A stretch of 64,000 nt of DNA, taken from contig OY757013.1 of assembly GCA_963580285.1 (NCBI GenBank), positions 135,839,027 through 135,903,026 on the forward strand. Reading direction: 5' to 3'. Source of the DNA: Lucinisca nassula. Lineage: Eukaryota; Mollusca; Bivalvia; Lucinida; Lucinidae. A model generated the notes under the pieces. The model was not told the DNA's origin, did not search any database, and saw only the letters and a program-made list of their open reading frames with translations. Positions 1 to 64,000 of this stretch are shown in pieces. How positions within the stretch are numbered: the stretch's first letter is position 1; every line of letters begins with the position of its first letter. A program made the translations under genes and the position numbers.

Positions 1-59
1 TGTAGAGCTTTTATTGCGACAAACAAAGTATCCTTTAACAAATACTTACCTGCCTTCAT

Positions 60-213
60 TTATCTTCCTAGGACTACCCCTGATAGTGAGAGCGTCAGCC
101 AAGGGAGCTCCTAGTACCATTTTTCACGCCTTTGGTATGGCGCGGCTGGGGATCAAACCCGCAACCTCCCATTCCCGAAGCGGACGCTCTACCACTGAGC
201 TATTTGGGGCCGT
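60..213 (-). mobile_element. S5 SINE, tRNA-like head, truncated
   Basis: Read on the - strand, positions 213-130 form a tRNA-like head. It has an A-box-like TAGCTCAGTGGTAGAG and a B-box-like GGTTTGATCC. The body towards position 60 matches the body of the fuller S5 copy at 23865-24191, sharing AGTACCATTTTT and the stretch before it. It is a truncated SINE, not a tRNA gene: the acceptor strands pair poorly and the SINE body follows directly. Confidence 0.7.
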
Positions 214-221
214 TTCGGCCC

Positions 222-283
222 GGAATCATTCAGAATCAGAATTGTTACTGGTGACACCTCAAATGACATTCATAGGGAACAAG
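222..283 (-). mobile_element. LINE 3'-end fragment
   Basis: On the - strand this reads TGAATGTCATTTGA, then GTCACCAGTAACAATTCTGA. The same terminus follows the reverse transcriptase of the LINE at 36239-40677 and recurs at 2482, 9225 and 12835. It is a heavily 5'-truncated copy. Confidence 0.6.
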
Positions 284-570
284 AGCGTGATAGCTCAGTG
301 GTTAGTGCACTTGCCTCTGATGCTAGAGGTCCCAGGTTCCATCCCCGGCAGCGGCGATAAAATTTCGGTGTCCAAACACGCTCCATTGGCATCATTTGCA
401 GGGATGAATGTCATAAAGTGCACCGTCCTTCGGATCGGGACGTTAACTGGAGGCCCCCTGGGCAGGGAGAACCATCCCCTGTGCAGGTTAAAGAACCCTA
501 CCATAATTACATGATTACTGTGTAGGCTTTCATCCTGCAAAACTGGAGTGTATGTAATATACACCTGCCT
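284..570 (+). mobile_element. S3 SINE, tRNA-like head
   Basis: The head GATAGCTCAGTGGTTAGTGC (A box) is followed 35-40 nt later by AGGTTCCATCC (B-box-like). The body continues to about 570. A copy in the opposite orientation lies at 9355-9668, and a head-only fragment at 19827-19900. The two long copies sit just outside the outer element at 617-9224, one at each end and in opposite orientation. Confidence 0.7.
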
Positions 571-1050
571 AGAATGTCCGAGAGGGCGAATGGCAGTATA
601 TATAGAAAAAAAAAAAAAGACAATTCATCGACAAGACAACTCCTTGGCACGGTTTTTGGAGACAATTCATCGACACAATTGAAGACAACCGGTAGGTATA
701 ATATGTGAATCAAGTTGATTTCGCGAAATCAGCCCAATTTAGCGAAATCAACTCATAAAATCAACATTTTTAAAAACAGGCCAAAAATTGTTATTGCGTA
801 TTATCTGGAATGTTATTATACATTTATGAGCCAAGTTTCATGAGAAAATTTGAATATTTAGTATGTATTTGATCGGAAATTCTATACTGCCACTTGATTT
901 CGCTGGTAATAACATGTGCGAAATCAACTCATTTTAGCGAAATCAATGTATAAAATACAATTTTCTCAAAACTGAATAAAACATATTGGTGCATATTATT
1001 AAGAATTTGTTAATCATCTATGAGCCAAGTTTCATTGTGAAATTTGAATA

Positions 1051-2382
1051 CAGGGATCAGCCGAGGGGGCGATTCGGGCGACTTCTTCGCCCGAAGTTCA
1101 AGAACTTCGCCTAACCAGCCTGGAAAAGAGAAGTTGACTTCGCCCTGCTTTTTTTCCGACTTTTTTTATTTTATTTTATTTTTTTCTTCATCTCCAGGAT
1201 CTGCTTTTCAAATGAGAAGAATATCCATCGATAAAGGCACAAAGTTGATAACAAAACACCTATTGATAATCCGATAATTAATAATCCAACTCCAAGTGTT
1301 AATTGCTCGAGTCAGAAACTGACCACCTGTAGCGTTGAGCACAAGTTGTCAGATCAGTTAATTATGTAAATAGGTGAATTGGGTTAGTCCAGATCGGCAT
1401 CTTTGATCTTATTTCATGGCCACTTAGACTTTGAGTAATCAGACTTGTCCGCGCAGCATGAGACGATCGGTGTTTTTGATCTTGGCAATATGATTGACGC
1501 ATGAAAAACGTGCGTCTCATTTTACATATCAATATAGATAGAGATTTGACTTTTAACCCAAATGGAATCTTTATCCTTATATGTTGCAGGAGTTCAATTC
1601 AAAGTTTATGGGTGTTAAGTTATGTTTTCATGAAATTTATTTGGAAAATAAGTTAATAACTGAACTTTTAGCAAACAGTGGAGGCCCTGATCAGACACCG
1701 CATTCTGCAGCGTCTGATCTGGAGCTGCTGCGCTGTTTGCCAGGGTACCCGTTTTGGGGTTTCTGGTACTAAATGGGTTAACAGGATTACCAACCGTGAT
1801 CAGGCGCTGACTCAAAATGATCAAACAGACAGAAAATGTGTAAAACGAAAGATGGGAACTAGAAAAAGGGAATATAGGGTATGGTAGATGAAAAGAACAA
1901 CAACAACAAAAACACCAGCCCCATTGCACCTGCAGCAACTTGCCGGTATATCAAGGTCGCACAGACCCGACTGCACAACATGACTCATAACCTCGAGGTG
2001 AGATTAAATCGGTTGTTTCCCTTTAGTGCCCTTCAGTGACTAAGTTAGTGGGACATTGAGAAAATGAAAGTACATGTAGATGAAGTATCTGATGTCTGAT
2101 TATTTGCTGCTATAATCTAGATACCGATGTGCATAATCATTCAGCAAGTGCAACTGCAACATTGGTATATAATTCGCAACGATATCACACCCGCACACTG
2201 TATTTCTAAATTGCAAATAAACAACGGTATTTACGGAAATTACCGAAAATTCGGCTCGACAATTTCCATACTTTAGTCATTTTTCTCGAGCCCTACTTCG
2301 CCTTCTTGTCCCTCATTTCGCCCTGATAGTGCTGGAGGGAGAAGTCACTTCTCCCTGCCTTCTGGGCCTAGGATGATCCCTG
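1051..2382. mobile_element. Nested TIR element, CAGGGATCA ends, 6-bp TSD
   Basis: The ends are CAGGGATCAGCCGAGG and, inverted, CAGGGATCATCCTAGG, which match at 14 of 16 positions. TGAATA lies immediately outside both ends (1045-1050 and 2383-2388). Removing the element restores the subterminal sequence of the host element at 690-5000. AGAAGT-containing palindromic stretches occur near both ends. A K MITE sits inside. No transposase ORF is seen and I cannot assign the superfamily. Confidence 0.6.
1553..1781. mobile_element. K MITE (TTAA-flanked)
   Basis: TTAA flanks both ends, with CCCAAATGG inside on the left and AAATGGG on the right. The centre is the family hairpin: GCAAACAGTG, TGATCAGACACCG, then the inverse GCGTCTGATC. 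Copies recur at 2782, 24246, 25501, 47930, 53627 and 59352. TTAA target sites with CCC/GGG ends suggest a piggyBac-mobilised MITE, which is an inference. Confidence 0.55.
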
Positions 2383-2481
2383 TGAATATTTTGTTTGTTT
2401 TTTGAGAGGAAAATCTTTTCTGCAACTTGATTTTGCTGGCAATCGCATGAGCGAAATCAACTCATTTTAGCGAAATCAATG

Positions 2482-2524
2482 TGGTGTATGAATGTCATTT
2501 GACGTGTCACCAGTAACAATTCTG
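2482..2524 (+). mobile_element. 43-nt solitary LINE 3' tail with 4-bp TSD
   Basis: Forty-three bases of the LINE 3' terminus (TGGTGTATGAATG to ACAATTCTG) interrupt the repeat motif of the host element. AATG is duplicated on both sides (2478-2481 and 2525-2528). The intact motif occurs at about 940-955, so the empty site is visible in the same window. Confidence 0.6.
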
Positions 2525-2781
2525 AATGTATAAAAAAACCTTTTTTCCCAAACCTGAATAAAACAGATGGGTGCATATTATTAAAAATATTGTTAATCAT
2601 TTGTGAGCCAAGTTTCATGATGAAAGTTGAACATTTAGTATGTTTTTGATAGGAAAATGTATTCTGCCGCATGATTTCTCTTGCAGTCTCATGTGCGAAA
2701 TCTACTCATTTTAGCGAAATCAAGATATAATAAAATAACCTTTTTCCCCAAAACCAACTGAAATGTTTTTACACATGTGTA

Positions 2782-2999
2782 TTAACCCATTCAGTACCAG
2801 AAACCCCAAATGGGGGTAGTTGGCAAACAGTGCAGGTCCAGATCAGACGCCGCAGCAGAACGCGGCGCCTGATCAGGGCATACACTGTTTGCAAAAAAAA
2901 AATAGAAGAAAACACAGCCTGACACCCCTAAATTTTGAAATGGACTCCTGTTATATATATAGTGAGGAAGATTCCATCTGATACAAAAAAAAGGGTTAA
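2782..2999. mobile_element. K MITE
   Basis: TTAACCCATTCAGTACCAG lies on the left and AAAAAAAAGGGTTAA on the right, with TTAA at both ends. The central GATCAGACGCCGCAG and its inverse form the family hairpin. This copy is nearly full length. Confidence 0.6.
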
Positions 3000-3054
3000 G
3001 AATGTTGTTCTACATTTATGAGAAATGGGAAAATATTGATGTTGAGTTCTAGCT

Positions 3055-3360
3055 TATGTTTCGGGCGTTATATCACCAAAACAAACAAGAAGCAGAGATA
3101 AAGGAAAATATCATTAGAAAGACCGGGCGATACAATCACCAAAACACGCCTGTATAATTTCGATCCCCTCAAACCCCATTTGTATAAAGAAAAACTGGGG
3201 CTTACAGGGCTGTAAATAAATTTTTCTAGTTTTTGCCTAAAACATAGAATATGACTCGTTAGAACGGTCTCGCTGGTCCAGTCAGAAGGAGTACCCACAA
3301 TCTATGTTTAGAGCACAAACATGAAGAATATCGGAATTTTTCGCCAGAAAATTTTCATTT
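3055..3360. repeat. P-type palindromic repeat
   Basis: It contains the family signature ACCCACAATCTATG (3293-3306), an upstream imperfect inverse, and the shared arm text AAAATTTTCATTTG. Related copies lie at about 28660, 34688, 37500, 39250 and 43920. It has no coding content. Confidence 0.4.
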
Positions 3361-3425
3361 GTAAGGTGGCAAAGTGTTCAATATAATTGAATCTGCGTAT
3401 TTCCGTGTTATTTATCACGGATTGT

Positions 3426-3560
3426 GTTATCAAATTGTTGTTTTTATTATTATTATTATTATTACTAATTTGACGGGTGCGCCGTCGGACAGACGGACGA
3501 ACTGACTGACTGACGAATGGACGGACGGCTAGATAGATAGATGGACAGATAGACAGGAGT
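3426..3560. repeat. Simple repeats: (TTA)n then GACGGACG/GACTGACT tract
   Basis: An ATTATTATT run at about 3445-3467 is followed by 80 bp of degenerate GACG/GACT/GATA tetranucleotides. It is low-complexity sequence. Confidence 0.7.
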
Positions 3561-3774
3561 GAATAAACAGTGTGTTTGTTATTCACACAATCACAGGTAA
3601 TAACGTGTGAAGTCAGTAAACCGCAGTTTGATTAAATTACTTGGTGAGTGTCCGTTAATCTGTTTACCTGCTGTGTGAAGTACAGAAAGATGTCTTTAAA
3701 TTTAATTATGATTGCCTTAATAGCAAAATGGAGGAATGATAATCCAAATTATACTGTATCAGAACATAATACTC

Positions 3775-3995
3775 CCAATAATACAGTACCAGAAACCCCG
3801 AAATGGGTACCATGGCAAAAAGTGCAGGCCCAGAATGCGGGGTCTGATCAGGGCCTACATTGTTTGCTAAAAGTCATTTTCCAATTAAATTTTGATGACA
3901 ATACAATCTGACATCTCTAAACGGGTACCGTGGCAAACAGTGCAGTCCCAGATCAGACGCCGCAGAATGCAGAATGCGGCGTCTGATCAGTTTGC
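3775..3995. mobile_element. Degenerate K MITE, partly duplicated
   Basis: CAGTACCAGAAACCCCGAAA opens a K-type body. A second K hairpin (GATCAGACGCCGCAGAATGC and inverse) follows at about 3950-3990. The TTAA termini are eroded. Confidence 0.4.
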
Positions 3996-3998
3996 TAA

Positions 3999-4120
3999 GT
4001 GAGTGAGTGAGTGTTTCAGTTTTACGTCCCACCAACAGCTAAGGTCATACGGAGACGGGATCTCGGTTTAAAGACTCATCCGAAAGTCTGGAGAAGCCCG
4101 GGATCGATCCTGCGATGAGG
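3999..4120 (-). mobile_element. S4 SINE fragment
   Basis: On the - strand it ends in ACGTAAAACTGAAACACTCA. Upstream of that are CCCGGGCTTCTCCAGACTTT and GACCTTAGCTGTTGGTGG. The tRNA-like head is missing. Fuller copies are at 23425-23600 and 38168-38335. Confidence 0.6.
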
Positions 4121-5749
4121 AGGATGATGATGATGATGGTGATGAGGACGATGATGAAAAAAAGCAGATAAGAAGTATTGGAGTAAGTCTGTTGATTTCA
4201 CCTGCTATTTGATTTCGTTTGACTGATCAATTAGCAATATTTTGATATGCCTCTTTTATTCCAGACCATAATATTTTCAGATGAAACTTGGACCATAAAT
4301 GTATACTGCCAGCATTCTTAATAATAGGCAAAACGAGTTTTTAATCGTTTTTGGAAAAAAAATGCTGTTACACATTGTTTTCGGAGTTGATTTCGCACAT
4401 GTGCTTATCAGCGAAATCAATTGACAGAATATATTTTCCTAATAAATATTCATACTTTCTCGTGAAATTTGGACCTAAAATGTTTATCAATTTTCTTAAC
4501 AATATGCATTTTTATTCAGTTTTGGAAATATTTATTTTGTACATTGATTTCGCTAAATTGAATTGATTTCGCACATGTGATTTCCAGCGAAACAAGGGGC
4601 AGAATAGATTTTCCTCACAAACAACTTAGGCTACTAAACATGCAAATTTCATCATTAAACTTGACTCATAAATGTTTAACAGCATTATTAATTATATGCA
4701 CAAATATGTTTTATTCAGTTTTGGGAAATATTTATTTTATACATTGATTTCGCTAAAATGAGTTGATTTCGCACATGTGATTACCAGCGAAATCAGGTAG
4801 CAGAATACAATTTCCGATCAAATACATACTAAATATTCAAATTTTCTCATGAAACTTGGCTCATAAATGTATAATAACATTCTAGATAATATGCAATCAA
4901 AATTATTTGCCTGTTTTAAAACTGTTGATTTTATGAGTTGATTTCGCTTAATCGGGCTGATTTCGCGAAATCAACTTGATTTCACATATTATACCTACCT
5001 GAAGACAACTCATTGACACTTTTTGAAGACAACTCATTGACACATTATTATGTTGAAAATACACACACGCTGATAAAATGAAGAAAATGTTTTGAAAATA
5101 AAATGATCTATTATCACGTTTATGTTCAAAATAATGAATTTAGAATATATTAATTTAATATTTTGGCTTATTGGTACAATTAAGAGACCATATTAACCGC
5201 ATAGGATTGCTGGCGTAAATAAACTTACACATTCTATTTTGAAAACATGATATAAAAGAAAATGTACAGGGACATATATTATTCAAAACTTTCATAATTA
5301 AAATAAAAAAAGATGGAAAGTGAAGCTTTTATATGAGTTTTTAAACTGTCTGCCTGTCCGCCCGCCCATCCGCCCATACATATGTATCAGGCCTCATATA
5401 TTTCAGGCTTTATGACCCATCTTCTTTCTTATGAATGTTTTCATTGCTCTTAAAGGAACTCATTTTTGATTTTTATTTGCCTTCACTGCAGCTGTGCCGT
5501 GTGGCGGCCGTAAAACGTCTCCCCGTACATCAACCATAGTGCAGTTTCTATTTTACTTTTGGTCCTTTGAGATCAGCGTGAATATTCTGAGAAATCGGAA
5601 ATAAATTATTGGTTTAGGCTCATATTCTAGACAGGTTTGTAATTATTTGGACCCCATTTTGATTTATATCAGTCTTTGAATCGACTGCCTATTTGAAATT
5701 CGCAACATTGCAGTATGTTTCCTCTGGCTTTCTTTGCCGGATCATTACA

Positions 5750-5795
5750 GGGTCACTGATGAGGCTTTATTAGCCGAAACTACGTAGTATGACCC
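5750..5795 (+). ncRNA. Hammerhead ribozyme 1
   Basis: The 5' strand of stem I is GGGTCA (5750-5755). Then come core CTGATGA, stem II GGCT/AGCC with loop TTATT, core GAAA, a short stem III (CT..AG around ACGT), and the cleavage triplet GTA ending at 5789. The 3' strand of stem I is TGACCC (5790-5795), perfectly complementary to GGGTCA. All conserved catalytic-core bases are present. Stem III has only 2-3 bp; such ribozymes are known to work best as dimers, and here the next copy lies 383 nt away. Confidence 0.85.
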
Positions 5796-6132
5796 ATCTT
5801 CTTTCTTATGAATGTTTTCATTGCTCTTAAAGGAACTCATTTTTGATTTTTATTTGCCTTCACTGCAGCTGGTGTTGTGCCGTGTGGCGGCCGTAAAACG
5901 TCTCCCCGTACATCAACCATAGTGCAGTTTATATTTTACTTTTGGTCCTTTGAGATCAGCGTGAATATTCTGAGAAATCGGAAATAAATTATTGGTTTAG
6001 GCTCATATTCTAGACAGGTTTGTAATTATTTGGACCCCATTTTGATTTATATCAGTCTTTGAATCGACTGCCTATTCGAAATTCGCAACATTGCAGTATG
6101 TTTCCTCTGGCTTTCTTTGCCGGATCATTACA

Positions 6133-6178
6133 GGGTCACTGATGAGGCTTTATTAGCCGAAACTACGTAGTATGACCC
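6133..6178 (+). ncRNA. Hammerhead ribozyme 2
   Basis: The core, stems and loops are identical to ribozyme 1. Stem I is GGGTCA (6133-6138) with TGACCC (6173-6178), and predicted cleavage follows the A at 6172. Spacing from ribozyme 1 is 383 nt, one repeat unit. Confidence 0.85.
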
Positions 6179-6234
6179 ATCTTCTTTCTTATGAATGTTT
6201 TCATTGCTCTTAAAGGAACTCATTTTTGATTTTT

Positions 6235-6999
6235 ATGCCCCCGGAATCTAAGATTCTGGGGGGCATATAGTTTTTGGTCTGTTTGTCCGTTTGTCTGTTT
6301 GTCCGTTTGTCCGTCTGCAAAAACTTTAACATTGGGCATAACTTTTGAATGGTAAGTGGTACAGCTTTCATACTTCACATGTGCATTCCTTGTCACAAGA
6401 CCTTTCAAGAGGTACCATAAATTTTGACCTCGTGACCTTCACCTTGAGATTTGACCTACTTTTGACCTCCTTTTTAAAAACTTCAACATTGGCTATAACT
6501 TTTGATTAGTAACTGATAGAGCTTTAATATTTCACATGTGCATTCCTTTTCGCAAGACCTTTCTATTGGTACTATAATTTTTGACCTCGTGACCTTGAGA
6601 TTTGACCTACTTTTGACCTCCTTTTTAAAAACTTTAACATTGGCTATATCTTTTGATTGGTAACTGATAGAGCTTTCATATTTCACATGTGCATTCCTTG
6701 TCACAAGCCCTTTCTATTGGTACTATAATTTTATAGTTTTTGGTCTGTTTGTCCGTTTGTCTGTTTGTCCGTTTGTCTGTCTACAAAAACCTTAACATTG
6801 GGCATAACTTTTGAATGGTAATAGATAGAGCTTTCATATTTCACATGTGTATACCTTATCACAAGACCTTTCCAGTGGTACCATAATTTTTGATGTCTTG
6901 ACCTTGAACTTGACCTTTGACCTATTTTTTTCAAAATTTTTAAAAACATTAACATTGGCGCTGTCCGGGGGCATCAGTGTTTCACAAACACATCTTGTT
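6235..6999 (+). mobile_element. HCR element, ATGCCCCC family, copy 1
   Basis: The left hairpin is ATGCCCCCGGAATC / GATTCTGGGGGGCAT (6235-6266), followed by a GTCCGTTTGTC block (6285-6315). Four monomers of about 150-165 bp then share AACTTTAACATTGGC and TTTCACATGTG. The right end repeats CCGGGGGCAT (6965-6974) and adds a second hairpin, GTGTTT/AAACAC (6977-6991), ending CATCTTGTT. There is no ORF of note. Its left border abuts the hammerhead repeat and its right border abuts another HCR. Confidence 0.65.
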
Positions 7000-7000
7000 A

Positions 7001-8352
7001 TTATGCCCCCAACTTTAAAAAAGTTGGGGGGCATATTGCTTCTGGCTTGTCCGTACACACAAATGGATAGATAGGTGGCTATGAACTTGGACAGAATCAA
7101 TGTAAGTCAATGAGAGAAAGTGCGATTTATTCCGTTAGACACATAAAAGGTCTGTTATGTGGTTAAAATTAGCCACCTAAGTATCAATCTTGCTCAAAAT
7201 AGCCACATAAGTATCCATTTGTGAGAACAACCGTCCGTTCGTCCGTTCGTACGTCACGCTTTCTTGTGCATAGCATATCTTTAGAACCGTGTATGCTAGT
7301 GTTTTGAAATTTCATATATGGGTTCCTCATGAAAAAATAGTTGACCCGTATTTTTTTTCTTGTCCAAATTATCTCCCCTTCTTGAATTATTTCCCCTTTA
7401 ATTAAATAACATAGAATTCTCATTAGCAAGATATCTCAAAAAGTATTTGAGCTACAGCCTTGATATTTGGTATAGTGATTGGGACTAAGGAGGAGATTAC
7501 CTGATTAAATTTTCAACCAATTCTATAAAATTTTGTTAGAGTTATGGCCCTTTGTAATTTTTTGCCACTCAATTGTGTTGCTTTCTGGTGCATAGCATAT
7601 CTTTAGAACCGTGTATGCTAGTGTTTTGAAATTTCATATATGGGTTCCTCATGAAAAAATAGTTGACCCGTATTTTTTTTCTTGTCCAAATTATCTCCCC
7701 TTCTTGAATTATTTCCCCTTTAATTAAATAACATAGAATTCTCGTTAGCAAGATATCTCAAAAAGTATTTGAGCTACAGCCTTGATATTTGGTATAGTGA
7801 TTGGGACTAAGGAGGAGACTACCTGATTAAATTTTCAACCAATTCGATAAAATTTTGTTAGAGTTATGGCCCTTTGTAATTTTTTGCTACTCAATTGTGT
7901 TGCTTTCTGGTGCATAGCATATCTTCAGAACCGTGTATGCTAGTGTTTTGAAATTTCATATATGAGTTCCTCATGAAAAAATAGTTGACCCGTATTTTTT
8001 TTCTTGTCCAAATTATCTCCCCTTCTTGAATTATTTCCCCTTTAATTAAAAAACATAGAATTCTCGTTAGCAAGATATCTCAAAAAGTATTTAAGCTACA
8101 GCCCTGATACATGGTATAGTGATTGGGACTAAGGAGGAGACTACCTGATTAAAGTTTCAACCAATTCTATAAAATTTTGTTAAAGTTATGGCCCTTTATA
8201 ATTTTTTGCCTCTCAATTGTGTTTCTTTCTGGTTCTTCTAAAATTTCAGCATTGCAGCCAAATAAAAAAAAGATATCTCAATTACTGTTAGGGACAAGCA
8301 GTGTTAGGGTCAAGCAGTTGGGGGCATTGTGTTTCATAAACACTGGCTCTAG
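7001..8352 (+). mobile_element. HCR element with 13-bp left hairpin and 322-bp monomers
   Basis: The left hairpin is ATGCCCCCAACTT / AAGTTGGGGGGCAT (7003-7034). A CCGTCCGTTCGTCC block lies at 7231-7255. The core has three 322-bp monomers. The right end has GTTGGGGGCAT, then GTGTTT/AAACAC (8329-8343) and TGGCTCTAG. It has the same architecture as the ATGCCCCC copy just upstream, but an unrelated core. Confidence 0.65.
7259..8224. repeat. Three tandem 322-bp monomers
   Basis: The units are 7259-7580, 7581-7902 and 7903-8224, each opening CTTTCTKGTGCATAGCATAT and differing at only a few positions. Each contains the same short - strand ORF of about 58 codons. That ORF is copied with the monomer and looks like no known protein, so it is not called as a gene. 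Confidence 0.8.
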
Positions 8353-8429
8353 TTTAAGAGCTTGATATTTTCTTGATTTCAGGCTTTTAGGTTTTGATTT
8401 TTGTGCTTATAGTCTCTTTAAAAAACTAT

Positions 8430-8627
8430 TTAACCCTTATCCTGCTGAATAAATTTATTACCCACACCAATTTCTAACTATAAGTCAACCACATACTTGA
8501 TATTTTCACATAATGCATTACAAACAGTGTAGATCCTGATCAGATGGCTTCTTCAGAAACCATCTGATATGGATCTAACTGTTTGCAAAGGTAATAGTTG
8601 TGTCTTTTTCAGCAGGATAAGGGTTGA
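8430..8627. mobile_element. M MITE (TTAA-type), 18-bp TIR
   Basis: The TIRs are CCCTTATCCTGCTGAA at 8434 and its inverse TTCAGCAGGATAAGGG ending at 8623. The flanks are TTAA on the left and TTGA on the right. The centre is GATCAGATGGCTTC and its inverse. A piggyBac-type origin is likely given TTAA, by inference. Related copies are at 35182 and 38590. Confidence 0.65.
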
Positions 8628-9224
8628 AGTTGAAAAATTGGAGCTTTCAGGCATGGAAAAGTGTGGTCAATATGAGGCCTGATGTATGTATGTATAACGT
8701 GTAATACTGGTGAGTCTTTATATGCGTTTTTAAATGTTCTGTCTATCTGTCTGTCTGTCAATCTATTTTTCTTTCATTCATTCTTAGACATTATATGTCT
8801 TGTTTCTTTTGTTTATTCTTATACATTATCTTATTCTTTCTTTTTTTTTCGTTCATTTATTTATTTATTTATTTCATACTTATTTTGAGGGCACATGCCA
8901 GTTGATATAAAACATGGACAAACAATCAATTACATCATTACTCAAACTATTTTGTTAATCAGCGTGTGCCAACATAACGATTATTTTTATTTTACTCAAA
9001 TTTTTATCCTACATGTGTATTTGTATTTTTACCCCTCACAGATCAATCAAAAACAATGTGCCACTTATCCATAATTACCCTTAATTACCTATGATTGTCA
9101 ATAACCTTCACAAAAATGTGTCGATGAATTGTCTTCAAAAGGTGTCGATGAGTTGTCTTCAATTGTGTCGATGAAATGTCTCCAAAAACCCTGTCGATGA
9201 GTTGTCTTGTCGATGAATTGTCTC

Positions 9225-9340
9225 GATTCCCATTCATATACCAGGACCTGTGATGTGGGAAGTTAGTCCCTAGCTCTAACCAAAGAGGTAGATTTAGCTA
9301 CAAAATCATCAAGATCGTCTGTCTGTCTACTGATACTGCG
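9225..9340 (-). mobile_element. LINE 3'-end fragment
   Basis: The inverse of this stretch matches the end of the reverse transcriptase reading frame and the start of the 3' tail of the LINE at 36239-40677. Shared text includes TACCTCTTTGGTTAGAGC, TCCCACATCACAGGTCCTGG and the start of the tail. Confidence 0.6.
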
Positions 9341-9354
9341 TTGGACACATTTGA

Positions 9355-9668
9355 CCAATACCGCAGGTGTACATTACATACACTTCAGGTTTTTGCAGGA
9401 TTACAGCCTACACAGTAATCATGTAATTATGGTAGGGATCTTTAACCTGCACAGGCGATGGTTCTCCCTGCACAGGGCCCCCCCCCCCCCCCCCCCCCCC
9501 CCCCAGTTAACGTCCTGATCCGAAGGAAGGTGCAAATTATGACATTCATCCCTGCAAACGATGCCTATGGAGCGTGTTCAGACACCGAAATTTTATTGCC
9601 GCTGGCGGGGAACGAACCCGGGACCTCTAGCATCAGAGGCAAGTGCACTAACCACTGAGCTATCTAAT
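9355..9668 (-). mobile_element. S3 SINE with internal poly-C run
   Basis: On the - strand the head is GATAGCTCAGTGGTTAGTGC (9664-9645) with B box GGGTTCGTTCC. The body matches 284-570. A run of about 27 C at 9478-9504 interrupts it. Confidence 0.7.
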
Positions 9669-9769
9669 GGGTCCCTGTACAATTCGGTCCATACATAATC
9701 GGCCCTTAGAAATTATGGTCCACCATTTTAATGATGGTATAATTTACCGTATTTGATCTATAAGGAACG

Positions 9770-10067
9770 CCCCCGCCCATAGAGGCTTGAAGAAATATAT
9801 GGGCTGCATGATGCTTCCACGCAGAGCTGAATCCGGCCTGCACACTAGTACTGGTAAACCAATTAGATGATCTAAGCCTTTCCAGGAACCGCGGTGCGAG
9901 GCTGACCGTCCATGCTAATAAACCCTATTGGTTTCATTGGGCGACAGGGCTTGAGATATCATTTCATCTCAATGTCGGGTAAAAGTCCCACAAAATTGGA
10001 AGCAATGTCTCCAAAATGACCTTTACAGTGTTGAAGGGGACATTAAACCTCTAATCAACCAACCAAC
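9770..10067 (+). mobile_element. S1 SINE, full length, with TSD
   Basis: It starts CCCCCGCCCATAGAGGCTTG, has GGGCTGCATGATGCTTCCAC early and ends CATTAAACCTCTAATC plus AACC repeats. The near-perfect duplication CTATAAGGAACG (9758-9769) / CTATAAGGACG (10068-10078) flanks it. This places insertion in a repeat beginning ACCGTATTTGATC at 9745, whose inverse (GAATACGGTATTA) appears at 12477. Confidence 0.75.
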
Positions 10068-10144
10068 CTATAAGGACGATCGGCGTGACGTCACTTCTGC
10101 TCAGGTTCGCCTTTTTTGGAGGTGTAAACAAAGGTATTCTGCTA

Positions 10145-11503
10145 GGCAGTGGCTAGCCGTCCGGTACAGGATGACCAGCCTATAAGTCTGCCCGCCCGGT
10201 ACCGGACGACCAGCCAATGAGTCTGCTCGTCCGGTACCGGACGGCTAGCCAACCCACGTAGGAATGGCTAGCCGTCCGGTAGTAAATTTTAGTCTCTCAT
10301 TTCATATAGGGTACGCATGCTGAATAGCACTTTTATCATTTTTTTTTATTTTTTTTTTTTGGAATACTGGATGCTAAATACATCCAACTTTGAGACTGTG
10401 CAAATGTCATTGAGATCATTTAAAAAATAAGGCAAATAAACACAACCGTATCGGCAATGCATGATTTTCGTAACAATTATGCCCGTGATAATAAAAGCTG
10501 TAGTCGTGTTTACTTATTTCTAATACTCTTACTACCAATTATATATTTATAAATAACTACCAATCGGTAATATAACTTAATCTTTTTTATAAGTTTATAT
10601 ATTTTACATTTCCTTTATTTATGTAAATGCGTCAAACGTATGATGCAATCGTCGCGAAAAACTACTAATAGCAATTGAGCAGTACCATTAATCCTAAGAA
10701 ATAAAGATCTTGATGACTTGCAGTTATTCTCCTAAATTTTTTAACAAATTTGTTTCACGATCGAGCAATGAGTCCAAAAGATGCAAATGGAATGACAAAC
10801 ACTAGATGTAGACTCTGCTTCAGGAGCAGTCTGATCCGGGACTGCATTATTTGCCGAAGCCTACCTATCCCAATACATAGACTCATTACGGTAATTGCTC
10901 TACCCATGGTGTTTCGGATCGTTGCCTTTATGTGTGCCCTGCTAACACGACAGTTACACCTAATTGATATTTCTTTGTACCTACCATGTTGAACTGATAG
11001 GTTGAATAAATATGCTTCCCAAATTAATGTTAATCTATCCCGATTAAGACCAAGCTCAACATCAGACAAACATTTGTAGATTTTAATAATAACAATAATA
11101 ATATAAAAAATTGAAATTATAACATTGACATAATAATATTAATAATAAATATAATAATAATAATAATAACTGTCACAGTGCCCGAACAAGGCTTTGAGTA
11201 CAACAGTCTTTTGCATCAGGGTCAATTACAATTACATGTATGTCCCTTACTGAAATTTAGTGAAAACAATTGTCGCTCCTGGTGACGAACAGGTGATAAG
11301 AATACAGTTAGAGTAAATTAGAAATATTTGTTATTACACCATAGAGTGGATAATACTGTTTGGAACGCATACCCTATATAAACTGATAGACCTAAATTTA
11401 ATACCGGACAGCTAGCCATTCCTACGTGGGTCGGCTAGCCGTCCGATACCGGACGAGCAGATTCGTTGGCTGGTCGTCCGGTACCGGACGGCTAGCCACT
11501 GCC
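10145..11503. mobile_element. 1.36-kb TIR element with 9-bp TSD and GGTACCGGACG repeats
   Basis: A perfect 9-bp TSD, ATTCTGCTA, flanks the element (10136-10144 and 11504-11512). The TIR starts GGCAGTGGCTAGCCGTCCGG. Both ends carry several copies of the palindrome-rich motif GTCCGGTACCGGACG. The interior is AT-rich with overlapping short ORFs (such as 10755-11069, - strand) that I do not recognise. The 9-bp TSD suggests a Mutator-like, non-autonomous element. Confidence 0.7.
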
Positions 11504-11941
11504 ATTCTGCTATATGACCTTACCAAATGTGCACAAGAAATATTTTAAATCAGTCCCAAACCTCTGACAAAGGCTTACTCTATATAATTGTTCCGTATAT
11601 TTCCTTTAATTTCTGATGATTGTTGCTAAAAAAATCAGACACATTTTGCTTTTAAAACTGTTTAAAAACGATCACATTTTAGCGATAAAAACCAAAGCTT
11701 TCACCTCCACCAAATGAGAAAAATGGCGGGAAAGATATCCGTTCTTTGTTTCTGTTTACTGAAGAGTTCCCAGCCGACAGTGCTTATTTACCGCAATGGC
11801 GCTTAGGTTTTTCAAAAAATTTTGTATGAAAATATTGAAGTGAAAAATCTACCGAATAAGCGCACACTCAATACGCAAAAAATATAAATAAAAAGCTTCC
11901 GATATGATTATTTTATAGAGTATAATTTCAGCATAGGGATT

Positions 11942-12200
11942 TGTAGCAGGTCGACCGTGTGGCTCGGTAGCTCAGTCGGAAGAGTGTTCCCACGGTATGC
12001 GAAAGGCCATGGGTTCGAGTCCCGGTCGAGTCATGTTCTTTTTCCACCCCCGTGACATTTGGTGGCCAGTGTGGGTCCTGCACCGCGTCTGAGGGCATGA
12101 AAGAGTATGAAAATAAGTCTCGCAGCCGGACTGGATAAGAGATTCAGGACGAATCTCATGAAAAGAGATTCGGGACAAATCTAATTAAGCAGGGGGAAAA
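11942..12200 (+). mobile_element. S7 tRNA-like SINE, copy 1
   Basis: It opens TGTAGCAGGTCGACCGTG. A-box-like TAGCTCAGTCGGAAGAG and B-box GGTTCGAGTCCC follow, then a tail of about 160 bp. The anticodon-arm strands are TTCCC and GCGAA, which do not pair well. Confidence 0.6.
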
Positions 12201-12316
12201 TGTAGCAGGTCGACCGTGTGGCTCGGTAGCTCAGTCGATAGAGTGTTCGCACGGTATGCGAAAGGCCCTGGGTTCGAGTCCCGGTCGAGTCATGTTCTTT
12301 TTCCACCCCTGTGACA
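12201..12316 (+). mobile_element. S7 tRNA-like SINE, copy 2
   Basis: This is a direct repeat of the previous copy at a 259-bp offset, truncated after CACCCCTGTGACAG. Here the anticodon arm pairs perfectly (TTCGC/GCGAA around ACGGTAT). The loop lacks the usual T33, so it is read as a tRNA-derived SINE head rather than a working tRNA. Confidence 0.6.
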
Positions 12317-12496
12317 GATTCACCACATACATGTATACATATGATTGTCTGGGTCAAAGATGCAGCAAAACTCAATATGAATTTGTTGGGAGGTTAATGT
12401 TAAGTGTGCGCTTGTGTATTTTTTTCCAGAAAAAACTTGGGTGTGCGCTTATAGGAGCATGTGCGGTAAATAGGTCGAATACGGTATTAGTTTTTT

Positions 12497-12790
12497 TGTT
12501 TGATTTGATGTTTAACATGCCCGTCAACACTGTAAAGGTCATTTTGGAGACGTTGCTTCCAATTTTGTGGGAATTTTACCCAACATTGAGATGAAATGAC
12601 ATCTCAAGCCCTGTCGCCCAATGAAACCAATAGGATTATTAGCATGGACAGTCCGCCTCGCACGGCGGTTCCTGGACAGGCTTTGATCTGCTAAGCGGTT
12701 TACCAGTACTAGTGTGCCGGTCGGATTCAGCTCTGCGTGGAATCATCATGCAGCCCATATATTTCTTCAAGCCCCTATGGGCGGGGGTGT
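12497..12790 (-). mobile_element. S1 SINE
   Basis: On the - strand it runs from CCCCCGCCCATAGGGGC (near 12788) to the tail GTTGACGGGCATGTTAAAC with CAAATCAAAC. Internal signatures GGGCTGCATGATG and GCTCTGCGTGG (+ strand) are present. Confidence 0.7.
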
Positions 12791-12834
12791 ATAATTTATT
12801 AGTATGTTTGCATATAATTGGTTTGCTTGCACGG

Positions 12835-13030
12835 CCAATTCAGAACCATTAGCATGATTAGACATTGGAATGCCCTTCCCGATTCAATTATTTCGACAGC
12901 TGAAGGTGCTGATGATTGTGTAGCTAAATTTACCTCTTTGGTTAGAGCTAGGGACAAAACTTCCCACATTACAGGTCCTGGTGTATGAATGTCTTTAAAC
13001 GTGACACCAGTAACAATTCTGATTCTGATC
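12835..13030 (+). mobile_element. LINE 3' fragment (end of reverse transcriptase ORF plus tail)
   Basis: Translated in the LINE frame it gives HWNALPDSIISTAEGADD, then FTSLVRARD. This is nearly the same end as the LINE at 36239-36490. It is followed by the shared tail GTGACACCAGTAACAATTCT. It is 5'-truncated. Confidence 0.65.
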
Positions 13031-14421
13031 AGAACTTGACAGAAGCTTGTAAGTTGGAAAAGGGGATAAAGTGAAAAATATGTTTAGTTTGTTAAGTTAA
13101 TATATAACATTTCTTCATTTCGTGCATTAACATTTGCCGGGTCCCGGGGAAGCCGTTTGAACATTAGACAGCTTGAAACAAAGTAAATTATGTAAGCAAG
13201 GGCCGAGTAATTACTACAATTCGGCCAGCATACACAGATCAGCTTGCTCAGCCGCATAGTATGGTCATGATCGCTGGAAGCATCACAGGCGCTTGAAGTT
13301 TGGTCCATCAAACATACTGAAAATGTCCAAGAAGCAATTTCAAAGAAATTGCCAGGTGTGCAAGCGCTGTTTCGGAGCCATTGCACCTCTGACTTCCATA
13401 ACACCGCAGAGAATGTTGCACAGCAACGTCATGAACGTCAAAATATTTTATGTTAAACTTGACGTAAAATAAAAATGGAGGACTTCCATGCAGAAAGACT
13501 CAGAACTAGCATTGATGAGACAAAACCTGCGTGTCTCTGCATGTTGTGTAACAGGCAACAGCTTTAAATACGCTGCTTTTGAATTACAAGTTGCCCCTTT
13601 CGAGGTTTTCACTCGTCGAGGTGGCATATCTTGCTGCACAATGTCGTAAAGCACCTTGCAATTTATCCGACCATACTGACTGGCAGAGGGTAATGTGACA
13701 TATAATGCACTTAAATGCTCCTTCACAAATGGGCTTGAAGCAGAGAGACAATGAAACACTAGAAAGGAGAGCTTTTTAAATCGCACACCATCCCCAACCC
13801 AAACCAAATAATGAATAAGCAAATCTCAGTGATTACCTGTTGTTCACAGGGGTGTGGCATCGGGTCGCTTGAAAAACAGGAATGTCGTCATCAGGTAGCG
13901 CTCTGCACTGTCAATGTTCGAAGAATATGACATGGGTAGGCAAAGGAAAAAAAAGTATTCACATCATCTGATTTCTGAATAGGGAAAACTGGTGTGTTGT
14001 GACCTTTCTGCATCGATGATCTAATTATGATGTCAAACGTATCACGATATATGATCGTACAGTGCATTATAGATAAGTAGCGACACACAATGCAGTTAGT
14101 GACATTTGTTTTTAAATAAGAGAAAAACGACAGAACTTATTTATGCAAACTTATTCGAGGAGATATTTTTCTACCCTTCTATGTACCTATATAGGCTACA
14201 GGACAGACATTCCTATAGATCTTGGTCGTCACCGTGACAAATTTCTCTGTCACCATTGTTCTGTTTCGCTGTAGATCCCGCCAGTCAGTGGCGTACCAGT
14301 GACTCCTCGATGAAGAATCTCCGTGAATATCTTCGTTATTAAATCCACCAATTGGATTCAAAATTAACACACAAGTTCATGCCGCGAGCGCCATCTCCAC
14401 CACGGCTCTCAAACTATTTTT
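13031..14421. other. 1.4 kb without a recognised repeat or gene
   Basis: This is one of few stretches matching no other part of the window. On the - strand it has moderately long open frames (13084-13404, 107 codons; 13448-13822, 125 codons; 14179-14370, 64 codons). None resembles a family I know. The frames are separated by stops and no clear exon chain was established. It could hold exons of a - strand gene or non-coding RNA, or simply unique intergenic sequence. Confidence 0.3.
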
Positions 14422-16784
14422 AGCTCACCTAGGCACGAAGTGCTCAAGGTGAGCTTTTGGGATCGGTCTTTGTCCGTCGTCTGTGCGTCCGTCGTCAACT
14501 TTTGCTTTTAACAACTTCTTCTCCAAAACTGCTGGACAGATTTTGATCTAATTTCACAGGAATGCTCCTTAGGTGATCCTCTACCAAAATTGCTCAAACT
14601 GTTCCGCTTGGGTGAAAAAGACGGCTGCCAGTGCTAAAACTAGAAAAACCTTTAAACGACTTCTCCTGCTTAACCAGTGGATGGATTTTGAAATTATTTC
14701 ACAGGAATGTTCCTTGGATGACATTCTACCAAAATTGCTCAAACCGTTCTGCTCGGGTGAATAAAATGGCCACCAGAGCTAAAAATAGAAAAACCTTTAA
14801 ACAACTTCTCCTTAACCAATGGATGGATTTTGAAATTATTGCACAGGAATGTTCCTTGGGTGCCCCTCTACTAAAATTGCTCAAACCCTTCGGCTCGGAT
14901 GAACGAAATGGCCGCCAGAGCAAAAAATAGAAAAACCTTTAAAGGTCTTCTTCTCCTTAACCAGTGAATAGATTTCAGAATTACTTCACAGGAATGTTCC
15001 TTGGGTGACCCTCTACCAAAATTGCTCATACCGTTCCGCTCGGGTGAACAAGATGGCCACCAGAGCTAAAAATAGAAAAACCTTTAAACGACTTCTTCTC
15101 CTTAACTAGTGGATGGATTTTGAAATTACTTCACAGGAATGTTCCTTGGGTGACCCTCTACCAAAATTGCTCAAACCGTTCAGCTCGGGTGAACAAGATT
15201 GCCGCCAGAGCTAAAAATAGAATAATCTTTAAACAACCTTTTCTCCTAAACTGATGGATGGATTTTGAAATTATTTCACTGGAATGTTCCTTGGGTGACC
15301 CTCTACAGAAATTGCTCAAACCGTTCCGCTCGGGTGAACAAAATGGCCGCCAGAGCTAAAAATAGAAAAACCTTTAAACGACTTCTCCTTGACCAGTGGA
15401 TGGATTTTGAAATTATTGCACAGAAATTTTCCTTGGGTGCCCCTCTACTAAAATTGCTCATACCGTTCCGCTAGGGTGAACAAAATGGCCACCATAGCTA
15501 CAAATAGAAAAACCTTTAAACGATTTCTTCTCCTTAACCTGTTGATGGATTTTGAAATTACTTCACAGGAATGTTCCTTGGATGACCTTCTACCAAAATT
15601 GCTCAAACCGTTCCGCTCGGGTGAACAAGATGGCCACCAGAGCTAAAAATAGTATAACCTTAAAACGACTTTTTCTCCTTAACCAGTGGATGGATTTTGG
15701 AATTATTTCACAGGAATGTTCGTTTGGTGACCCTCTACTAAAATTGCTCATACTGTTCCGCCTGGGTGAACAAAATGGCAACCAGAGCTTCTGCTTAACC
15801 AGTAGATGGATTAATAGCCCTGGGGCCAAAAACGGCCCCGCCCTCGGGGCCCACTGGTTTAACATAGGCTTATATAGGGAAAACCTTTAAAAATCTTCTT
15901 GTCTGAATTCAGAAGGCCCAGGTCTTTGATATTTGCTATGTAGCTTCATCTAGTGGACCGCTACCAAGATTGTTCAAATTCTAGCCCTGGTGCCAAAAAC
16001 AGCTCCATCCCGGGGCCCACTGGTTTTACATAGGCTTATATATGGAAAACCTTTAAAAATCTTCTTGTCTGAAACCAGAAGACCCAGGTCTTTAATATTT
16101 GGTATGAAGCTTCACCTAGTGGACCTCTGCCAAGATTATTCAAATTATAGGCCTGGGGCCTAAACCGGCCCGCCCCGGGGCCCACTGGTTTTACATACGT
16201 TTATTTTGGGAAAACCCTTAAAAATCTTCTTGTCTGAAACCAGAAGGCCCAGGTCTTTGATATTTGATAAGTAGCTTTGTCAAATGGACCGCTACCAAGA
16301 TTGTTCAAATTATAGCCCTGGGGCCAAAAACGCCCCCGTGCCAGGGCCCACTGGTTTTACATAGGCTTTTATAGGGAAAACCATTAAAAATCTTGTCTGA
16401 AATCAGAAGGCCCGGGTTTTTGATATTTGGTATAAAGCGTCATTTAGTGAACCTCTACCAAGATTGTTCAAATTATAGCCCTGGGACCAAAATGTCGCCG
16501 CCCAGAGACCCTTTGGTTTTACATAGACTTATAAAGGGAAATTTTTAAAAATCTGCTTCTCTGAAACTGCAAGGCCCAGGTCTTTGATATTTGGTATGAT
16601 AGCTTCATCTAGTGGACCTCTACCAAGATTGTTCAAATTATAGCCCTGGGGCCACAAATGCCCCCACCCCGGGGCCCTTTGCCAAAGTTTGGTTCTACAT
16701 AGACTTATATAGCCCTGGTGCATAGGCTTCGAAATCGCAAAATTGCAGTATGTTTCCTCTTGCTTTCTTTGCCGGATCATTGCA

Positions 16785-16830
16785 GGGTCACTGATGAGGC
16801 TTTATTAGCCGAAACTACGTAGTATGGCCC
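16785..16830 (+). ncRNA. Hammerhead ribozyme 3
   Basis: GGGTCA (16785-16790) is followed by CTGATGA, stem II GGCT/AGCC, GAAA, short stem III and GTA, with cleavage after 16824. The 3' strand of stem I is TGGCCC instead of TGACCC. That base change turns a U-A pair into a U-G wobble, so pairing is kept. Confidence 0.85.
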
Positions 16831-17164
16831 ATCTACTTTCTTATGAATGTTTTCATTGCTCTTAAAGGAACTCATTTTTGATTTTTATTTGCCTTCACTG
16901 CAGCTGGTGTTGTGCCGTGTGGCGGCGGTAAAACGTCTCCCCGTACATCAACCATAGTGCAGTTTATATTTTACTTTTGTTCCTTTTAGATCATCGTGAA
17001 TATTCTGAGAAATCAGAAATAAATTATTGGTTTAGACTCAATCTAGACAGGTTTTTAATTATTTGGACCCCATTTTGATTTTTATCAGTCTTTGAATCGA
17101 CTGCCTATTCGAAATCGCAAAATTGCAGTATGTTTCCTCTGGCTTTCTTTGCCGGATCATTGCA

Positions 17165-17210
17165 GGGTCACTGATGAGGCTTTATTAGCCGAAACTACGT
17201 AGTATGGCCC
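17165..17210 (+). ncRNA. Hammerhead ribozyme 4
   Basis: It is identical in core and stems to ribozyme 3, with GGGTCA (17165-17170), TGGCCC (17205-17210) and cleavage after 17204. It lies one 380-bp unit downstream. Confidence 0.85.
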
Positions 17211-17994
17211 ATCTACTTTCTTATGAATGTTTTCATTGCTCTTAAAGGAACTCATTTTTGATTTTTATTATGAAGGGAATATCTTTATAAAAAATCTTCT
17301 TCTCTTAAACCTCAAGGCTCAGGTCTTTGATATTTGGTGTGTAGCTTCATCTAGTGGACCTTTGCCAAGATTGTTCAAATTATAGCCTTTGTTGATGTTT
17401 GGTATGAGACCCTTTGGTTTTACCTAGACTTATAAAGGGAAATTTTTAAAAATCTGCTTCTCTGAAACTGCAAGGCCCAGGTCTTTGATATTTGGTATGA
17501 TAGCTTCATCTAGTGGACCTCTACCAAGATTGTTCAAATTATAGCCCTGGGGCCACAAATGCCCCCACCCCGGGGCCCTTTGCCAAAGTTTGGTTTTACA
17601 TAGACTTATATAGCCCTGGTGCATAGGCTTATGAAGGGAATATCTTTATAAAAAATCTTCTTCTCTTAAACCGCAAGGCTCAGGTCTTTGATATTTGGTA
17701 TGTAGCTTCATCTAGTGGACCTTTGCCAAGATTGTTCAAATTATAGCCTTTGTTGATGTTTGGTATGAAGCTTCACCTTTAAGACCTCCCTCAACATTAT
17801 GCACATTAAAGCCCTTGAGCCAATAATAGCCCTGCCTGGGGCCCACTTGTAACACTACGGATCAGGTGAGCGATCCAGGGCCAGCATGGCCCTCTTGTTC
17901 TTGTTTCAACGAGTGTGTGTTATTTTTTTTTTTTCGCTATGGGGATAAGGACCCGTTTCTCATGCTCTTTTTCAACGCTTCGATGCCTCAGCAT

Positions 17995-18460
17995 CATGGA
18001 TTTATCATGTAAATGAGCCATCGTACAGCAAAATACTTTTTTACCGAGGAAGGATAGGATCGGTCTGTGCACCTAGCAAATGCTGCCAAAGTCTTCGCTT
18101 GTAACTGTTTGAATATCCCAGAGGCCACATAGACGGCTCGTGTGAACAGCGAAGACTCTGATCAGACTGCACAGATGCGTAGGATGATCTGAGTCTTCAC
18201 TGGTCACATATTTCTTCACATTTCTATTCACATATTGTCATAAACGTGTTTTCAAACAATGTACATAGTTCCTTAAAATTAGTTATATTCCCTTGTTGCC
18301 TTAAAATAAAGCAGTGATAAAAAGGTATTCTGGGTTTGCGACGAGATCAAGACACAAACCAGTCATCTCAGCTACAAACTGACAACAAATTAAAATGTGC
18401 TGATCAGACTGCACATATGCGAAGGCTGACTGGTCCCTTTGTTGCACGCAAATAATGGAA
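17995..18460. repeat. Repeat with GATCAGACTGCACAGATGCG hairpin motifs
   Basis: Two stretches (18040-18230 and 18300-18440) each contain CTGATCAGACTGCACA followed by ATGCG and arms such as AAGACTCTGATCAG / CTGAGTCTTC. They look like decayed MITEs with inverted centres. Ends were not defined. Confidence 0.35.
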
Positions 18461-18489
18461 CAGTTTTCTCATGGGCACACCGAGCGCTT

Positions 18490-18698
18490 AGAAGGCCTAA
18501 GCCTACCTAGGCAAGGTGATGCGAGTCGGATCGTCCTTGCATATAAACCCTATTGGATTCATTGGGCGACAGGGCTTGAAAAGTCATTTCACCTCACTAT
18601 CTGGTAAGGGTCCCACAAAATTGGAAGCGACGTCAACAAAATTACCTTAATATTGTTGACAGGGACGCTAACCCACAATTCACACAAACAAACCATCG
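18490..18698 (+). mobile_element. S1 SINE, 5'-truncated
   Basis: It contains AAACCCTATTGGATTCATTG, GGGCGACAGGGCTTG, AAAAGTCATTTC and the tail GGGACGCTAACCCACAATTC plus ACAAACAAACC. The head is missing. Confidence 0.65.
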
Positions 18699-18774
18699 AC
18701 GCCTATATTCATGTAATTTCACACACGAAGTCCCAAATTGTGCTTGCATGCTTGTGATGGTGTAGATCATGCTT

Positions 18775-18935
18775 TTGAATAGTCTGTGCTAATTGTTGAA
18801 CATGTCGGGTCACATGTGAGACGCCAAGTTCGGAATGTCAGGTGATTTTTTCTGGGTGCTCCGGTTTTCATCCACCACTGATTAACGATAGGTTCGATAT
18901 AAGTCAGTCTGATTGGAACCCGATCTAAGCTGAAC
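18775..18935 (+). mobile_element. S2 SINE, head missing
   Basis: GTCACATGTGAGACGCCAAG is followed by GGTGCTCCGGTTTTCATCC and GATTAACGATAGG. It matches the body of S2 at 19974-20190. Confidence 0.55.
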
Positions 18936-19639
18936 TATCTACGCCTAGCTGCGGCGAGATCGGATTTTAATCAGATTATATATAATTTAGGCGTAACTAT
19001 ACCAAATTTAGTGACATAGAGGCCTTTCTGATATTTAATCTTCATCATTGTGTCTCAACCCCAAAGTTCTGAAACCGAAACAGATGGTGGACAAGACCCA
19101 GCAAACACAGCACATCCCCTTCCGAGCACACACCGACCGACATAGCTCGTGAGACAGGTCAACTGGAGGCATCAGGCAAAAGACGCCTACGTGAAATAAT
19201 CTTGATAAGGCTGTAAAACAAAAAAAATACTGAACAATGCGCTTCAATGTATTTGAGAGAGAGAGAGAATAATCGGATTCTTGTGGGGAGGATAGAGAGG
19301 GAGATATTTCATCCCGGCTTTACCAAGAAAGGTAGCGTATCACAAGCCTGCTATTTTCACCTGAGAGGGCGTGGCGACCTTTCAAATTATGGCGCAGTCC
19401 ACACCTATAAAAAGTATACAATATTTTGCATGATTTTACCTGATTGAAAATCGACACCTGTCAACACTCCATGTTTGGGTGCTTATGCTATAAAAGTTGC
19501 TTTGAAGTAATTTGGCCAACAGTGACAAAATGGATCTTGTCACAGCAGGCAAGAAAGGGACTAATTTAAAGTGAGCGATGCGACTTTGAATATTGTTCTG
19601 TCTTGATCGGGCCTCGATCAGACCGGCCGGGCAAAGACG

Positions 19640-19770
19640 ATCTCTAACATAAATAAACGAGCGCTTCTGTGCATTGGTAGCGCATCGCATTTGTGATCGA
19701 GAGGTTGCGAGTTCGATCCACAAGCTGACCAAAGTGTTGTGTCCTTGAGCAAGGCACTCCATCCACATTG
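19640..19770 (+). mobile_element. SINE fragment with GTCCTTGAGCAAGGCACT motif
   Basis: The B-box-like GGTTGCGAGTTCGATCC is followed by GTGTCCTTGAGCAAGGCACT, a motif seen in several metazoan SINE families. Only one copy was found in this window. Confidence 0.5.
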
Positions 19771-19826
19771 CTTAAAAAAGTAAGTCCTGCTCGTAATGCT
19801 CAGTTGTGAGCGAGTAGCAGTAATAG

Positions 19827-19900
19827 GAGCGTGATAGCTCAGTGGTTAATGCACTTTCCTGTGAAAAAGAGGACCCCGGTTCAAATAGGTAAAAATATTT
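19827..19900 (+). mobile_element. S3 SINE head fragment
   Basis: GATAGCTCAGTGGTTAATGC with a B-box-like CCGGTTCAAATAG. It ends in unrelated sequence. Confidence 0.55.
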
Positions 19901-19973
19901 GATTTGATACAGCATCTTCCAAATTCTCGGCTCCAAACACAGATTGAGTTGCTCGATCAATAAACACGGGCCT

Positions 19974-20190
19974 CAGTGGCCTATTGGATAAGAGCCCTGA
20001 CTCTTAATCATAATGTCTCTCACCGCTGCGGTTTCGAGCTTGGCTCGGGTCACATGTGAAATGCCAAATTCTGCAACGGACGGTCATGTGGTTTTCTCTG
20101 GCTATTCCGGTTTTCGCCCACCTCTGATTAACGATTGGCTCGATATGAGTGAAATATTCTTGAAATGGTTGTAAAACGAAAAAAAAAAAA
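19974..20190 (+). mobile_element. S2 SINE, nearly full length
   Basis: The head GGCCTCAGTGGCCTATTGGA is followed by GTCACATGTGAAATGCC, TCCGGTTTTCGCCCACC and AGTGAAATATTCTTGAAATG, and it ends in a poly-A run. It lies 236 bp upstream of the ZNF593 start codon and could lie in the promoter or 5' UTR intron. Confidence 0.65.
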
Positions 20191-20425
20191 AAAAACAATA
20201 CACCACTATAGTGTTATAAAGAGGATGTGGTGTGGTTGAGGCAAATGTTGACTGATTGACAAACAGAAATTTTTCAGGAACCAGAAAAACAAACAGAAAT
20301 TTTTCAGGTACCAGAAAACCGGACTCTTGATATCACGCTAAACTTGCAGCAGACGTGGCTCGGATGAAAAGTGATATGTATCCATTCCTAATGACTCTTA
20401 GATGTACACCTACATTCTCTTTTAG

Positions 20426-20619
20426 ATGGGTAGATATGCTCGGAAGAAGCAGCACAAGGGAGACAAACCTTTGAAAGAGAAATACCGAACTAAGAGAAAG
20501 ACTAAGGACCTTGATGAAATACATGAGGATATGAAACCATCTAAAGCTGAGAAGTTGCTCGACCAGGCTATTGATTATGATAAACCTGGGGCTGCTCAAC
20601 ATTATTGTCTTCATTGTGC
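20426..20619 (+). CDS. ZNF593: ZNF593 coding exon 1
   Basis: The ATG follows TTCTCTTTTAG directly, which looks like a splice acceptor, so a 5' UTR exon upstream is likely. I could not place that exon. The exon encodes residues 1-64 plus two bases of the next codon, including zinc ligands C61 and C64. It ends TGTGC|GTAAGT. Confidence 0.9.
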
Positions 20620-23600
20620 GTAAGTACAGTTATAAATTTACATGATGATTCTTACACATCTAGCATTGTAGCAGAGTCAGCCTTCTGACTTCTAGTCCAG
20701 GGGGTACCAGGTCAAATTGAAGCCAAACACATATATGTAGCTTATAATTGTGAACAGAAATCACTGAAGGCAATTTATACAGCAGTTTATCACATGACGT
20801 CGCGTCTGAGAGTGTTTTTACGCCATGCAATAAATTCGATAATCCATTAGTGGATTAAATATGCAGATTAGTTACACGCATGACGTTCTTAATGACGTCG
20901 TGTTTAGTAATGGCGGGATATAGACATTTCTGCTAAAATCGCGAATAAAATGCGTTTTAAATGTCATATGATAAATAGAATCTTGCATTCGTGGTCATAT
21001 TTTATTGAATTTATTAAACTAATTGAAGAAAAGGCATACAATGCTCGGCAAACCCTCACATTTTATTCCTTTTCCTCAACTCGTTTAGTAAATTGAATTT
21101 ATTAAACTCGTTGAAGAAAAGGCATAAAATGTTCCGTAAAGCCTCTCATTTTATTATACCCCCACAAATGAAATTTGGGGGGTATATAGAGGTGAGCTTG
21201 TTGGTCGGTCGGTCGGTCGGTCTGTTGACTTGGTTTCCAGACGATAACTCAAAAAAGCGCTTCACCGATTTTTATAATTTTTGGTACATTGATGTAACAT
21301 CATAAAATACAGGTCAAGTTCGATTTCCACTACAATTCGTTAATTTTCGACATAGTTATGGCCCCTTTCAAGTGAAAAAATTGCAAAATGCCGCTGTTGT
21401 ACTATCAAGGCAGTTTTTGTGGGGGTATTCATCACCTTTAGTGATAGCTCTAGATTAGAAAGAGTGTCTCCTCGTTTAGCTCAAACTTAGCTAATCGTTA
21501 ATCTGAGGCGGGCAAAAATGGGAATAGCCGGAGAAAAGCCACCACACCATCCACTGCACAACTGGGGATCTCTCAGTCCTGTGATCCAATCTGCCTCCAA
21601 AGTGGAAGTAAAACAAAGATCAGGAATCGATACAATTAACTTACTCCACCCATCAAAGACACCAAAGGGAAAGAACCACAAATATGAAGCGACCAGACCA
21701 TAATGGAAACCTAAACAAAGAATGACCATAAGGACAGTTACTTTCCCACAAAATGGCCAAATGGCCACACAAAATAAAAAGACACAAGTGATACACACAG
21801 TAAGTAGTAACAAACAACTACATAAACCGCCACAGAAGAACCGCCTTGGAACGGTCAGTGGAAAGAAGTCCACTGGGGATCTTAAATCGATTTTACATGG
21901 CCATAATCCTCGCCCTTACCTCTGTCGCGATATACACTAATTTTGTTTAGTCTGCATGAAGGCTTCCTAACTCATCAGTGTAACATTTCCGAGAACATAC
22001 AAATCAAAAAACTACAGAGATGAAACAAGGTTGAGGACTCGACAACATACAACAACAGAATTGCTAGAGCAAAAGAAAACCAACAGTTAGACTCCAATCC
22101 CAGCCAAGAAGGGCATACTTGGTCTGTCAGCAAGAATTGAAAAAGAAGCAGGACTGTAGACCCTACCTATTAATAAATATAGCAATTAAAAGCAAAGTGG
22201 GATGAAAACTCACCCTGTTTTACTTGTCGATAAATTTTACCCTAAGGGTGGAACTGAAATTTACTCTTTTTTATTGTTTTTTTTTTTCATATGCTGTATG
22301 TAAGATAACGAGATTCTTCATAAACCAAAATGATAGTTGAATCAGTATATAAGGTCAAGATCTTTGAAAGTTGCTTAGTTGCTTGAGGGAAAACATGGTT
22401 TCCATAAGTAAATTGTTCTTTTATCAAATCCCCTGTTTTTATTCAAAACAAGGAGAAAATTGTCTTTTGGGCAGAGCCCCCCAAATAGCATACTGGTTGA
22501 TTTCTTTGATTTAAGGTTTAACGTTCCCGTCAACACTGTATGAGGTCATTTTGGAGACGTTGCTTCCAGTTTTGTGGAACCTTTACCCGACATCGAGATG
22601 AAATGAAATCACAAGCCCTGTCGTCCAATTAACCTAATAGGGTTTAACTTGGAGTCTAACTGTTGGTTTCCTTATGCTCCTGTCCTCAACCTTGTTTCAT
22701 CGCTGTAATTTTTGATTTGTATGTTCTCGGAGATGTTACACTCACACCGTACAACCGGCTGCGTCGAAGACAGATTACTGTCTCTAAGACAGATCACGGA
22801 AAACGTTTCATAGAAAGGGTAGGTGAAGTTTTTTTGTTTGTATAAATCGAGAAGGCAATTTGTTGACTATTGCTGCTACTGGAGAAGAAGCTAAATGCCT
22901 GGAGATACCGCAGCAACATTCTGACTATATTTCAAAGCCAGATAAGGCTTTTCCAGTTCGTTGAAAAATATTTTCATCGAAAATTTTATGAATTTTTGTT
23001 TTCGGCGTCAAGTGTACGTCTACGGAACAAAATATGTTACATTCACTTACTCATGCTAAAACTTCGATTATTCAGCAGCATTTCTGCCAAATTAGACCGT
23101 ATAACTCGGTTAAATAAACAAACTACGCCCCCCTAAAGAGACCAGGTGTCCAAAAAAATGCTGTCTCTAACTACAGATTGTTTTTTATACGACTGTCCCC
23201 AAACACAGATCAGAGATATCGAAGGCTAACATTGATGACAGATCAGAATTTCGGTCACATCTTCAATAAAGACGAATTCTGGATGACTTAACACCGGCAA
23301 CTTCAATGGAAGCTATTTCATGCCAGCTCCAGGGCTTTACTTGTTATAATGCTGCAATTGAGTAACATAGAGGCTGCTCTATGATCTTTTATATTTCCTG
23401 TCAACACACAAATTGTGCATCAGTAGAAGCCTCCGTGGTGTAGTGGTTTTGCTACTTGCCTTGTAAACCAGGATTCGCGGGATCGATCCCGGGCTTCTCC
23501 AGACTTTCGGATGTGTCTTTAAACCCAGGTCCCGTCTCCTTAGGTGACCTTAGCTGTTAGTGAGATGTACAACTCTCTCTCTTTCACGCTCAATATCTGG

Positions 23601-26120
23601 TGCAATGAGTACACATCTGAGGCATTATTTGTTTAATTTTCTTCTACCTGTACTTTTTCTTTCCTAGATGTCACACGACTCAGTGATTTCTGTGTTGTAA
23701 TTAGTTAGGAATTCGATATTGAAAGTAAACAGCTGACGTTCGTGCAAATATCTGGCTGTGCCATTTTTTTTACCATCAAACACCATGTATTTTTATTGCA
23801 CGAACAAGGTTGCACAATGCAATAATGAACCTTAAATAGGTTGTTATGCATATGGTGCAGTGTGTGTGTGTGAATTCGGGTTTAACGTCGCTTTCAACAA
23901 TTTTTCAGTCATATCACGACGGTGTCTGGTTGCGACAGGGAGCTCAATGCTCACGTTTATAGTGCTGCCTTACTGAGGTATCATGTCCCAGACACATTAC
24001 ATGATACCACACCCAGTCACATTATCCTGACACTGGATCGACCAGTCCTAGCTCTACCCCATAAATCTGAGTGCCAAACGAGGAGCAGCTAGTACCATTT
24101 TTAATGACTTTGGTATGTCGCGGCCCGGGATTGAACCCGAGACCTCCCGTTCCCCGGAGCGGACACTCTACCAACTGAGCTATCGGGGCCGGTATCATAT
24201 GGTGCAGAGGCGACCATGTACAACAAGATGGTACGTTCGTCGGTATTAACCAATTCAGTACCAGAAACCCCTAAAGAGGTACCTTTGCAAACAGTGCAGG
24301 CTCAGATCAGACACTTCAGAATGCGGAAATGCGGAGTCTGATCAGGACCTACACTGTTTGTAAAAAGCTGAACCATTTTCTGAGTTAATTATAAGAAAAC
24401 ACAGCCCGACACCCCTAAATATCGAAATGGACTCCTGCCATATATAAGGTGGACGATTCCATTTGGTACAAAAAGGGTTAACTTTAATTCACTGGGCGCC
24501 GCTTGTGGGTTATATTGTATTTTTATAGGCGTGTTTTCTTTATGTCCACACTTTCGGCTGAGTCTGTAAACCGTATGTCTTAAGCTGTTGGTGGAACACA
24601 CGCACACACATGCATGCACGCACGTGCGCATGCACGCATGCGCGCGCAAGTGCCCCTGCCCATCGGGGCTCGAAGAAATAAATGGGCTGCATAATGCTTC
24701 CATGCAGAGCTGAAACCGACCGCACACGAGTACTGGTAAACCGCTTTGAAGATGTAAGCCTGCCCAGGCAAAGCAGTGCAAATCGGACCGTCCATGCTCA
24801 TAAACCCAGTTTGTTTCATTGGGCGACAGGACTTGAGATGTCATTTCATCTCAAGGTCGGGTAAAAGTCCCGATTGGAAGCAACGTCTCCAAAATGACCT
24901 ATACAGTGTTGACCGGGACGTTAAACCTCAAATCAACCTATCACGATCATCATGTTTAATCATACTAAAGAAGTTTTTCCATTCAAACACGGACCAACTT
25001 GTAGAGTTTACTTTTTCATTTTAGTGAAGCGTAAAACTAAAGTCCTATTGCCAGATATAGAAGAAAGTAGTACATTATTTGATTCAGCCACACTAACATG
25101 GGGCACTTCATTGTGCTAAACTTAACTGCAAAGCTACACAAACAGATCACATTACAATAACACAACCTTGTGATATAGTGCTTTCTTTCATACCTCTAAA
25201 ACGGTATATTCTGGTGAAAAATTGTGACATTTTTCTTTTCTATACTCCAAACATATGTTGAGGGTGCTCGTGAGGACTGTTGCATTGAGAAGGTATGACG
25301 AGAACCCAAAACTTATGTCTTTAAACAGAAATAAAAAAATTATGTGTCCCCCTGTAGACAAAGGCTTTCTCTATATAAGCAAGTTGTAGAGGGGTGTTCA
25401 TTACACGGACTTAACGTGATGAGAACCACAGCCTCAGTGATACTCAGATAATGGCGCTTGTCTTGTACGGGAATATAACCCACAAGCGGCGCCGAGTGAA
25501 TTAAAGTTTACCCTTTTTGTACCAAATGGAATCTTCCACCTTATATATGGCATGAGTCCATTTCGATATTTAGGGGTGTCAGGCTGTGTTTTCATCAGAA
25601 TTTATTCAGAAATGGTTCAGCTTTTTTACAAACAGTGAAGGCAGTGATCAGATAAAGCATTACCGCATTCTGAAGTGTCTGATCTGGGCCTGCACTGTTT
25701 GCAAAGGTACCTCTGTAGGGGTTTCGAGTGTCACCCCCGCCAATAGGGGCTTGAAGAAATATATGGGCTGCATGATGCTTCCAACCAGAGCTGAATCCGG
25801 CCCGCGCACTAGTACTGGTAAACCGCTTAGAGGATCTAAGCCTGTCCAGGAACCGCGGTGCGAAGTGGACCGTCAATGCTAATTAACCCTATTGGTTTCA
25901 TTGGGCGACACGGCTTGAGATGTCATTTCATCTCAATTGTCGGGTAAAAGTCCCACAAAATTGGAAGCAACGTCTCCAAAATGACCTTTACAGTGTTGAC
26001 GGGGACGTTACAAACAAACAAATTACAACACAGAAATCGCCCAGCCGTGTGACATCTAGGAAAGAAAAAGTACAGGCAGAAGAAAATTAAACAAATAACG
26101 CCTCAGATGTTTACTGATTG

Positions 26121-26164
<44 letters not shown>

Positions 26165-29100
26165 GTACGTCTCACTAACAGCTAAGGTCACCTAAGGAGA
26201 CGGGACCTCGGTTTAAAGACACATCCGAAAGTCTGGAGAAGCCCGGGATCGATCCCGCGAATCCTGGTAGTACTACACCTGGTTTACAAGGCAAGTAGCA
26301 TGACCACTACATCACGGAGGCTTCTACTGATTGCACCATTTGTGTGTTGACGGGAAATATAAATGATCATAGAGCAGCCTCTATGTTACTCAATTGCAGC
26401 ATTATTACAAGTAATGCCCTGGAGCTAGCATGAAATAGATTCCACCGAAGTTATCGGTGTTAAGTCATCCAGAATTCGTCTTTATTGAAGGTGTAACCGA
26501 AATCGTGTGATCTGTCATCAATGTTAGCCTTCGAAATCTCTGATCTGTGTTAGTGGACAGTCGTATAAAAAACAATCTGTAGTTAGAGACAGCATTTTTT
26601 TGGACACCTGGTCTCATTAGGGTGGCATAGTTCGTTTATTTAACCGAGTTATACGGTCCAATTTGGCAGAAAAGCTGCTGAATAATCGAAGTTTTAGCAT
26701 GAGTAAGTGAATGTAACATATTTTGTTCCATAGACGCCAAAAACAAAAATTCATAAAATTTTCGATGAAAATATTTTTCAACGAACTGGAAAAGCCTTAT
26801 CTGTCTTTAAAATATAGTCAGAATTTTGCTGCGGTATCTCCAGACATTTAGTTTCTTCTCCAATAGCAGCAAATGTCAACAGATTGCCTTCTCGATTTAT
26901 ACAAACAAAAAAACTTCACCTACCCTTTCTATGAAATGTTTTCCGCGATCTGTCTTAGAGACAGTAATCTGTCTTCGACGCAGCCGGTTGTACGGTGTGT
27001 ACACTGATGAGTTAGGAAGCCTTCATGCAGACTAAACAAAATTAGTGTATACCGCAACAGAGGTAAGGGCGAGGATTATGGCCATGTAAAATCGATTTAA
27101 GCCCCCCCCCCCCCCCAGTGGAATTCTTTTCACTGACCGCTCCAAGGCGGTTCTTCTGTGGTGGTTTATTTATGTTGTTGTTTGTTACTTACTGTGTGTA
27201 TCACTTGTGTCTTTTTATTTTGGATGGCCATTTTGCCTTCCTTTGTTTAGGTTTCCATAATGGTCTGGTTGCTTCATGTTTGTGTTTCTTTCCCTTTGGT
27301 GTCTTTGATGGGTGGAGTAAGTTAACTGTATCGATTCCTGATCTTTGTTTTACTTCTACTTTTTATATGCATGGGCGGTCCAGGCTCGCATCACCTTTCC
27401 TGGGCATGTTTAGAACCCCTAAGCAGTTTACCAGTACTCCATGTGTGGTTGGTTTCAGCTCTGCGTGGAAGCATCATGCAGCCCATATATTTCTTCAAGC
27501 CCCGATGGGTGGGGGCGGACATACTGGTTGAGACCTTGTTATAAATCATACTGATGCAGATAATTACATGCAATGATTTTCTACATGAAAATTTTGAAAA
27601 GCTCTTTCTTCTTTTTCAGGAAATATTTTATAAATGAAGGTGCATTGAAAGAACATTTTAAAGGCAAACCTCATAAAAGAAGGTGAGTTTGTTAATAGTA
27701 TCTATAATTATATCCATTGTAATACGGGTCTCAGTGGCCCAGTTGGTAAGAATGCTGACTCGTAATGGTTCAAGCCTCACTTGGGTTACATGTGAGACGT
27801 CAAGTACTGCAACCGAAGGTGAAGTGGCTTTTCCCTAGGTGCTCCAATTTTCGACCAGATCGAAATTAGTGAAATAATCTTTAAAAGCCCATAAAACCAA
27901 CTAAAGCACAGAAGTTGCTCAACCATGATATTTACTGCGACAGAGCTGGGGCTGCTGAACATTACTGTATTCATTCTCTGTATGTACAGTAACATTCCTA
28001 TATTAAGACCACCTGTGGGATTGTTCAAAAGTGGTCCTATAGACCACTTTTGAACAGTCCCCAAAGTGGTACCTGACCATAGGACATTATTTGCAGAAAA
28101 CACGAAGAAAGAACAACTGCAACATTCTAAATAATTTTTAAAGCAAAACTTGTCTTAATTTTTTGTGGTCTTAATAGCGGAGTTTCACTGTAGGGACCAT
28201 CTCAGAATGCCTGTCTTTTTTTAAATATATTAACATGTATCTAGATAGAAAAAATCAAGAGCATAGTAAGTAAAGTTCTCATTTGTAAACTATGGACCTG
28301 TATTTTAATCATGGTGGAAACAGGATAAAAACTACTTTCACAAATTGTGTAGCAACATTAAATGAAGAACTTTCCAATGTCTCAATACCGTAATGATCGT
28401 AAGTATTTGGACAGACAGGCCTAATCAAACAGTGCAAACCCAGATCAGTCTGCTCCTCAGGATCAGTGTCTACACCTTTTGTCATCCTGCCTCCTCATTT
28501 TGAATTCTATACTGGATCATGAAACAAATTTGTTAAAATTATAGGAAAATTACAGCTGATGCTCAAGGTGTCCGATTTTTTAGGATTTTTACGGTATGTG
28601 CAAATCAAGTTAACAAGCCTTTTTAATGAATGTGTAGGGAAACATTGGGGTTTATATTACAGAGGTATACAGTTTGCTAAGAAACCATTGTGGTTACACA
28701 GTTAGCTGGTTCTTAGGTACATCCACAATCTCTGTTTGGAACAGAAATAAGGAAATATCAGAAATTGTCATAAGAAAAATATCAAAATTGCTCTGTCACT
28801 ATGTCACATCACATTAACAAGTCCATACAGTTGCACCCCGCTAAACCCCACTTTATACAGAGAAAACTTGGGTTAATGAGGGTATTCATTATTATACCCC
28901 ACCACACAATAGAAGTGGGGTATTTTGATATACCTTTTGGTGTCCGTCCATCTGTCCGCACCATTTCTGATCAATAACTTTTCACATATATTTTCTTTTC
29001 AAATTTTGCATACAAATTTATACCGGCGATGAGTGTTTTGAGATTGTTGATGTGCAAAATCAATCAATTTTCGACAGAGTTTGGTCCCTTTTCAATGTCA

Positions 29101-32100
29101 TATATCGTCGTTCGGGAGTCAAAACCTCTTAACTCAAGTTTTTCAACTTTTCAGGAGAGGCGATTTTCTTCTTTTTTTTTGAATAAAAAAGCATGTTTCT
29201 TCTTATTTTCTGGACTCCATTCAAAAATTTCTTCCAGCAAAGGAGAATTACAAATACCCCTTCAATATTCAACATATAAGTTGTTGATTGTGTCATTTCA
29301 GAGACCTAGATTTTTGGATGTTTATGGAGGTACGAGTTTCTGACGATTATTTTATCATATTATGCATGAGTTACATCCTTTTGATATTTTTGTTGACTGT
29401 ATTATTTAGATCTCCAGTATTTTAATTGAATTGATCTCTGTTTTATTTAATTTCTTACGGAATTGCCCACTGGCCATCAAAATCTCAACCTCTGTCTGGA
29501 CATACTGTTCTGCTGACCACACCATACTTGAGATACGATGTTTTGAGATTCAAGTTTTACATCAATCAAGATTATGCTGAGATACGTTTTACTGTTATAT
29601 GACTTAGAGATACGCCGTTTTGAGCTAAGATGTGTCTGTGGTTCATACACCTAATGGTATCAAAATGTCATTTTACCAAAAATCAGAGTTATGAGGTTTT
29701 GACTCCCGAACGACGATATGTGCTTTTTGGGCGTTGAGTATTTCTATGGATTTACAAAGTTTGCATATACAGTGATATTGAGGATGTGTGGTTAGGGATT
29801 TTTTTATATTAGCATTATGTTCATGCCAATTTTGTCGAACTGCTGTATTGTTGCTCTATAGATTGCCTATTACCATGATTACATAACTGATTTTTATGAC
29901 AATTTATGATACTTTTCTTATTTATACTCCAAGCGTTTGGTGTGGGTCCTCGTTAGCACTGCCTCATTTTCGTGGTTAGCTCACCTGACCGAAGGCTCAT
30001 TGGTGAGCTTATAGTATGGCAATGCTCTGTTGTCTGTCATCGGTCTGTCTGTCAACATTTTCAAACATCTTCTCTGAAACCACTGGACGGGTTGAAGTCA
30101 AACTTCATGTGGAACATCCATTGGATGGGGGAACGGAAGTTTGTCCATAGGGTCATGGTCACATGACAAATGATGATCATCGGATGACCTTGACATATTT
30201 ACCCCAAAGTCGAATTTGGTCACATAGATTTTTATATGGGAAAAAAAATTAAAAGCTGATTATTTTTTGTAAACTATTGCAGCTTGTGATCTGAAAATTG
30301 GTAGCTAATTAGCTAAATGTGTGGATGAAACTACACGAGTGTTCAAGGTCAAGGTCATTCCTTGACCTTGGCCAAATGTCATATAGATATGAAAATTAAA
30401 AATTTGTTTTCCATAGCAACAATTAGGCCATTTGTAACCATAAGAAAGCGTTTAGGAACAAAGAAATGAAAATTAATTAACTTGAATTTTGTCATATGAC
30501 CAAGATGGCCGCCATGCCCATATGGCCACCATGCACATTAATGGTAAAAAAAAACATTAAAAAATCTACTTCTTCAGAAACAGTAGGCCGATTGTCATGA
30601 AACTTGTTTTGTAGCATTCGGCACTCAAGCCCATCATTGTTTGTTCAAATGATGACCCTGGGATGACCTTCACCTAGATTACGTCAAGGTAAAGTTTGGT
30701 TACATAGAGTTTTATGGGGGGGAAAAGTCAAAAGTATGTATTTTTATGCCCCCGGAATCAAACATCAGACAGTTGTTCGACTTTAGACCTCCTTTAAAAA
30801 ACTTGAACATTGGCCATAACTTTTGATTGGTGAGTGATAGGACTTTCATATTTCAAGTGTCTATTCCATGAAACAAGACCTTTCCAGTGATACCATAATT
30901 TTTGACCTCTTGACCTTGACATTTGACGTACTCTTTTTTTAAAAACTTAAACATTCGCAAAAACTTTAACATTGGGCATATATTTTGAATGGTAACTGAT
31001 ATGGCTTTCATATTTCACACGTGCAATCCTTGTCACAAGACCTTTTCTGTGGTACCATAATTTTTTATCTCGTGACCTCGGAACCCGTCCATTGGGTTAA
31101 ATATGATGGGCTGCATGATGCTTCCACGCAGAGCTGAAACCGACCCGCACACAAGTACTTGTAAACTGCTTAGAGGATCTAAGCCTGCCCAGGCAAAGCG
31201 GAGTGAGTCGGCCCGTTCATGCTTATAAACCCTTCTGATTTCATTGCGCAGCAGGGCTTGAGATGTCTTTTCTTATCTAGTGTCGGGTAAAAGTCCCACA
31301 AAATTGGAAGCAGCGTCTCCAGAATGAATTTTACATTGTTGACGGGGACGTTAAACCTCAAATCAAACAAAACAAACAAAACCTTGACCTTGACATTTCA
31401 CCTACTTTTTAGCTCACCTGAGCACGAAGTGCTCAAGGTGAGGTATTGTGATCAGTGAATGACCTTCAACCGTCGTGCGTCGTCAACAATTTTTTTTAAA
31501 TGCGAACTCCTCCTAAACCCTAGGGCCAATCTGATTCAAACTTCACAGGAATGTTGCCTGGGTGTCTCCCTACCATAATAGCTAAAATCGTTCCACTCCC
31601 TGAACCAGATGACCACCAGAGCTAAAAATAGAAACAATCTTTAAACGCTTACTCCTGTATACTTGGGCCAATTTCATTCAAACTTCAATAGCCTGTTGCT
31701 TGGATGACTGTCAACCAAAATAGCTAAAACAGTTCGGCTACGATGAGTAAAATTGCCGTCAGAGCTAAAAATAGAAAAAAAAACAGCCTAAATTTGCTTT
31801 AAACACAAACTCCTCCTAAGCCCTTGGGCCAATTGGATTCAAACTTCACAGGAATGTTGACTAGTTGACTCCCTACCAAAATAGCTAAAATCATTCCACT
31901 GTGATGAACAAGATGGCCGCCAGAGCTAAAAGTAGAACAAATCTTCCAACAACAACTCCTGTACCCCTAGGCCAATTTCATTTAAACTTCATAGCAATGT
32001 TGCTTAGATGACCCTCTACCAAACTTGCTAAAACGATCCCGGTCTGATGAACATTTATGACCATCAGAGCTAAAAATAGGAAAACATCTTAAATTAGCTT

Positions 32101-35048
32101 CAAATGCGAACTCCTCCAAAACCCTTGGGCCAGTTTGATTCAAACTTTATAGGAATGTTGCCTAGGTGACTGCCTACCAAAATAGCTAAAACCGACAAAC
32201 AAGATGGCCACCAGAGCTAAAAATATAAAAAAAATCTTTAAACCACAACTCCTCCTTACCCTTGGGCGAATTTCATTCAAACGTCATAGGAATGTTTCTT
32301 AGGTGACCCTCTACCAAAATTGCTAAAACAGTTCTGCTCTGATGGGCAGAAATGGCCGCCAAAGTTAAAAATAGAAAAACATTGTAAATTTGCTTCAAAA
32401 GCAAACTCCTCTTTAACCCTTGGGTCAGTTTGATTCAAAGCACAGGAAAGTTATGGAGGTGGCGAGTCAAAATACCAAAATAGATAAACTCATTCTGCTC
32501 TGCTGAACAAGATGGCCCCCTGAGCCAAAAATAGAAAAAAATCTTCAAACTGCAACTCCGCCTGTACCCTTGGACCAATATCATTCAAACTTCATTGGAA
32601 TGTTGCACAGATGACCCTCTACCAAAATAGCTAAAACGATCCCGCCCTGATGAACAGAATGGCCGCCAGAGCTAACAATAGAAAAACATCATAAATTTGC
32701 TTCAGACGCAACCTTCTCCTTAACTGTGGGGCCAATTTGATTCAAACTTCACAGGAATGTTAAGTAGGTGACTCCCTACCAAAAAAACCTAAAATAGTTC
32801 TGCTCTGACGAACAAGATGGCCCCCAGAGCCCAAAATAGAAAAAATCTTCAATTGAAGTTTCCTCCTTTACCATTTGACCAGTATCATTCAAACTTCATA
32901 GGAATCTTGCACAGATGACCCTCTACCAAAATAGCTAAAACGATCCCGCCCTGTTGAATAAAATGGGCGCCAGAGCTAAAAATAGAAAAAAAAACATAGT
33001 AAATTTTCTCCAAACGCCAACTTCTCCTAAACCCTTGGTGATTCAGACTTCACAGGAAAATATGCCTACGTGACTCCCTACAAAAGAAAGCTAAAATCAG
33101 TCTGCTCTGATGAACAAGATGGCCGCCAGAGCTAAGAATTGAAAAAATCTTCAACCGACAACTCCTCCTGTACCCTTGGGCCAAATTCATTCAAACTTAA
33201 AACGTAAGAATGTGGCTTAGATGACCCTCTACCAAAATAGCTCAAGCGATCCCGCTGCGATGAACAATATGGCCACCAGAGCAAAAATAGAAAAACATTG
33301 TATATTTGCTTCAAACACAAACTCCTTCGCCCCCACCCATTGGGGCTTGAAGAAATAGATGGGCTGCATGATACATCCATACAGAGTTGAATCCGACCCG
33401 CACATGAGTACTGTTAAACAGCTGAGAGGATCTAAGCCTGCCCAGCCAAGCTGTGCGAGTAGGACCGTCCATGCTTAAAAAAACTTTGGTATCATTGGGC
33501 GACAGGGCTTGAGATATCATTTCATCTCAATGTCGGGTAAAAGTCCCACAAAACTGTAAGCAAGGTCTCAAAAATGACCTATGCAGTGTTGACGGGGAGG
33601 TTAAATTTCAAATCAAACAAACAAATCAGACACACACTCCTTCTAAACCCTTGGGCCAATTTGATTCAAACTTGTCAGGAATGTTGCCTATGTGACACAA
33701 TACCAAAATATCTAAGATTGGTCAGCTGTGATGAGCAAGATGGCCAACAGAGCTAAAAATAGAATGTACTAGAGACAGTGACATTCAGCTGAGCGAATCA
33801 GGGCCCAGAGGGGCCCTCTTGTTAAAAATTTTAACATTGGCCATAACTTTCGATTGGTAAATGATAGAGCTTTCATGTTTGCATTCCTTATCAAAAGGCC
33901 TTTCTAGTGGTACCAAATTTTTTTAACCTCCTGACCTTGACCTTTGCGTTTGACCTACTTTTTAAAAACTCTAACATTGTCCATAACTTTCGATTGGTAA
34001 GTGATAGTGCTTCCATATTTCACATGTGCATTCTTTTTCACAAGACCTTTCCAGTGGTAAAATATTTTTTTTTTGACCTCGTGACCTTTAACCTACTTTT
34101 TAAAAACTTTAACATTGGCCATAGCTTTCGATTGGTAAGAGATTGGGCTTTCATATTTCACATGTGCATTCTATGTCAAAAGACCTTTCCAGCGATCCCA
34201 TAATTAGTGACCTTGACCTACTTTTTGAAGACTTTAATATTGGCCATACCGTTCGATTGATAAGTGATACTGCTTTCATATTTAACATGCGCTGTTCTGG
34301 GGCATCTGTGTTTCACAAACACATCTTCATAAACTATTGCAGCCTGTGATCTGAACATTGGTGTATGCAGTACGCTTAATGAGTGGATGAAACTGCATGA
34401 GTATTCAAGGTCAATGTCAATCTTTGACCTTGGCCCAAGGTTATTCAGTTGTGAGAAATTAAAATGTATTAACCGCCGAAACCACTGGGCCATTTGTAAC
34501 CAAATTTCATATGAACGTTTTTAGGAACAAGAAAATGAAAATTAATTAATTGGTCTCATGATAAATATGGCTGCCATGCCCATGTAAGGCAAAGACCCTT
34601 CCGAAATATTCTTTCCAGAACCAGTTGGTGGATTAACATGAAACTTGGCATGTAGCATTGGGGACTCTAGCTAAAAGTATTATAGATATATAGATTGTGA
34701 GTACTCGTTAGAATCACCTCAATGAGGCGCTTCTAACGTGTACCCACAATCTACATTTTGAGTAGAAATAAGAAGCTATCACAATTTACCTTTAAAAAAA
34801 ACTTTCATTTTTGGTGGCAAAATTTACAATGTATTTGTACAGGCGTGTTTTCATAATGCTTACTGGTGCTTAATCTAGAGCTGTGGTAATTGTTTGACAT
34901 TTGTTTTCCCAGAATAAAAGCATTACAGATAGAGCCCTACAGTCAAGCAGAGGCAGAAAGAGCAGCTGGGATGGGATCTTATGTTGCCCCTAAGACAGTA
35001 CATGTAAAAACACAGTCCTCAAACAATATGGACCTGGCAGATGGATGA
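20426..35048 (+). CDS. ZNF593: ZNF593/Bud20-type ribosome-biogenesis zinc-finger protein (3 coding exons)
   Basis: Joining exons 20426-20619, 27620-27682 and 34913-35048 gives a 130-aa ORF with a TGA stop at 35046-35048. Both introns are phase 2 with GT-AG borders. The protein has a basic N-terminus ([14 protein letters not shown]), the [11 protein letters not shown] block (28-38), a U1-type C2H2 finger (C61-X2-C64-X12-H77-X5-H83) and the conserved [12 protein letters not shown] block near residues 102-113. These are the hallmarks of vertebrate ZNF593 and yeast Bud20, which bind pre-60S ribosomal particles and help their nuclear export. The length matches the family. All variable sequence is in the introns, which hold only mobile elements. 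No frameshift or missing zinc ligand is seen, so the gene looks functional. Confidence 0.9.
21004..21143 (+). repeat. Direct repeat of about 50 bp, 89 bp apart
   Basis: TTGAATTTATTAAACT followed by TTGAAGAAAAGGCATA occurs at 21004-21054 and again at 21093-21143 with a few mismatches. It immediately precedes the HCR at 21155. Confidence 0.6.
21155..21453 (+). mobile_element. Short HCR element, TATACCCCC family (300 bp)
   Basis: The left hairpin is TATACCCCC...AAT / ATTTGGGGGGTATA (21155-21186). A GGTCGGTCGGTCGGTC block follows at 21202-21222, then a single core. The right end repeats GGGGGTAT and adds hairpin ATCAC/GTGAT (21431-21445) and AGCTCTAG. It is the smallest complete example of the architecture here, with no tandem core. 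Confidence 0.65.
21978..22743. mobile_element. Fold-back element inserted in the left arm
   Basis: The inverted ends are about 61 bp (21978-22038 and 22682-22743), opening GTGTAACATYTCCGAGAACA. The right arm of the inverted duplication has the empty site at about 26992-27006. An S1 SINE in - orientation (22503-22645) lies inside. No ORF of note is present. Confidence 0.7.
22503..22645 (-). mobile_element. S1 SINE, 3' half
   Basis: On the - strand it ends GTTGACGGGAACGTTAAACC plus TTAAATCAAAG. The part upstream of GGGCGACAGGGC is missing. Confidence 0.6.
23425..23600 (+). mobile_element. S4 SINE
   Basis: The head GCCTCCGTGGTGTAGTGG has B box GGGATCGATCCCGGG. The body is CTTCTCCAGACTTTCGGATG, then CCTTAGCTGTTAGTGAGATG, ending in a CT-rich run. 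Its inverse partner in the right arm is 26152-26330, so this SINE predates the inverted duplication. Confidence 0.7.
23865..24191 (-). mobile_element. S5 SINE, nearly full length
   Basis: On the - strand the head is GGCCCCGATAGCTCAGTTGG (24191-24172) with B box GGGTTCAATCCCGGG. The body runs through GTGTGGTATCATGTAATGTG to a tail ending AACGTCGACGTTAAACCC-like sequence near 23880. It is absent from the right arm of the inverted duplication, so it is younger. Confidence 0.7.
24246..24481. mobile_element. K MITE, full length
   Basis: The TTAA-bounded ends are CCAATTCAGTACCAG and AAAAAGGG. The centre is GATCAGACACTTCAG / GGAGTCTGATC. Its mirror copy is at 25501-25724 in the right arm. Confidence 0.65.
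24597..24651. repeat. Alternating purine-pyrimidine tract
   Basis: About 55 bp of nearly uninterrupted alternation of CA/TG/CG steps (for example CATGCACGCATGCGCGCGC). It is potentially Z-DNA-forming and unstable. Confidence 0.6.
24652..24940 (+). mobile_element. S1 SINE, full length
   Basis: It runs from GCCCCTGCCCATCGGGGCTC through GGGCTGCATAATGCTTCCAT to GGGACGTTAAACCTCAAATC. Confidence 0.7.
25170..25475. repeat. P-related palindromic repeat near the centre of the inverted duplication
   Basis: It contains AAAATTGTGACATTTTTCTT and TACTCCAAACATATGTTGAG, variants of P-family arms, and the inverse CCACAG-type stretch. It separates the two arms and is degenerate. Confidence 0.35.
25727..26012 (+). 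mobile_element. S1 SINE, full length
   Basis: It opens CACCCCCGCCAATAGGGGC, continues GGGCTGCATGATGCTTCCA and ends GACGGGGACGTTACAAAC plus AAAC repeats. Confidence 0.75.
26152..26330 (-). mobile_element. S4 SINE with preceding (GA)n
   Basis: On the - strand the head is GCCTCCGTGATGTAGTGG (26329-26312) and the B-box region GGGATCGATCCCGGG. The tail runs into the (GA)17 tract at 26127-26161. Confidence 0.7.
27366..27530 (-). mobile_element. S1 SINE, 5' half
   Basis: On the - strand it reads CCCCCACCCATCGGGGCTTG, GGGCTGCATGATGCTTCCAC, then stops near the inverse of GGGCGGTCC. The 3' half is missing at the border of the inverted-duplication arm. Confidence 0.65.
27620..27682 (+). CDS. ZNF593: ZNF593 coding exon 2 (63 bp)
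   Basis: The acceptor CTTTTTCAG ends at 27619 and the donor AG|GTGAGT begins at 27683. It encodes [20 protein letters not shown], with zinc ligands H77 and H83. Phase 2 at both ends keeps the frame with exons 1 and 3. Confidence 0.9.
27724..27893 (+). mobile_element. S2 SINE, tail fused to the exon 1 copy
   Basis: The head is ACGGGTCTCAGTGGCCCAG, with body GTTACATGTGAGACGTC and GTGAAATAATCTTTAAAAGC. It runs directly into the pseudo-exon with no spacer. Confidence 0.6.
27894..27986 (+). pseudogene. Decayed partial copy of ZNF593 exon 1
   Basis: It matches the last half of exon 1 (20534-20627). Shared text includes AAGTTGCTC, GGGGCTGCT and AACATTA, plus the splice donor region (GTAAGT is now GTATGT). 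Changes remove the CLHC zinc-ligand motif (the copy reads CIHS). It lies after exon 2, so it is a leftover of an ancient duplication and not an alternative first exon in order. Confidence 0.7.
27987..28190. mobile_element. TA-flanked MITE (Tc1/mariner-type), 26-bp TIR
   Basis: CAGTAACATTCCTATATTAA on the left and the inverse CAGTGAAACTCCGCTATTAA on the right both continue GACCAC. TA lies at 27985-27986 and 28191-28192. An internal perfect hairpin, GTTCAAAAGTGGTC / GACCACTTTTGAAC, occurs at 28022-28055. TA TSDs and CAGT ends fit a Tc1/mariner-mobilised MITE. Confidence 0.7.
28660..28885. repeat. P-type palindromic repeat
   Basis: It contains ATCCACAATCTCTGTTTGGA and AGAAATAAGGAAATATCAG, then the distal arm ACCCCACTTTATACAGAGAA. 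It is a diverged copy. Confidence 0.4.
28895..29815 (+). mobile_element. HCR-like element, TACCCCAC family, interrupted
   Basis: The left hairpin is ATACCCCAC...AGAAGTGGGGTAT (28895-28925), with GTGTCCGTCCATCTGTCCG at about 28941. The core is split by a fold-back element (29099-29723). The right end was not found, so the element is probably truncated. Confidence 0.45.
29099..29723. mobile_element. Fold-back element with about 36-bp inverted ends
   Basis: ATATCGTCGTTCGGGAGTC then AAAACCTC at the left is repeated in inverse at 29691-29720. The interior has one 104-codon open frame (29029-29343) that crosses the left border, so it is not a gene. Confidence 0.55.
31085..31381 (+). mobile_element. 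S1 SINE
   Basis: It contains GGGCTGCATGATGCTTCCAC, GGTAAAAGTCCCACAAAATT and GGGACGTTAAACCTCAAATC plus (AAAC)n. It lies inside a monomer whose text CTCGTGACCT/CCTTGACCTT continues on the two sides. Confidence 0.7.
31411..33823 (+). mobile_element. HCR element, AGCTCACC family, nested third level
   Basis: The left hairpin is AGCTCACCTGAGCAC / GTGCTCAAGGTGAG (31411-31442). The core has about 14 monomers of about 150-165 bp with CTAAAAATAGAA and AACTTCACAGGAATGTTG. The right end is GAGCGAATCAGGGCCC with hairpin AGGGCCC/GGGCCCT and ends CTTGTT. Removal rejoins the host phrase CCTACTTTTT-AAAAATTTTAAC, which exists intact in other monomers. Insertion is therefore between T and A of a T-run/A-run, with no visible TSD. 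Confidence 0.7.
33328..33627 (+). mobile_element. S1 SINE, fourth level of the nest
   Basis: It runs from CGCCCCCACCCATTGGGGC to GGGGAGGTTAAATTTCAAAT plus CAAACAAAC. It splits a monomer: ACAAACTCCTTC before and ACACACTCCTTC after. Confidence 0.7.
34688..34868. repeat. P-type palindromic repeat just before exon 3
   Basis: TAGATTGTGAGTACTCGTTA pairs with the inverse TAACGTGTACCCACAATCTA. The arm AGAAATAAGAAGCTATCACA then follows. It ends about 45 nt before the exon 3 start and so overlaps the region expected to hold the branch point. Confidence 0.55.
34913..35048 (+). CDS. ZNF593: ZNF593 coding exon 3 (terminal)
   Basis: The acceptor TTTGTTTTCCCAG ends at 34912. The exon encodes [20 protein letters not shown] and the acidic/polar C-terminus, ending NMDLADG and TGA. 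The [20 protein letters not shown] block is the conserved ZNF593 C-terminal signature. Confidence 0.9.
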
Positions 35049-35096
35049 CAGTTACAACATTTACAGTCTTGTCATTATTTGTTGTTGTTATATTTG

Positions 35097-35102
35097 AATA
35101 AA
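35097..35102 (+). terminator. ZNF593: Polyadenylation signal of ZNF593
   Basis: AATAAA lies 49 nt after the stop codon, followed by a T/G-containing stretch. The predicted 3' UTR is short, about 70 nt. Confidence 0.7.
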
Positions 35103-35181
35103 ATGTTTTATCAGGTAAATGTTTCACATGTGTACTGAGCTGACCAAGCATTTAAGCGTGAAATGTAATACACGGCTTCAC

Positions 35182-35386
35182 CCTTATTCCACCGATGGCA
35201 ACAATATCTGCCTTTGCAAAAAGTACAGATCCTGATCAGATGGCTTCCTCAGCCATCTAATCAGGACCTACACTATTTGTCAGGCAGTTTGTGCATCAAA
35301 CAAATACATTGTATCAAGTAATTTAAATGGTGGACAGTCAGAAATTGTTGAGTCTAAATTAATTTATTCATCAGGACAAGGGTTTA
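35182..35386. mobile_element. M-type MITE, degenerate
   Basis: CCCTTATTCC at the left and ACAAGGG at the right are eroded M termini. The centre GATCAGATGGCTTCC / GCCATCTAATCAGG matches the copy at 8430. Confidence 0.5.
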
Positions 35387-35505
35387 GGGGAGTGGATACA
35401 CATTTATAGTAGACAGCTCGTAGAGATCTGCCCTTAAGTTAAACATATACTAACAGACTGGGGATTCGAGCTTTGCTGAGTTTGGAAACTGACTGATCAA
35501 CACGC

Positions 35506-35899
35506 TGTTCATGGAGTAATATTTACATTTCCAGTGAAAAGTCTTATGTTAACATATAGAAAACAATGTAGTTCATACGTCCATGAATGCATCGAGTCAC
35601 ATGTTTTTTCTGTGGCGTCAAGTGACGTCATTCTAAACCATGGTTTTCTATGGGCGTTGGTGACATCAACGCTCTTCTGCTCTTTATGGAAAAAACATTG
35701 TGTAAATGTTTTTCAGCTTTACAGTTTGTCCTAAAAGCATTTTTTTCACCCGGTGATTAGGGGCAAAGAATGTAAATATAAAAAATAAATTTAATTTTTC
35801 TGCTTTTCATGAAAGTATGAACGACAGCAGGTCGCTATCAAAGTTTACATGGTTCATAGACTTTGCACATGATCCACTGCGTTCATACTCCCATGAACA
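35506..35899. mobile_element. TIR element, TGTTCATGG ends
   Basis: TGTTCATGGAGTA at 35506 is matched in inverse by TACTCCCATGAACA ending at 35899. Internal CATGAATGCATCGAGTCACA resembles text at 50066 in the tandem array. There is no ORF of note and the TSD is unclear. Confidence 0.45.
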
Positions 35900-35959
35900 G
35901 CAGACAAATAAAATTCATTTCTTAAATGTCCACTTTATTCATGAAAAATATTTTCGATG

Positions 35960-36235
35960 TCATCAGTATAGCATCTTCAGTTTTTAGAGGATCTTCCTGA
36001 AACTTACGTATAAGTAGGCTGGAGATAAAAGCTCATGCCAGTTTGAAAACTGGCAGGGTCGGCCATAAAGTCATATAGTTATGTCCCCTTGGTTGCTGAA
36101 CATGACTATTTTCGACTTGTCATTAGCATATGAACAACAGTTTTGATTGGATCTTTCTGAAACTTATTTATAAGTAGACTGATGATAAAAGCTTGGAAGA
36201 GTTCTAAAACTGGCTAGGGCGACCTTTTAATGACA
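35960..36235 (+). repeat. Two diverged monomers of about 160 bp
   Basis: GATCTTCCTGAAACTTACGT and GATCTTTCTGAAACTTATTT, each followed by ATAAGTAG.CTG and ATAAAAGCT, lie about 150 bp apart. They resemble HCR core monomers without caps. Confidence 0.45.
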
Positions 36236-36238
36236 GAA

Positions 36239-37071
36239 TCGGAATCAGAAATTGAGAATTGTTTCTGGTGACAGGTCAAATGACATTCATACACCAGGAC
36301 CTGTGATATGGGAAGTTAGTTCCTAGCTCTAACCAAAGAGGTAAACTTAGTTGCACAGTCATCAGCACCTTCAGCTGTCGAAATAATCAAATGGGGAAGG
36401 GCATTCCAATCTCTAATGGTTTGGGGGAAGAAAGATTCTTTATAAATGTCAGTTCTTGCAGTAAGGGTCTGAAACACCAATGAATGATGATTTCAACAGT
36501 GCCTAGCTGAGGGGACAAGGTCTTTTGTTGGGATGCTGGCAGCACCCTTTAGACCTTTGTATAAAAGGATGAGCATACTGTCTTTCCTCCTTTTCATGAA
36601 AGACTCCCATTTTAATTTTCCAAGTATTCCAGTCATGCTCCCAGTGCCAAAGCTGCTGCAGTAATTGCCTTTTACAAATCTAGCAGCTCTTTTCTGAACT
36701 TTTCCAATTTCTTCGTTAAGGACAACTCCACTGGAGTCCCAGATGCAACCGCAATATTCCAAGATTGGGCGAAGAAGACTTTTATATGCTGCCTCTTGTA
36801 CATCCTGTTGGCACTGATGAAGATTTCGCCTCAGGAAACCAAGCGTTCTATTTGCCTTAGTACACATGTTGCTAATACGAGTATTCCATCTTAAGTTGTG
36901 TGTGATTGTCACACCAAGGTACTTATTGGGGTCCAAATTCTCGAGGACCGTTCCCTCTATGACGTAAGAAGCCTCAATTTTATTAGATATCTTCCTAGTT
37001 ATCTGCATAATGTTGCATTTTCTGGCTGAAATCTCATCCCCCATTTCGGGCCCAACATCCTAATCTATCTA
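36239..37071 (-). pseudogene. LINE (CR1/Jockey-like) ORF2, C-terminal part and 3' tail
   Basis: On the - strand, 37044-36493 encodes the region after the RT catalytic core: KYLGVTITHNLRWNT, TLGFLRRNL, LLRPILEYCGCIW and KVQKRAARFVKGNY. One in-frame TGA (near 36493) precedes SLVFQTLTARTDIYKESFF and RDWNALPHLI, the normal C-terminus of this family. The 3' tail (36239-36310) ends in CAGAAACAATTCTC and TGATTCCGATTCTG, the terminus seen as fragments elsewhere. It is inactive. Confidence 0.8.
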
Positions 37072-37494
37072 CAGTGGGTCAGAACTAAAGTTCACGATCT
37101 TGTGCATTTGGTGTTCACGTCAGGTGCATAAATTTGCTATCATTTTAATGCATATAGTGCACTTGGCATGCACGTCTCGAGTGCACTTGGTGTAAATGTT
37201 CTGAGCAAAGTAAGAATTGGTACAATTCTAGAATTGTCCTGCGCAAAGTAAGAATTCTCACTTTGTTGCGCAAAGTGAGAATTCCTACCTTGCGCAATAC
37301 AATTCTGGAATTGTCTCTGAGCAAAGTGGGAATCTGGACAAAGTGAGAATTCCTACCTTGCGCAATTACAGTATCGGAATTGCCTCAGCGCAAAGTGGGA
37401 ATCGGGACAAAATGAGAATAGTAAAATATTATTACGGGATTCTATCACATTCATATGGAAACTGACCCCTGTTGGTAAAAATCACTCTATAAAA

Positions 37495-37935
37495 TGTAGT
37501 CCAGACTTTGCGTGTATGTTTTGAGCAGAAATATGAAAAAATTCAGAACATTTTATCTGAAAGTTTTCATTTTTGGAGGTAAAACAGGGGTTTACAGGGG
37601 TATACATTATTTTTTTCTTATTTCTGCTCCAAAACATAGATTGTGGGTACTCACTGAAGCGGTTATCAGGAGTACCCACAATATTTTGAGCAGAAATATG
37701 AAAAATATCAAAACATTTTATCTGAACGTTTTCATTTTTTGGGGGGTAAAAAAGTAAAACTGGGGTTTACAGGGTATGCATTATTTGTTTCTTATTTCTA
37801 CTCCAAAACATAGATTGAGGATAATTATTAAAACTGAAGCGGTTATAAGGAGTACCCACAATGTATGTTTTGGGCAGAAATGTGGAAAATATCAGAACAT
37901 TTTATCTGAAAGTTTTCATTTTCTGGAGGTAAAAA
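37495..37935. repeat. P-type repeats, about three arms in series
   Basis: TATGTTTTGAGCAGAAATATG / CAGAACATTTTATCTGAAAG occurs three times (37511, 37684, 37864), separated by inverses around AGTACCCACAAT. It is a compound of overlapping palindromes. Confidence 0.55.
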
Positions 37936-38167
37936 AGAACATAATTACTCGCTTTTTGACAATCATAATTTGTACTGTTAATTTCATTCTTGGGCCCTCT
38001 TAATGAGAGTTGGCTTGATATAGTGTCTAGTTTATTACGTATTTCAGGTTGATTTCCCATTTTTCCTGTTTTGATATTTAACAAGTGAAAACTAAAAGAT
38101 CTTACATAAGTGGTCATTTCATGCATAATTGATCAGTTAACCCTGACCACACAGTTCCTGGGCAGGC

Positions 38168-38335
38168 TTAGAAGCCTCCGTGGTGCAGTGGTTACGCTAC
38201 TCGCCTTGTAAACCAGGGATCGCAGGATCGATCCCGGGCTTCTCCAGACTTTCGGATGAGTCTTTAACCCGAGGTCCCGTCTCCGTATGACCTTAGCTGT
38301 TGGTGGGACGTAAAACTAAAACTCACTCACTCACT
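38168..38335 (+). mobile_element. S4 SINE, complete head to tail
   Basis: The head GCCTCCGTGGTGCAGTGG has B box GGATCGATCCCGGGC. The body ends GTTGGTGGGACGTAAAACTA and a CACT repeat tail. Confidence 0.75.
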
Positions 38336-38337
38336 CA

Positions 38338-38545
38338 CTCCTGGGCAGGCTTAGACCTTCTAAGCGGCTAACCGGTTCTCAGTGCTCTTTCTCTAGCCAG
38401 TAGCTGAAACCTTTCCTACTTGAATCAGCGGTGGGGAGAGAACCAAATATCTAGGAAAGAAAGTGGCCGAGCAGGGATTCGCTTTCAAGACCTCCGGATT
38501 AATCAGATAATTGTGAATCTGACGTGCTAGCCAATATACCAGCTA
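38338..38545 (-). mobile_element. S6-related SINE fragment
   Basis: It shares CTGGGCAGGCTTA and ACTTGAATCAGCGG-type text, plus GATTCGCTTTCAAGACCTCC near the tRNA-like head, with the S6 copies at 49580, 55295 and 61022. The head (near 38540) is degenerate. Confidence 0.45.
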
Positions 38546-38589
38546 CATATATCATTCAGACAGATATATTTAGATCGAAACTTGCAGTG

Positions 38590-38785
38590 ACCTTTTAACT
38601 CGTATCTTGCTGAATGAATTAATTGAGCCACACCCATTTCTGACTATCAACCAATCAAATTACTTAAAAGATATTTGTTCAATTCACAAACAGTGGCAAA
38701 CAGAGTAGATCCTGATCAGATGTCTTCTTTAGAAGCCATCTGATCTGGATTTACAGAATTTTTAAATGTAGTGGTTGTCGTGTTC
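38590..38785. mobile_element. M-type MITE, degenerate
   Basis: CGTATCTTGCTGAATGAATT and the centre GATCAGATGTCTTC / GAAGCCATCTGATC match the M family. The right terminus is eroded. Confidence 0.45.
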
Positions 38786-39029
38786 GATATCACAATTTTT
38801 TTTTCTGTTCTCCATATAGATTTAGGTGCTCGAGTGGTTCCACTCATGAGCCACTGTGGGTAGGTCAGCATATTACAAAAACAGGCTCATTCAAATCCAA
38901 TGTAAATTTTACTAGGGAAAAAGAAATGAACATTATCTGGTGAAAATTGAAAATTAGAACCGCCTCATAACGAATAACTACAATCTACGATTTGTTGTTG
39001 TTGTTTTTTTTTTTCTTCTTTTTTGGGGT

Positions 39030-39245
39030 TTGGTTTACTGCCCATTCAAGATTATTACACTCATATCGATCCGATGGTTAATCAGAGGTAGGCGAAAAGT
39101 GGAGTACCAGAAGGAAATTCATTTGACCTTCCGATGCAGAACTTGGCGTCTCACATATGACCCGAGCCAGGCTCGAACCACAGCGGTGAGAGACCTAATG
39201 ATTAATAGTCAGCGCTCGTATCCACAAGGCCACAGAGGCCCTCAT
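39030..39245 (-). mobile_element. S2 SINE
   Basis: On the - strand the head is GGGCCTCTGTGGCCTTGTGG (39242-39223). The body has GTCATATGTGAGACGCCAAG and ends AGTGTAATAATCTTGAATGG near 39040. Confidence 0.7.
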
Positions 39246-39249
39246 CTAT

Positions 39250-39480
39250 ATTTTAGAGCAGAAATAAGAAAAATATACTATATGAGAGTAGGGGCTGAAG
39301 GGGTCAGATTTTTCGTGTTTTCGCATGTTTTCGTGATGAGACCAAAAAGCGATTACTTTTGATTTTCTTTCAAATAATGCTATGCCATGCTTACCCAATG
39401 ATAATGCTCTCTAACGAGTACCCACAGCCTATGACTTTGAGCAGAAATAAGAAAAATAATGTATACCCCCTAAACCCCAG
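39250..39480. repeat. P-type repeat
   Basis: AGAGCAGAAATAAGAAAAAT on the left and the inverse near CGAGTACCCACAGCCTATG (39415) on the right. Confidence 0.4.
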
Positions 39481-39931
39481 TTTCTCTGTATATGGTCCTC
39501 TTTTCATACTTGAAATTAATCACACGTGTTGATTATGTCTTTTTTGACTTACCGATTTGAAAAATAAAAAGTGAAATGTGCTAATGCATTATGTACATGT
39601 AATATACAAAACATTCAGCTCCTACAATCGCAAATAATTTTCTACTCACAATACCATCAAAATAATGTTACCCAGACTATACAGATGATAAATACTATTC
39701 CCACAGATGAAAATTTGATTCTCACTTTGTCCGAAATATTCCCACTTTGTCCACACGGATGAAACATTCGATTCTCACTTTGTCCGAAAGATTCCCACTT
39801 TGCGCACAGACATTTACCTGTTTCATATAACATTCGAATCCCTTGCGCAATTCTACTTTGCGCAAGACAATTCTAGAATTGTACCGATTCTTACTTTGCG
39901 CTGAACATAAACATTAGTTCGGGCTTCACTG

Positions 39932-40677
39932 TATGTCATTCTGAAGTTTCAGTGAGTCATTTGTATCTCTAATTTCTCGGTAGCAAACACAGTCGACTGC
40001 GAACAGTCTTATTTCTGAGTCAATGTCAGAGGAAATATCCTTGATGTACATGGAGAACAAATATGGACCAAGAACACTCCCTTGTGGGACTCCAGACAAA
40101 ACTGGTGCCCACTCTGAAGATTCACCATTAACAACAACGCACTGTTTTCTGTAGCTAAGAAAGGAATCTATCAAATTGAGAGTCTTCCCCCAAATTCCAT
40201 GACAACATAACTTAGATTTAAGTAGTTCATGGGGTGGGGTGTCAGACGCCTTCTTGAAGTCCAGAATAAATGTGTCAACATGTCCCCCTTTGTCCAAGAT
40301 TTTTGCCCAGTCATTAATAGCTGTGCTCAGCTGAGTTTCACAATTATGTCTTTTTCTAAATGCATGTTGTCTGTCTGACAAAAGTTTATGCGGGCCATGA
40401 TGTGCGAGCAGACTATATGTTCAAGCAATTTACACAGAACATAAGTCAGAGACACAGGGCGATAATTACGGGCAAGAGCACCTATTGTTGAAGAGTAGGA
40501 AAATGTTTGCTAGGAGCCATTGTTTGGGGATTTCACCTGTATCCAGGGACTGTTGAAACGGGTCTGCAAAAACTGGACCTAAATTTGCTAGTTCCTTCAG
40601 GACTCTAGGATGAAGTTCATCAGGTCCTAAGACAGCTTTACCAACGTCAACTAGTTTGCTTACAAAAGCCTATTTTT
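39932..40677 (-). pseudogene. LINE ORF2, reverse transcriptase catalytic part
   Basis: On the - strand, 40381-39932 encodes DRQHAFRKRHNCETQL, FILDFKKASDTPP (motif A, with F to S in KAFD), LSGVPQGSVLGPYLF (motif B) and RLFAVDCVCYR (motif C). The catalytic FADD is altered to FAVD, so the enzyme is dead. Upstream, 40677-40382 gives VDVGKAVLGPDELHPRVLKE and, after a frameshift, ARNYRPVSLTYVLCKLLEH. The order and motifs fit the CR1/L2/Jockey group; the exact clade is not assigned. Confidence 0.8.
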
Positions 40678-43375
40678 AGCTCACCTGTCACGTAGTGACA
40701 AGGTGAGCTTTTGCGATCACATTTTGTCCGTTGTTCGTCCGTGTGTGCATCCGTGCGTCCGTAAACAATTTCAAATAAGTATATCTCTAACCCATGGCCA
40801 ATCTTGATAAAATTTCATATGGTAGCGGGAAAGGCTGCATAAGGTTTTTGGGCTGATCAGATTGGAATTCTGGTTGCCATGGCAACATATATCTCCCATA
40901 GACTTACAATGGGAAAAATTTAAAAAATCTTCTTCTTTGAAACCACAGGGCTCAGAGCCTAGATATTTAGCATGTAATAATGTCAAGTGGTCACCTACAT
41001 AAATCCTGCTAATCATGCCCCTGGGGTCCAGAATTTGCCACACCCAGGTGCCCCTTACCTCCCATAGACTCATTATGGAAAAAAAGCTTCAAAAATCTTC
41101 TTCTCTGAAATCACAGGGCCCAGAGCTTAGATAATTAGCATGTAGCAACGGCAAGTGGTCACCTATATAAATCCTGCCAATCATGCACCTGGGTTCCAAA
41201 TGGGCCACGCCCCGGGGCCCCATAGTTCCCATAGACTCATAATGGAAAAAAAGCTTCAAAAATCTTCTTCTCTGAAACCCCAGAGCTTAGATATTTAGCA
41301 TGTAGCATCGGCAAGTGGTCACCAACATAAATCCTGCCAATCATTCCCCTGAGGTCCAAATGGGCAACGCCCCGGGGCCCCTAAGCTCCCATAGACCCAT
41401 AATGGGGAAAAGCTTCAAAAATCTTCTTCTCTGAAACCACAGGGCCCAGAGCTTAGATATTTAGCATGTAGCAACGGCAAGTGGTTACTTACATAAATCC
41501 TGCCAGTCATGCCCCGGGGGGTCCAAATGGAACACGCCCCGAGCCCCTTAGCTTCATACTCATAAAGGAAAAAGCTTCAAAAATCTTCTTCTCTGAAACC
41601 ACAGGGCCCAGAGCTTAGATATGAAGCATGTAGCAATGACAAGTGGTCACCTACATAAATCCTGCCAATCATGCCCCTGGGGTCCAGATGGGCCACGCCC
41701 GGGGCCCTTAGCTCCCATAAACTCATAATGGAAAAAAGCTTCAAAACTCTTCTCTGAAACCACAGGCCCCAGAGCTTAGATATATTTAGCTTGTAGCAGC
41801 GACAAGTGGTCACTTACATAAATCCTGCCAATCATGCCCCTGAGGTCCAAATGGGCCACGCCCAGGGGCCCCTTAGCTCCCATAGACACAAAATGCAAAA
41901 AAGCTTCAAAAATCTTCTTCTCTGAAACCACAGGGCCCAGAGCTTAGATATTTAGCATGTAGCAACGGCAAGTGGTCACCTACATAAATCCTGTCAATCA
42001 TGCCCCGGGGATCCTAATGGGCCACCCCTGGGGGCCCCTTAGCTCCTATAGACTCATAATGGAAAAAAGCTTAAAAAATCTTCTTCTCTGTAACCACAGG
42101 GCCCAGAGCTTAGATATTTAGCATGTAGCAACGGCAAGTGGTCACCTACATAAATCTTGCCAATCATGCCCCTAGGGTCTAAATGGGCCACGCCCCGCGG
42201 CCTCTTAGGTTCCATAGACTCATAATGGAAAAAAAGCTTAAAAATCTTCTTCTCTTATACCATGAAGCACAGAGCTTAGATATTTAGTATCTAGCAACAT
42301 AAAATAGTCACCTACATAAATCATGCAAACCCTGACGCTGGGGTCAAAATTGTTTACGCCCAAGCTCATCAGCTCCCATTGACTTATAATGGTTCAAAAC
42401 TAAAAAAATCTTCTCTGAAACCATAAAGCCCCGAGCTTAGATATTTAGTATGTAACAACGTCAAGTGGCCACCTACATAAATTCTGCTAATTATACCCCT
42501 GGGATCCAAAATGGCCACACGCCAGGGCTCTTTAACTCCCATAGACATACATCTTCGTTGAAATCACAGGGTCCAGAGCTTTAATATATAGCATGTAGCA
42601 AAGTTAAGTGGTAACATACATAAATCCTACCAACCATGCCCGTGGGGTCAAGATTGGCCACGTACATGAGCCCATTAGCTCCCATAGACTTGTAATTGAA
42701 AAAAAAAATCTCCTGAACCCATACTTCCCAGAGCTTAGATATTTAGTAAGTAGCAACATGAAATGGTCATCTTAAGAAATCCTGCCAACCATGCCCCTTG
42801 GGCCAAAATTGGTCACACCCATTGGCCCATTAGCTACCATAGACTTAAAATGAAAAACAAAACAAACAAAAAAAAAACTTAAAATGGAAAAAAAAATAAA
42901 AATCAAAAATCTTCTTCTCTGAAACCATAAGGCCCAGAGCTTAGGTATTTAGCATGAAGTAATGTCGAGTGGTCGCCTACATGAATTCTGCCAATTATGC
43001 CCCTGGGGTCCACATTGACCAAATCCTGTGGCCCCTTAACTCCAATAAACATATAATGTAAAAAAAAAAAAAAACCTTCAAAAATCTTCTTCTCTGAAAC
43101 CGTGAAGTACAGACCTTAGATATTTAGTATAAAGCAACATAAAATGGTTGCCTACATAAATCCTGCCAACCGTACCATTTGGGTCAAATTTGGCCATGCC
43201 CCAGGGCTCATTAGCTCCTATAGACTTAAACTGGAAAAAACATCACAACTCTTCTTCTCCAAAACCATAAGGCTCAGCGCTTAGATATTTAGTATGTAGC
43301 AATGTCAAGTGGTCTCCTACAATAATGATTATCTGGTACACAGGTGAGCGATATAGGGCCATTCGGCCCTCTTGT
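40678..43375 (+). mobile_element. HCR element, AGCTCACC family, 2.7 kb, inserted in the LINE
   Basis: The left hairpin is AGCTCACCTGTCAC / GTGACAAGGTGAGCT (40678-40709). A TTTTGTCCGTTGTTCGTCCG block follows. About 15 monomers of 160-170 bp contain AGAGCTTAGATATTTAGCAT and ACATAAATCCTGCCAATCAT. The right end is ACACAGGTGAGCG with hairpin AGGGCC/GGCCCT (43355-43370), ending CTTGT. It follows TATTTTT of the LINE. No TSD is visible. It has no long ORF and is presumably non-autonomous. Confidence 0.75.
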
Positions 43376-43490
43376 CAATATTGGCATCAGCATATTAACT
43401 CCTTCCGCCAAATATGAAAACTTGCTAGGTGGACCTATTAACGTAATCCCAATGAACACAACACCCCCTGCCTTTGCAAACATTGTAGAC
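43376..43490 (-). pseudogene. LINE fragment 5' of the HCR insertion
   Basis: On the - strand the sequence up to 43376 keeps the LINE frame across the insertion (ANIE, then AFVSKLVDVGKA beyond it). The rest resembles the region upstream of the RT domain only weakly. The 5' limit is unclear. Confidence 0.4.
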
Positions 43491-43629
43491 CCACCTTTAA
43501 TGGCTTAAGATGTCTATTTTCAGCCTCATCATCAGCATAGCTCTTGCACTTTTCTGAAGCTAATATATGTAGGTTGGGAATAAAAGATTGCATGAGTTCT
43601 GAAATGAGTTTGAAAATAGAAGTGAATGC

Positions 43630-43910
43630 AATGATCAGGAATCGATACGAGTACAATTACCTCACACCTGCCAACCAAGACACCAAAGGCAAAGAAACAC
43701 AAACATAAAACAACTTCACCATAATGAAATTTTCACAAGCAGAAAGCCAAAAGGACAGACTTTTTTTTTCAAAATGGCCAAACAGCTATCGAAAATAAAA
43801 GATATTAGCAATACATACATAATACATACATGCAAAGACGAACTATAGCAATAATAAACCACGACAGAAGACGGCATTGGGACTGTCAGTAAAAATCCGC
43901 TAGTGAATTA
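43630..43910 (+). repeat. Diverged third copy of the inverted-duplication arm
   Basis: ATCAGGAATCGATACGAG, GACACCAAAGGCAAAGAA and TTGGGACTGTCAGTAAAAA correspond in order to 21620-21870. It shows that the arm sequence is an interspersed repeat. Confidence 0.65.
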
Positions 43911-43919
43911 CCGAATTTA

Positions 43920-44185
43920 TCACATCATTTCGATAACACGCCTTTATAATTTTAACCCCCTCATATCCCACTTTTATATATTATTTTTCTCATTTCTGCT
44001 CACAAACATAGATTTTGGGTACTCGATAGAAACGACTCGTCGAGGTGGTTCTATCGAGTCCCCGCAGTCTATGTTTTGAGCAGAAATAAGAAAAAATATC
44101 ACAATTTTTCATCTTAAAATTTCTAATTTTTGGCCAAAAAATTGGCAATGTATTTGTATAGGCGTGTTGTCCTTATGTGATGTTA
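43920..44185. repeat. P-type palindromic repeat, full length
   Basis: The left arm TTTTCTCATTTCTGCTCACA / ATAGATTTTGGGTACTCGAT meets its inverse ATCGAGTCCCCGCAGTCTAT and GAGCAGAAATAAGAAAAAAT near 44050. The outer ends are ACACGCCTTTATAATTTTAA and TGTATTTGTATAGGCGTGTT. Confidence 0.55.
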
Positions 44186-44562
44186 TTAGCTCACCTGAGC
44201 ACGGAGTGCAAATGGTGTGCTATTGTGATCAGTGAATGTGTATTGTATGTCCTCCCGCGTCCCACGTCAACAATTTGCTTTAAAAGACTACTCCTCCTTA
44301 ACCCTTCGGCCAATTTCATTCAAACTCCACAGGAATGTTGCCTTGGTTGCTCTCTTCCAAAATAGCTAAAGTCGTTCCGCTCTGATGAACAAGTTGGCTG
44401 CCAGAGCTAAAAATCGAAAAATTCTTTAAATTACTACTCCTCCGATACCTCTAGACTAATTTCATCCAAGCTTCATAGATATGTTGCTCAGGTGACCCTC
44501 TCCCCAAATAGCTAAACTTGTTCTGCTTCGATGAACAAGATGGCCATCAGAGCTTAAAATAG

Positions 44563-46231
44563 AACAAGAAGGCCAAATCGCCCTATTTCGCTCACCTGTG
44601 TACCAGAAATTCATTAATGATGTTTTAAGAATGCCCATCGGGGCTTGAAGAAATAGACTGGGCTACATGGTGCTTCTATGCAGAGCTGGAACCGACCACA
44701 CATGAGTACTGGTAAACAGGTTCTAAGCCTGCCTAGGAAAAGTGGTGCCAGTTAGACCGTCCATGCATAATGACCCTATTTGTTTTATTGGCTGGAAAGG
44801 GCTTAAGATATAATTTCATCTCGATGTAGGACAAAAGTCCCACAAAACTTGAAGCAACGTCTAATATTTATGCTGAAGGGCAGGTAATTCGAAAGCCTTT
44901 TGTCTCATGCGGCCCAAATTCAAACTAAACATAGACTAAGCTCCTGGTTATCTGGAAGTTTGATGAAGGTCAGGTTAGAAACAGCCAAGCAAAGTGGGAG
45001 ACATCGTTTTCCCATTGTAAGTTTATGGGAAAATGTTTCACCCTCAAGGGGATGTAACTGGAAATCCGGTGGTCAGATTCAAGCCAAAATCGAACTCATT
45101 AGAGATTTTATGCTTATCCTCGTTTACCAAAAGTAACAAAAAGATCGGATCAAAAACGGTTGCGGAAAGCTGGATACACCATTTTTCGCTAATATTTATG
45201 CTCAAGGGCAGGTAACTCTAAAGCTGTTTGTCCCGTGCAGCCCAAATTCGAACTCGACGTGTACTGTAAGCCCCTCCTGGTTATCTGCAAGTTTGATGAA
45301 GATCGGATCAGAAATGGCTGAGAAAAGTGGAGACGTCGTTTTCCCCATTACAAGTCTATGGGAACATTGTTCACGCTCAAAAGGATGTAACTGGAAAACC
45401 TGCTGGTCAGATACAAACCAAATTCGAACTCGTCCGAGATTTTATGCTTGTCCTCGTTTATGGAAAGTGACAAAAATATCAGATCATAAACGGCTGAGAG
45501 AAGCTGGAGTCACCATTTTTCACTTATATTTATGCTCAAGGGCAGGTAACTCCAAAGCTGTTTGTCCCGTTCAACCCAAATTCGAACTCGACGTAGACTG
45601 TAAGCATCTCCTGGTTATCTGCAAGTTTGATGAAGATCGGATCAGAAATGGCTGAGAAAAAGTGGAGACGTCGTTTTCCCCATTATAAGTCGATTGGAAA
45701 ATTGTTCACGCTCAAGGGGATGTAACTGGAAAACCTCTGGTCAGATTTAAACCAAACTCGAACTCGTCCGAGGTTTTATGCTTGTCCTCGTTTATGAAAA
45801 GTTACAAAAAGATCAGATCATAAACGGCTGAGAAAAGCTGGAGACATCATTTTTCCCTTATATTTATCCTCAAGGGCAGGTAACTCCAAAGCTGTTTGTC
45901 CCGTGCAGCCCAAATTCGAATTCGACGTAGACTGTAAGCCCCTGCTGGTTATCTGCAAGTTTGATGAAGATCGGATCCCCCATTATAAGTCTATGGAACC
46001 TTTTTGTTTCCATGGCAACCAGAATTCCTATCTGATCAGACCAAAAAACCTTATGGAGCCTTTCCCACTACCTGATGCTTCTCATGAAATTTTATCAAGA
46101 TTGACCATGGGGTATTAGATATATACTTATTTGAAATTGTTTACAGACGGACGCACGCACCCACACACGCACGCACGACGGACAAAATGTGATCACAAAA
46201 GCTCACCTTGTCACAACGTGACAGGTGAGCT
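44563..46231 (-). mobile_element. HCR element, AGCTCACC family, minus orientation, 334-bp monomers
   Basis: Read on the - strand it starts AGCTCACCTGTCACG / CGTGACAAGGTGAGCT... (46231-46200), with a GTCCGTC-type block (46140-46190). Four monomers of 334 bp follow, and it ends with the cap GGTGAGCGAAATAGGGC and CTTCTTGTT at 44563. Removing it restores AAAATAGA-AAAACATC of the host monomer. An S1 SINE (44632-44869) is inserted near its right end. Confidence 0.65.
44632..44869 (+). mobile_element. S1 SINE, tail missing
   Basis: It contains GCCCATCGGGGCTTGAAG to GTCCCACAAAACTTGAAGCA. The final GTTGACGGGGACGTTAAAC part is absent. Confidence 0.6.
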
Positions 46232-46302
46232 AAAAACATCAACAATTTGCGGGTCAATTGCATCTTCATATGAGTGTTTCCTAGGTGTTTGTCTACCACA
46301 AT

Positions 46303-46600
46303 TTTCCCCGCCCATCGGGGGTAGGAGAAATAGATTGGGCTGCATGATGATTCCACGCAGAGCTGAATATGACCACACACGTGTACTGGTAAGCCGCTAA
46401 GAAGGACTAAGACTGCCCAGGTAAAGCGGTGTGAGTCAGATCGTCCAGTGCATATAAGCCTTCTGGTTTCATTTGGCGGCATGGCTTGAGATGTCATTTC
46501 ACCTCCATGTTGGATAAAAGTCCCACAAAATTGGAAGCAACGTATCCAAAATGACCTGCATAGTGTTGACGCGGACGTTAAACCCCAATTCAAACAAACA
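46303..46600 (+). mobile_element. S1 SINE, full length
   Basis: It runs from CCCCGCCCATCGGGGGTAG through GGGCTGCATGATGATTCCAC to GCGGACGTTAAACCCCAATT plus CAAACAAAC. The host text TGTCTACCACAAT / TGTCTACCAAAAT flanks it, consistent with a TSD of about 10 bp. Confidence 0.7.
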
Positions 46601-46800
46601 AAACTGTCTACCAAAATAGCTAAATCCAGCCCTGGTGAACAAGATGGCCGCCAGAGCTAAAAATAGAAAACACTTTAAATGACTACTCCTCCCATACCCA
46701 TGGGCCAATTTCATTCAAACTTCGTTGGAATGTTGCTTAGGTGACCCTGTACCCAAAGAGCTAAAATTGTTCCCTTCCGATGAACTAGATGACCACCAGG

Positions 46801-47041
46801 GGCCAGTTGTTCAAAACTAACGACATCGTTAGTTAACGTATCGTTAAAATTTTGATCATTGATTATGGCAAATATCCTAATATTTTTGCTGAAAAAATGT
46901 GAGCAGCTTTTGCATACGCAAAAGCTGCTCACATTTTTTCAGCAAAAATTCCAAAATTTATGATATTGTTCTTGCTAGAAGAGTTAACAATATGACCACT
47001 AACGAGCTCGTTAAGCTAACGATGCTTTGAACAACTGGGCC
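46801..47041. mobile_element. MITE, GCCAGTTGTTCAAA ends and perfect central hairpin
   Basis: The TIR is GGCCAGTTGTTCAAAACTAAC with inverse GTTAGCTTAACGAG...GAACAACTGGGCC. The centre is a perfect inverted repeat with 32-bp arms (46882-46913 and 46918-46949) and a 4-nt loop, ATAC. CCAG on both sides may be the TSD. Confidence 0.65.
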
Positions 47042-47929
47042 CAGATCTAGAAATAGAAACATTCTTTAATTGAGTACTCCACCTAAACCCCTGGGCCCAT
47101 TGCGTTTAAACTTCATAGCAATGTCGCTTAAGTGACCCTCTAACAAACTATATAAAACTACTGCGCTCCAAGGAGGAAAATGGCTGCCAGAGCTAAAAAT
47201 AGAAAACCATCAACAGTTTGCTAAAAACGCTAACTCCTCATAAGCCATTGGACAAATTAAGCTTGAACTTCACAGGAATATTGCCTTAGTGATTGCCTGC
47301 CAAAATAGCTAAAATGGTTCTGCTCCAATGAACGAGATGGTCGTAAGATCTAAAACAGAAAAAATATTTAAAAGACAAAACCTATACCCCTGGAACAATT
47401 TCAATCAAACTTCATAAGAATGTTGCTTAGGTGACCCTCTACAAAAATAACTAATTAAAAGCAGTCCCGATTCGATGAGACGAATGGCCGGCAGAGCTAG
47501 AATAAAAAAAAAAAATACCAGCAATTTGCTTTAAAAGCAAACTCCTCCAAACCACTCAAGTTAGTTTGACTCAGTCTTTACAGGAATATTGTCAAGGTGG
47601 TTTCCTTTCCAAAAAAGCGAAATTTGATTGAATCTCAAGCCTCCAGAGCTAAAAATAGAAGCGACAACATATGATAAATTTTAATTTTTGTGACAACATA
47701 TTTACTCATTTTTCGTTGGTGGGCCGGATACAAAACGGCCCTTATACCTTAATATAACTCCCAGGCTTTGGAATGGTAGGTCACGCAAATAGTTCGTGTC
47801 AACGTGTCAAATAAGGGTAACTCTCCTGATCAGTGCATGCGATTATTGTATTGATAGTGCCCCTTACACCAATACTAGATGAAGACTTAATATCTATGCA
47901 ATTTTGTTTGAATAGAGGTTTAACCCTTT

Positions 47930-48133
47930 TTGTACAAAATGGAATATTCCTCCTTAAGTATAGCAGGAGTACATTTAAAAAGTAGGGGTGTCGGGTTGTG
48001 TTTTCTTCAAAAACCTGAAAATTTTGCAAATGGTGAAGGCCCTGATCAGACGCCACATTCTGCGGCGTCTGATCTGGGTCTGCACCGTTTGCCCTGGTAC
48101 CCGTTTTGATGTTTCCGGTACTAAATGGGTTAA
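47930..48133. mobile_element. K MITE in the tandem unit
   Basis: TTAACCCTTTTTGTACAAAA at the left, CGGTACTAAATGGGTTAA at the right, with TTAA at both ends. The centre is GATCAGACGCC / GGCGTCTGATC. Copies at 53627-53848 and 59352-59573 carry an extra T in the T-run and a CTGCAGT insertion near the centre. Confidence 0.7.
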
Positions 48134-48372
48134 GGTCCCCGTCAACACAATTTCGGTAATTCTGGAGACATTGCTTCCAATTTGTGGGACTTTAACGCGA
48201 CAGGAAAATGAAATGGCATCTCAAGCAATGCCGCCGGAGTACCAAAATGGCTATTATGCATGGACGGTCAAACGTGCATCACTTTGCCTGGGCAAGTTTA
48301 GACCTAGGTAGTTTACCAGGGTTTCAGCTCTGCATGGAGGGACCATTTAGCCTAGCCTCGATGGGCGGCGGC
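48134..48372 (-). mobile_element. S1 SINE in the tandem unit, diverged
   Basis: On the - strand it ends GAATTACCGAAATTGTGTTG, ACGGGGACC and abuts the K MITE exactly. Internal CCTGGGCAAG and GCTCTGCATGGAGGG (+ strand) identify it. Equivalent copies begin at 53849 and 59574. Confidence 0.55.
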
Positions 48373-48771
48373 CTGCAAATATATTGAGCTGTAATATTGT
48401 CCTGATCTATACATCAAGGTCCAGTGTTTTTATTACGTATTTACGTTAAAGCCTGTTTTATTGTGACAGTATATTAGGATAGATTGTGTAATAGTCAATA
48501 TTAAGCACAGAAGTTTGACGCTGCTTATATCCATGTTACTATCGCATAGTGATACCTAATTCAGGTGATATTTTTATAGCCGCACTATTCATTTCGATGC
48601 GAGGTCAGATTGTTGTTTAAACAGGGGTACGTGTAGAATCGAACTAGACTGTGTAGGGTTTGCAAAACAATGTAGATCCAGCTTAGACTCAGGCTGTAGC
48701 TCAGATACCACAGACGGCGTCTGATCAGGTCGACACTGTTTATCCCAAGTACAGGTATTTAAGTGTTATAC

Positions 48772-48976
48772 GGGCCTCAGTGTCCCAGTTGATAAGAGCG
48801 CTGACTCTTAATCAGTAGGTCTCTCACCACTGTGTGTTCAAGTCTGGCTCAGGTCACACGCCAAGTTCTGCAACGGAAGGTCAGATGGTTTTTCTTCGGG
48901 TACTCCGATTTTCACCCACCTCTGATTAACATTATGAGTGAAATAATCTTGAAAGGGTCGTAACAGCCCCCCCCCC
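48772..48976 (+). mobile_element. S2 SINE in the tandem unit
   Basis: The head GGGCCTCAGTGTCCCAGTTG is followed by AGGTCACACGCCAAGTTCTG and GTGAAATAATCTTGAAAGGG, then a poly-C run of unit-specific length. Copies start at 54487 and 60213. Confidence 0.65.
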
Positions 48977-49111
48977 ACCCACCCACCAAAAAATGTGTTA
49001 AACGAAACAGTCCCAGTTTAGCCCACACTCAGAGACAATCTACTTACCAGACTGAATGCTGTCAAGGCTTTGACCGTCAATAATCTGCAGGCTTCTATCA
49101 TACCAATATAT

Positions 49112-49254
49112 GAATCTTATATGGGTGTGAGGGGTGGACTGAAAAATCCGTCCCGAGGGTCACTGTCCGGCATCACGAGGCTTGCCGAGTGATGCCGGAC
49201 AGTGATCCCGAGGGACGGATTTTTCTATCCACCCCTCACACCCATATAGGATTC
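49112..49254. repeat. Hairpin with 65-bp arms
   Basis: The arms are 49112-49176 and 49189-49254, with loop GAGGCTTGCCGA. They pair almost perfectly through GGTGTGAGGGGTGGA, AAAATCCGTCCC and CACTGTCCGGCATCAC. Copies are at 54827-54969 and 60554-60696. An 84-codon - strand frame begins in the flank and crosses the hairpin; it is not recognisable and is not called. Confidence 0.8.
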
Positions 49255-49579
49255 TTTTTCTTGCATACCTTCCATTTCTATTGCGAATTTTTAATGCTGC
49301 TGTCACTTCGGTTACCGACGTCCGCCATTTTGTGATGACACAACAGGAATGTTTAGTGACATCACGCATGACGACGACGCGCATGAGGTTGTAATCAACC
49401 AGTGCATTTATCAAACACGCGATTATATTCGATTTGGGGTCGGAACACCAGGGTCAGAACATAAATTTCCATCCCAGGGTAAAATCACGGATTTCCTTGT
49501 CTGGTGTGCAAGAAATATATTTACATTCCTAGTGCATTGTCCGAAAACCCGGTTGTTAAGTATTGGAGTGCAATGCTTT

Positions 49580-50034
49580 TGTTTGTTTGTTTGTACTCGT
49601 AATGGAGTTTAACGGCCCAGTCAACACTATATTTGAGCCGGTCAGTTTACCTATCCATATTTTTCCTGGGCAGGCTTGTACGTAAGCGGTTATCCACTAC
49701 AGCGCATATTCTTTCGCCAGAAACAGACAACTGCCCTTTTTGAATCAACGGAAGGGGGAGAATGACCGTAGAAAATATTTCATGATCAATCTCCACGAAA
49801 TAATGTTGCTGACCCCGTCAGGTATCGAACCCGCGTTCTCCTGATCACCACCCAGCAGGCACACGTCGCAAGGGCAACGTCAAATCAACGTCGGTGCAAC
49901 GTCACGACGTTGCACCGACGTTGATGTGACGTTGCACAAACGTGATGACGTTGTATCGACGTTGATATGACGTCGCAATTACGTCATGTGCCTGCTGGGC
50001 AGTCAGACGCGCATCTGACTGAGTTACCGAGGCC
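49580..50034 (-). mobile_element. S6 SINE with tRNA-like head split by a MITE
   Basis: On the - strand the head is GGCCTCGGTAACTCAGTCAG, ATGCGCGTCTGACT, then the MITE, then GATCAGGAGAACGCGGGTTC and GATACC. The A and B boxes therefore flank the insertion. The tail towards 49580 ends GACTGGGCCGTTAAACTCC and (CAAA)n. Confidence 0.7.
49851..50000. mobile_element. Palindromic MITE, CCCAGCAGGCACA ends
   Basis: The inverted ends are CCCAGCAGGCACA. The interior is a series of AACGTC/GACGTT motifs, including a perfect 18-bp arm palindrome (49886-49903 / 49906-49923). It sits in the anticodon-loop region of the S6 head. Copies are at 55566-55715 and 61293-61442. Confidence 0.75.
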
Positions 50035-50200
50035 GGCGGAGTGCAATCCTGTTCCTACCTCAATGAATGCATTGACTCATGCGACATCACATGGTCATCA
50101 TGTGACGTCAAAAATTAACCATGGTTCTCACCAATAGGATTGTACGATAGTGACAGTGCTCTTCCGCTGTTAATTTTGACCCTCAAACAGGATTGTTTTT

Positions 50201-51663
50201 AGCTCCACTGGCTGAAGGCCAGCGGGGCTATTGTCATAGCCCTGTGTCCGTCGTGCGTCCGTGCGTCCAGTCGTCAGTGCATTAACTTTTTTCTTTAAAC
50301 ATCTTCTCCTCCTAAACTACTGGGCCAATTATAACCAAACTTCACAGGAATGTTCTTACATAGTCCTCTTCTTAATTCCTTCAAGGAATTTTGTTACACC
50401 CAGAACTCTGGTTGCCATGGCAACAAAACCACAAAAAAAAAAAAAAAAAAAAAAAATATAAAAATCTTTAAAAATCTTCTTCTCCTTAAAAACAACCTGT
50501 TCGATTTCATTTTAATCTTTCATGAATGTTCCTTGGGTTGACCTCTTTCAGAAAATTTTGAAGAAATTTTGATCCGACAAAAAACATGGCCGCCATGGGC
50601 GGGGCTTATTTTCCCTATTTAACATATAACGTAGTGCTAAAACATCTTCTGTTCCTAAACTATTGGGCCCATTGTAACCAAACTTCGCAGGAATGTTCCT
50701 TACTTAGTCCCTTTCTAAATTCCTTCAAAGAATTTTGTTACACCCAGAACTCTGGTTGCCATGGCAACAAAACAACACAAAAAAAAAAAAAAAAAAAAAA
50801 TCTTTAAAAATCTTCTCCTCCAAAACCACCTGTTGGATTTCATTTTTATTTTGCATGAATGTTTCTTGGATGAACCTCTTTCAGATTCCTTGAAGAAAAT
50901 TTGATCTGACAAAAAACATGGCCGCCATGGGCGGGGCTTATTTTCCCTATTTAACATATAATGTAATGCTAAAACATCTCCTCCTCCTAAACCAATGGGC
51001 CAATTGTAACCAAACTTCGCAGGAATGTTCCTTACTTAGTCCTCTTCTGAATTCATTCAAAGAATTTTGTTACACTCTAAACTCTGGTTGCCATTGCAAC
51101 AAAACAAAAAAATAAAAATCTTTAAAAATCTTCTCCAAACCCACCTGTTGGATTTCATTTTTATTTTGCATGAATGTTCCTTGGGTGGACCTCTTAGATT
51201 CCTTGAAGAAACTTTGATCCGACAAAAAATGTGGCCGCCATGGGCGGGGCTTATTTTCACTATTTAACATATAATGTAATGCTAAAAAATCTTCTTCTGC
51301 AAAAGTACTTGTGAGATTTCATTGTAATCTGGCATGAATGTTCATTGGGTGGACCGTTGTCAGTTTCCTTGAAAAAAAATTGATCTTACAAAAAACATGG
51401 CCGCCATGGGCGAGGCTTATTTTCACTATATAACATATAGTGTAATGCTGAAAATATCTTCTTCTGCAAAAGTTCTTGTTTTATTTCATAGTTATTTGGC
51501 ATGCATGTTCCTTGGGTGGACCTCTGTCAGATTCCTTGAAGAAATTTTGATCCGACAAAAAACATGGCTGCAGTGGGCGGGGTTTATTTTCACTATATAA
51601 CATATAGTGTAATGTTAAAAAAGTCTTCTCTTCTTCAAAAGTTCTTGTTTATTTATTTATTTA
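50201..51663 (+). mobile_element. HCR element, AGCTCCACTGG family, copy 1 in the unit
   Basis: The left hairpin is AGCTCCACTGGC / GCCAGCGGGGCTA (50201-50230), with block GTGTCCGTCGTGCGTCCGTG. Monomers of about 330-345 bp repeat ACATGGCCGCCATGGGCGGG, AAACTTCGCAGGAATGTTCC and internal poly-A runs. The right cap is missing. Copies start at 55916 and 61643. Confidence 0.6.
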
Positions 51664-51676
51664 TTTATCTAAATGT

Positions 51677-51981
51677 TTGCCCCCGCCCATAGGGGCTTGA
51701 AGAAATATATGGGCTGCATGATGCTTCCACGCAGAGCTGAATCCGGCCCGCACACTAGTACTGGTAATTCGCTTAGAGGATCTAAGCATGTCCAGGAACC
51801 GCGGTGCGAGGCGGACCGTTCATGCTAATAAACCCTATTGGTTTCATTGGGCGACAGGGCTTGAGATGTCATTTCATCTCAATGTCGGGTAAAAGTCCCA
51901 CAAAATTGGAAGCAACGTCTTCAAAATGACCTTTACAGTGTTGACGGGGACGTTAAACCTCAAATCAAACAAACAAACAAA
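51677..51981 (+). mobile_element. S1 SINE, full length with 13-bp TSD
   Basis: A perfect TSD, TTTATCTAAATGT, flanks it (51664-51676 and 51982-51994). It starts TTGCCCCCGCCCATAGGGGC and ends GTTAAACCTCAAATC(AAAC)n. This sets the family borders at about 305 bp. Copies are at 57390-57694 and 63117-63421. Confidence 0.85.
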
Positions 51982-51994
51982 TTTATCTAAATGT

Positions 51995-52374
51995 ACCTTC
52001 CTGTATCTGAATTAATCTCCTCCAATTCTGCTGACTATCACATATCTATCCACCTACAAATTGTCATACTACATATTCAAAACATCAGAAATTTCACTTG
52101 CCCATCACACTCGTGATAGAACTGATGTTTTCAACACAAACTCTATTTATACGACTTTATGTTTCAAAATAAATTCAAAATACTGAGGGAGATTGATTTA
52201 TTAGACCTAATTATACTACAGTGTCAACAGTTCTCCAGATCCCTGAGGGTTAAAATGGCTTAGTTGAAAAGGGAGGCATACCGAATCCGACGGAGGAAAG
52301 GAAAAAACAAATAAATAAATAAAAAACATAAATAAATAAACACAAACAAGCCTGTTCATTTTTTAGCTCCACTG
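51995..52374. other. 380 bp of unassigned AT-rich sequence in the tandem unit
   Basis: No ORF, hairpin or match to other repeats was noticed apart from an (AAAT)n stretch near 52310-52345. It is repeated at 57707 and 63434. Confidence 0.5.
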
Positions 52375-53126
52375 GCCAAAGACCCGCGGGTCTTATGTTA
52401 TATGTTATGGCCCTGTGTCCGTTGTGCGTCCGTGCGGTCGTGCATCCATGCGTTAACTTTTTTCTTTAAACATTTCCTCCTTAACTACTTGGTCGATTGT
52501 AACCAAACTTCACAGGAATGTGTCTCATATATACTCTTTTTCTAAATTCCTTCAAAGAATTTTGTTACATGCATACATGCAGAACAAAATGGCATCGAAA
52601 CCAAAAAAAAAAAAAAAAATACTTTAAAATCTTCTCCTCCAAAACCGCTAAATGGATTTTATTCTTATTTTGCATGAATGTTCCTTGGGTGGACCTCTGT
52701 CAGATTCCTTGAAGAAATTCGGATCAGTCAAAAAACATGGCCGCCATGGCCATGCCCCACATGACTGCCATGGCCATGCCCCTTGGCTCATTAGCTTTCA
52801 AAGACTTATAAGGGGAAAAGTTTTAAAAATCTTCTCCTCCAAAACCGCCCAACTTAATGGATTTCATTCTTGCTTTGCATGAATGTTCCTTGGGTGGACC
52901 TCTGTCAGATTCCTTGAAGCAATTTTGATCAGACAAAAACATGGCCGCCATGGACACGCCCATTGGCTAATAAGCTTCAATAGACTTATAAAGGGATCTT
53001 TTTTTTTAAATTTCTCCTCCAAAACCGCTAAATAGATTTCGTTCTTAATTTTCATGAATGTTCTTTGTGACTACCATTGTCAGATTCATTGAAGAAATTT
53101 TGATCAGACAAAAAACATGGCCGCCA
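52375..53126 (+). mobile_element. HCR element, AGCTCCACTGG family, copy 2 in the unit, truncated
   Basis: The left cap AGCTCCACTGGCC... is followed by GTGTCCGTTGTGCGTCCGTG and three monomers with CATGAATGTTCCTTGGGTGG. It breaks at the unit junction in ACATGGCCGCCA. Copies start at 58077 and 63804. Confidence 0.6.
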
Positions 53127-56100
53127 TTCATAAGAATGTTGCTTAGGTGACCCTCTACAAAAATAACTAAAGCAGTCCCGATTCGATGAGACGAATGGCC
53201 GGCAGAGCTAGAAATAGAAAAAAATATCAGCAATTTGCTTTAAAAGCAAACTCCACCAAAACACTCGGGTTAGTTTGACTCAGTCTTTACAGGAATATTG
53301 TCAAGGTGGTTCCTTCCAAAATAGCGAAATTTGATTGAATCTCAAGCCTCCAGAGCTAAAAATAGAAGCGACAACATATGATAAATTTAAATCTTTGTGA
53401 CAACATATTTACTCGTTTTTCGTTGGTGGGCCGGATACAAAACGGCCCTTATACCTTAATATAACTCACAGGCTTTGGAATGGTAGGTCACGCAAATAGT
53501 TCGTGTCAACGTGTCCAATAAGGGTAACTCTCCTGATCAGTGCATGCGATTATTGTATTGATAGTGCCCCTTACACCAATACTAGATGAAGGCTTAATAT
53601 CTATGCAATTTTGTTTGAATAGAGGTTTAACCCTTTTTTGTACAAAATGGAATATTCTTCCTTAAATATAGCAGGAGTACATTTAAAAAGTAGGGGTGTC
53701 GGGTTGTGTTTTCTTAAAAAACCTGAAAATTTTGCAAATGGTGTAGGCCCTGATCAGACGCCGCATTCTGCGGCGTCTGATCTCGGTCTGCAGTCTGCAC
53801 CGTTTTCCCTGGTACCCGTTTTGGTGTTTCCGGTACTAAATGGGTTAAGGTCCCCGTCAACACAATTTCGGTAATTCTGGAGACATTGCTTCCAATTTGT
53901 GGGACTTTTACGCGACAGGAAAATGAAATGGCATCTCAAGCAATGCCGATGAAGTACCAAAATGGCTATTATGCATGGACGGTCAAACGTGCATCACTTT
54001 GCCTGGGCAAGTTTAGACCTAAGTAGTTTACCAGGGTTTCAGCTCTGCATGGAGGGACCATTTAGCCTAGCCTCGATGGGCGGCGGCCTGCAAATATATT
54101 GAGCTGTAATATTGTCCTGATCTATACATCAAGGTCCAGTGTTTTTATTACGTATTTACGTTAAAGCCTGTTTTATTGTGACAGTATTTTAGGATAGATT
54201 GTGTAATAGTCAATATTAAGCACAGAAGTTTGACGCTGCTTATATCCATGTTACTATCACATAGTGATACCTAATTCAGGTGATATTTTTATAGCCGCAC
54301 TATTCATTTCGATGCGAGGTCAGATTGTTGTTTAAAGAGGGGTACGTGTAGAATCGAACTAGCCTGTGTAGGGTTTGCAAAACAATGTAGATCCAGCTTA
54401 GACTCAGGCTGTAGCTCAGATACCACAGACGGCGTCTGATCAGATCGACACTGTTTATGCCAAGTACAGGTATTTAAGTGTTATACGGGCCTCAGTGTCC
54501 CAGTTGATAAGAGCGCTGACTCTTAATCAGTAGGTCTCTCACCACTGTGTGTTCAAGTCTGGCTCAGGTCACACGCCAAGTTCTGCAACGGAAGGTCAGA
54601 TGGTTTTTCTTCGGGTACTCCGGTTTTCACCCACCTCTGATTAACATTATGAGTGAAATAATCTTGAAAGGGTCGTAACAGCCCCCCCCCACCCACCCAC
54701 CAAAAAAATGTGTTAAACGAAACAGTCCCAGTTTAGCCCACACTCAGAGACAATCTACTTACCAGACTGAATGCTGTCAAGGCTTTGACCTTCAATAATC
54801 TGCAGGCTTCTATCATACCAATATATGAATCTTATATGGGTGTGAGGGGTGGACTGAAAAATCCGTCCCGAGGGTCACTGTCCGGCATCACGAGGCTTGC
54901 CGAGTGATGCCGGACAGTGATCCCGAGGGACGGATTTTTCTATCCACCCCTCACACCCATATAGGATTCTTTTTCTTGCATACCTTCCATTTCTATTGCG
55001 AATTTTTAATGCTGCTGTCACTTCGGTTACCGACGTCCGCCATTTTGTGATGACACAACAGGAATGTTTAGTGACATCACGCATGACGACGACGCGCATG
55101 AGGTTGTAATCAACCAGTGCATTTATCAAACACGCGATTATATTCGATTTGGGGTCGGAACACCAGGGTCAGAACATAAATTTCCATCCCAGGGTAAAAT
55201 CACGGATTTCCTTGTCTGGTGTGCAAGAAATATATTTACATTCCTAGTGCATTTCCCGAAAACCCGGTTGTTAAGTATTGGAGTGCAATGCTTTTGTTTG
55301 TTTGTTTGTACTCGTAATGGAGTTTAACGGCCCAGTCAACACTATATTTGAGCCGGTCAGTTTACCTATCCATATTTTTCCTGGGCAGGCTTGTACGTAA
55401 GCGGTTATCCACTACAGCGCATATTCTTTCGCCAGAAACAGACAACTGCCCTTTTTGAATCAACGGAAGGGGGAGAATGACCGTAGAAAATATTTCATGA
55501 TCAATCTCCACGAAATAATGTTGCTGACCCCGTCAGGTATCGAACCCGCGTTCTCCTGATCACCACCCAGCAGGCACACGTCGCAAGGGCAACGTCAAAT
55601 CAACGTCGGTGCAACGTCACGACGTTGCACCGACGTTGATGTGACGTTGCACAAACGTGATGACGTTGTATCGACGTTGATATGACGTCGCAATTACGTC
55701 ATGTGCCTGCTGGGCAGTCAGACGCGCATCTGACTGAGTTACCGAGGCCGGCGGAGTGCAATCCTGTTCCTACCTCAATGAATGCATTGACTCATGCGAC
55801 ATCACATGGTCATCATGTGACGTCAAAAATTAACCATGGTTCTCACCAATAGGATTGTACGATAGTGACAGTGCTCTTCCGCTGTTAATTTTGACCCTCA
55901 AACAGGATTGTTTTTAGCTCCACTGGCTGAAGGCCAGCGGGGCTATTGTCATAGCCCTGTGTCCGTCGTGCGTCCGTGCGTCCAGTCGTCAGTGCATTAA
56001 CTTTTTTCTTTAAACATCTTCTCCTCCTAAACTACTGGGCCAATTATAACCAAACTTCACAGGAATGTTCTTACATAGTCCTCTTCTTAATTCCTTCAAG

Positions 56101-58850
56101 GAATTTTGTTACACCCAGAACTCTGGTTGCCATGGCAACAAAACCACAAAAAAAAAAAAAAAAAAAAAAAACAAATATAAAAATCTTTAAAAATCTTCTT
56201 CTCCTTAAAAACAACCTGTTCGATTTCATTTTAATTTTTCATGAATGTTCCTTGGGTTGACCTCTTTCAGATTCCTTGAAGAAATTTTGATCCGACAAAA
56301 AACATGGCCGCCATGGGCGGGGCTTATTTTCCCTATTTAACATATAACGTAGTGCTAAAACATCTTCTGTTCCTAAACTATTGGGCCCATTGTAACCAAA
56401 CTTCGCAGGAATGTTCCTTACTTAGTCCCTTTCTAAATTCCTTCAAAGAAGTTTGTTACACCCAGAACTCTGGTTGCCATGGCAACAAAACAACACAAAA
56501 AAAAAAAAAAAAAAATCTTTAAAAATCTTCTCCTCCAAAACCACCTGTTGGATTTCATTTTTATTTTGCATGAATGTTTCTTGGATGAACCTCTTTCAGA
56601 TTCCTTGAAGAAAATTTGATATGACAAAAAACATGGCCGTCATGGGCGGGGCTTATTTTCCCTATTTAACATATAATGTAATGCTAAAACATCTCCTCCT
56701 CCTAAACCAATGGGCCAATTGTAACCAAACTTCGCAGGAATGTTCCTTACTTAGTCCTCTTCTGAATTCATTCAAAGAATTTTGTTACACTCTGAACTCT
56801 GGTTGCCATTGCAACAAAACAAAAAAATAAAAATCTTTAAAAATCTTCTCCAAACCCACCTGTTGGATTTCATTTTTATTTTGCATGAATGTTCCTTGGG
56901 TGGACCTCTTAGATTCCTTGAAGAAACTTTGATCCGACAAAAAATGTGGCCGCCATGGGCGGGGCTTATTTTCACTATTTAACATATAATGTAATGCTAA
57001 AAAATCTTCTTCTGCAAAAGTACTTGTGAGATTTCATTGTAATCTGGCATGAATGTTCATTGGGTGGACCGTTGTCAGTTTCCTTGAAAAAAAATTGATC
57101 TTACAAAAAACATGGCCGCCATGGGCGAGGCTTATTTTCACTATACAACATATAGTGTAATGCTGAAAATATCTTCTTCTGCAAAAGTTCTTGTTTTATT
57201 TCATAGTTATTTGGCATGCATGTTCCTTGGGTGGACCTCTGTCAGATTCCTTGAAGAAATTTTGATCCGACAAAAAACATGGCTGCAGTGGGCGGGGTTT
57301 ATTTTCACTATATAACATATAGTGTAATGTTAAAAGTCTTCTCTTCTTCAAAAGTTCTTGTTTATTTATTTATTTATTTATCTAAATGTTTGCCCCCGCC
57401 CATAGGGGCTTGAAAAAATATATGGGCTGCATGATGCTTCCACGCAGAGCTGAATCCGGCCCGCACACTAGTACTGGTAAACCGCTTAGAGGATCTAAGC
57501 ATGTCCAGGAACCGCGGTGCGAGGCGGACCGTCCATGCTAATAAACCCTATTGGTTTCATTGGGCGACAGGGCTTGAGATGTCATTTCATCTCAATGTCG
57601 GGTAAAAGTCCCACAAAATTGGAAGCAACGTCTTCAAAATGACCTTTACAGTGTTGACGGGGACGTTAAACCTCAAATCAAACAAACAAACAAATTTATC
57701 TAAATGTACCTTCCTGTATCTGAATTAATCTCCTCCAATTTTGCTGACTATCACATATCTATCCACCTACAAATTGTCATTCTACATATTCAAAACATCA
57801 GAAATTTCACTTGCCCATCACACTCGTGATAGAACTGATGTTTTCAACACAAACTCTATTTATACGACTTTATGTTTCAAAATAAATTCAAAATACTGAG
57901 GGAGATTGATTTATTAGACCTAATTATACTACAGTGTCAACAGTTCTCCAGATCCCTGAGGGTTAAAATGGCTTAGTTGAAAAGGGAGGCATACCGAATC
58001 CGACGGAGGAAAGGAAAAAACAAATAAATAAATAAAAACATAAATAATTAAACACAAACAAGCCTGTTCATTTTTTAGCTCCACTGGCCAAAGACCCGCG
58101 GGTCTTATGTTATATGTTATGGCCCTGTGTCCGTTGTGCGTCCGTGCGGTCGTGCATCCGTGCGTTAACTTTTTTCTTTAAACATTTCCTCCTTAACTAC
58201 TTGGTCGATTGTAACCAAACTTCACAGGAATGTGTCTCATATATTCATATATACTCTTTTTCTAAATTCCTTCAAAGAATTTTGTTACATGCATACATGC
58301 AGAACAAAATGGCATCGAAACCAAAAAAAAAAAAAAAAAAAAATACTTTAAAATCTTCTCCTCCAAAACCGCTAAATGGATTTTATTCTTATTTTGCATG
58401 AATGTTCCTTGGGTGGACCTCTGTCAGATTCCTTGAAGAAATTCGGATCAGTCAAAAACATGGCCGCCATGGCCATGCCCCACATGACTGCCATGGCCAT
58501 GCCCCTTGGCTCATTAGCTTTCAAAGACTTATAAGGGGAAAAGTTTTAAAAATCTTCTCATCCAAAACCGCCCAACTTAATGGATTTCATTCTTGCTTTG
58601 CATGAATGTTCCTTGGGTGGACCTCTGTCAGATTCCTTGAAGCAATTTTGATCAGACAAAAACATGGCCGCCATGGACACGCCCATTGGCTAATAAGCTT
58701 CCATAGACTTATAAAGGGATCTTTTTTTTTTAAATTTCTCCTCCAAAACCGCTAAATAGATTTCGTTCTTAATTTTCATGAATGTTCCTTGTGACTACCA
58801 TTGTCAGATTCATTGAAGAAATTTTGATCAGACAAAAAACATGGCCGCCA
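53127..58850 (+). repeat. 5.7-kb tandem unit 2
   Basis: It has the same content and order as unit 1 at an offset of about 5716. Shared with unit 3 but not unit 1 are a TTCATATA insertion in GTCTCATATA (58245 region), the CTGCAGT insertion in the K MITE, and the loss of AAT in a T-run/A-run region. Units 2 and 3 therefore separated after their split from unit 1. Confidence 0.9.
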
Positions 58851-61800
58851 TTCATAAGAATGTTGCTTAGGTGACCCTCTACAAAAATAACTAAAGCAGT
58901 CCCGATTCGATGAGACGAATGGCCGGCAGAGCTAGAAATAGAAAAAAATATCAGCAATTTGCTTTAAAAGCAAACTCCACCAAAATACTCGGGTTAGTTT
59001 GACTCAGTCTTTACAGGAATATTGTCAAGGTGGTTTCCTTCCAAAATAGCGAAATTTGATTGAATCTCAAGCCTCCAGAGCTAAAAATAGAAGAAACAAC
59101 ATATGATAAATTTAAATCTTTGTGACAACATATTTACTCGTTTTTCGTTGGTGGGCCGGATACAAAACGGCCCTTATACCTTAATATAACTCACAGGCTT
59201 TGGAATGGTAGGTCACGCAAATAGTTCGTGTCAACGTGTCCAATAAGGGTAACTCTCTTGATCAGTGCATGCGATTATTGTATTGATAGTGCCCCTTACA
59301 CCAATACTAGATGAAGGCTTAATATCTATGCAATTTTGTTTGAATAGAGGTTTAACCCTTTTTTGTACAAAATGGAATATTCTTCCTTAAATATAGCAGG
59401 AGTACATTTAAAAAGTAGGGGTGTCGGGTTGTGTTTTCTTAAAAAACCTGAAAATTTTGCAAATGGTGTAGGCCCTGATCAGACGCCGCATTCTGCGGCG
59501 TCTGATCTCGGTCTGCAGTCTGCACCGTTTTCCCTGGTACCCGTTTTGGTGTTTCCGGTACTAAATGGGTTAAGGTCCCCGTCAACACAATTTCGGTAAT
59601 TCTGGAGACATTGCTTCCAATTTGTGGGACTTTTACGCGACAGGAAAATGAAATGGCATCTCAAGCAATGCCGATGAAGTACCAAAATGGCTATTATGCA
59701 TGGACGGTCAAACGTGCATCACTTTGCCTGGGCAAGTTTAGACCTAAGTAGTTTACCAGGGTTTCAGCTCTGCATGGAGGGACCATTTAGCCTAGCCTCG
59801 ATGGGCGGCGGCCTGCAAATATATTGAGCTGTAATATTGTCCTGATCTATACATCAAGGTCCAGTGTTTTTATTACGTATTTACGTTAAAGCCTGTTTTA
59901 TTGTGACAGTATTTTAGGATAGATTGTGTAATAGTCAATATTAAGCACAGAAGTTTGACGCTGCTTATATCCATGTTACTATCACATAGTGATACCTAAT
60001 TCAGGTGATATTTTTATAGCCGCACTATTCATTTCGATGCGAGGTCAGATTGTTGTTTAAAGAGGGGTACGTGTAGAATCGAACTAGCCTGTGTAGGGTT
60101 TGCAAAACAATGTAGATCCAGCTTAGACTCAGGCTGTAGCTCAGATACCACAGACGGCGTCTGATCAGATCGACACTGTTTATCCCAAGTACAGGTATTT
60201 AAGTGTTATACGGGCCTCAGTGTCCCAGTTGATAAGAGCGCTGACTCTTAATCAGTAGGTCTCTCACCACTGTGTGTTCAAGTCTGGCTCAGGTCACACG
60301 CCAAGTTCTGCAACGGAAGGTCAGATGGTTTTTCTTCGGGTACTCCGGTTTTCACCCACCTCTGATTAACATTATGAGTGAAATAATCTTGAAAGGGTCG
60401 TAACAGCCCCCCCCCCCACCCACCCACCAAAAAAATGTGTTAAACGAAACAGTCCCAGTTTAGCCCACACTCAGAGACAATCTACTTACCAGACTGAATG
60501 CTGTCAAGGCTTTGACCTTCAATAATCTGCAGGCTTCTATCATACCAATATATGAATCTTATATGGGTGTGAGGGGTGGACTGAAAAATCCGTCCCGAGG
60601 GTCACTGTCCGGCATCACGAGGCTTGCCGAGTGATGCCGGACAGTGATCCCGAGGGACGGATTTTTCTATCCACCCCTCACACCCATATAGGATTCTTTT
60701 TCTTGCATACCTTCCATTTCTATTGCGAATTTTTAATGCTGCTGTCACTTCGGTTACCGACGTCCGCCATTTTGTGATGACACAACAGGAATGTTTAGTG
60801 ACATCACGCATGACGACGACGCGCATGAGGTTGTAATCAACCAGTGCATTTATCAAACACGCGATTATATTCGATTTGGGGTCGGAACACCAGGGTCAGA
60901 ACATAAATTTCCATCCCAGGGTAAAATCACGGATTTCCTTGTCTGGTGTGCAAGAAATATATTTACATTCCTAGTGCATTTCCCGAAAACCCGGTTGTTA
61001 AGTATTGGAGTGCAATGCTTTTGTTTGTTTGTTTGTACTCGTAATGGAGTTTAACGGCCCAGTCAACACTATATTTGAGCCGGTCAGTTTACCTATCCAT
61101 ATTTTTCCTGGGCAGGCTTGTACGTAAGCGGTTATCCACTACAGCGCATATTCTTTCGCCAGAAACAGACAACTGCCCTTTTTGAATCAACGGAAGGGGG
61201 AGAATGACCGTAGAAAATATTTCATGATCAATCTCCACGAAATAATGTTGCTGACCCCGTCAGGTATCGAACCCGCGTTCTCCTGATCACCACCCAGCAG
61301 GCACACGTCGCAAGGGCAACGTCAAATCAACGTCGGTGCAACGTCACGACGTTGCACCGACGTTGATGTGACGTTGCACAAACGTGATGACGTTGTATCG
61401 ACGTTGATATGACGTTGCAATTACGTCATGTGCCTGCTGGGCAGTCAGACGCGCATCTGACTGAGTTACCGAGGCCGGCGGAGTGCAATCCTGTTCCTAC
61501 CTCAATGAATGCATTGACTCATGCGACATCACATGGTCATCATGTGACGTCAAAAATTAACCATGGTTCTCACCAATAGGATTGTACGATAGTGACAGTG
61601 CTCTTCCGCTGTTAATTTTGACCCTCAAACAGGATTGTTTTTAGCTCCACTGGCTGAAGGCCAGCGGGGCTATTGTCATAGCCCTGTGTCCGTCGTGCGT
61701 CCGTGCGTCCAGTCGTCAGTGCATTAACTTTTTTCTTTAAACATCTTCTCCTCCTAAACTACTGGGCCAATTATAACCAAACTTCACAGGAATGTTCTTA

Positions 61801-64000
61801 CATAGTCCTCTTCTTAATTCCTTCAAGGAATTTTGTTACACCCAGAACTCTGGTTGCCATGGCAACAAAACCACAAAAAAAAAAAAAAAAAAAAAAACAA
61901 ATATAAAAATCTTTAAAAATCTTCTTCTCCTTAAAAACAACCTGTTCGATTTCATTTTAATTTTTCATGAATGTTCCTTGGGTTGACCTCTTTCAGATTC
62001 CTTGAAGAAATTTTGATCCGACAAAAAACATGGCCGCCATGGGCGGGGCTTATTTTCCCTATTTAACATATAACGTAGTGCTAAAACATCTTCTGTTCCT
62101 AAACTATTGGGCCCATTGTAACCAAACTTCGCAGGAATGTTCCTTACTTAGTCCCTTTCTAAATTCCTTCAAAGAAGTTTGTTACACCCAGAACTCTGGT
62201 TGCCATGGCAACAAAACAACACAAAAAAAAAAAAAAAAAAAATCTTTAAAAATCTTCTCCTCCAAAACCACCTGTTGGATTTCATTTTTATTTTGCATGA
62301 ATGTTTCTTGGATGAACCTCTTTCAGATTCCTTGAAGAAAATTTGATATGACAAAAAACATGGCCGTCATGGGCGGGGCTTATTTTCCCTATTTAACATA
62401 TAATGTAATGCTAAAACATCTCCTCCTCCTAAACCAATGGGCCAATTGTAACCAAACTTCGCAGGAATGTTCCTTACTTAGTCCTCTTCTGAATTCATTC
62501 AAAGAATTTTGTTACACTCTGAACTCTGGTTGCCATTGCAACAAAACAAAAAAATAAAAATCTTTAAAAATCTTCTCCAAACCCACCTGTTGGATTTCAT
62601 TTTTATTTTGCATGAATGTTCCTTGGGTGGACCTCTTAGATTCCTTGAAGAAACTTTGATCCGACAAAAAATGTGGCCGCCATGGGCGGGGCTTATTTTC
62701 ACTATTTAACATATAATGTAATGCTAAAAAATCTTCTTCTGCAAAAGTACTTGTGAGATTTCATTGTAATCTGGCATGAATGTTCATTGGGTGGACCGTT
62801 GTCAGTTTCCTTGAAAAAAAATTGATCTTACAAAAAACATGGCCGCCATGGGCGAGGCTTATTTTCACTATACAACATATAGTGTAATGCTGAAAATATC
62901 TTCTTCTGCAAAAGTTCTTGTTTTATTTCATAGTTATTTGGCATGCATGTTCCTTGGGTGGACCTCTGTCAGATTCCTTGAAGAAATTTTGATCCGACAA
63001 AAAACATGGCTGCAGTGGGCGGGGTTTATTTTCACTATATAACATATAGTGTAATGTTAAAAGTCTTCTCTTCTTCAAAAGTTCTTGTTTATTTATTTAT
63101 TTATTTATCTAAATGTTTGCCCCCGCCCATAGGGGCTTGAAAAAATATATGGGCTGCATGATGCTTCCACGCAGAGCTGAATCCGGCCCGCACACTAGTA
63201 CTGGTAAACCGCTTAGAGGATCTAAGCATGTCCAGGAACCGCGGTGCGAGGCGGACCGTCCATGCTAATAAACCCTATTGGTTTCATTGGGCGACAGGGC
63301 TTGAGATGTCATTTCATCTCAATGTCGGGTAAAAGTCCCACAAAATTGGAAGCAACGTCTTCAAAATGACCTTTACAGTGTTGACGGGGACGTTAAACCT
63401 CAAATCAAACAAACAAACAAATTTATCTAAATGTACCTTCCTGTATCTGAATTAATCTCCTCCAATTTTGCTGACTATCACATATCTATCCACCTACAAA
63501 TTGTCATTCTACATATTCAAAACATCAGAAATTTCACTTGCCCATCACACTCGTGATAGAACTGATGTTTTCAACACAAACTCTATTTATACGACTTTAT
63601 GTTTCAAAATAAATTCAAAATACTGAGGGAGATTGATTTATTAGACCTAATTATACTACAGTGTCAACAGTTCTCCAGATCCCTGAGGGTTAAAATGGCT
63701 TAGTTGAAAAGGGAGGCATACCGAATCCGACGGAGGAAAGGAAAAAACAAATAAATAAATAAAAACATAAATAATTAAACACAAACAAGCCTGTTCATTT
63801 TTTAGCTCCACTGGCCAAAGACCCGCGGGTCTTATGTTATATGTTATGGCCCTGTGTCCGTTGTGCGTCCGTGCGGTCGTGCATCCGTGCGTTAACTTTT
63901 TTCTTTAAACATTTCCTCCTTAACTACTTGGTCGATTGTAACCAAACTTCACAGGAATGTGTCTCATATATTCATATATACTCTTTTTCTAAATTCCTTC
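58851..64000 (+). repeat. 5.7-kb tandem unit 3, cut by the window end
   Basis: It has the same order as unit 2 with only scattered substitutions and homopolymer differences. It ends 5150 bp into the unit because the window ends, so the array may continue. Confidence 0.9.

Follow-up and report, generated by a model that had tools for sequence, protein, structure and literature searches.

The tandem repeat at positions 5411-6236 of the window, the whole stretch of 64,000 nucleotides that was analysed, is a metazoan non-LTR retrozyme, an element of an already known kind, and its family is real and very abundant. The informative end of the retrozyme arrays is the 3′ end, which lies about 65 nt past the cut of the ribozyme. 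This array is probably a dispersed copy made by a Penelope-type reverse transcriptase that was primed at the target and began at an internal point of a circular RNA template.

The retrozyme arrays and their hammerhead

The array, referred to here as W1, lies on the + strand and was assigned a period of 383, a copy number of 2.2 and 98% matches over 5411-6236 by Tandem Repeats Finder. It is made up of a 377-bp copy (5413-5789, +) that starts at the position after a cleavage site, a 383-bp copy (5790-6172, +) that serves as the reference unit and 64 bp of a third copy (6173-6236, +), the terminal tail, which ends in ...TTTTTGATTTTTAT. This bears out the tandem repeat with complete hammerheads that the initial annotation had placed at this locus. 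Positions in the unit are counted from the base directly after the predicted cut, u1, to u383, and the 3′ end of W1 is at u64. A second array, W2, with 1.4 units (u286 to u65) is found at 16728-17269 (+), where the host site is a tandem repeat, and its terminal tail (17205-17269, +) has the same 3′ end as that of W1. The 2-kb bins containing the retrozyme array have a GC content of 0.34-0.36, under the 50% that bounds metazoan retrozymes, and the array overlaps no frame of at least 120 aa counted from stop to stop. The period of the ribozyme is equal to that of the tandem repeat, 383 bp, inside the range of about 150-450 bp of metazoan retrozymes. Inverted repeats, TATGCCCCC...GGGGGGCATA, are present at 6230-6262 and 6996-7040 of the window, apparently as the end of another element, and one of them adjoins the 3′ end of W1.

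Both ribozymes of W1 are type I hammerheads (5750-5795 and 6133-6178, both +) with predicted cuts at 5789/5790 and 6172/6173. By reading, their layout is GGGTCA-CTGATGA-GGCT-TTATT-AGCC-GAA-ACTACGTAGT-A/TGACCC, with CTGATGA, GAAA, a stem II of 4 bp, a GTA site with cleavage after it and a fully paired stem I of 6 bp (GGGTCA/TGACCC). Stem III is short, with 3-4 bp and a 4-nt loop. The core bases, the 4-bp stem II and the perfect stem I had been claimed for two consecutive units, and both the reading and a structural descriptor agree with this. The descriptor, which was modelled on the W1 layout after the motif had been seen, has exactly four matches in the 64-kb window, with CTGATGA at 5756, 6139, 16791 and 17171, all belonging to the 383-nt unit type. 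The two in W2 are at 16785-16830 (+), where the 3′ strand of stem I is TGGCCC and forms one G-U pair, and at 17165-17210 (+), with a predicted cut at 17204/17205. A chance hammerhead was rejected, the descriptor having no match in 60 dinucleotide shuffles of the window. Rfam gave no hammerhead at the gathering threshold in the window. Its weak matches, which include both ribozymes of W1, fall on the right bases, the best being to Hammerhead_3 at 20.3 bits against a cut-off of 48.5. The initial annotation had named the lack of a covariance-model hit above threshold as a refutation, and formally this is the result obtained; the search is, however, a weak test because the ribozyme is a minimal type I hammerhead, in which about 4 nt close stem III and stem I is left open.

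With up to 3 mismatches allowed, the 2.93-Gb host genome (696 contigs) holds 30,970 matches to the 40-nt ribozyme (15,540 + 15,430) and none to the reversed control pattern. At one unit each these would amount to about 12 Mb, or 0.4% of the genome. Comparison of the W1 unit with the genome gave at least 128 matches, grouped into at least 40 arrays (the best 40 of 453 candidates scored), and the scored arrays are spread over many chromosomes. Two samples were taken. The first comprises the 39 arrays most similar to the window unit, and the second 40 consecutive loci on chromosome C1 with an exact match to the ribozyme, these being 40 of the first 41 loci, by our grouping, among about 100 of the 30,970 places listed, all of them exact; a mixed cluster at C1:5152208-5155002 was left out because of its size. 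Together with both window arrays they gave 87 arrays of at least 90 bp, of which 82 have a visible 3′ end.

Departures from the majority sequence affect 1.10% of hammerhead positions in the first sample, compared with 1.94% in the rest of the unit (p = 9e-6), and 97 of 107 units retain all 11 positions of the ribozyme core. The segment u67-u169, which is also present in two diverged families, changes as slowly as the hammerhead, at 1.02%. The circular fold of the unit is of moderate stability (z −2.5). Elsewhere in the window there are arrays of repeats of about 145-166 bp or of 304 bp (14505-16677, 31498-33326 and 40893-42546), some containing CTGATGAACAAGATGGCCGCC, which fits a loose hammerhead pattern and fails the structural descriptor.

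The description of the element as retrozyme-like is well founded, given the type I hammerhead, the 383-bp period, the low GC content, the lack of an open reading frame, the dispersed arrays and the conserved ribozyme. The retrozyme of Mytilus galloprovincialis has a repeat of 350-390 bp and two related families (PMC7229834). It is alike in having a type I hammerhead in tandem repeats of low GC content without LTRs, and differs in number, with about 5000 ribozymes against about 31,000 here. Plant LTR retrozymes, according to the same source, are also non-coding and ribozyme-bearing and have circular RNA forms, which are proposed for the present family; in contrast to it they carry type III hammerheads and LTRs with a primer-binding site and polypurine tract, and make target duplications of 4 bp (PMC7229834).

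Ends and target sites of the insertions

The 3′ end is fixed at u62-u72, about 65 nt past the cleavage site, in 75 of the 82 arrays in which it is visible (41/45 in the first sample and 34/37 in the C1 sample), mostly at u65 or u66, in TTTTTGATTTTTATT. Seven arrays end elsewhere, at u46 (L013), u269 (L021), u27 (L038), u382 (L045), u55 (L081), u85 (L057) and u356 (L078). The 5′ ends of the 75 complete arrays, on the other hand, range from u3 to u382 and are compatible with a uniform distribution (KS p = 0.24). The initial annotation had the array begin exactly at a predicted cleavage position, and for W1 this stands, its first base being 5413 or possibly 5411, at the cut or 2 nt before it. As a rule for the family a start at the cleavage site was rejected on the scatter of the 5′ ends (n = 75), which are not concentrated there, and the cleaved-RNA template that had been deduced from the start is likewise unsupported as a rule. 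Since the 5′ ends are scattered, W1, with its start at the cut, would seem to be a single instance out of a wide distribution. There is a slight excess of starts within u372-u383 (6/75 against 2.3 expected, p = 0.03), all of it from the similarity-selected sample (6/41, compared with 0/34 in the consecutive C1 sample). The inserts are 0.27 to 6.4 units long overall, the longest being L027 with 6.36 units. Those of the C1 sample vary continuously between 0.27 and 2.05 units, and 17 of its 34 complete arrays exceed one unit. At L013 (1680-2813) retrozyme pieces lie head to tail in opposite orientations and resemble the inverted repeats described for Penelope insertions.

Homologous empty sites were searched for with 75 retrozyme insertions and 14 insertions of a Naiad-like Penelope element (copies of at least 90% identity with both flanks), and were found for 29 of the former and 7 of the latter. 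All 7 Naiad sites and 26 of the 29 retrozyme sites could be aligned, L013, L037 and L040 being dropped as ambiguous. Comparison of filled and empty retrozyme sites shows anything from a 4-bp duplication to 15 bases assignable to neither flank, with most between 0 and 4. Exact repeats of at least 5 bp at both flanks are present in only 4 of the 75 insertions (L028, 14 bp; L068, 6 bp; L049 and L051, 5 bp each). In published metazoan retrozymes target duplications, if present, exceed 4 bp, whereas here they are mostly 4 bp or less (PMC7229834). Of the 26 aligned retrozyme empty sites, 18 have G at position −5, 18 have T at −1 and 16 have A at +1. In the full set of 75 retrozyme insertions, 30 have GG among the 6 nt of left flank nearest the junction, against a background of 17% (p = 2e-6), and 40 have A at +1, against 31% (p = 7e-5). 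Together these preferences suggest a weak target motif, AGGNTT^A, which closely resembles a single turn of the telomeric repeat.

An uninserted copy of the repeat entered by W2 lies at 17605-17650 (+) and provides an empty site within the window, with the junction near 17628 (GGC-TT-ATGAAGGG). Target repeats of the retrozyme are also located inside an apparent duplication further along. A tandem-repeat block is seen at 49898-49977, 55613-55692 and 61340-61419, and because it returns every 5.7 kb the last 15 kb of the window look like a large tandem duplication.

Two sister families were recognised beside the window family, RZ1. The hammerhead of RZ2 has a GTC site and its stem II is GGCC/GGCC, a double change from the GGCT/AGCC of RZ1. 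The count of pairs, made on 12 of 24 distinct ribozymes, is not independent evidence because all came from the descriptor, which demands pairing and had thus pre-selected the rows for it. In 6 of 8 terminal tails RZ2 ends at ...CTTGCTTCCAAAGGATAACCCTTTTATAGAACATATT, 87-92 nt past its own cut (L020, L045 twice, L051, L062 and L069; not L016 or L026), and in one of the L045 copies the bases after the end belong to an RZ1 insertion. RZ3, with tandem units at L019 773-1805 and L034 about 1490-2591, has a period of about 277 bp, keeps the retrozyme core and has a related tail; of its 3 terminal matches 2 end at the same point, and that in L044 stops early. Its units hold a strong hairpin, CAGACTC...GAGTCTG. 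No hammerhead was found by pattern in the L019 and L034 loci, nor by Rfam in L019, and RZ3 either carries a self-cleaving motif not known so far or is a retrozyme relative that manages without one.

The template and the mode of copying

The scattered 5′ ends, the fixed 3′ end, the short or absent target duplications and the alike units fit target-primed copying of a circular RNA. Reverse transcription of circles by LINEs or Penelope elements has been proposed by Cervera and de la Pena (PMC7229834). By analogy with the mussel and coral retrozymes, transcripts of arrays with at least two ribozymes would be cut by the hammerhead into 383-nt monomers, and a host ligase would close these into circles. 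The anatomy of the insertions suggests that a Penelope-type enzyme may then cut the target DNA near AGGNTT^A. Synthesis would be primed at a fixed position inside the circle, about 65 nt beyond the cleavage site; the reverse transcriptase would run round the circle once or several times and stop anywhere.

A cut linear monomer copied from u65 would yield only 65 nt, and longer inserts therefore need a circular or multimeric template. Units differ by 2.3% within one array, compared with 3.9% between arrays. Among 102 cases of non-CpG variants carried by at least five arrays, 55 have the variant in all units of the array and 47 lack it in some; in the shuffled control about 6 of 166, and at most 13, were in all units. 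For variants carried by 2-4 arrays the figure is 64 of 173. It is 30 of 181 for variants confined to a single array, which is what mutations of later origin should give. The likeness of units at ancestral variants speaks for a single circular template at each insertion, although a similar picture would result from homogenisation within the arrays after insertion.

Frangieh et al. propose a linear multimeric template for the anole element (PMC11167929), and linear multimeric transcripts might equally have been copied here, the ribozyme being a by-product. This would agree with the activity of the anole enzyme in vitro with ribozyme-dead RNA (PMC11167929) and with the mixing of variants in some arrays, such as L018. 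It accounts less well for the conservation of the ribozyme and for the units of an array being alike at ancestral variants beyond chance, a pattern that homogenisation could mimic, and we regard linear multimers as unlikely without setting them aside.

A SINE-like origin would explain the fixed 3′ end as the end of a linear RNA, with Pol III starting at about u67 and stopping at the T-runs TTTTTGATTTTTATTT (u51-u66). These T-runs directly precede the fixed end, starts in u60-u79 number 8 of 75 with about 3.9 expected, and the core u67-u169 is the slow-changing segment (1.02%). A stop in each unit, however, cannot give the 17 of 34 complete C1 arrays that exceed one unit or the others of up to 6.4 units, and the ends of RZ2 and RZ3 are fixed without a run of five T, which leaves such an origin quite unlikely. 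Unequal crossing-over after insertion would seem an improbable source of the arrays that exceed one unit. This would also yield alike units within an array, but the lengths in the C1 sample are continuous from 0.27 to 2.05 units and the 5′ ends fall anywhere, as a varying length of reverse transcription predicts, an argument that is less telling for the longest arrays. That the repeat is ordinary satellite DNA, immobile and with a hammerhead by descent, is suggested by the tandem arrangement and is scarcely credible given the 30,970 motifs, the scored arrays on many chromosomes, the precise 3′ junctions and the homologous empty sites for 29 of 75 insertions.

Target-primed copying of a circle from an internal start has a parallel in the anole. 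In vitro the Penelope enzyme Poseidon PAc begins reverse transcription internally, 111-118 nt into its ORF. The ribozyme cuts at +26, and the genomic ends fall on these internal starts (PMC11167929). By our arithmetic the start is 85-92 nt past the cut, against about 65 nt for RZ1 and 87-92 nt for RZ2. The two systems are alike in having a hammerhead upstream of a fixed internal start, 5′ truncation and AT-rich targets, and differ in that Poseidon PAc encodes its own enzyme whereas the retrozyme encodes nothing (PMC11167929). With their ends about 65 nt (RZ1) and 87-92 nt (RZ2) beyond the cut, the two families match the anole plan of internal initiation.

A 2020 review describes metazoan retrozyme repeats as lacking a conserved motif that points to the autonomous retrotransposon mobilising them (PMC7761336). 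The fixed 3′ junction (75/82), a similar one in the sister family and the mapped empty sites constitute a signal of this kind. The accessible part of the mussel paper gives no account of a fixed 3′ end past the cut, a target motif or empty sites (PMC7229834), and no report of this insertion anatomy, with its fixed 3′ end, was seen among the papers listed in literature searches on retrozymes and hammerhead retrotransposons. The anatomy makes two questions testable at the bench, namely which enzyme mobilises retrozymes and whether circles are the template.

The Naiad-like Penelope element as a candidate partner

An abundant element in L025 and L090, with at least 134 matches scored among 104,354 candidates, is referred to here as Naiad-like. 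Its reverse transcriptase frame is 499 aa long and matches RVT_1 at an E value of 0.1 only. Upstream in the same frame, with TGA codons between, lie two further pieces of 280 aa and 149 aa, the latter containing NMQYVGQTNRMLKTRLNEH. GIY-YIG was matched in 7 of 26 aligned rows of the 149-aa piece and its relatives (best E 0.0015), L090's own piece not being among them, and a PDB profile search with the endonuclease-like piece gave nothing useful. A putative N-terminal GIY-YIG-like piece followed by a reverse transcriptase, with in-frame TGA between, is an arrangement that the element would have in common with Naiad elements. At L090 1197-3986 the endonuclease-like and reverse transcriptase pieces form a single frame broken by TGA codons only, and at one of these TGA codons relatives seem to carry a sense codon; selenocysteine may be used here, as in Naiads. 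Two close relatives of the genome's reverse transcriptase are named in MAGs of Candidatus Thiodiazotropha, which are symbionts of lucinid clams.

Of the pieces of the Naiad-like element that end inside a stretch, 29 of 55 stop at q1866-q1877, and the 5′ ends are scattered. Three copies of its 3′ part are present in the window, at 27002-27366 (+, 5′-truncated), 21599-22098 (−) and 43610-43819 (−, diverged, 71%). Retrozymes are inserted inside the element at q165-168 (L061), q529-531 (L058), q628-631 (L009) and q973-976 (L062), and the q165-168 site is used also by Naiad copies in L010 and L015. The copy at 27002-27366 occupies a target site that is used by retrozymes elsewhere, its right flank lying within 1-2 nt of those of the retrozymes in L012, L022 and L038, while its left flank has no match to the left flanks of these three. 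Of the five right-flank pairs of retrozyme and Naiad insertions reported, four agree to within 3 nt and represent two sites, while the fifth is displaced by 33 nt, pairs being reported only if the query match began no more than 12 nt from the junction, which favours coincident ones. The preference of Naiad insertions for GG is not significant (8/23, p = 0.14). By eye there is no likeness between the Naiad 3′ end and the retrozyme tail. CTGATGA is present in the Naiad 3′ region, and a hammerhead there was rejected on inspection for want of a valid stem I or GAAA.

The Naiad-like element, which has two target sites in common with the retrozyme, is its best candidate partner, a tentative assignment. 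A wider proposal, which we put forward as a possibility with the odds somewhat against it, is that animal retrozymes are satellites of Penelope-type machinery, with a Naiad-type enzyme starting target-primed rolling reverse transcription at the internal tail (65 or 87-92 nt past the cut) at AGGNTT^A sites. If this is true, the tail would supply the signal, missing so far, by which retrozymes are tied to their partner.

A supposed fused Penelope-retrozyme copy at L071 was rejected by means of the neighbouring stretch L089, the Naiad piece lying inside a retrozyme array; it is a nested insertion because u268-u270 is found on both sides. Two GIY-YIG Penelope families (L091 and L092), from the two stretches examined of 138 listed GIY-YIG matches, were rejected as obvious partners. 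They have no CTGANGA and no retrozyme-like tail, and their resemblance to retrozymes is limited to short matches, the best with E 0.007 over 25 nt. Each has a frame of 430-490 aa and then the start of a Penelope-like ORF beside the GIY-YIG matches, which are listed as pairs that are either inverted or separated by about 4 kb. The window also contains two similar tRNA-like genes, at 11961-12033 and 12220-12292, with a spacing of 259 bp, the first scoring much lower than the second.
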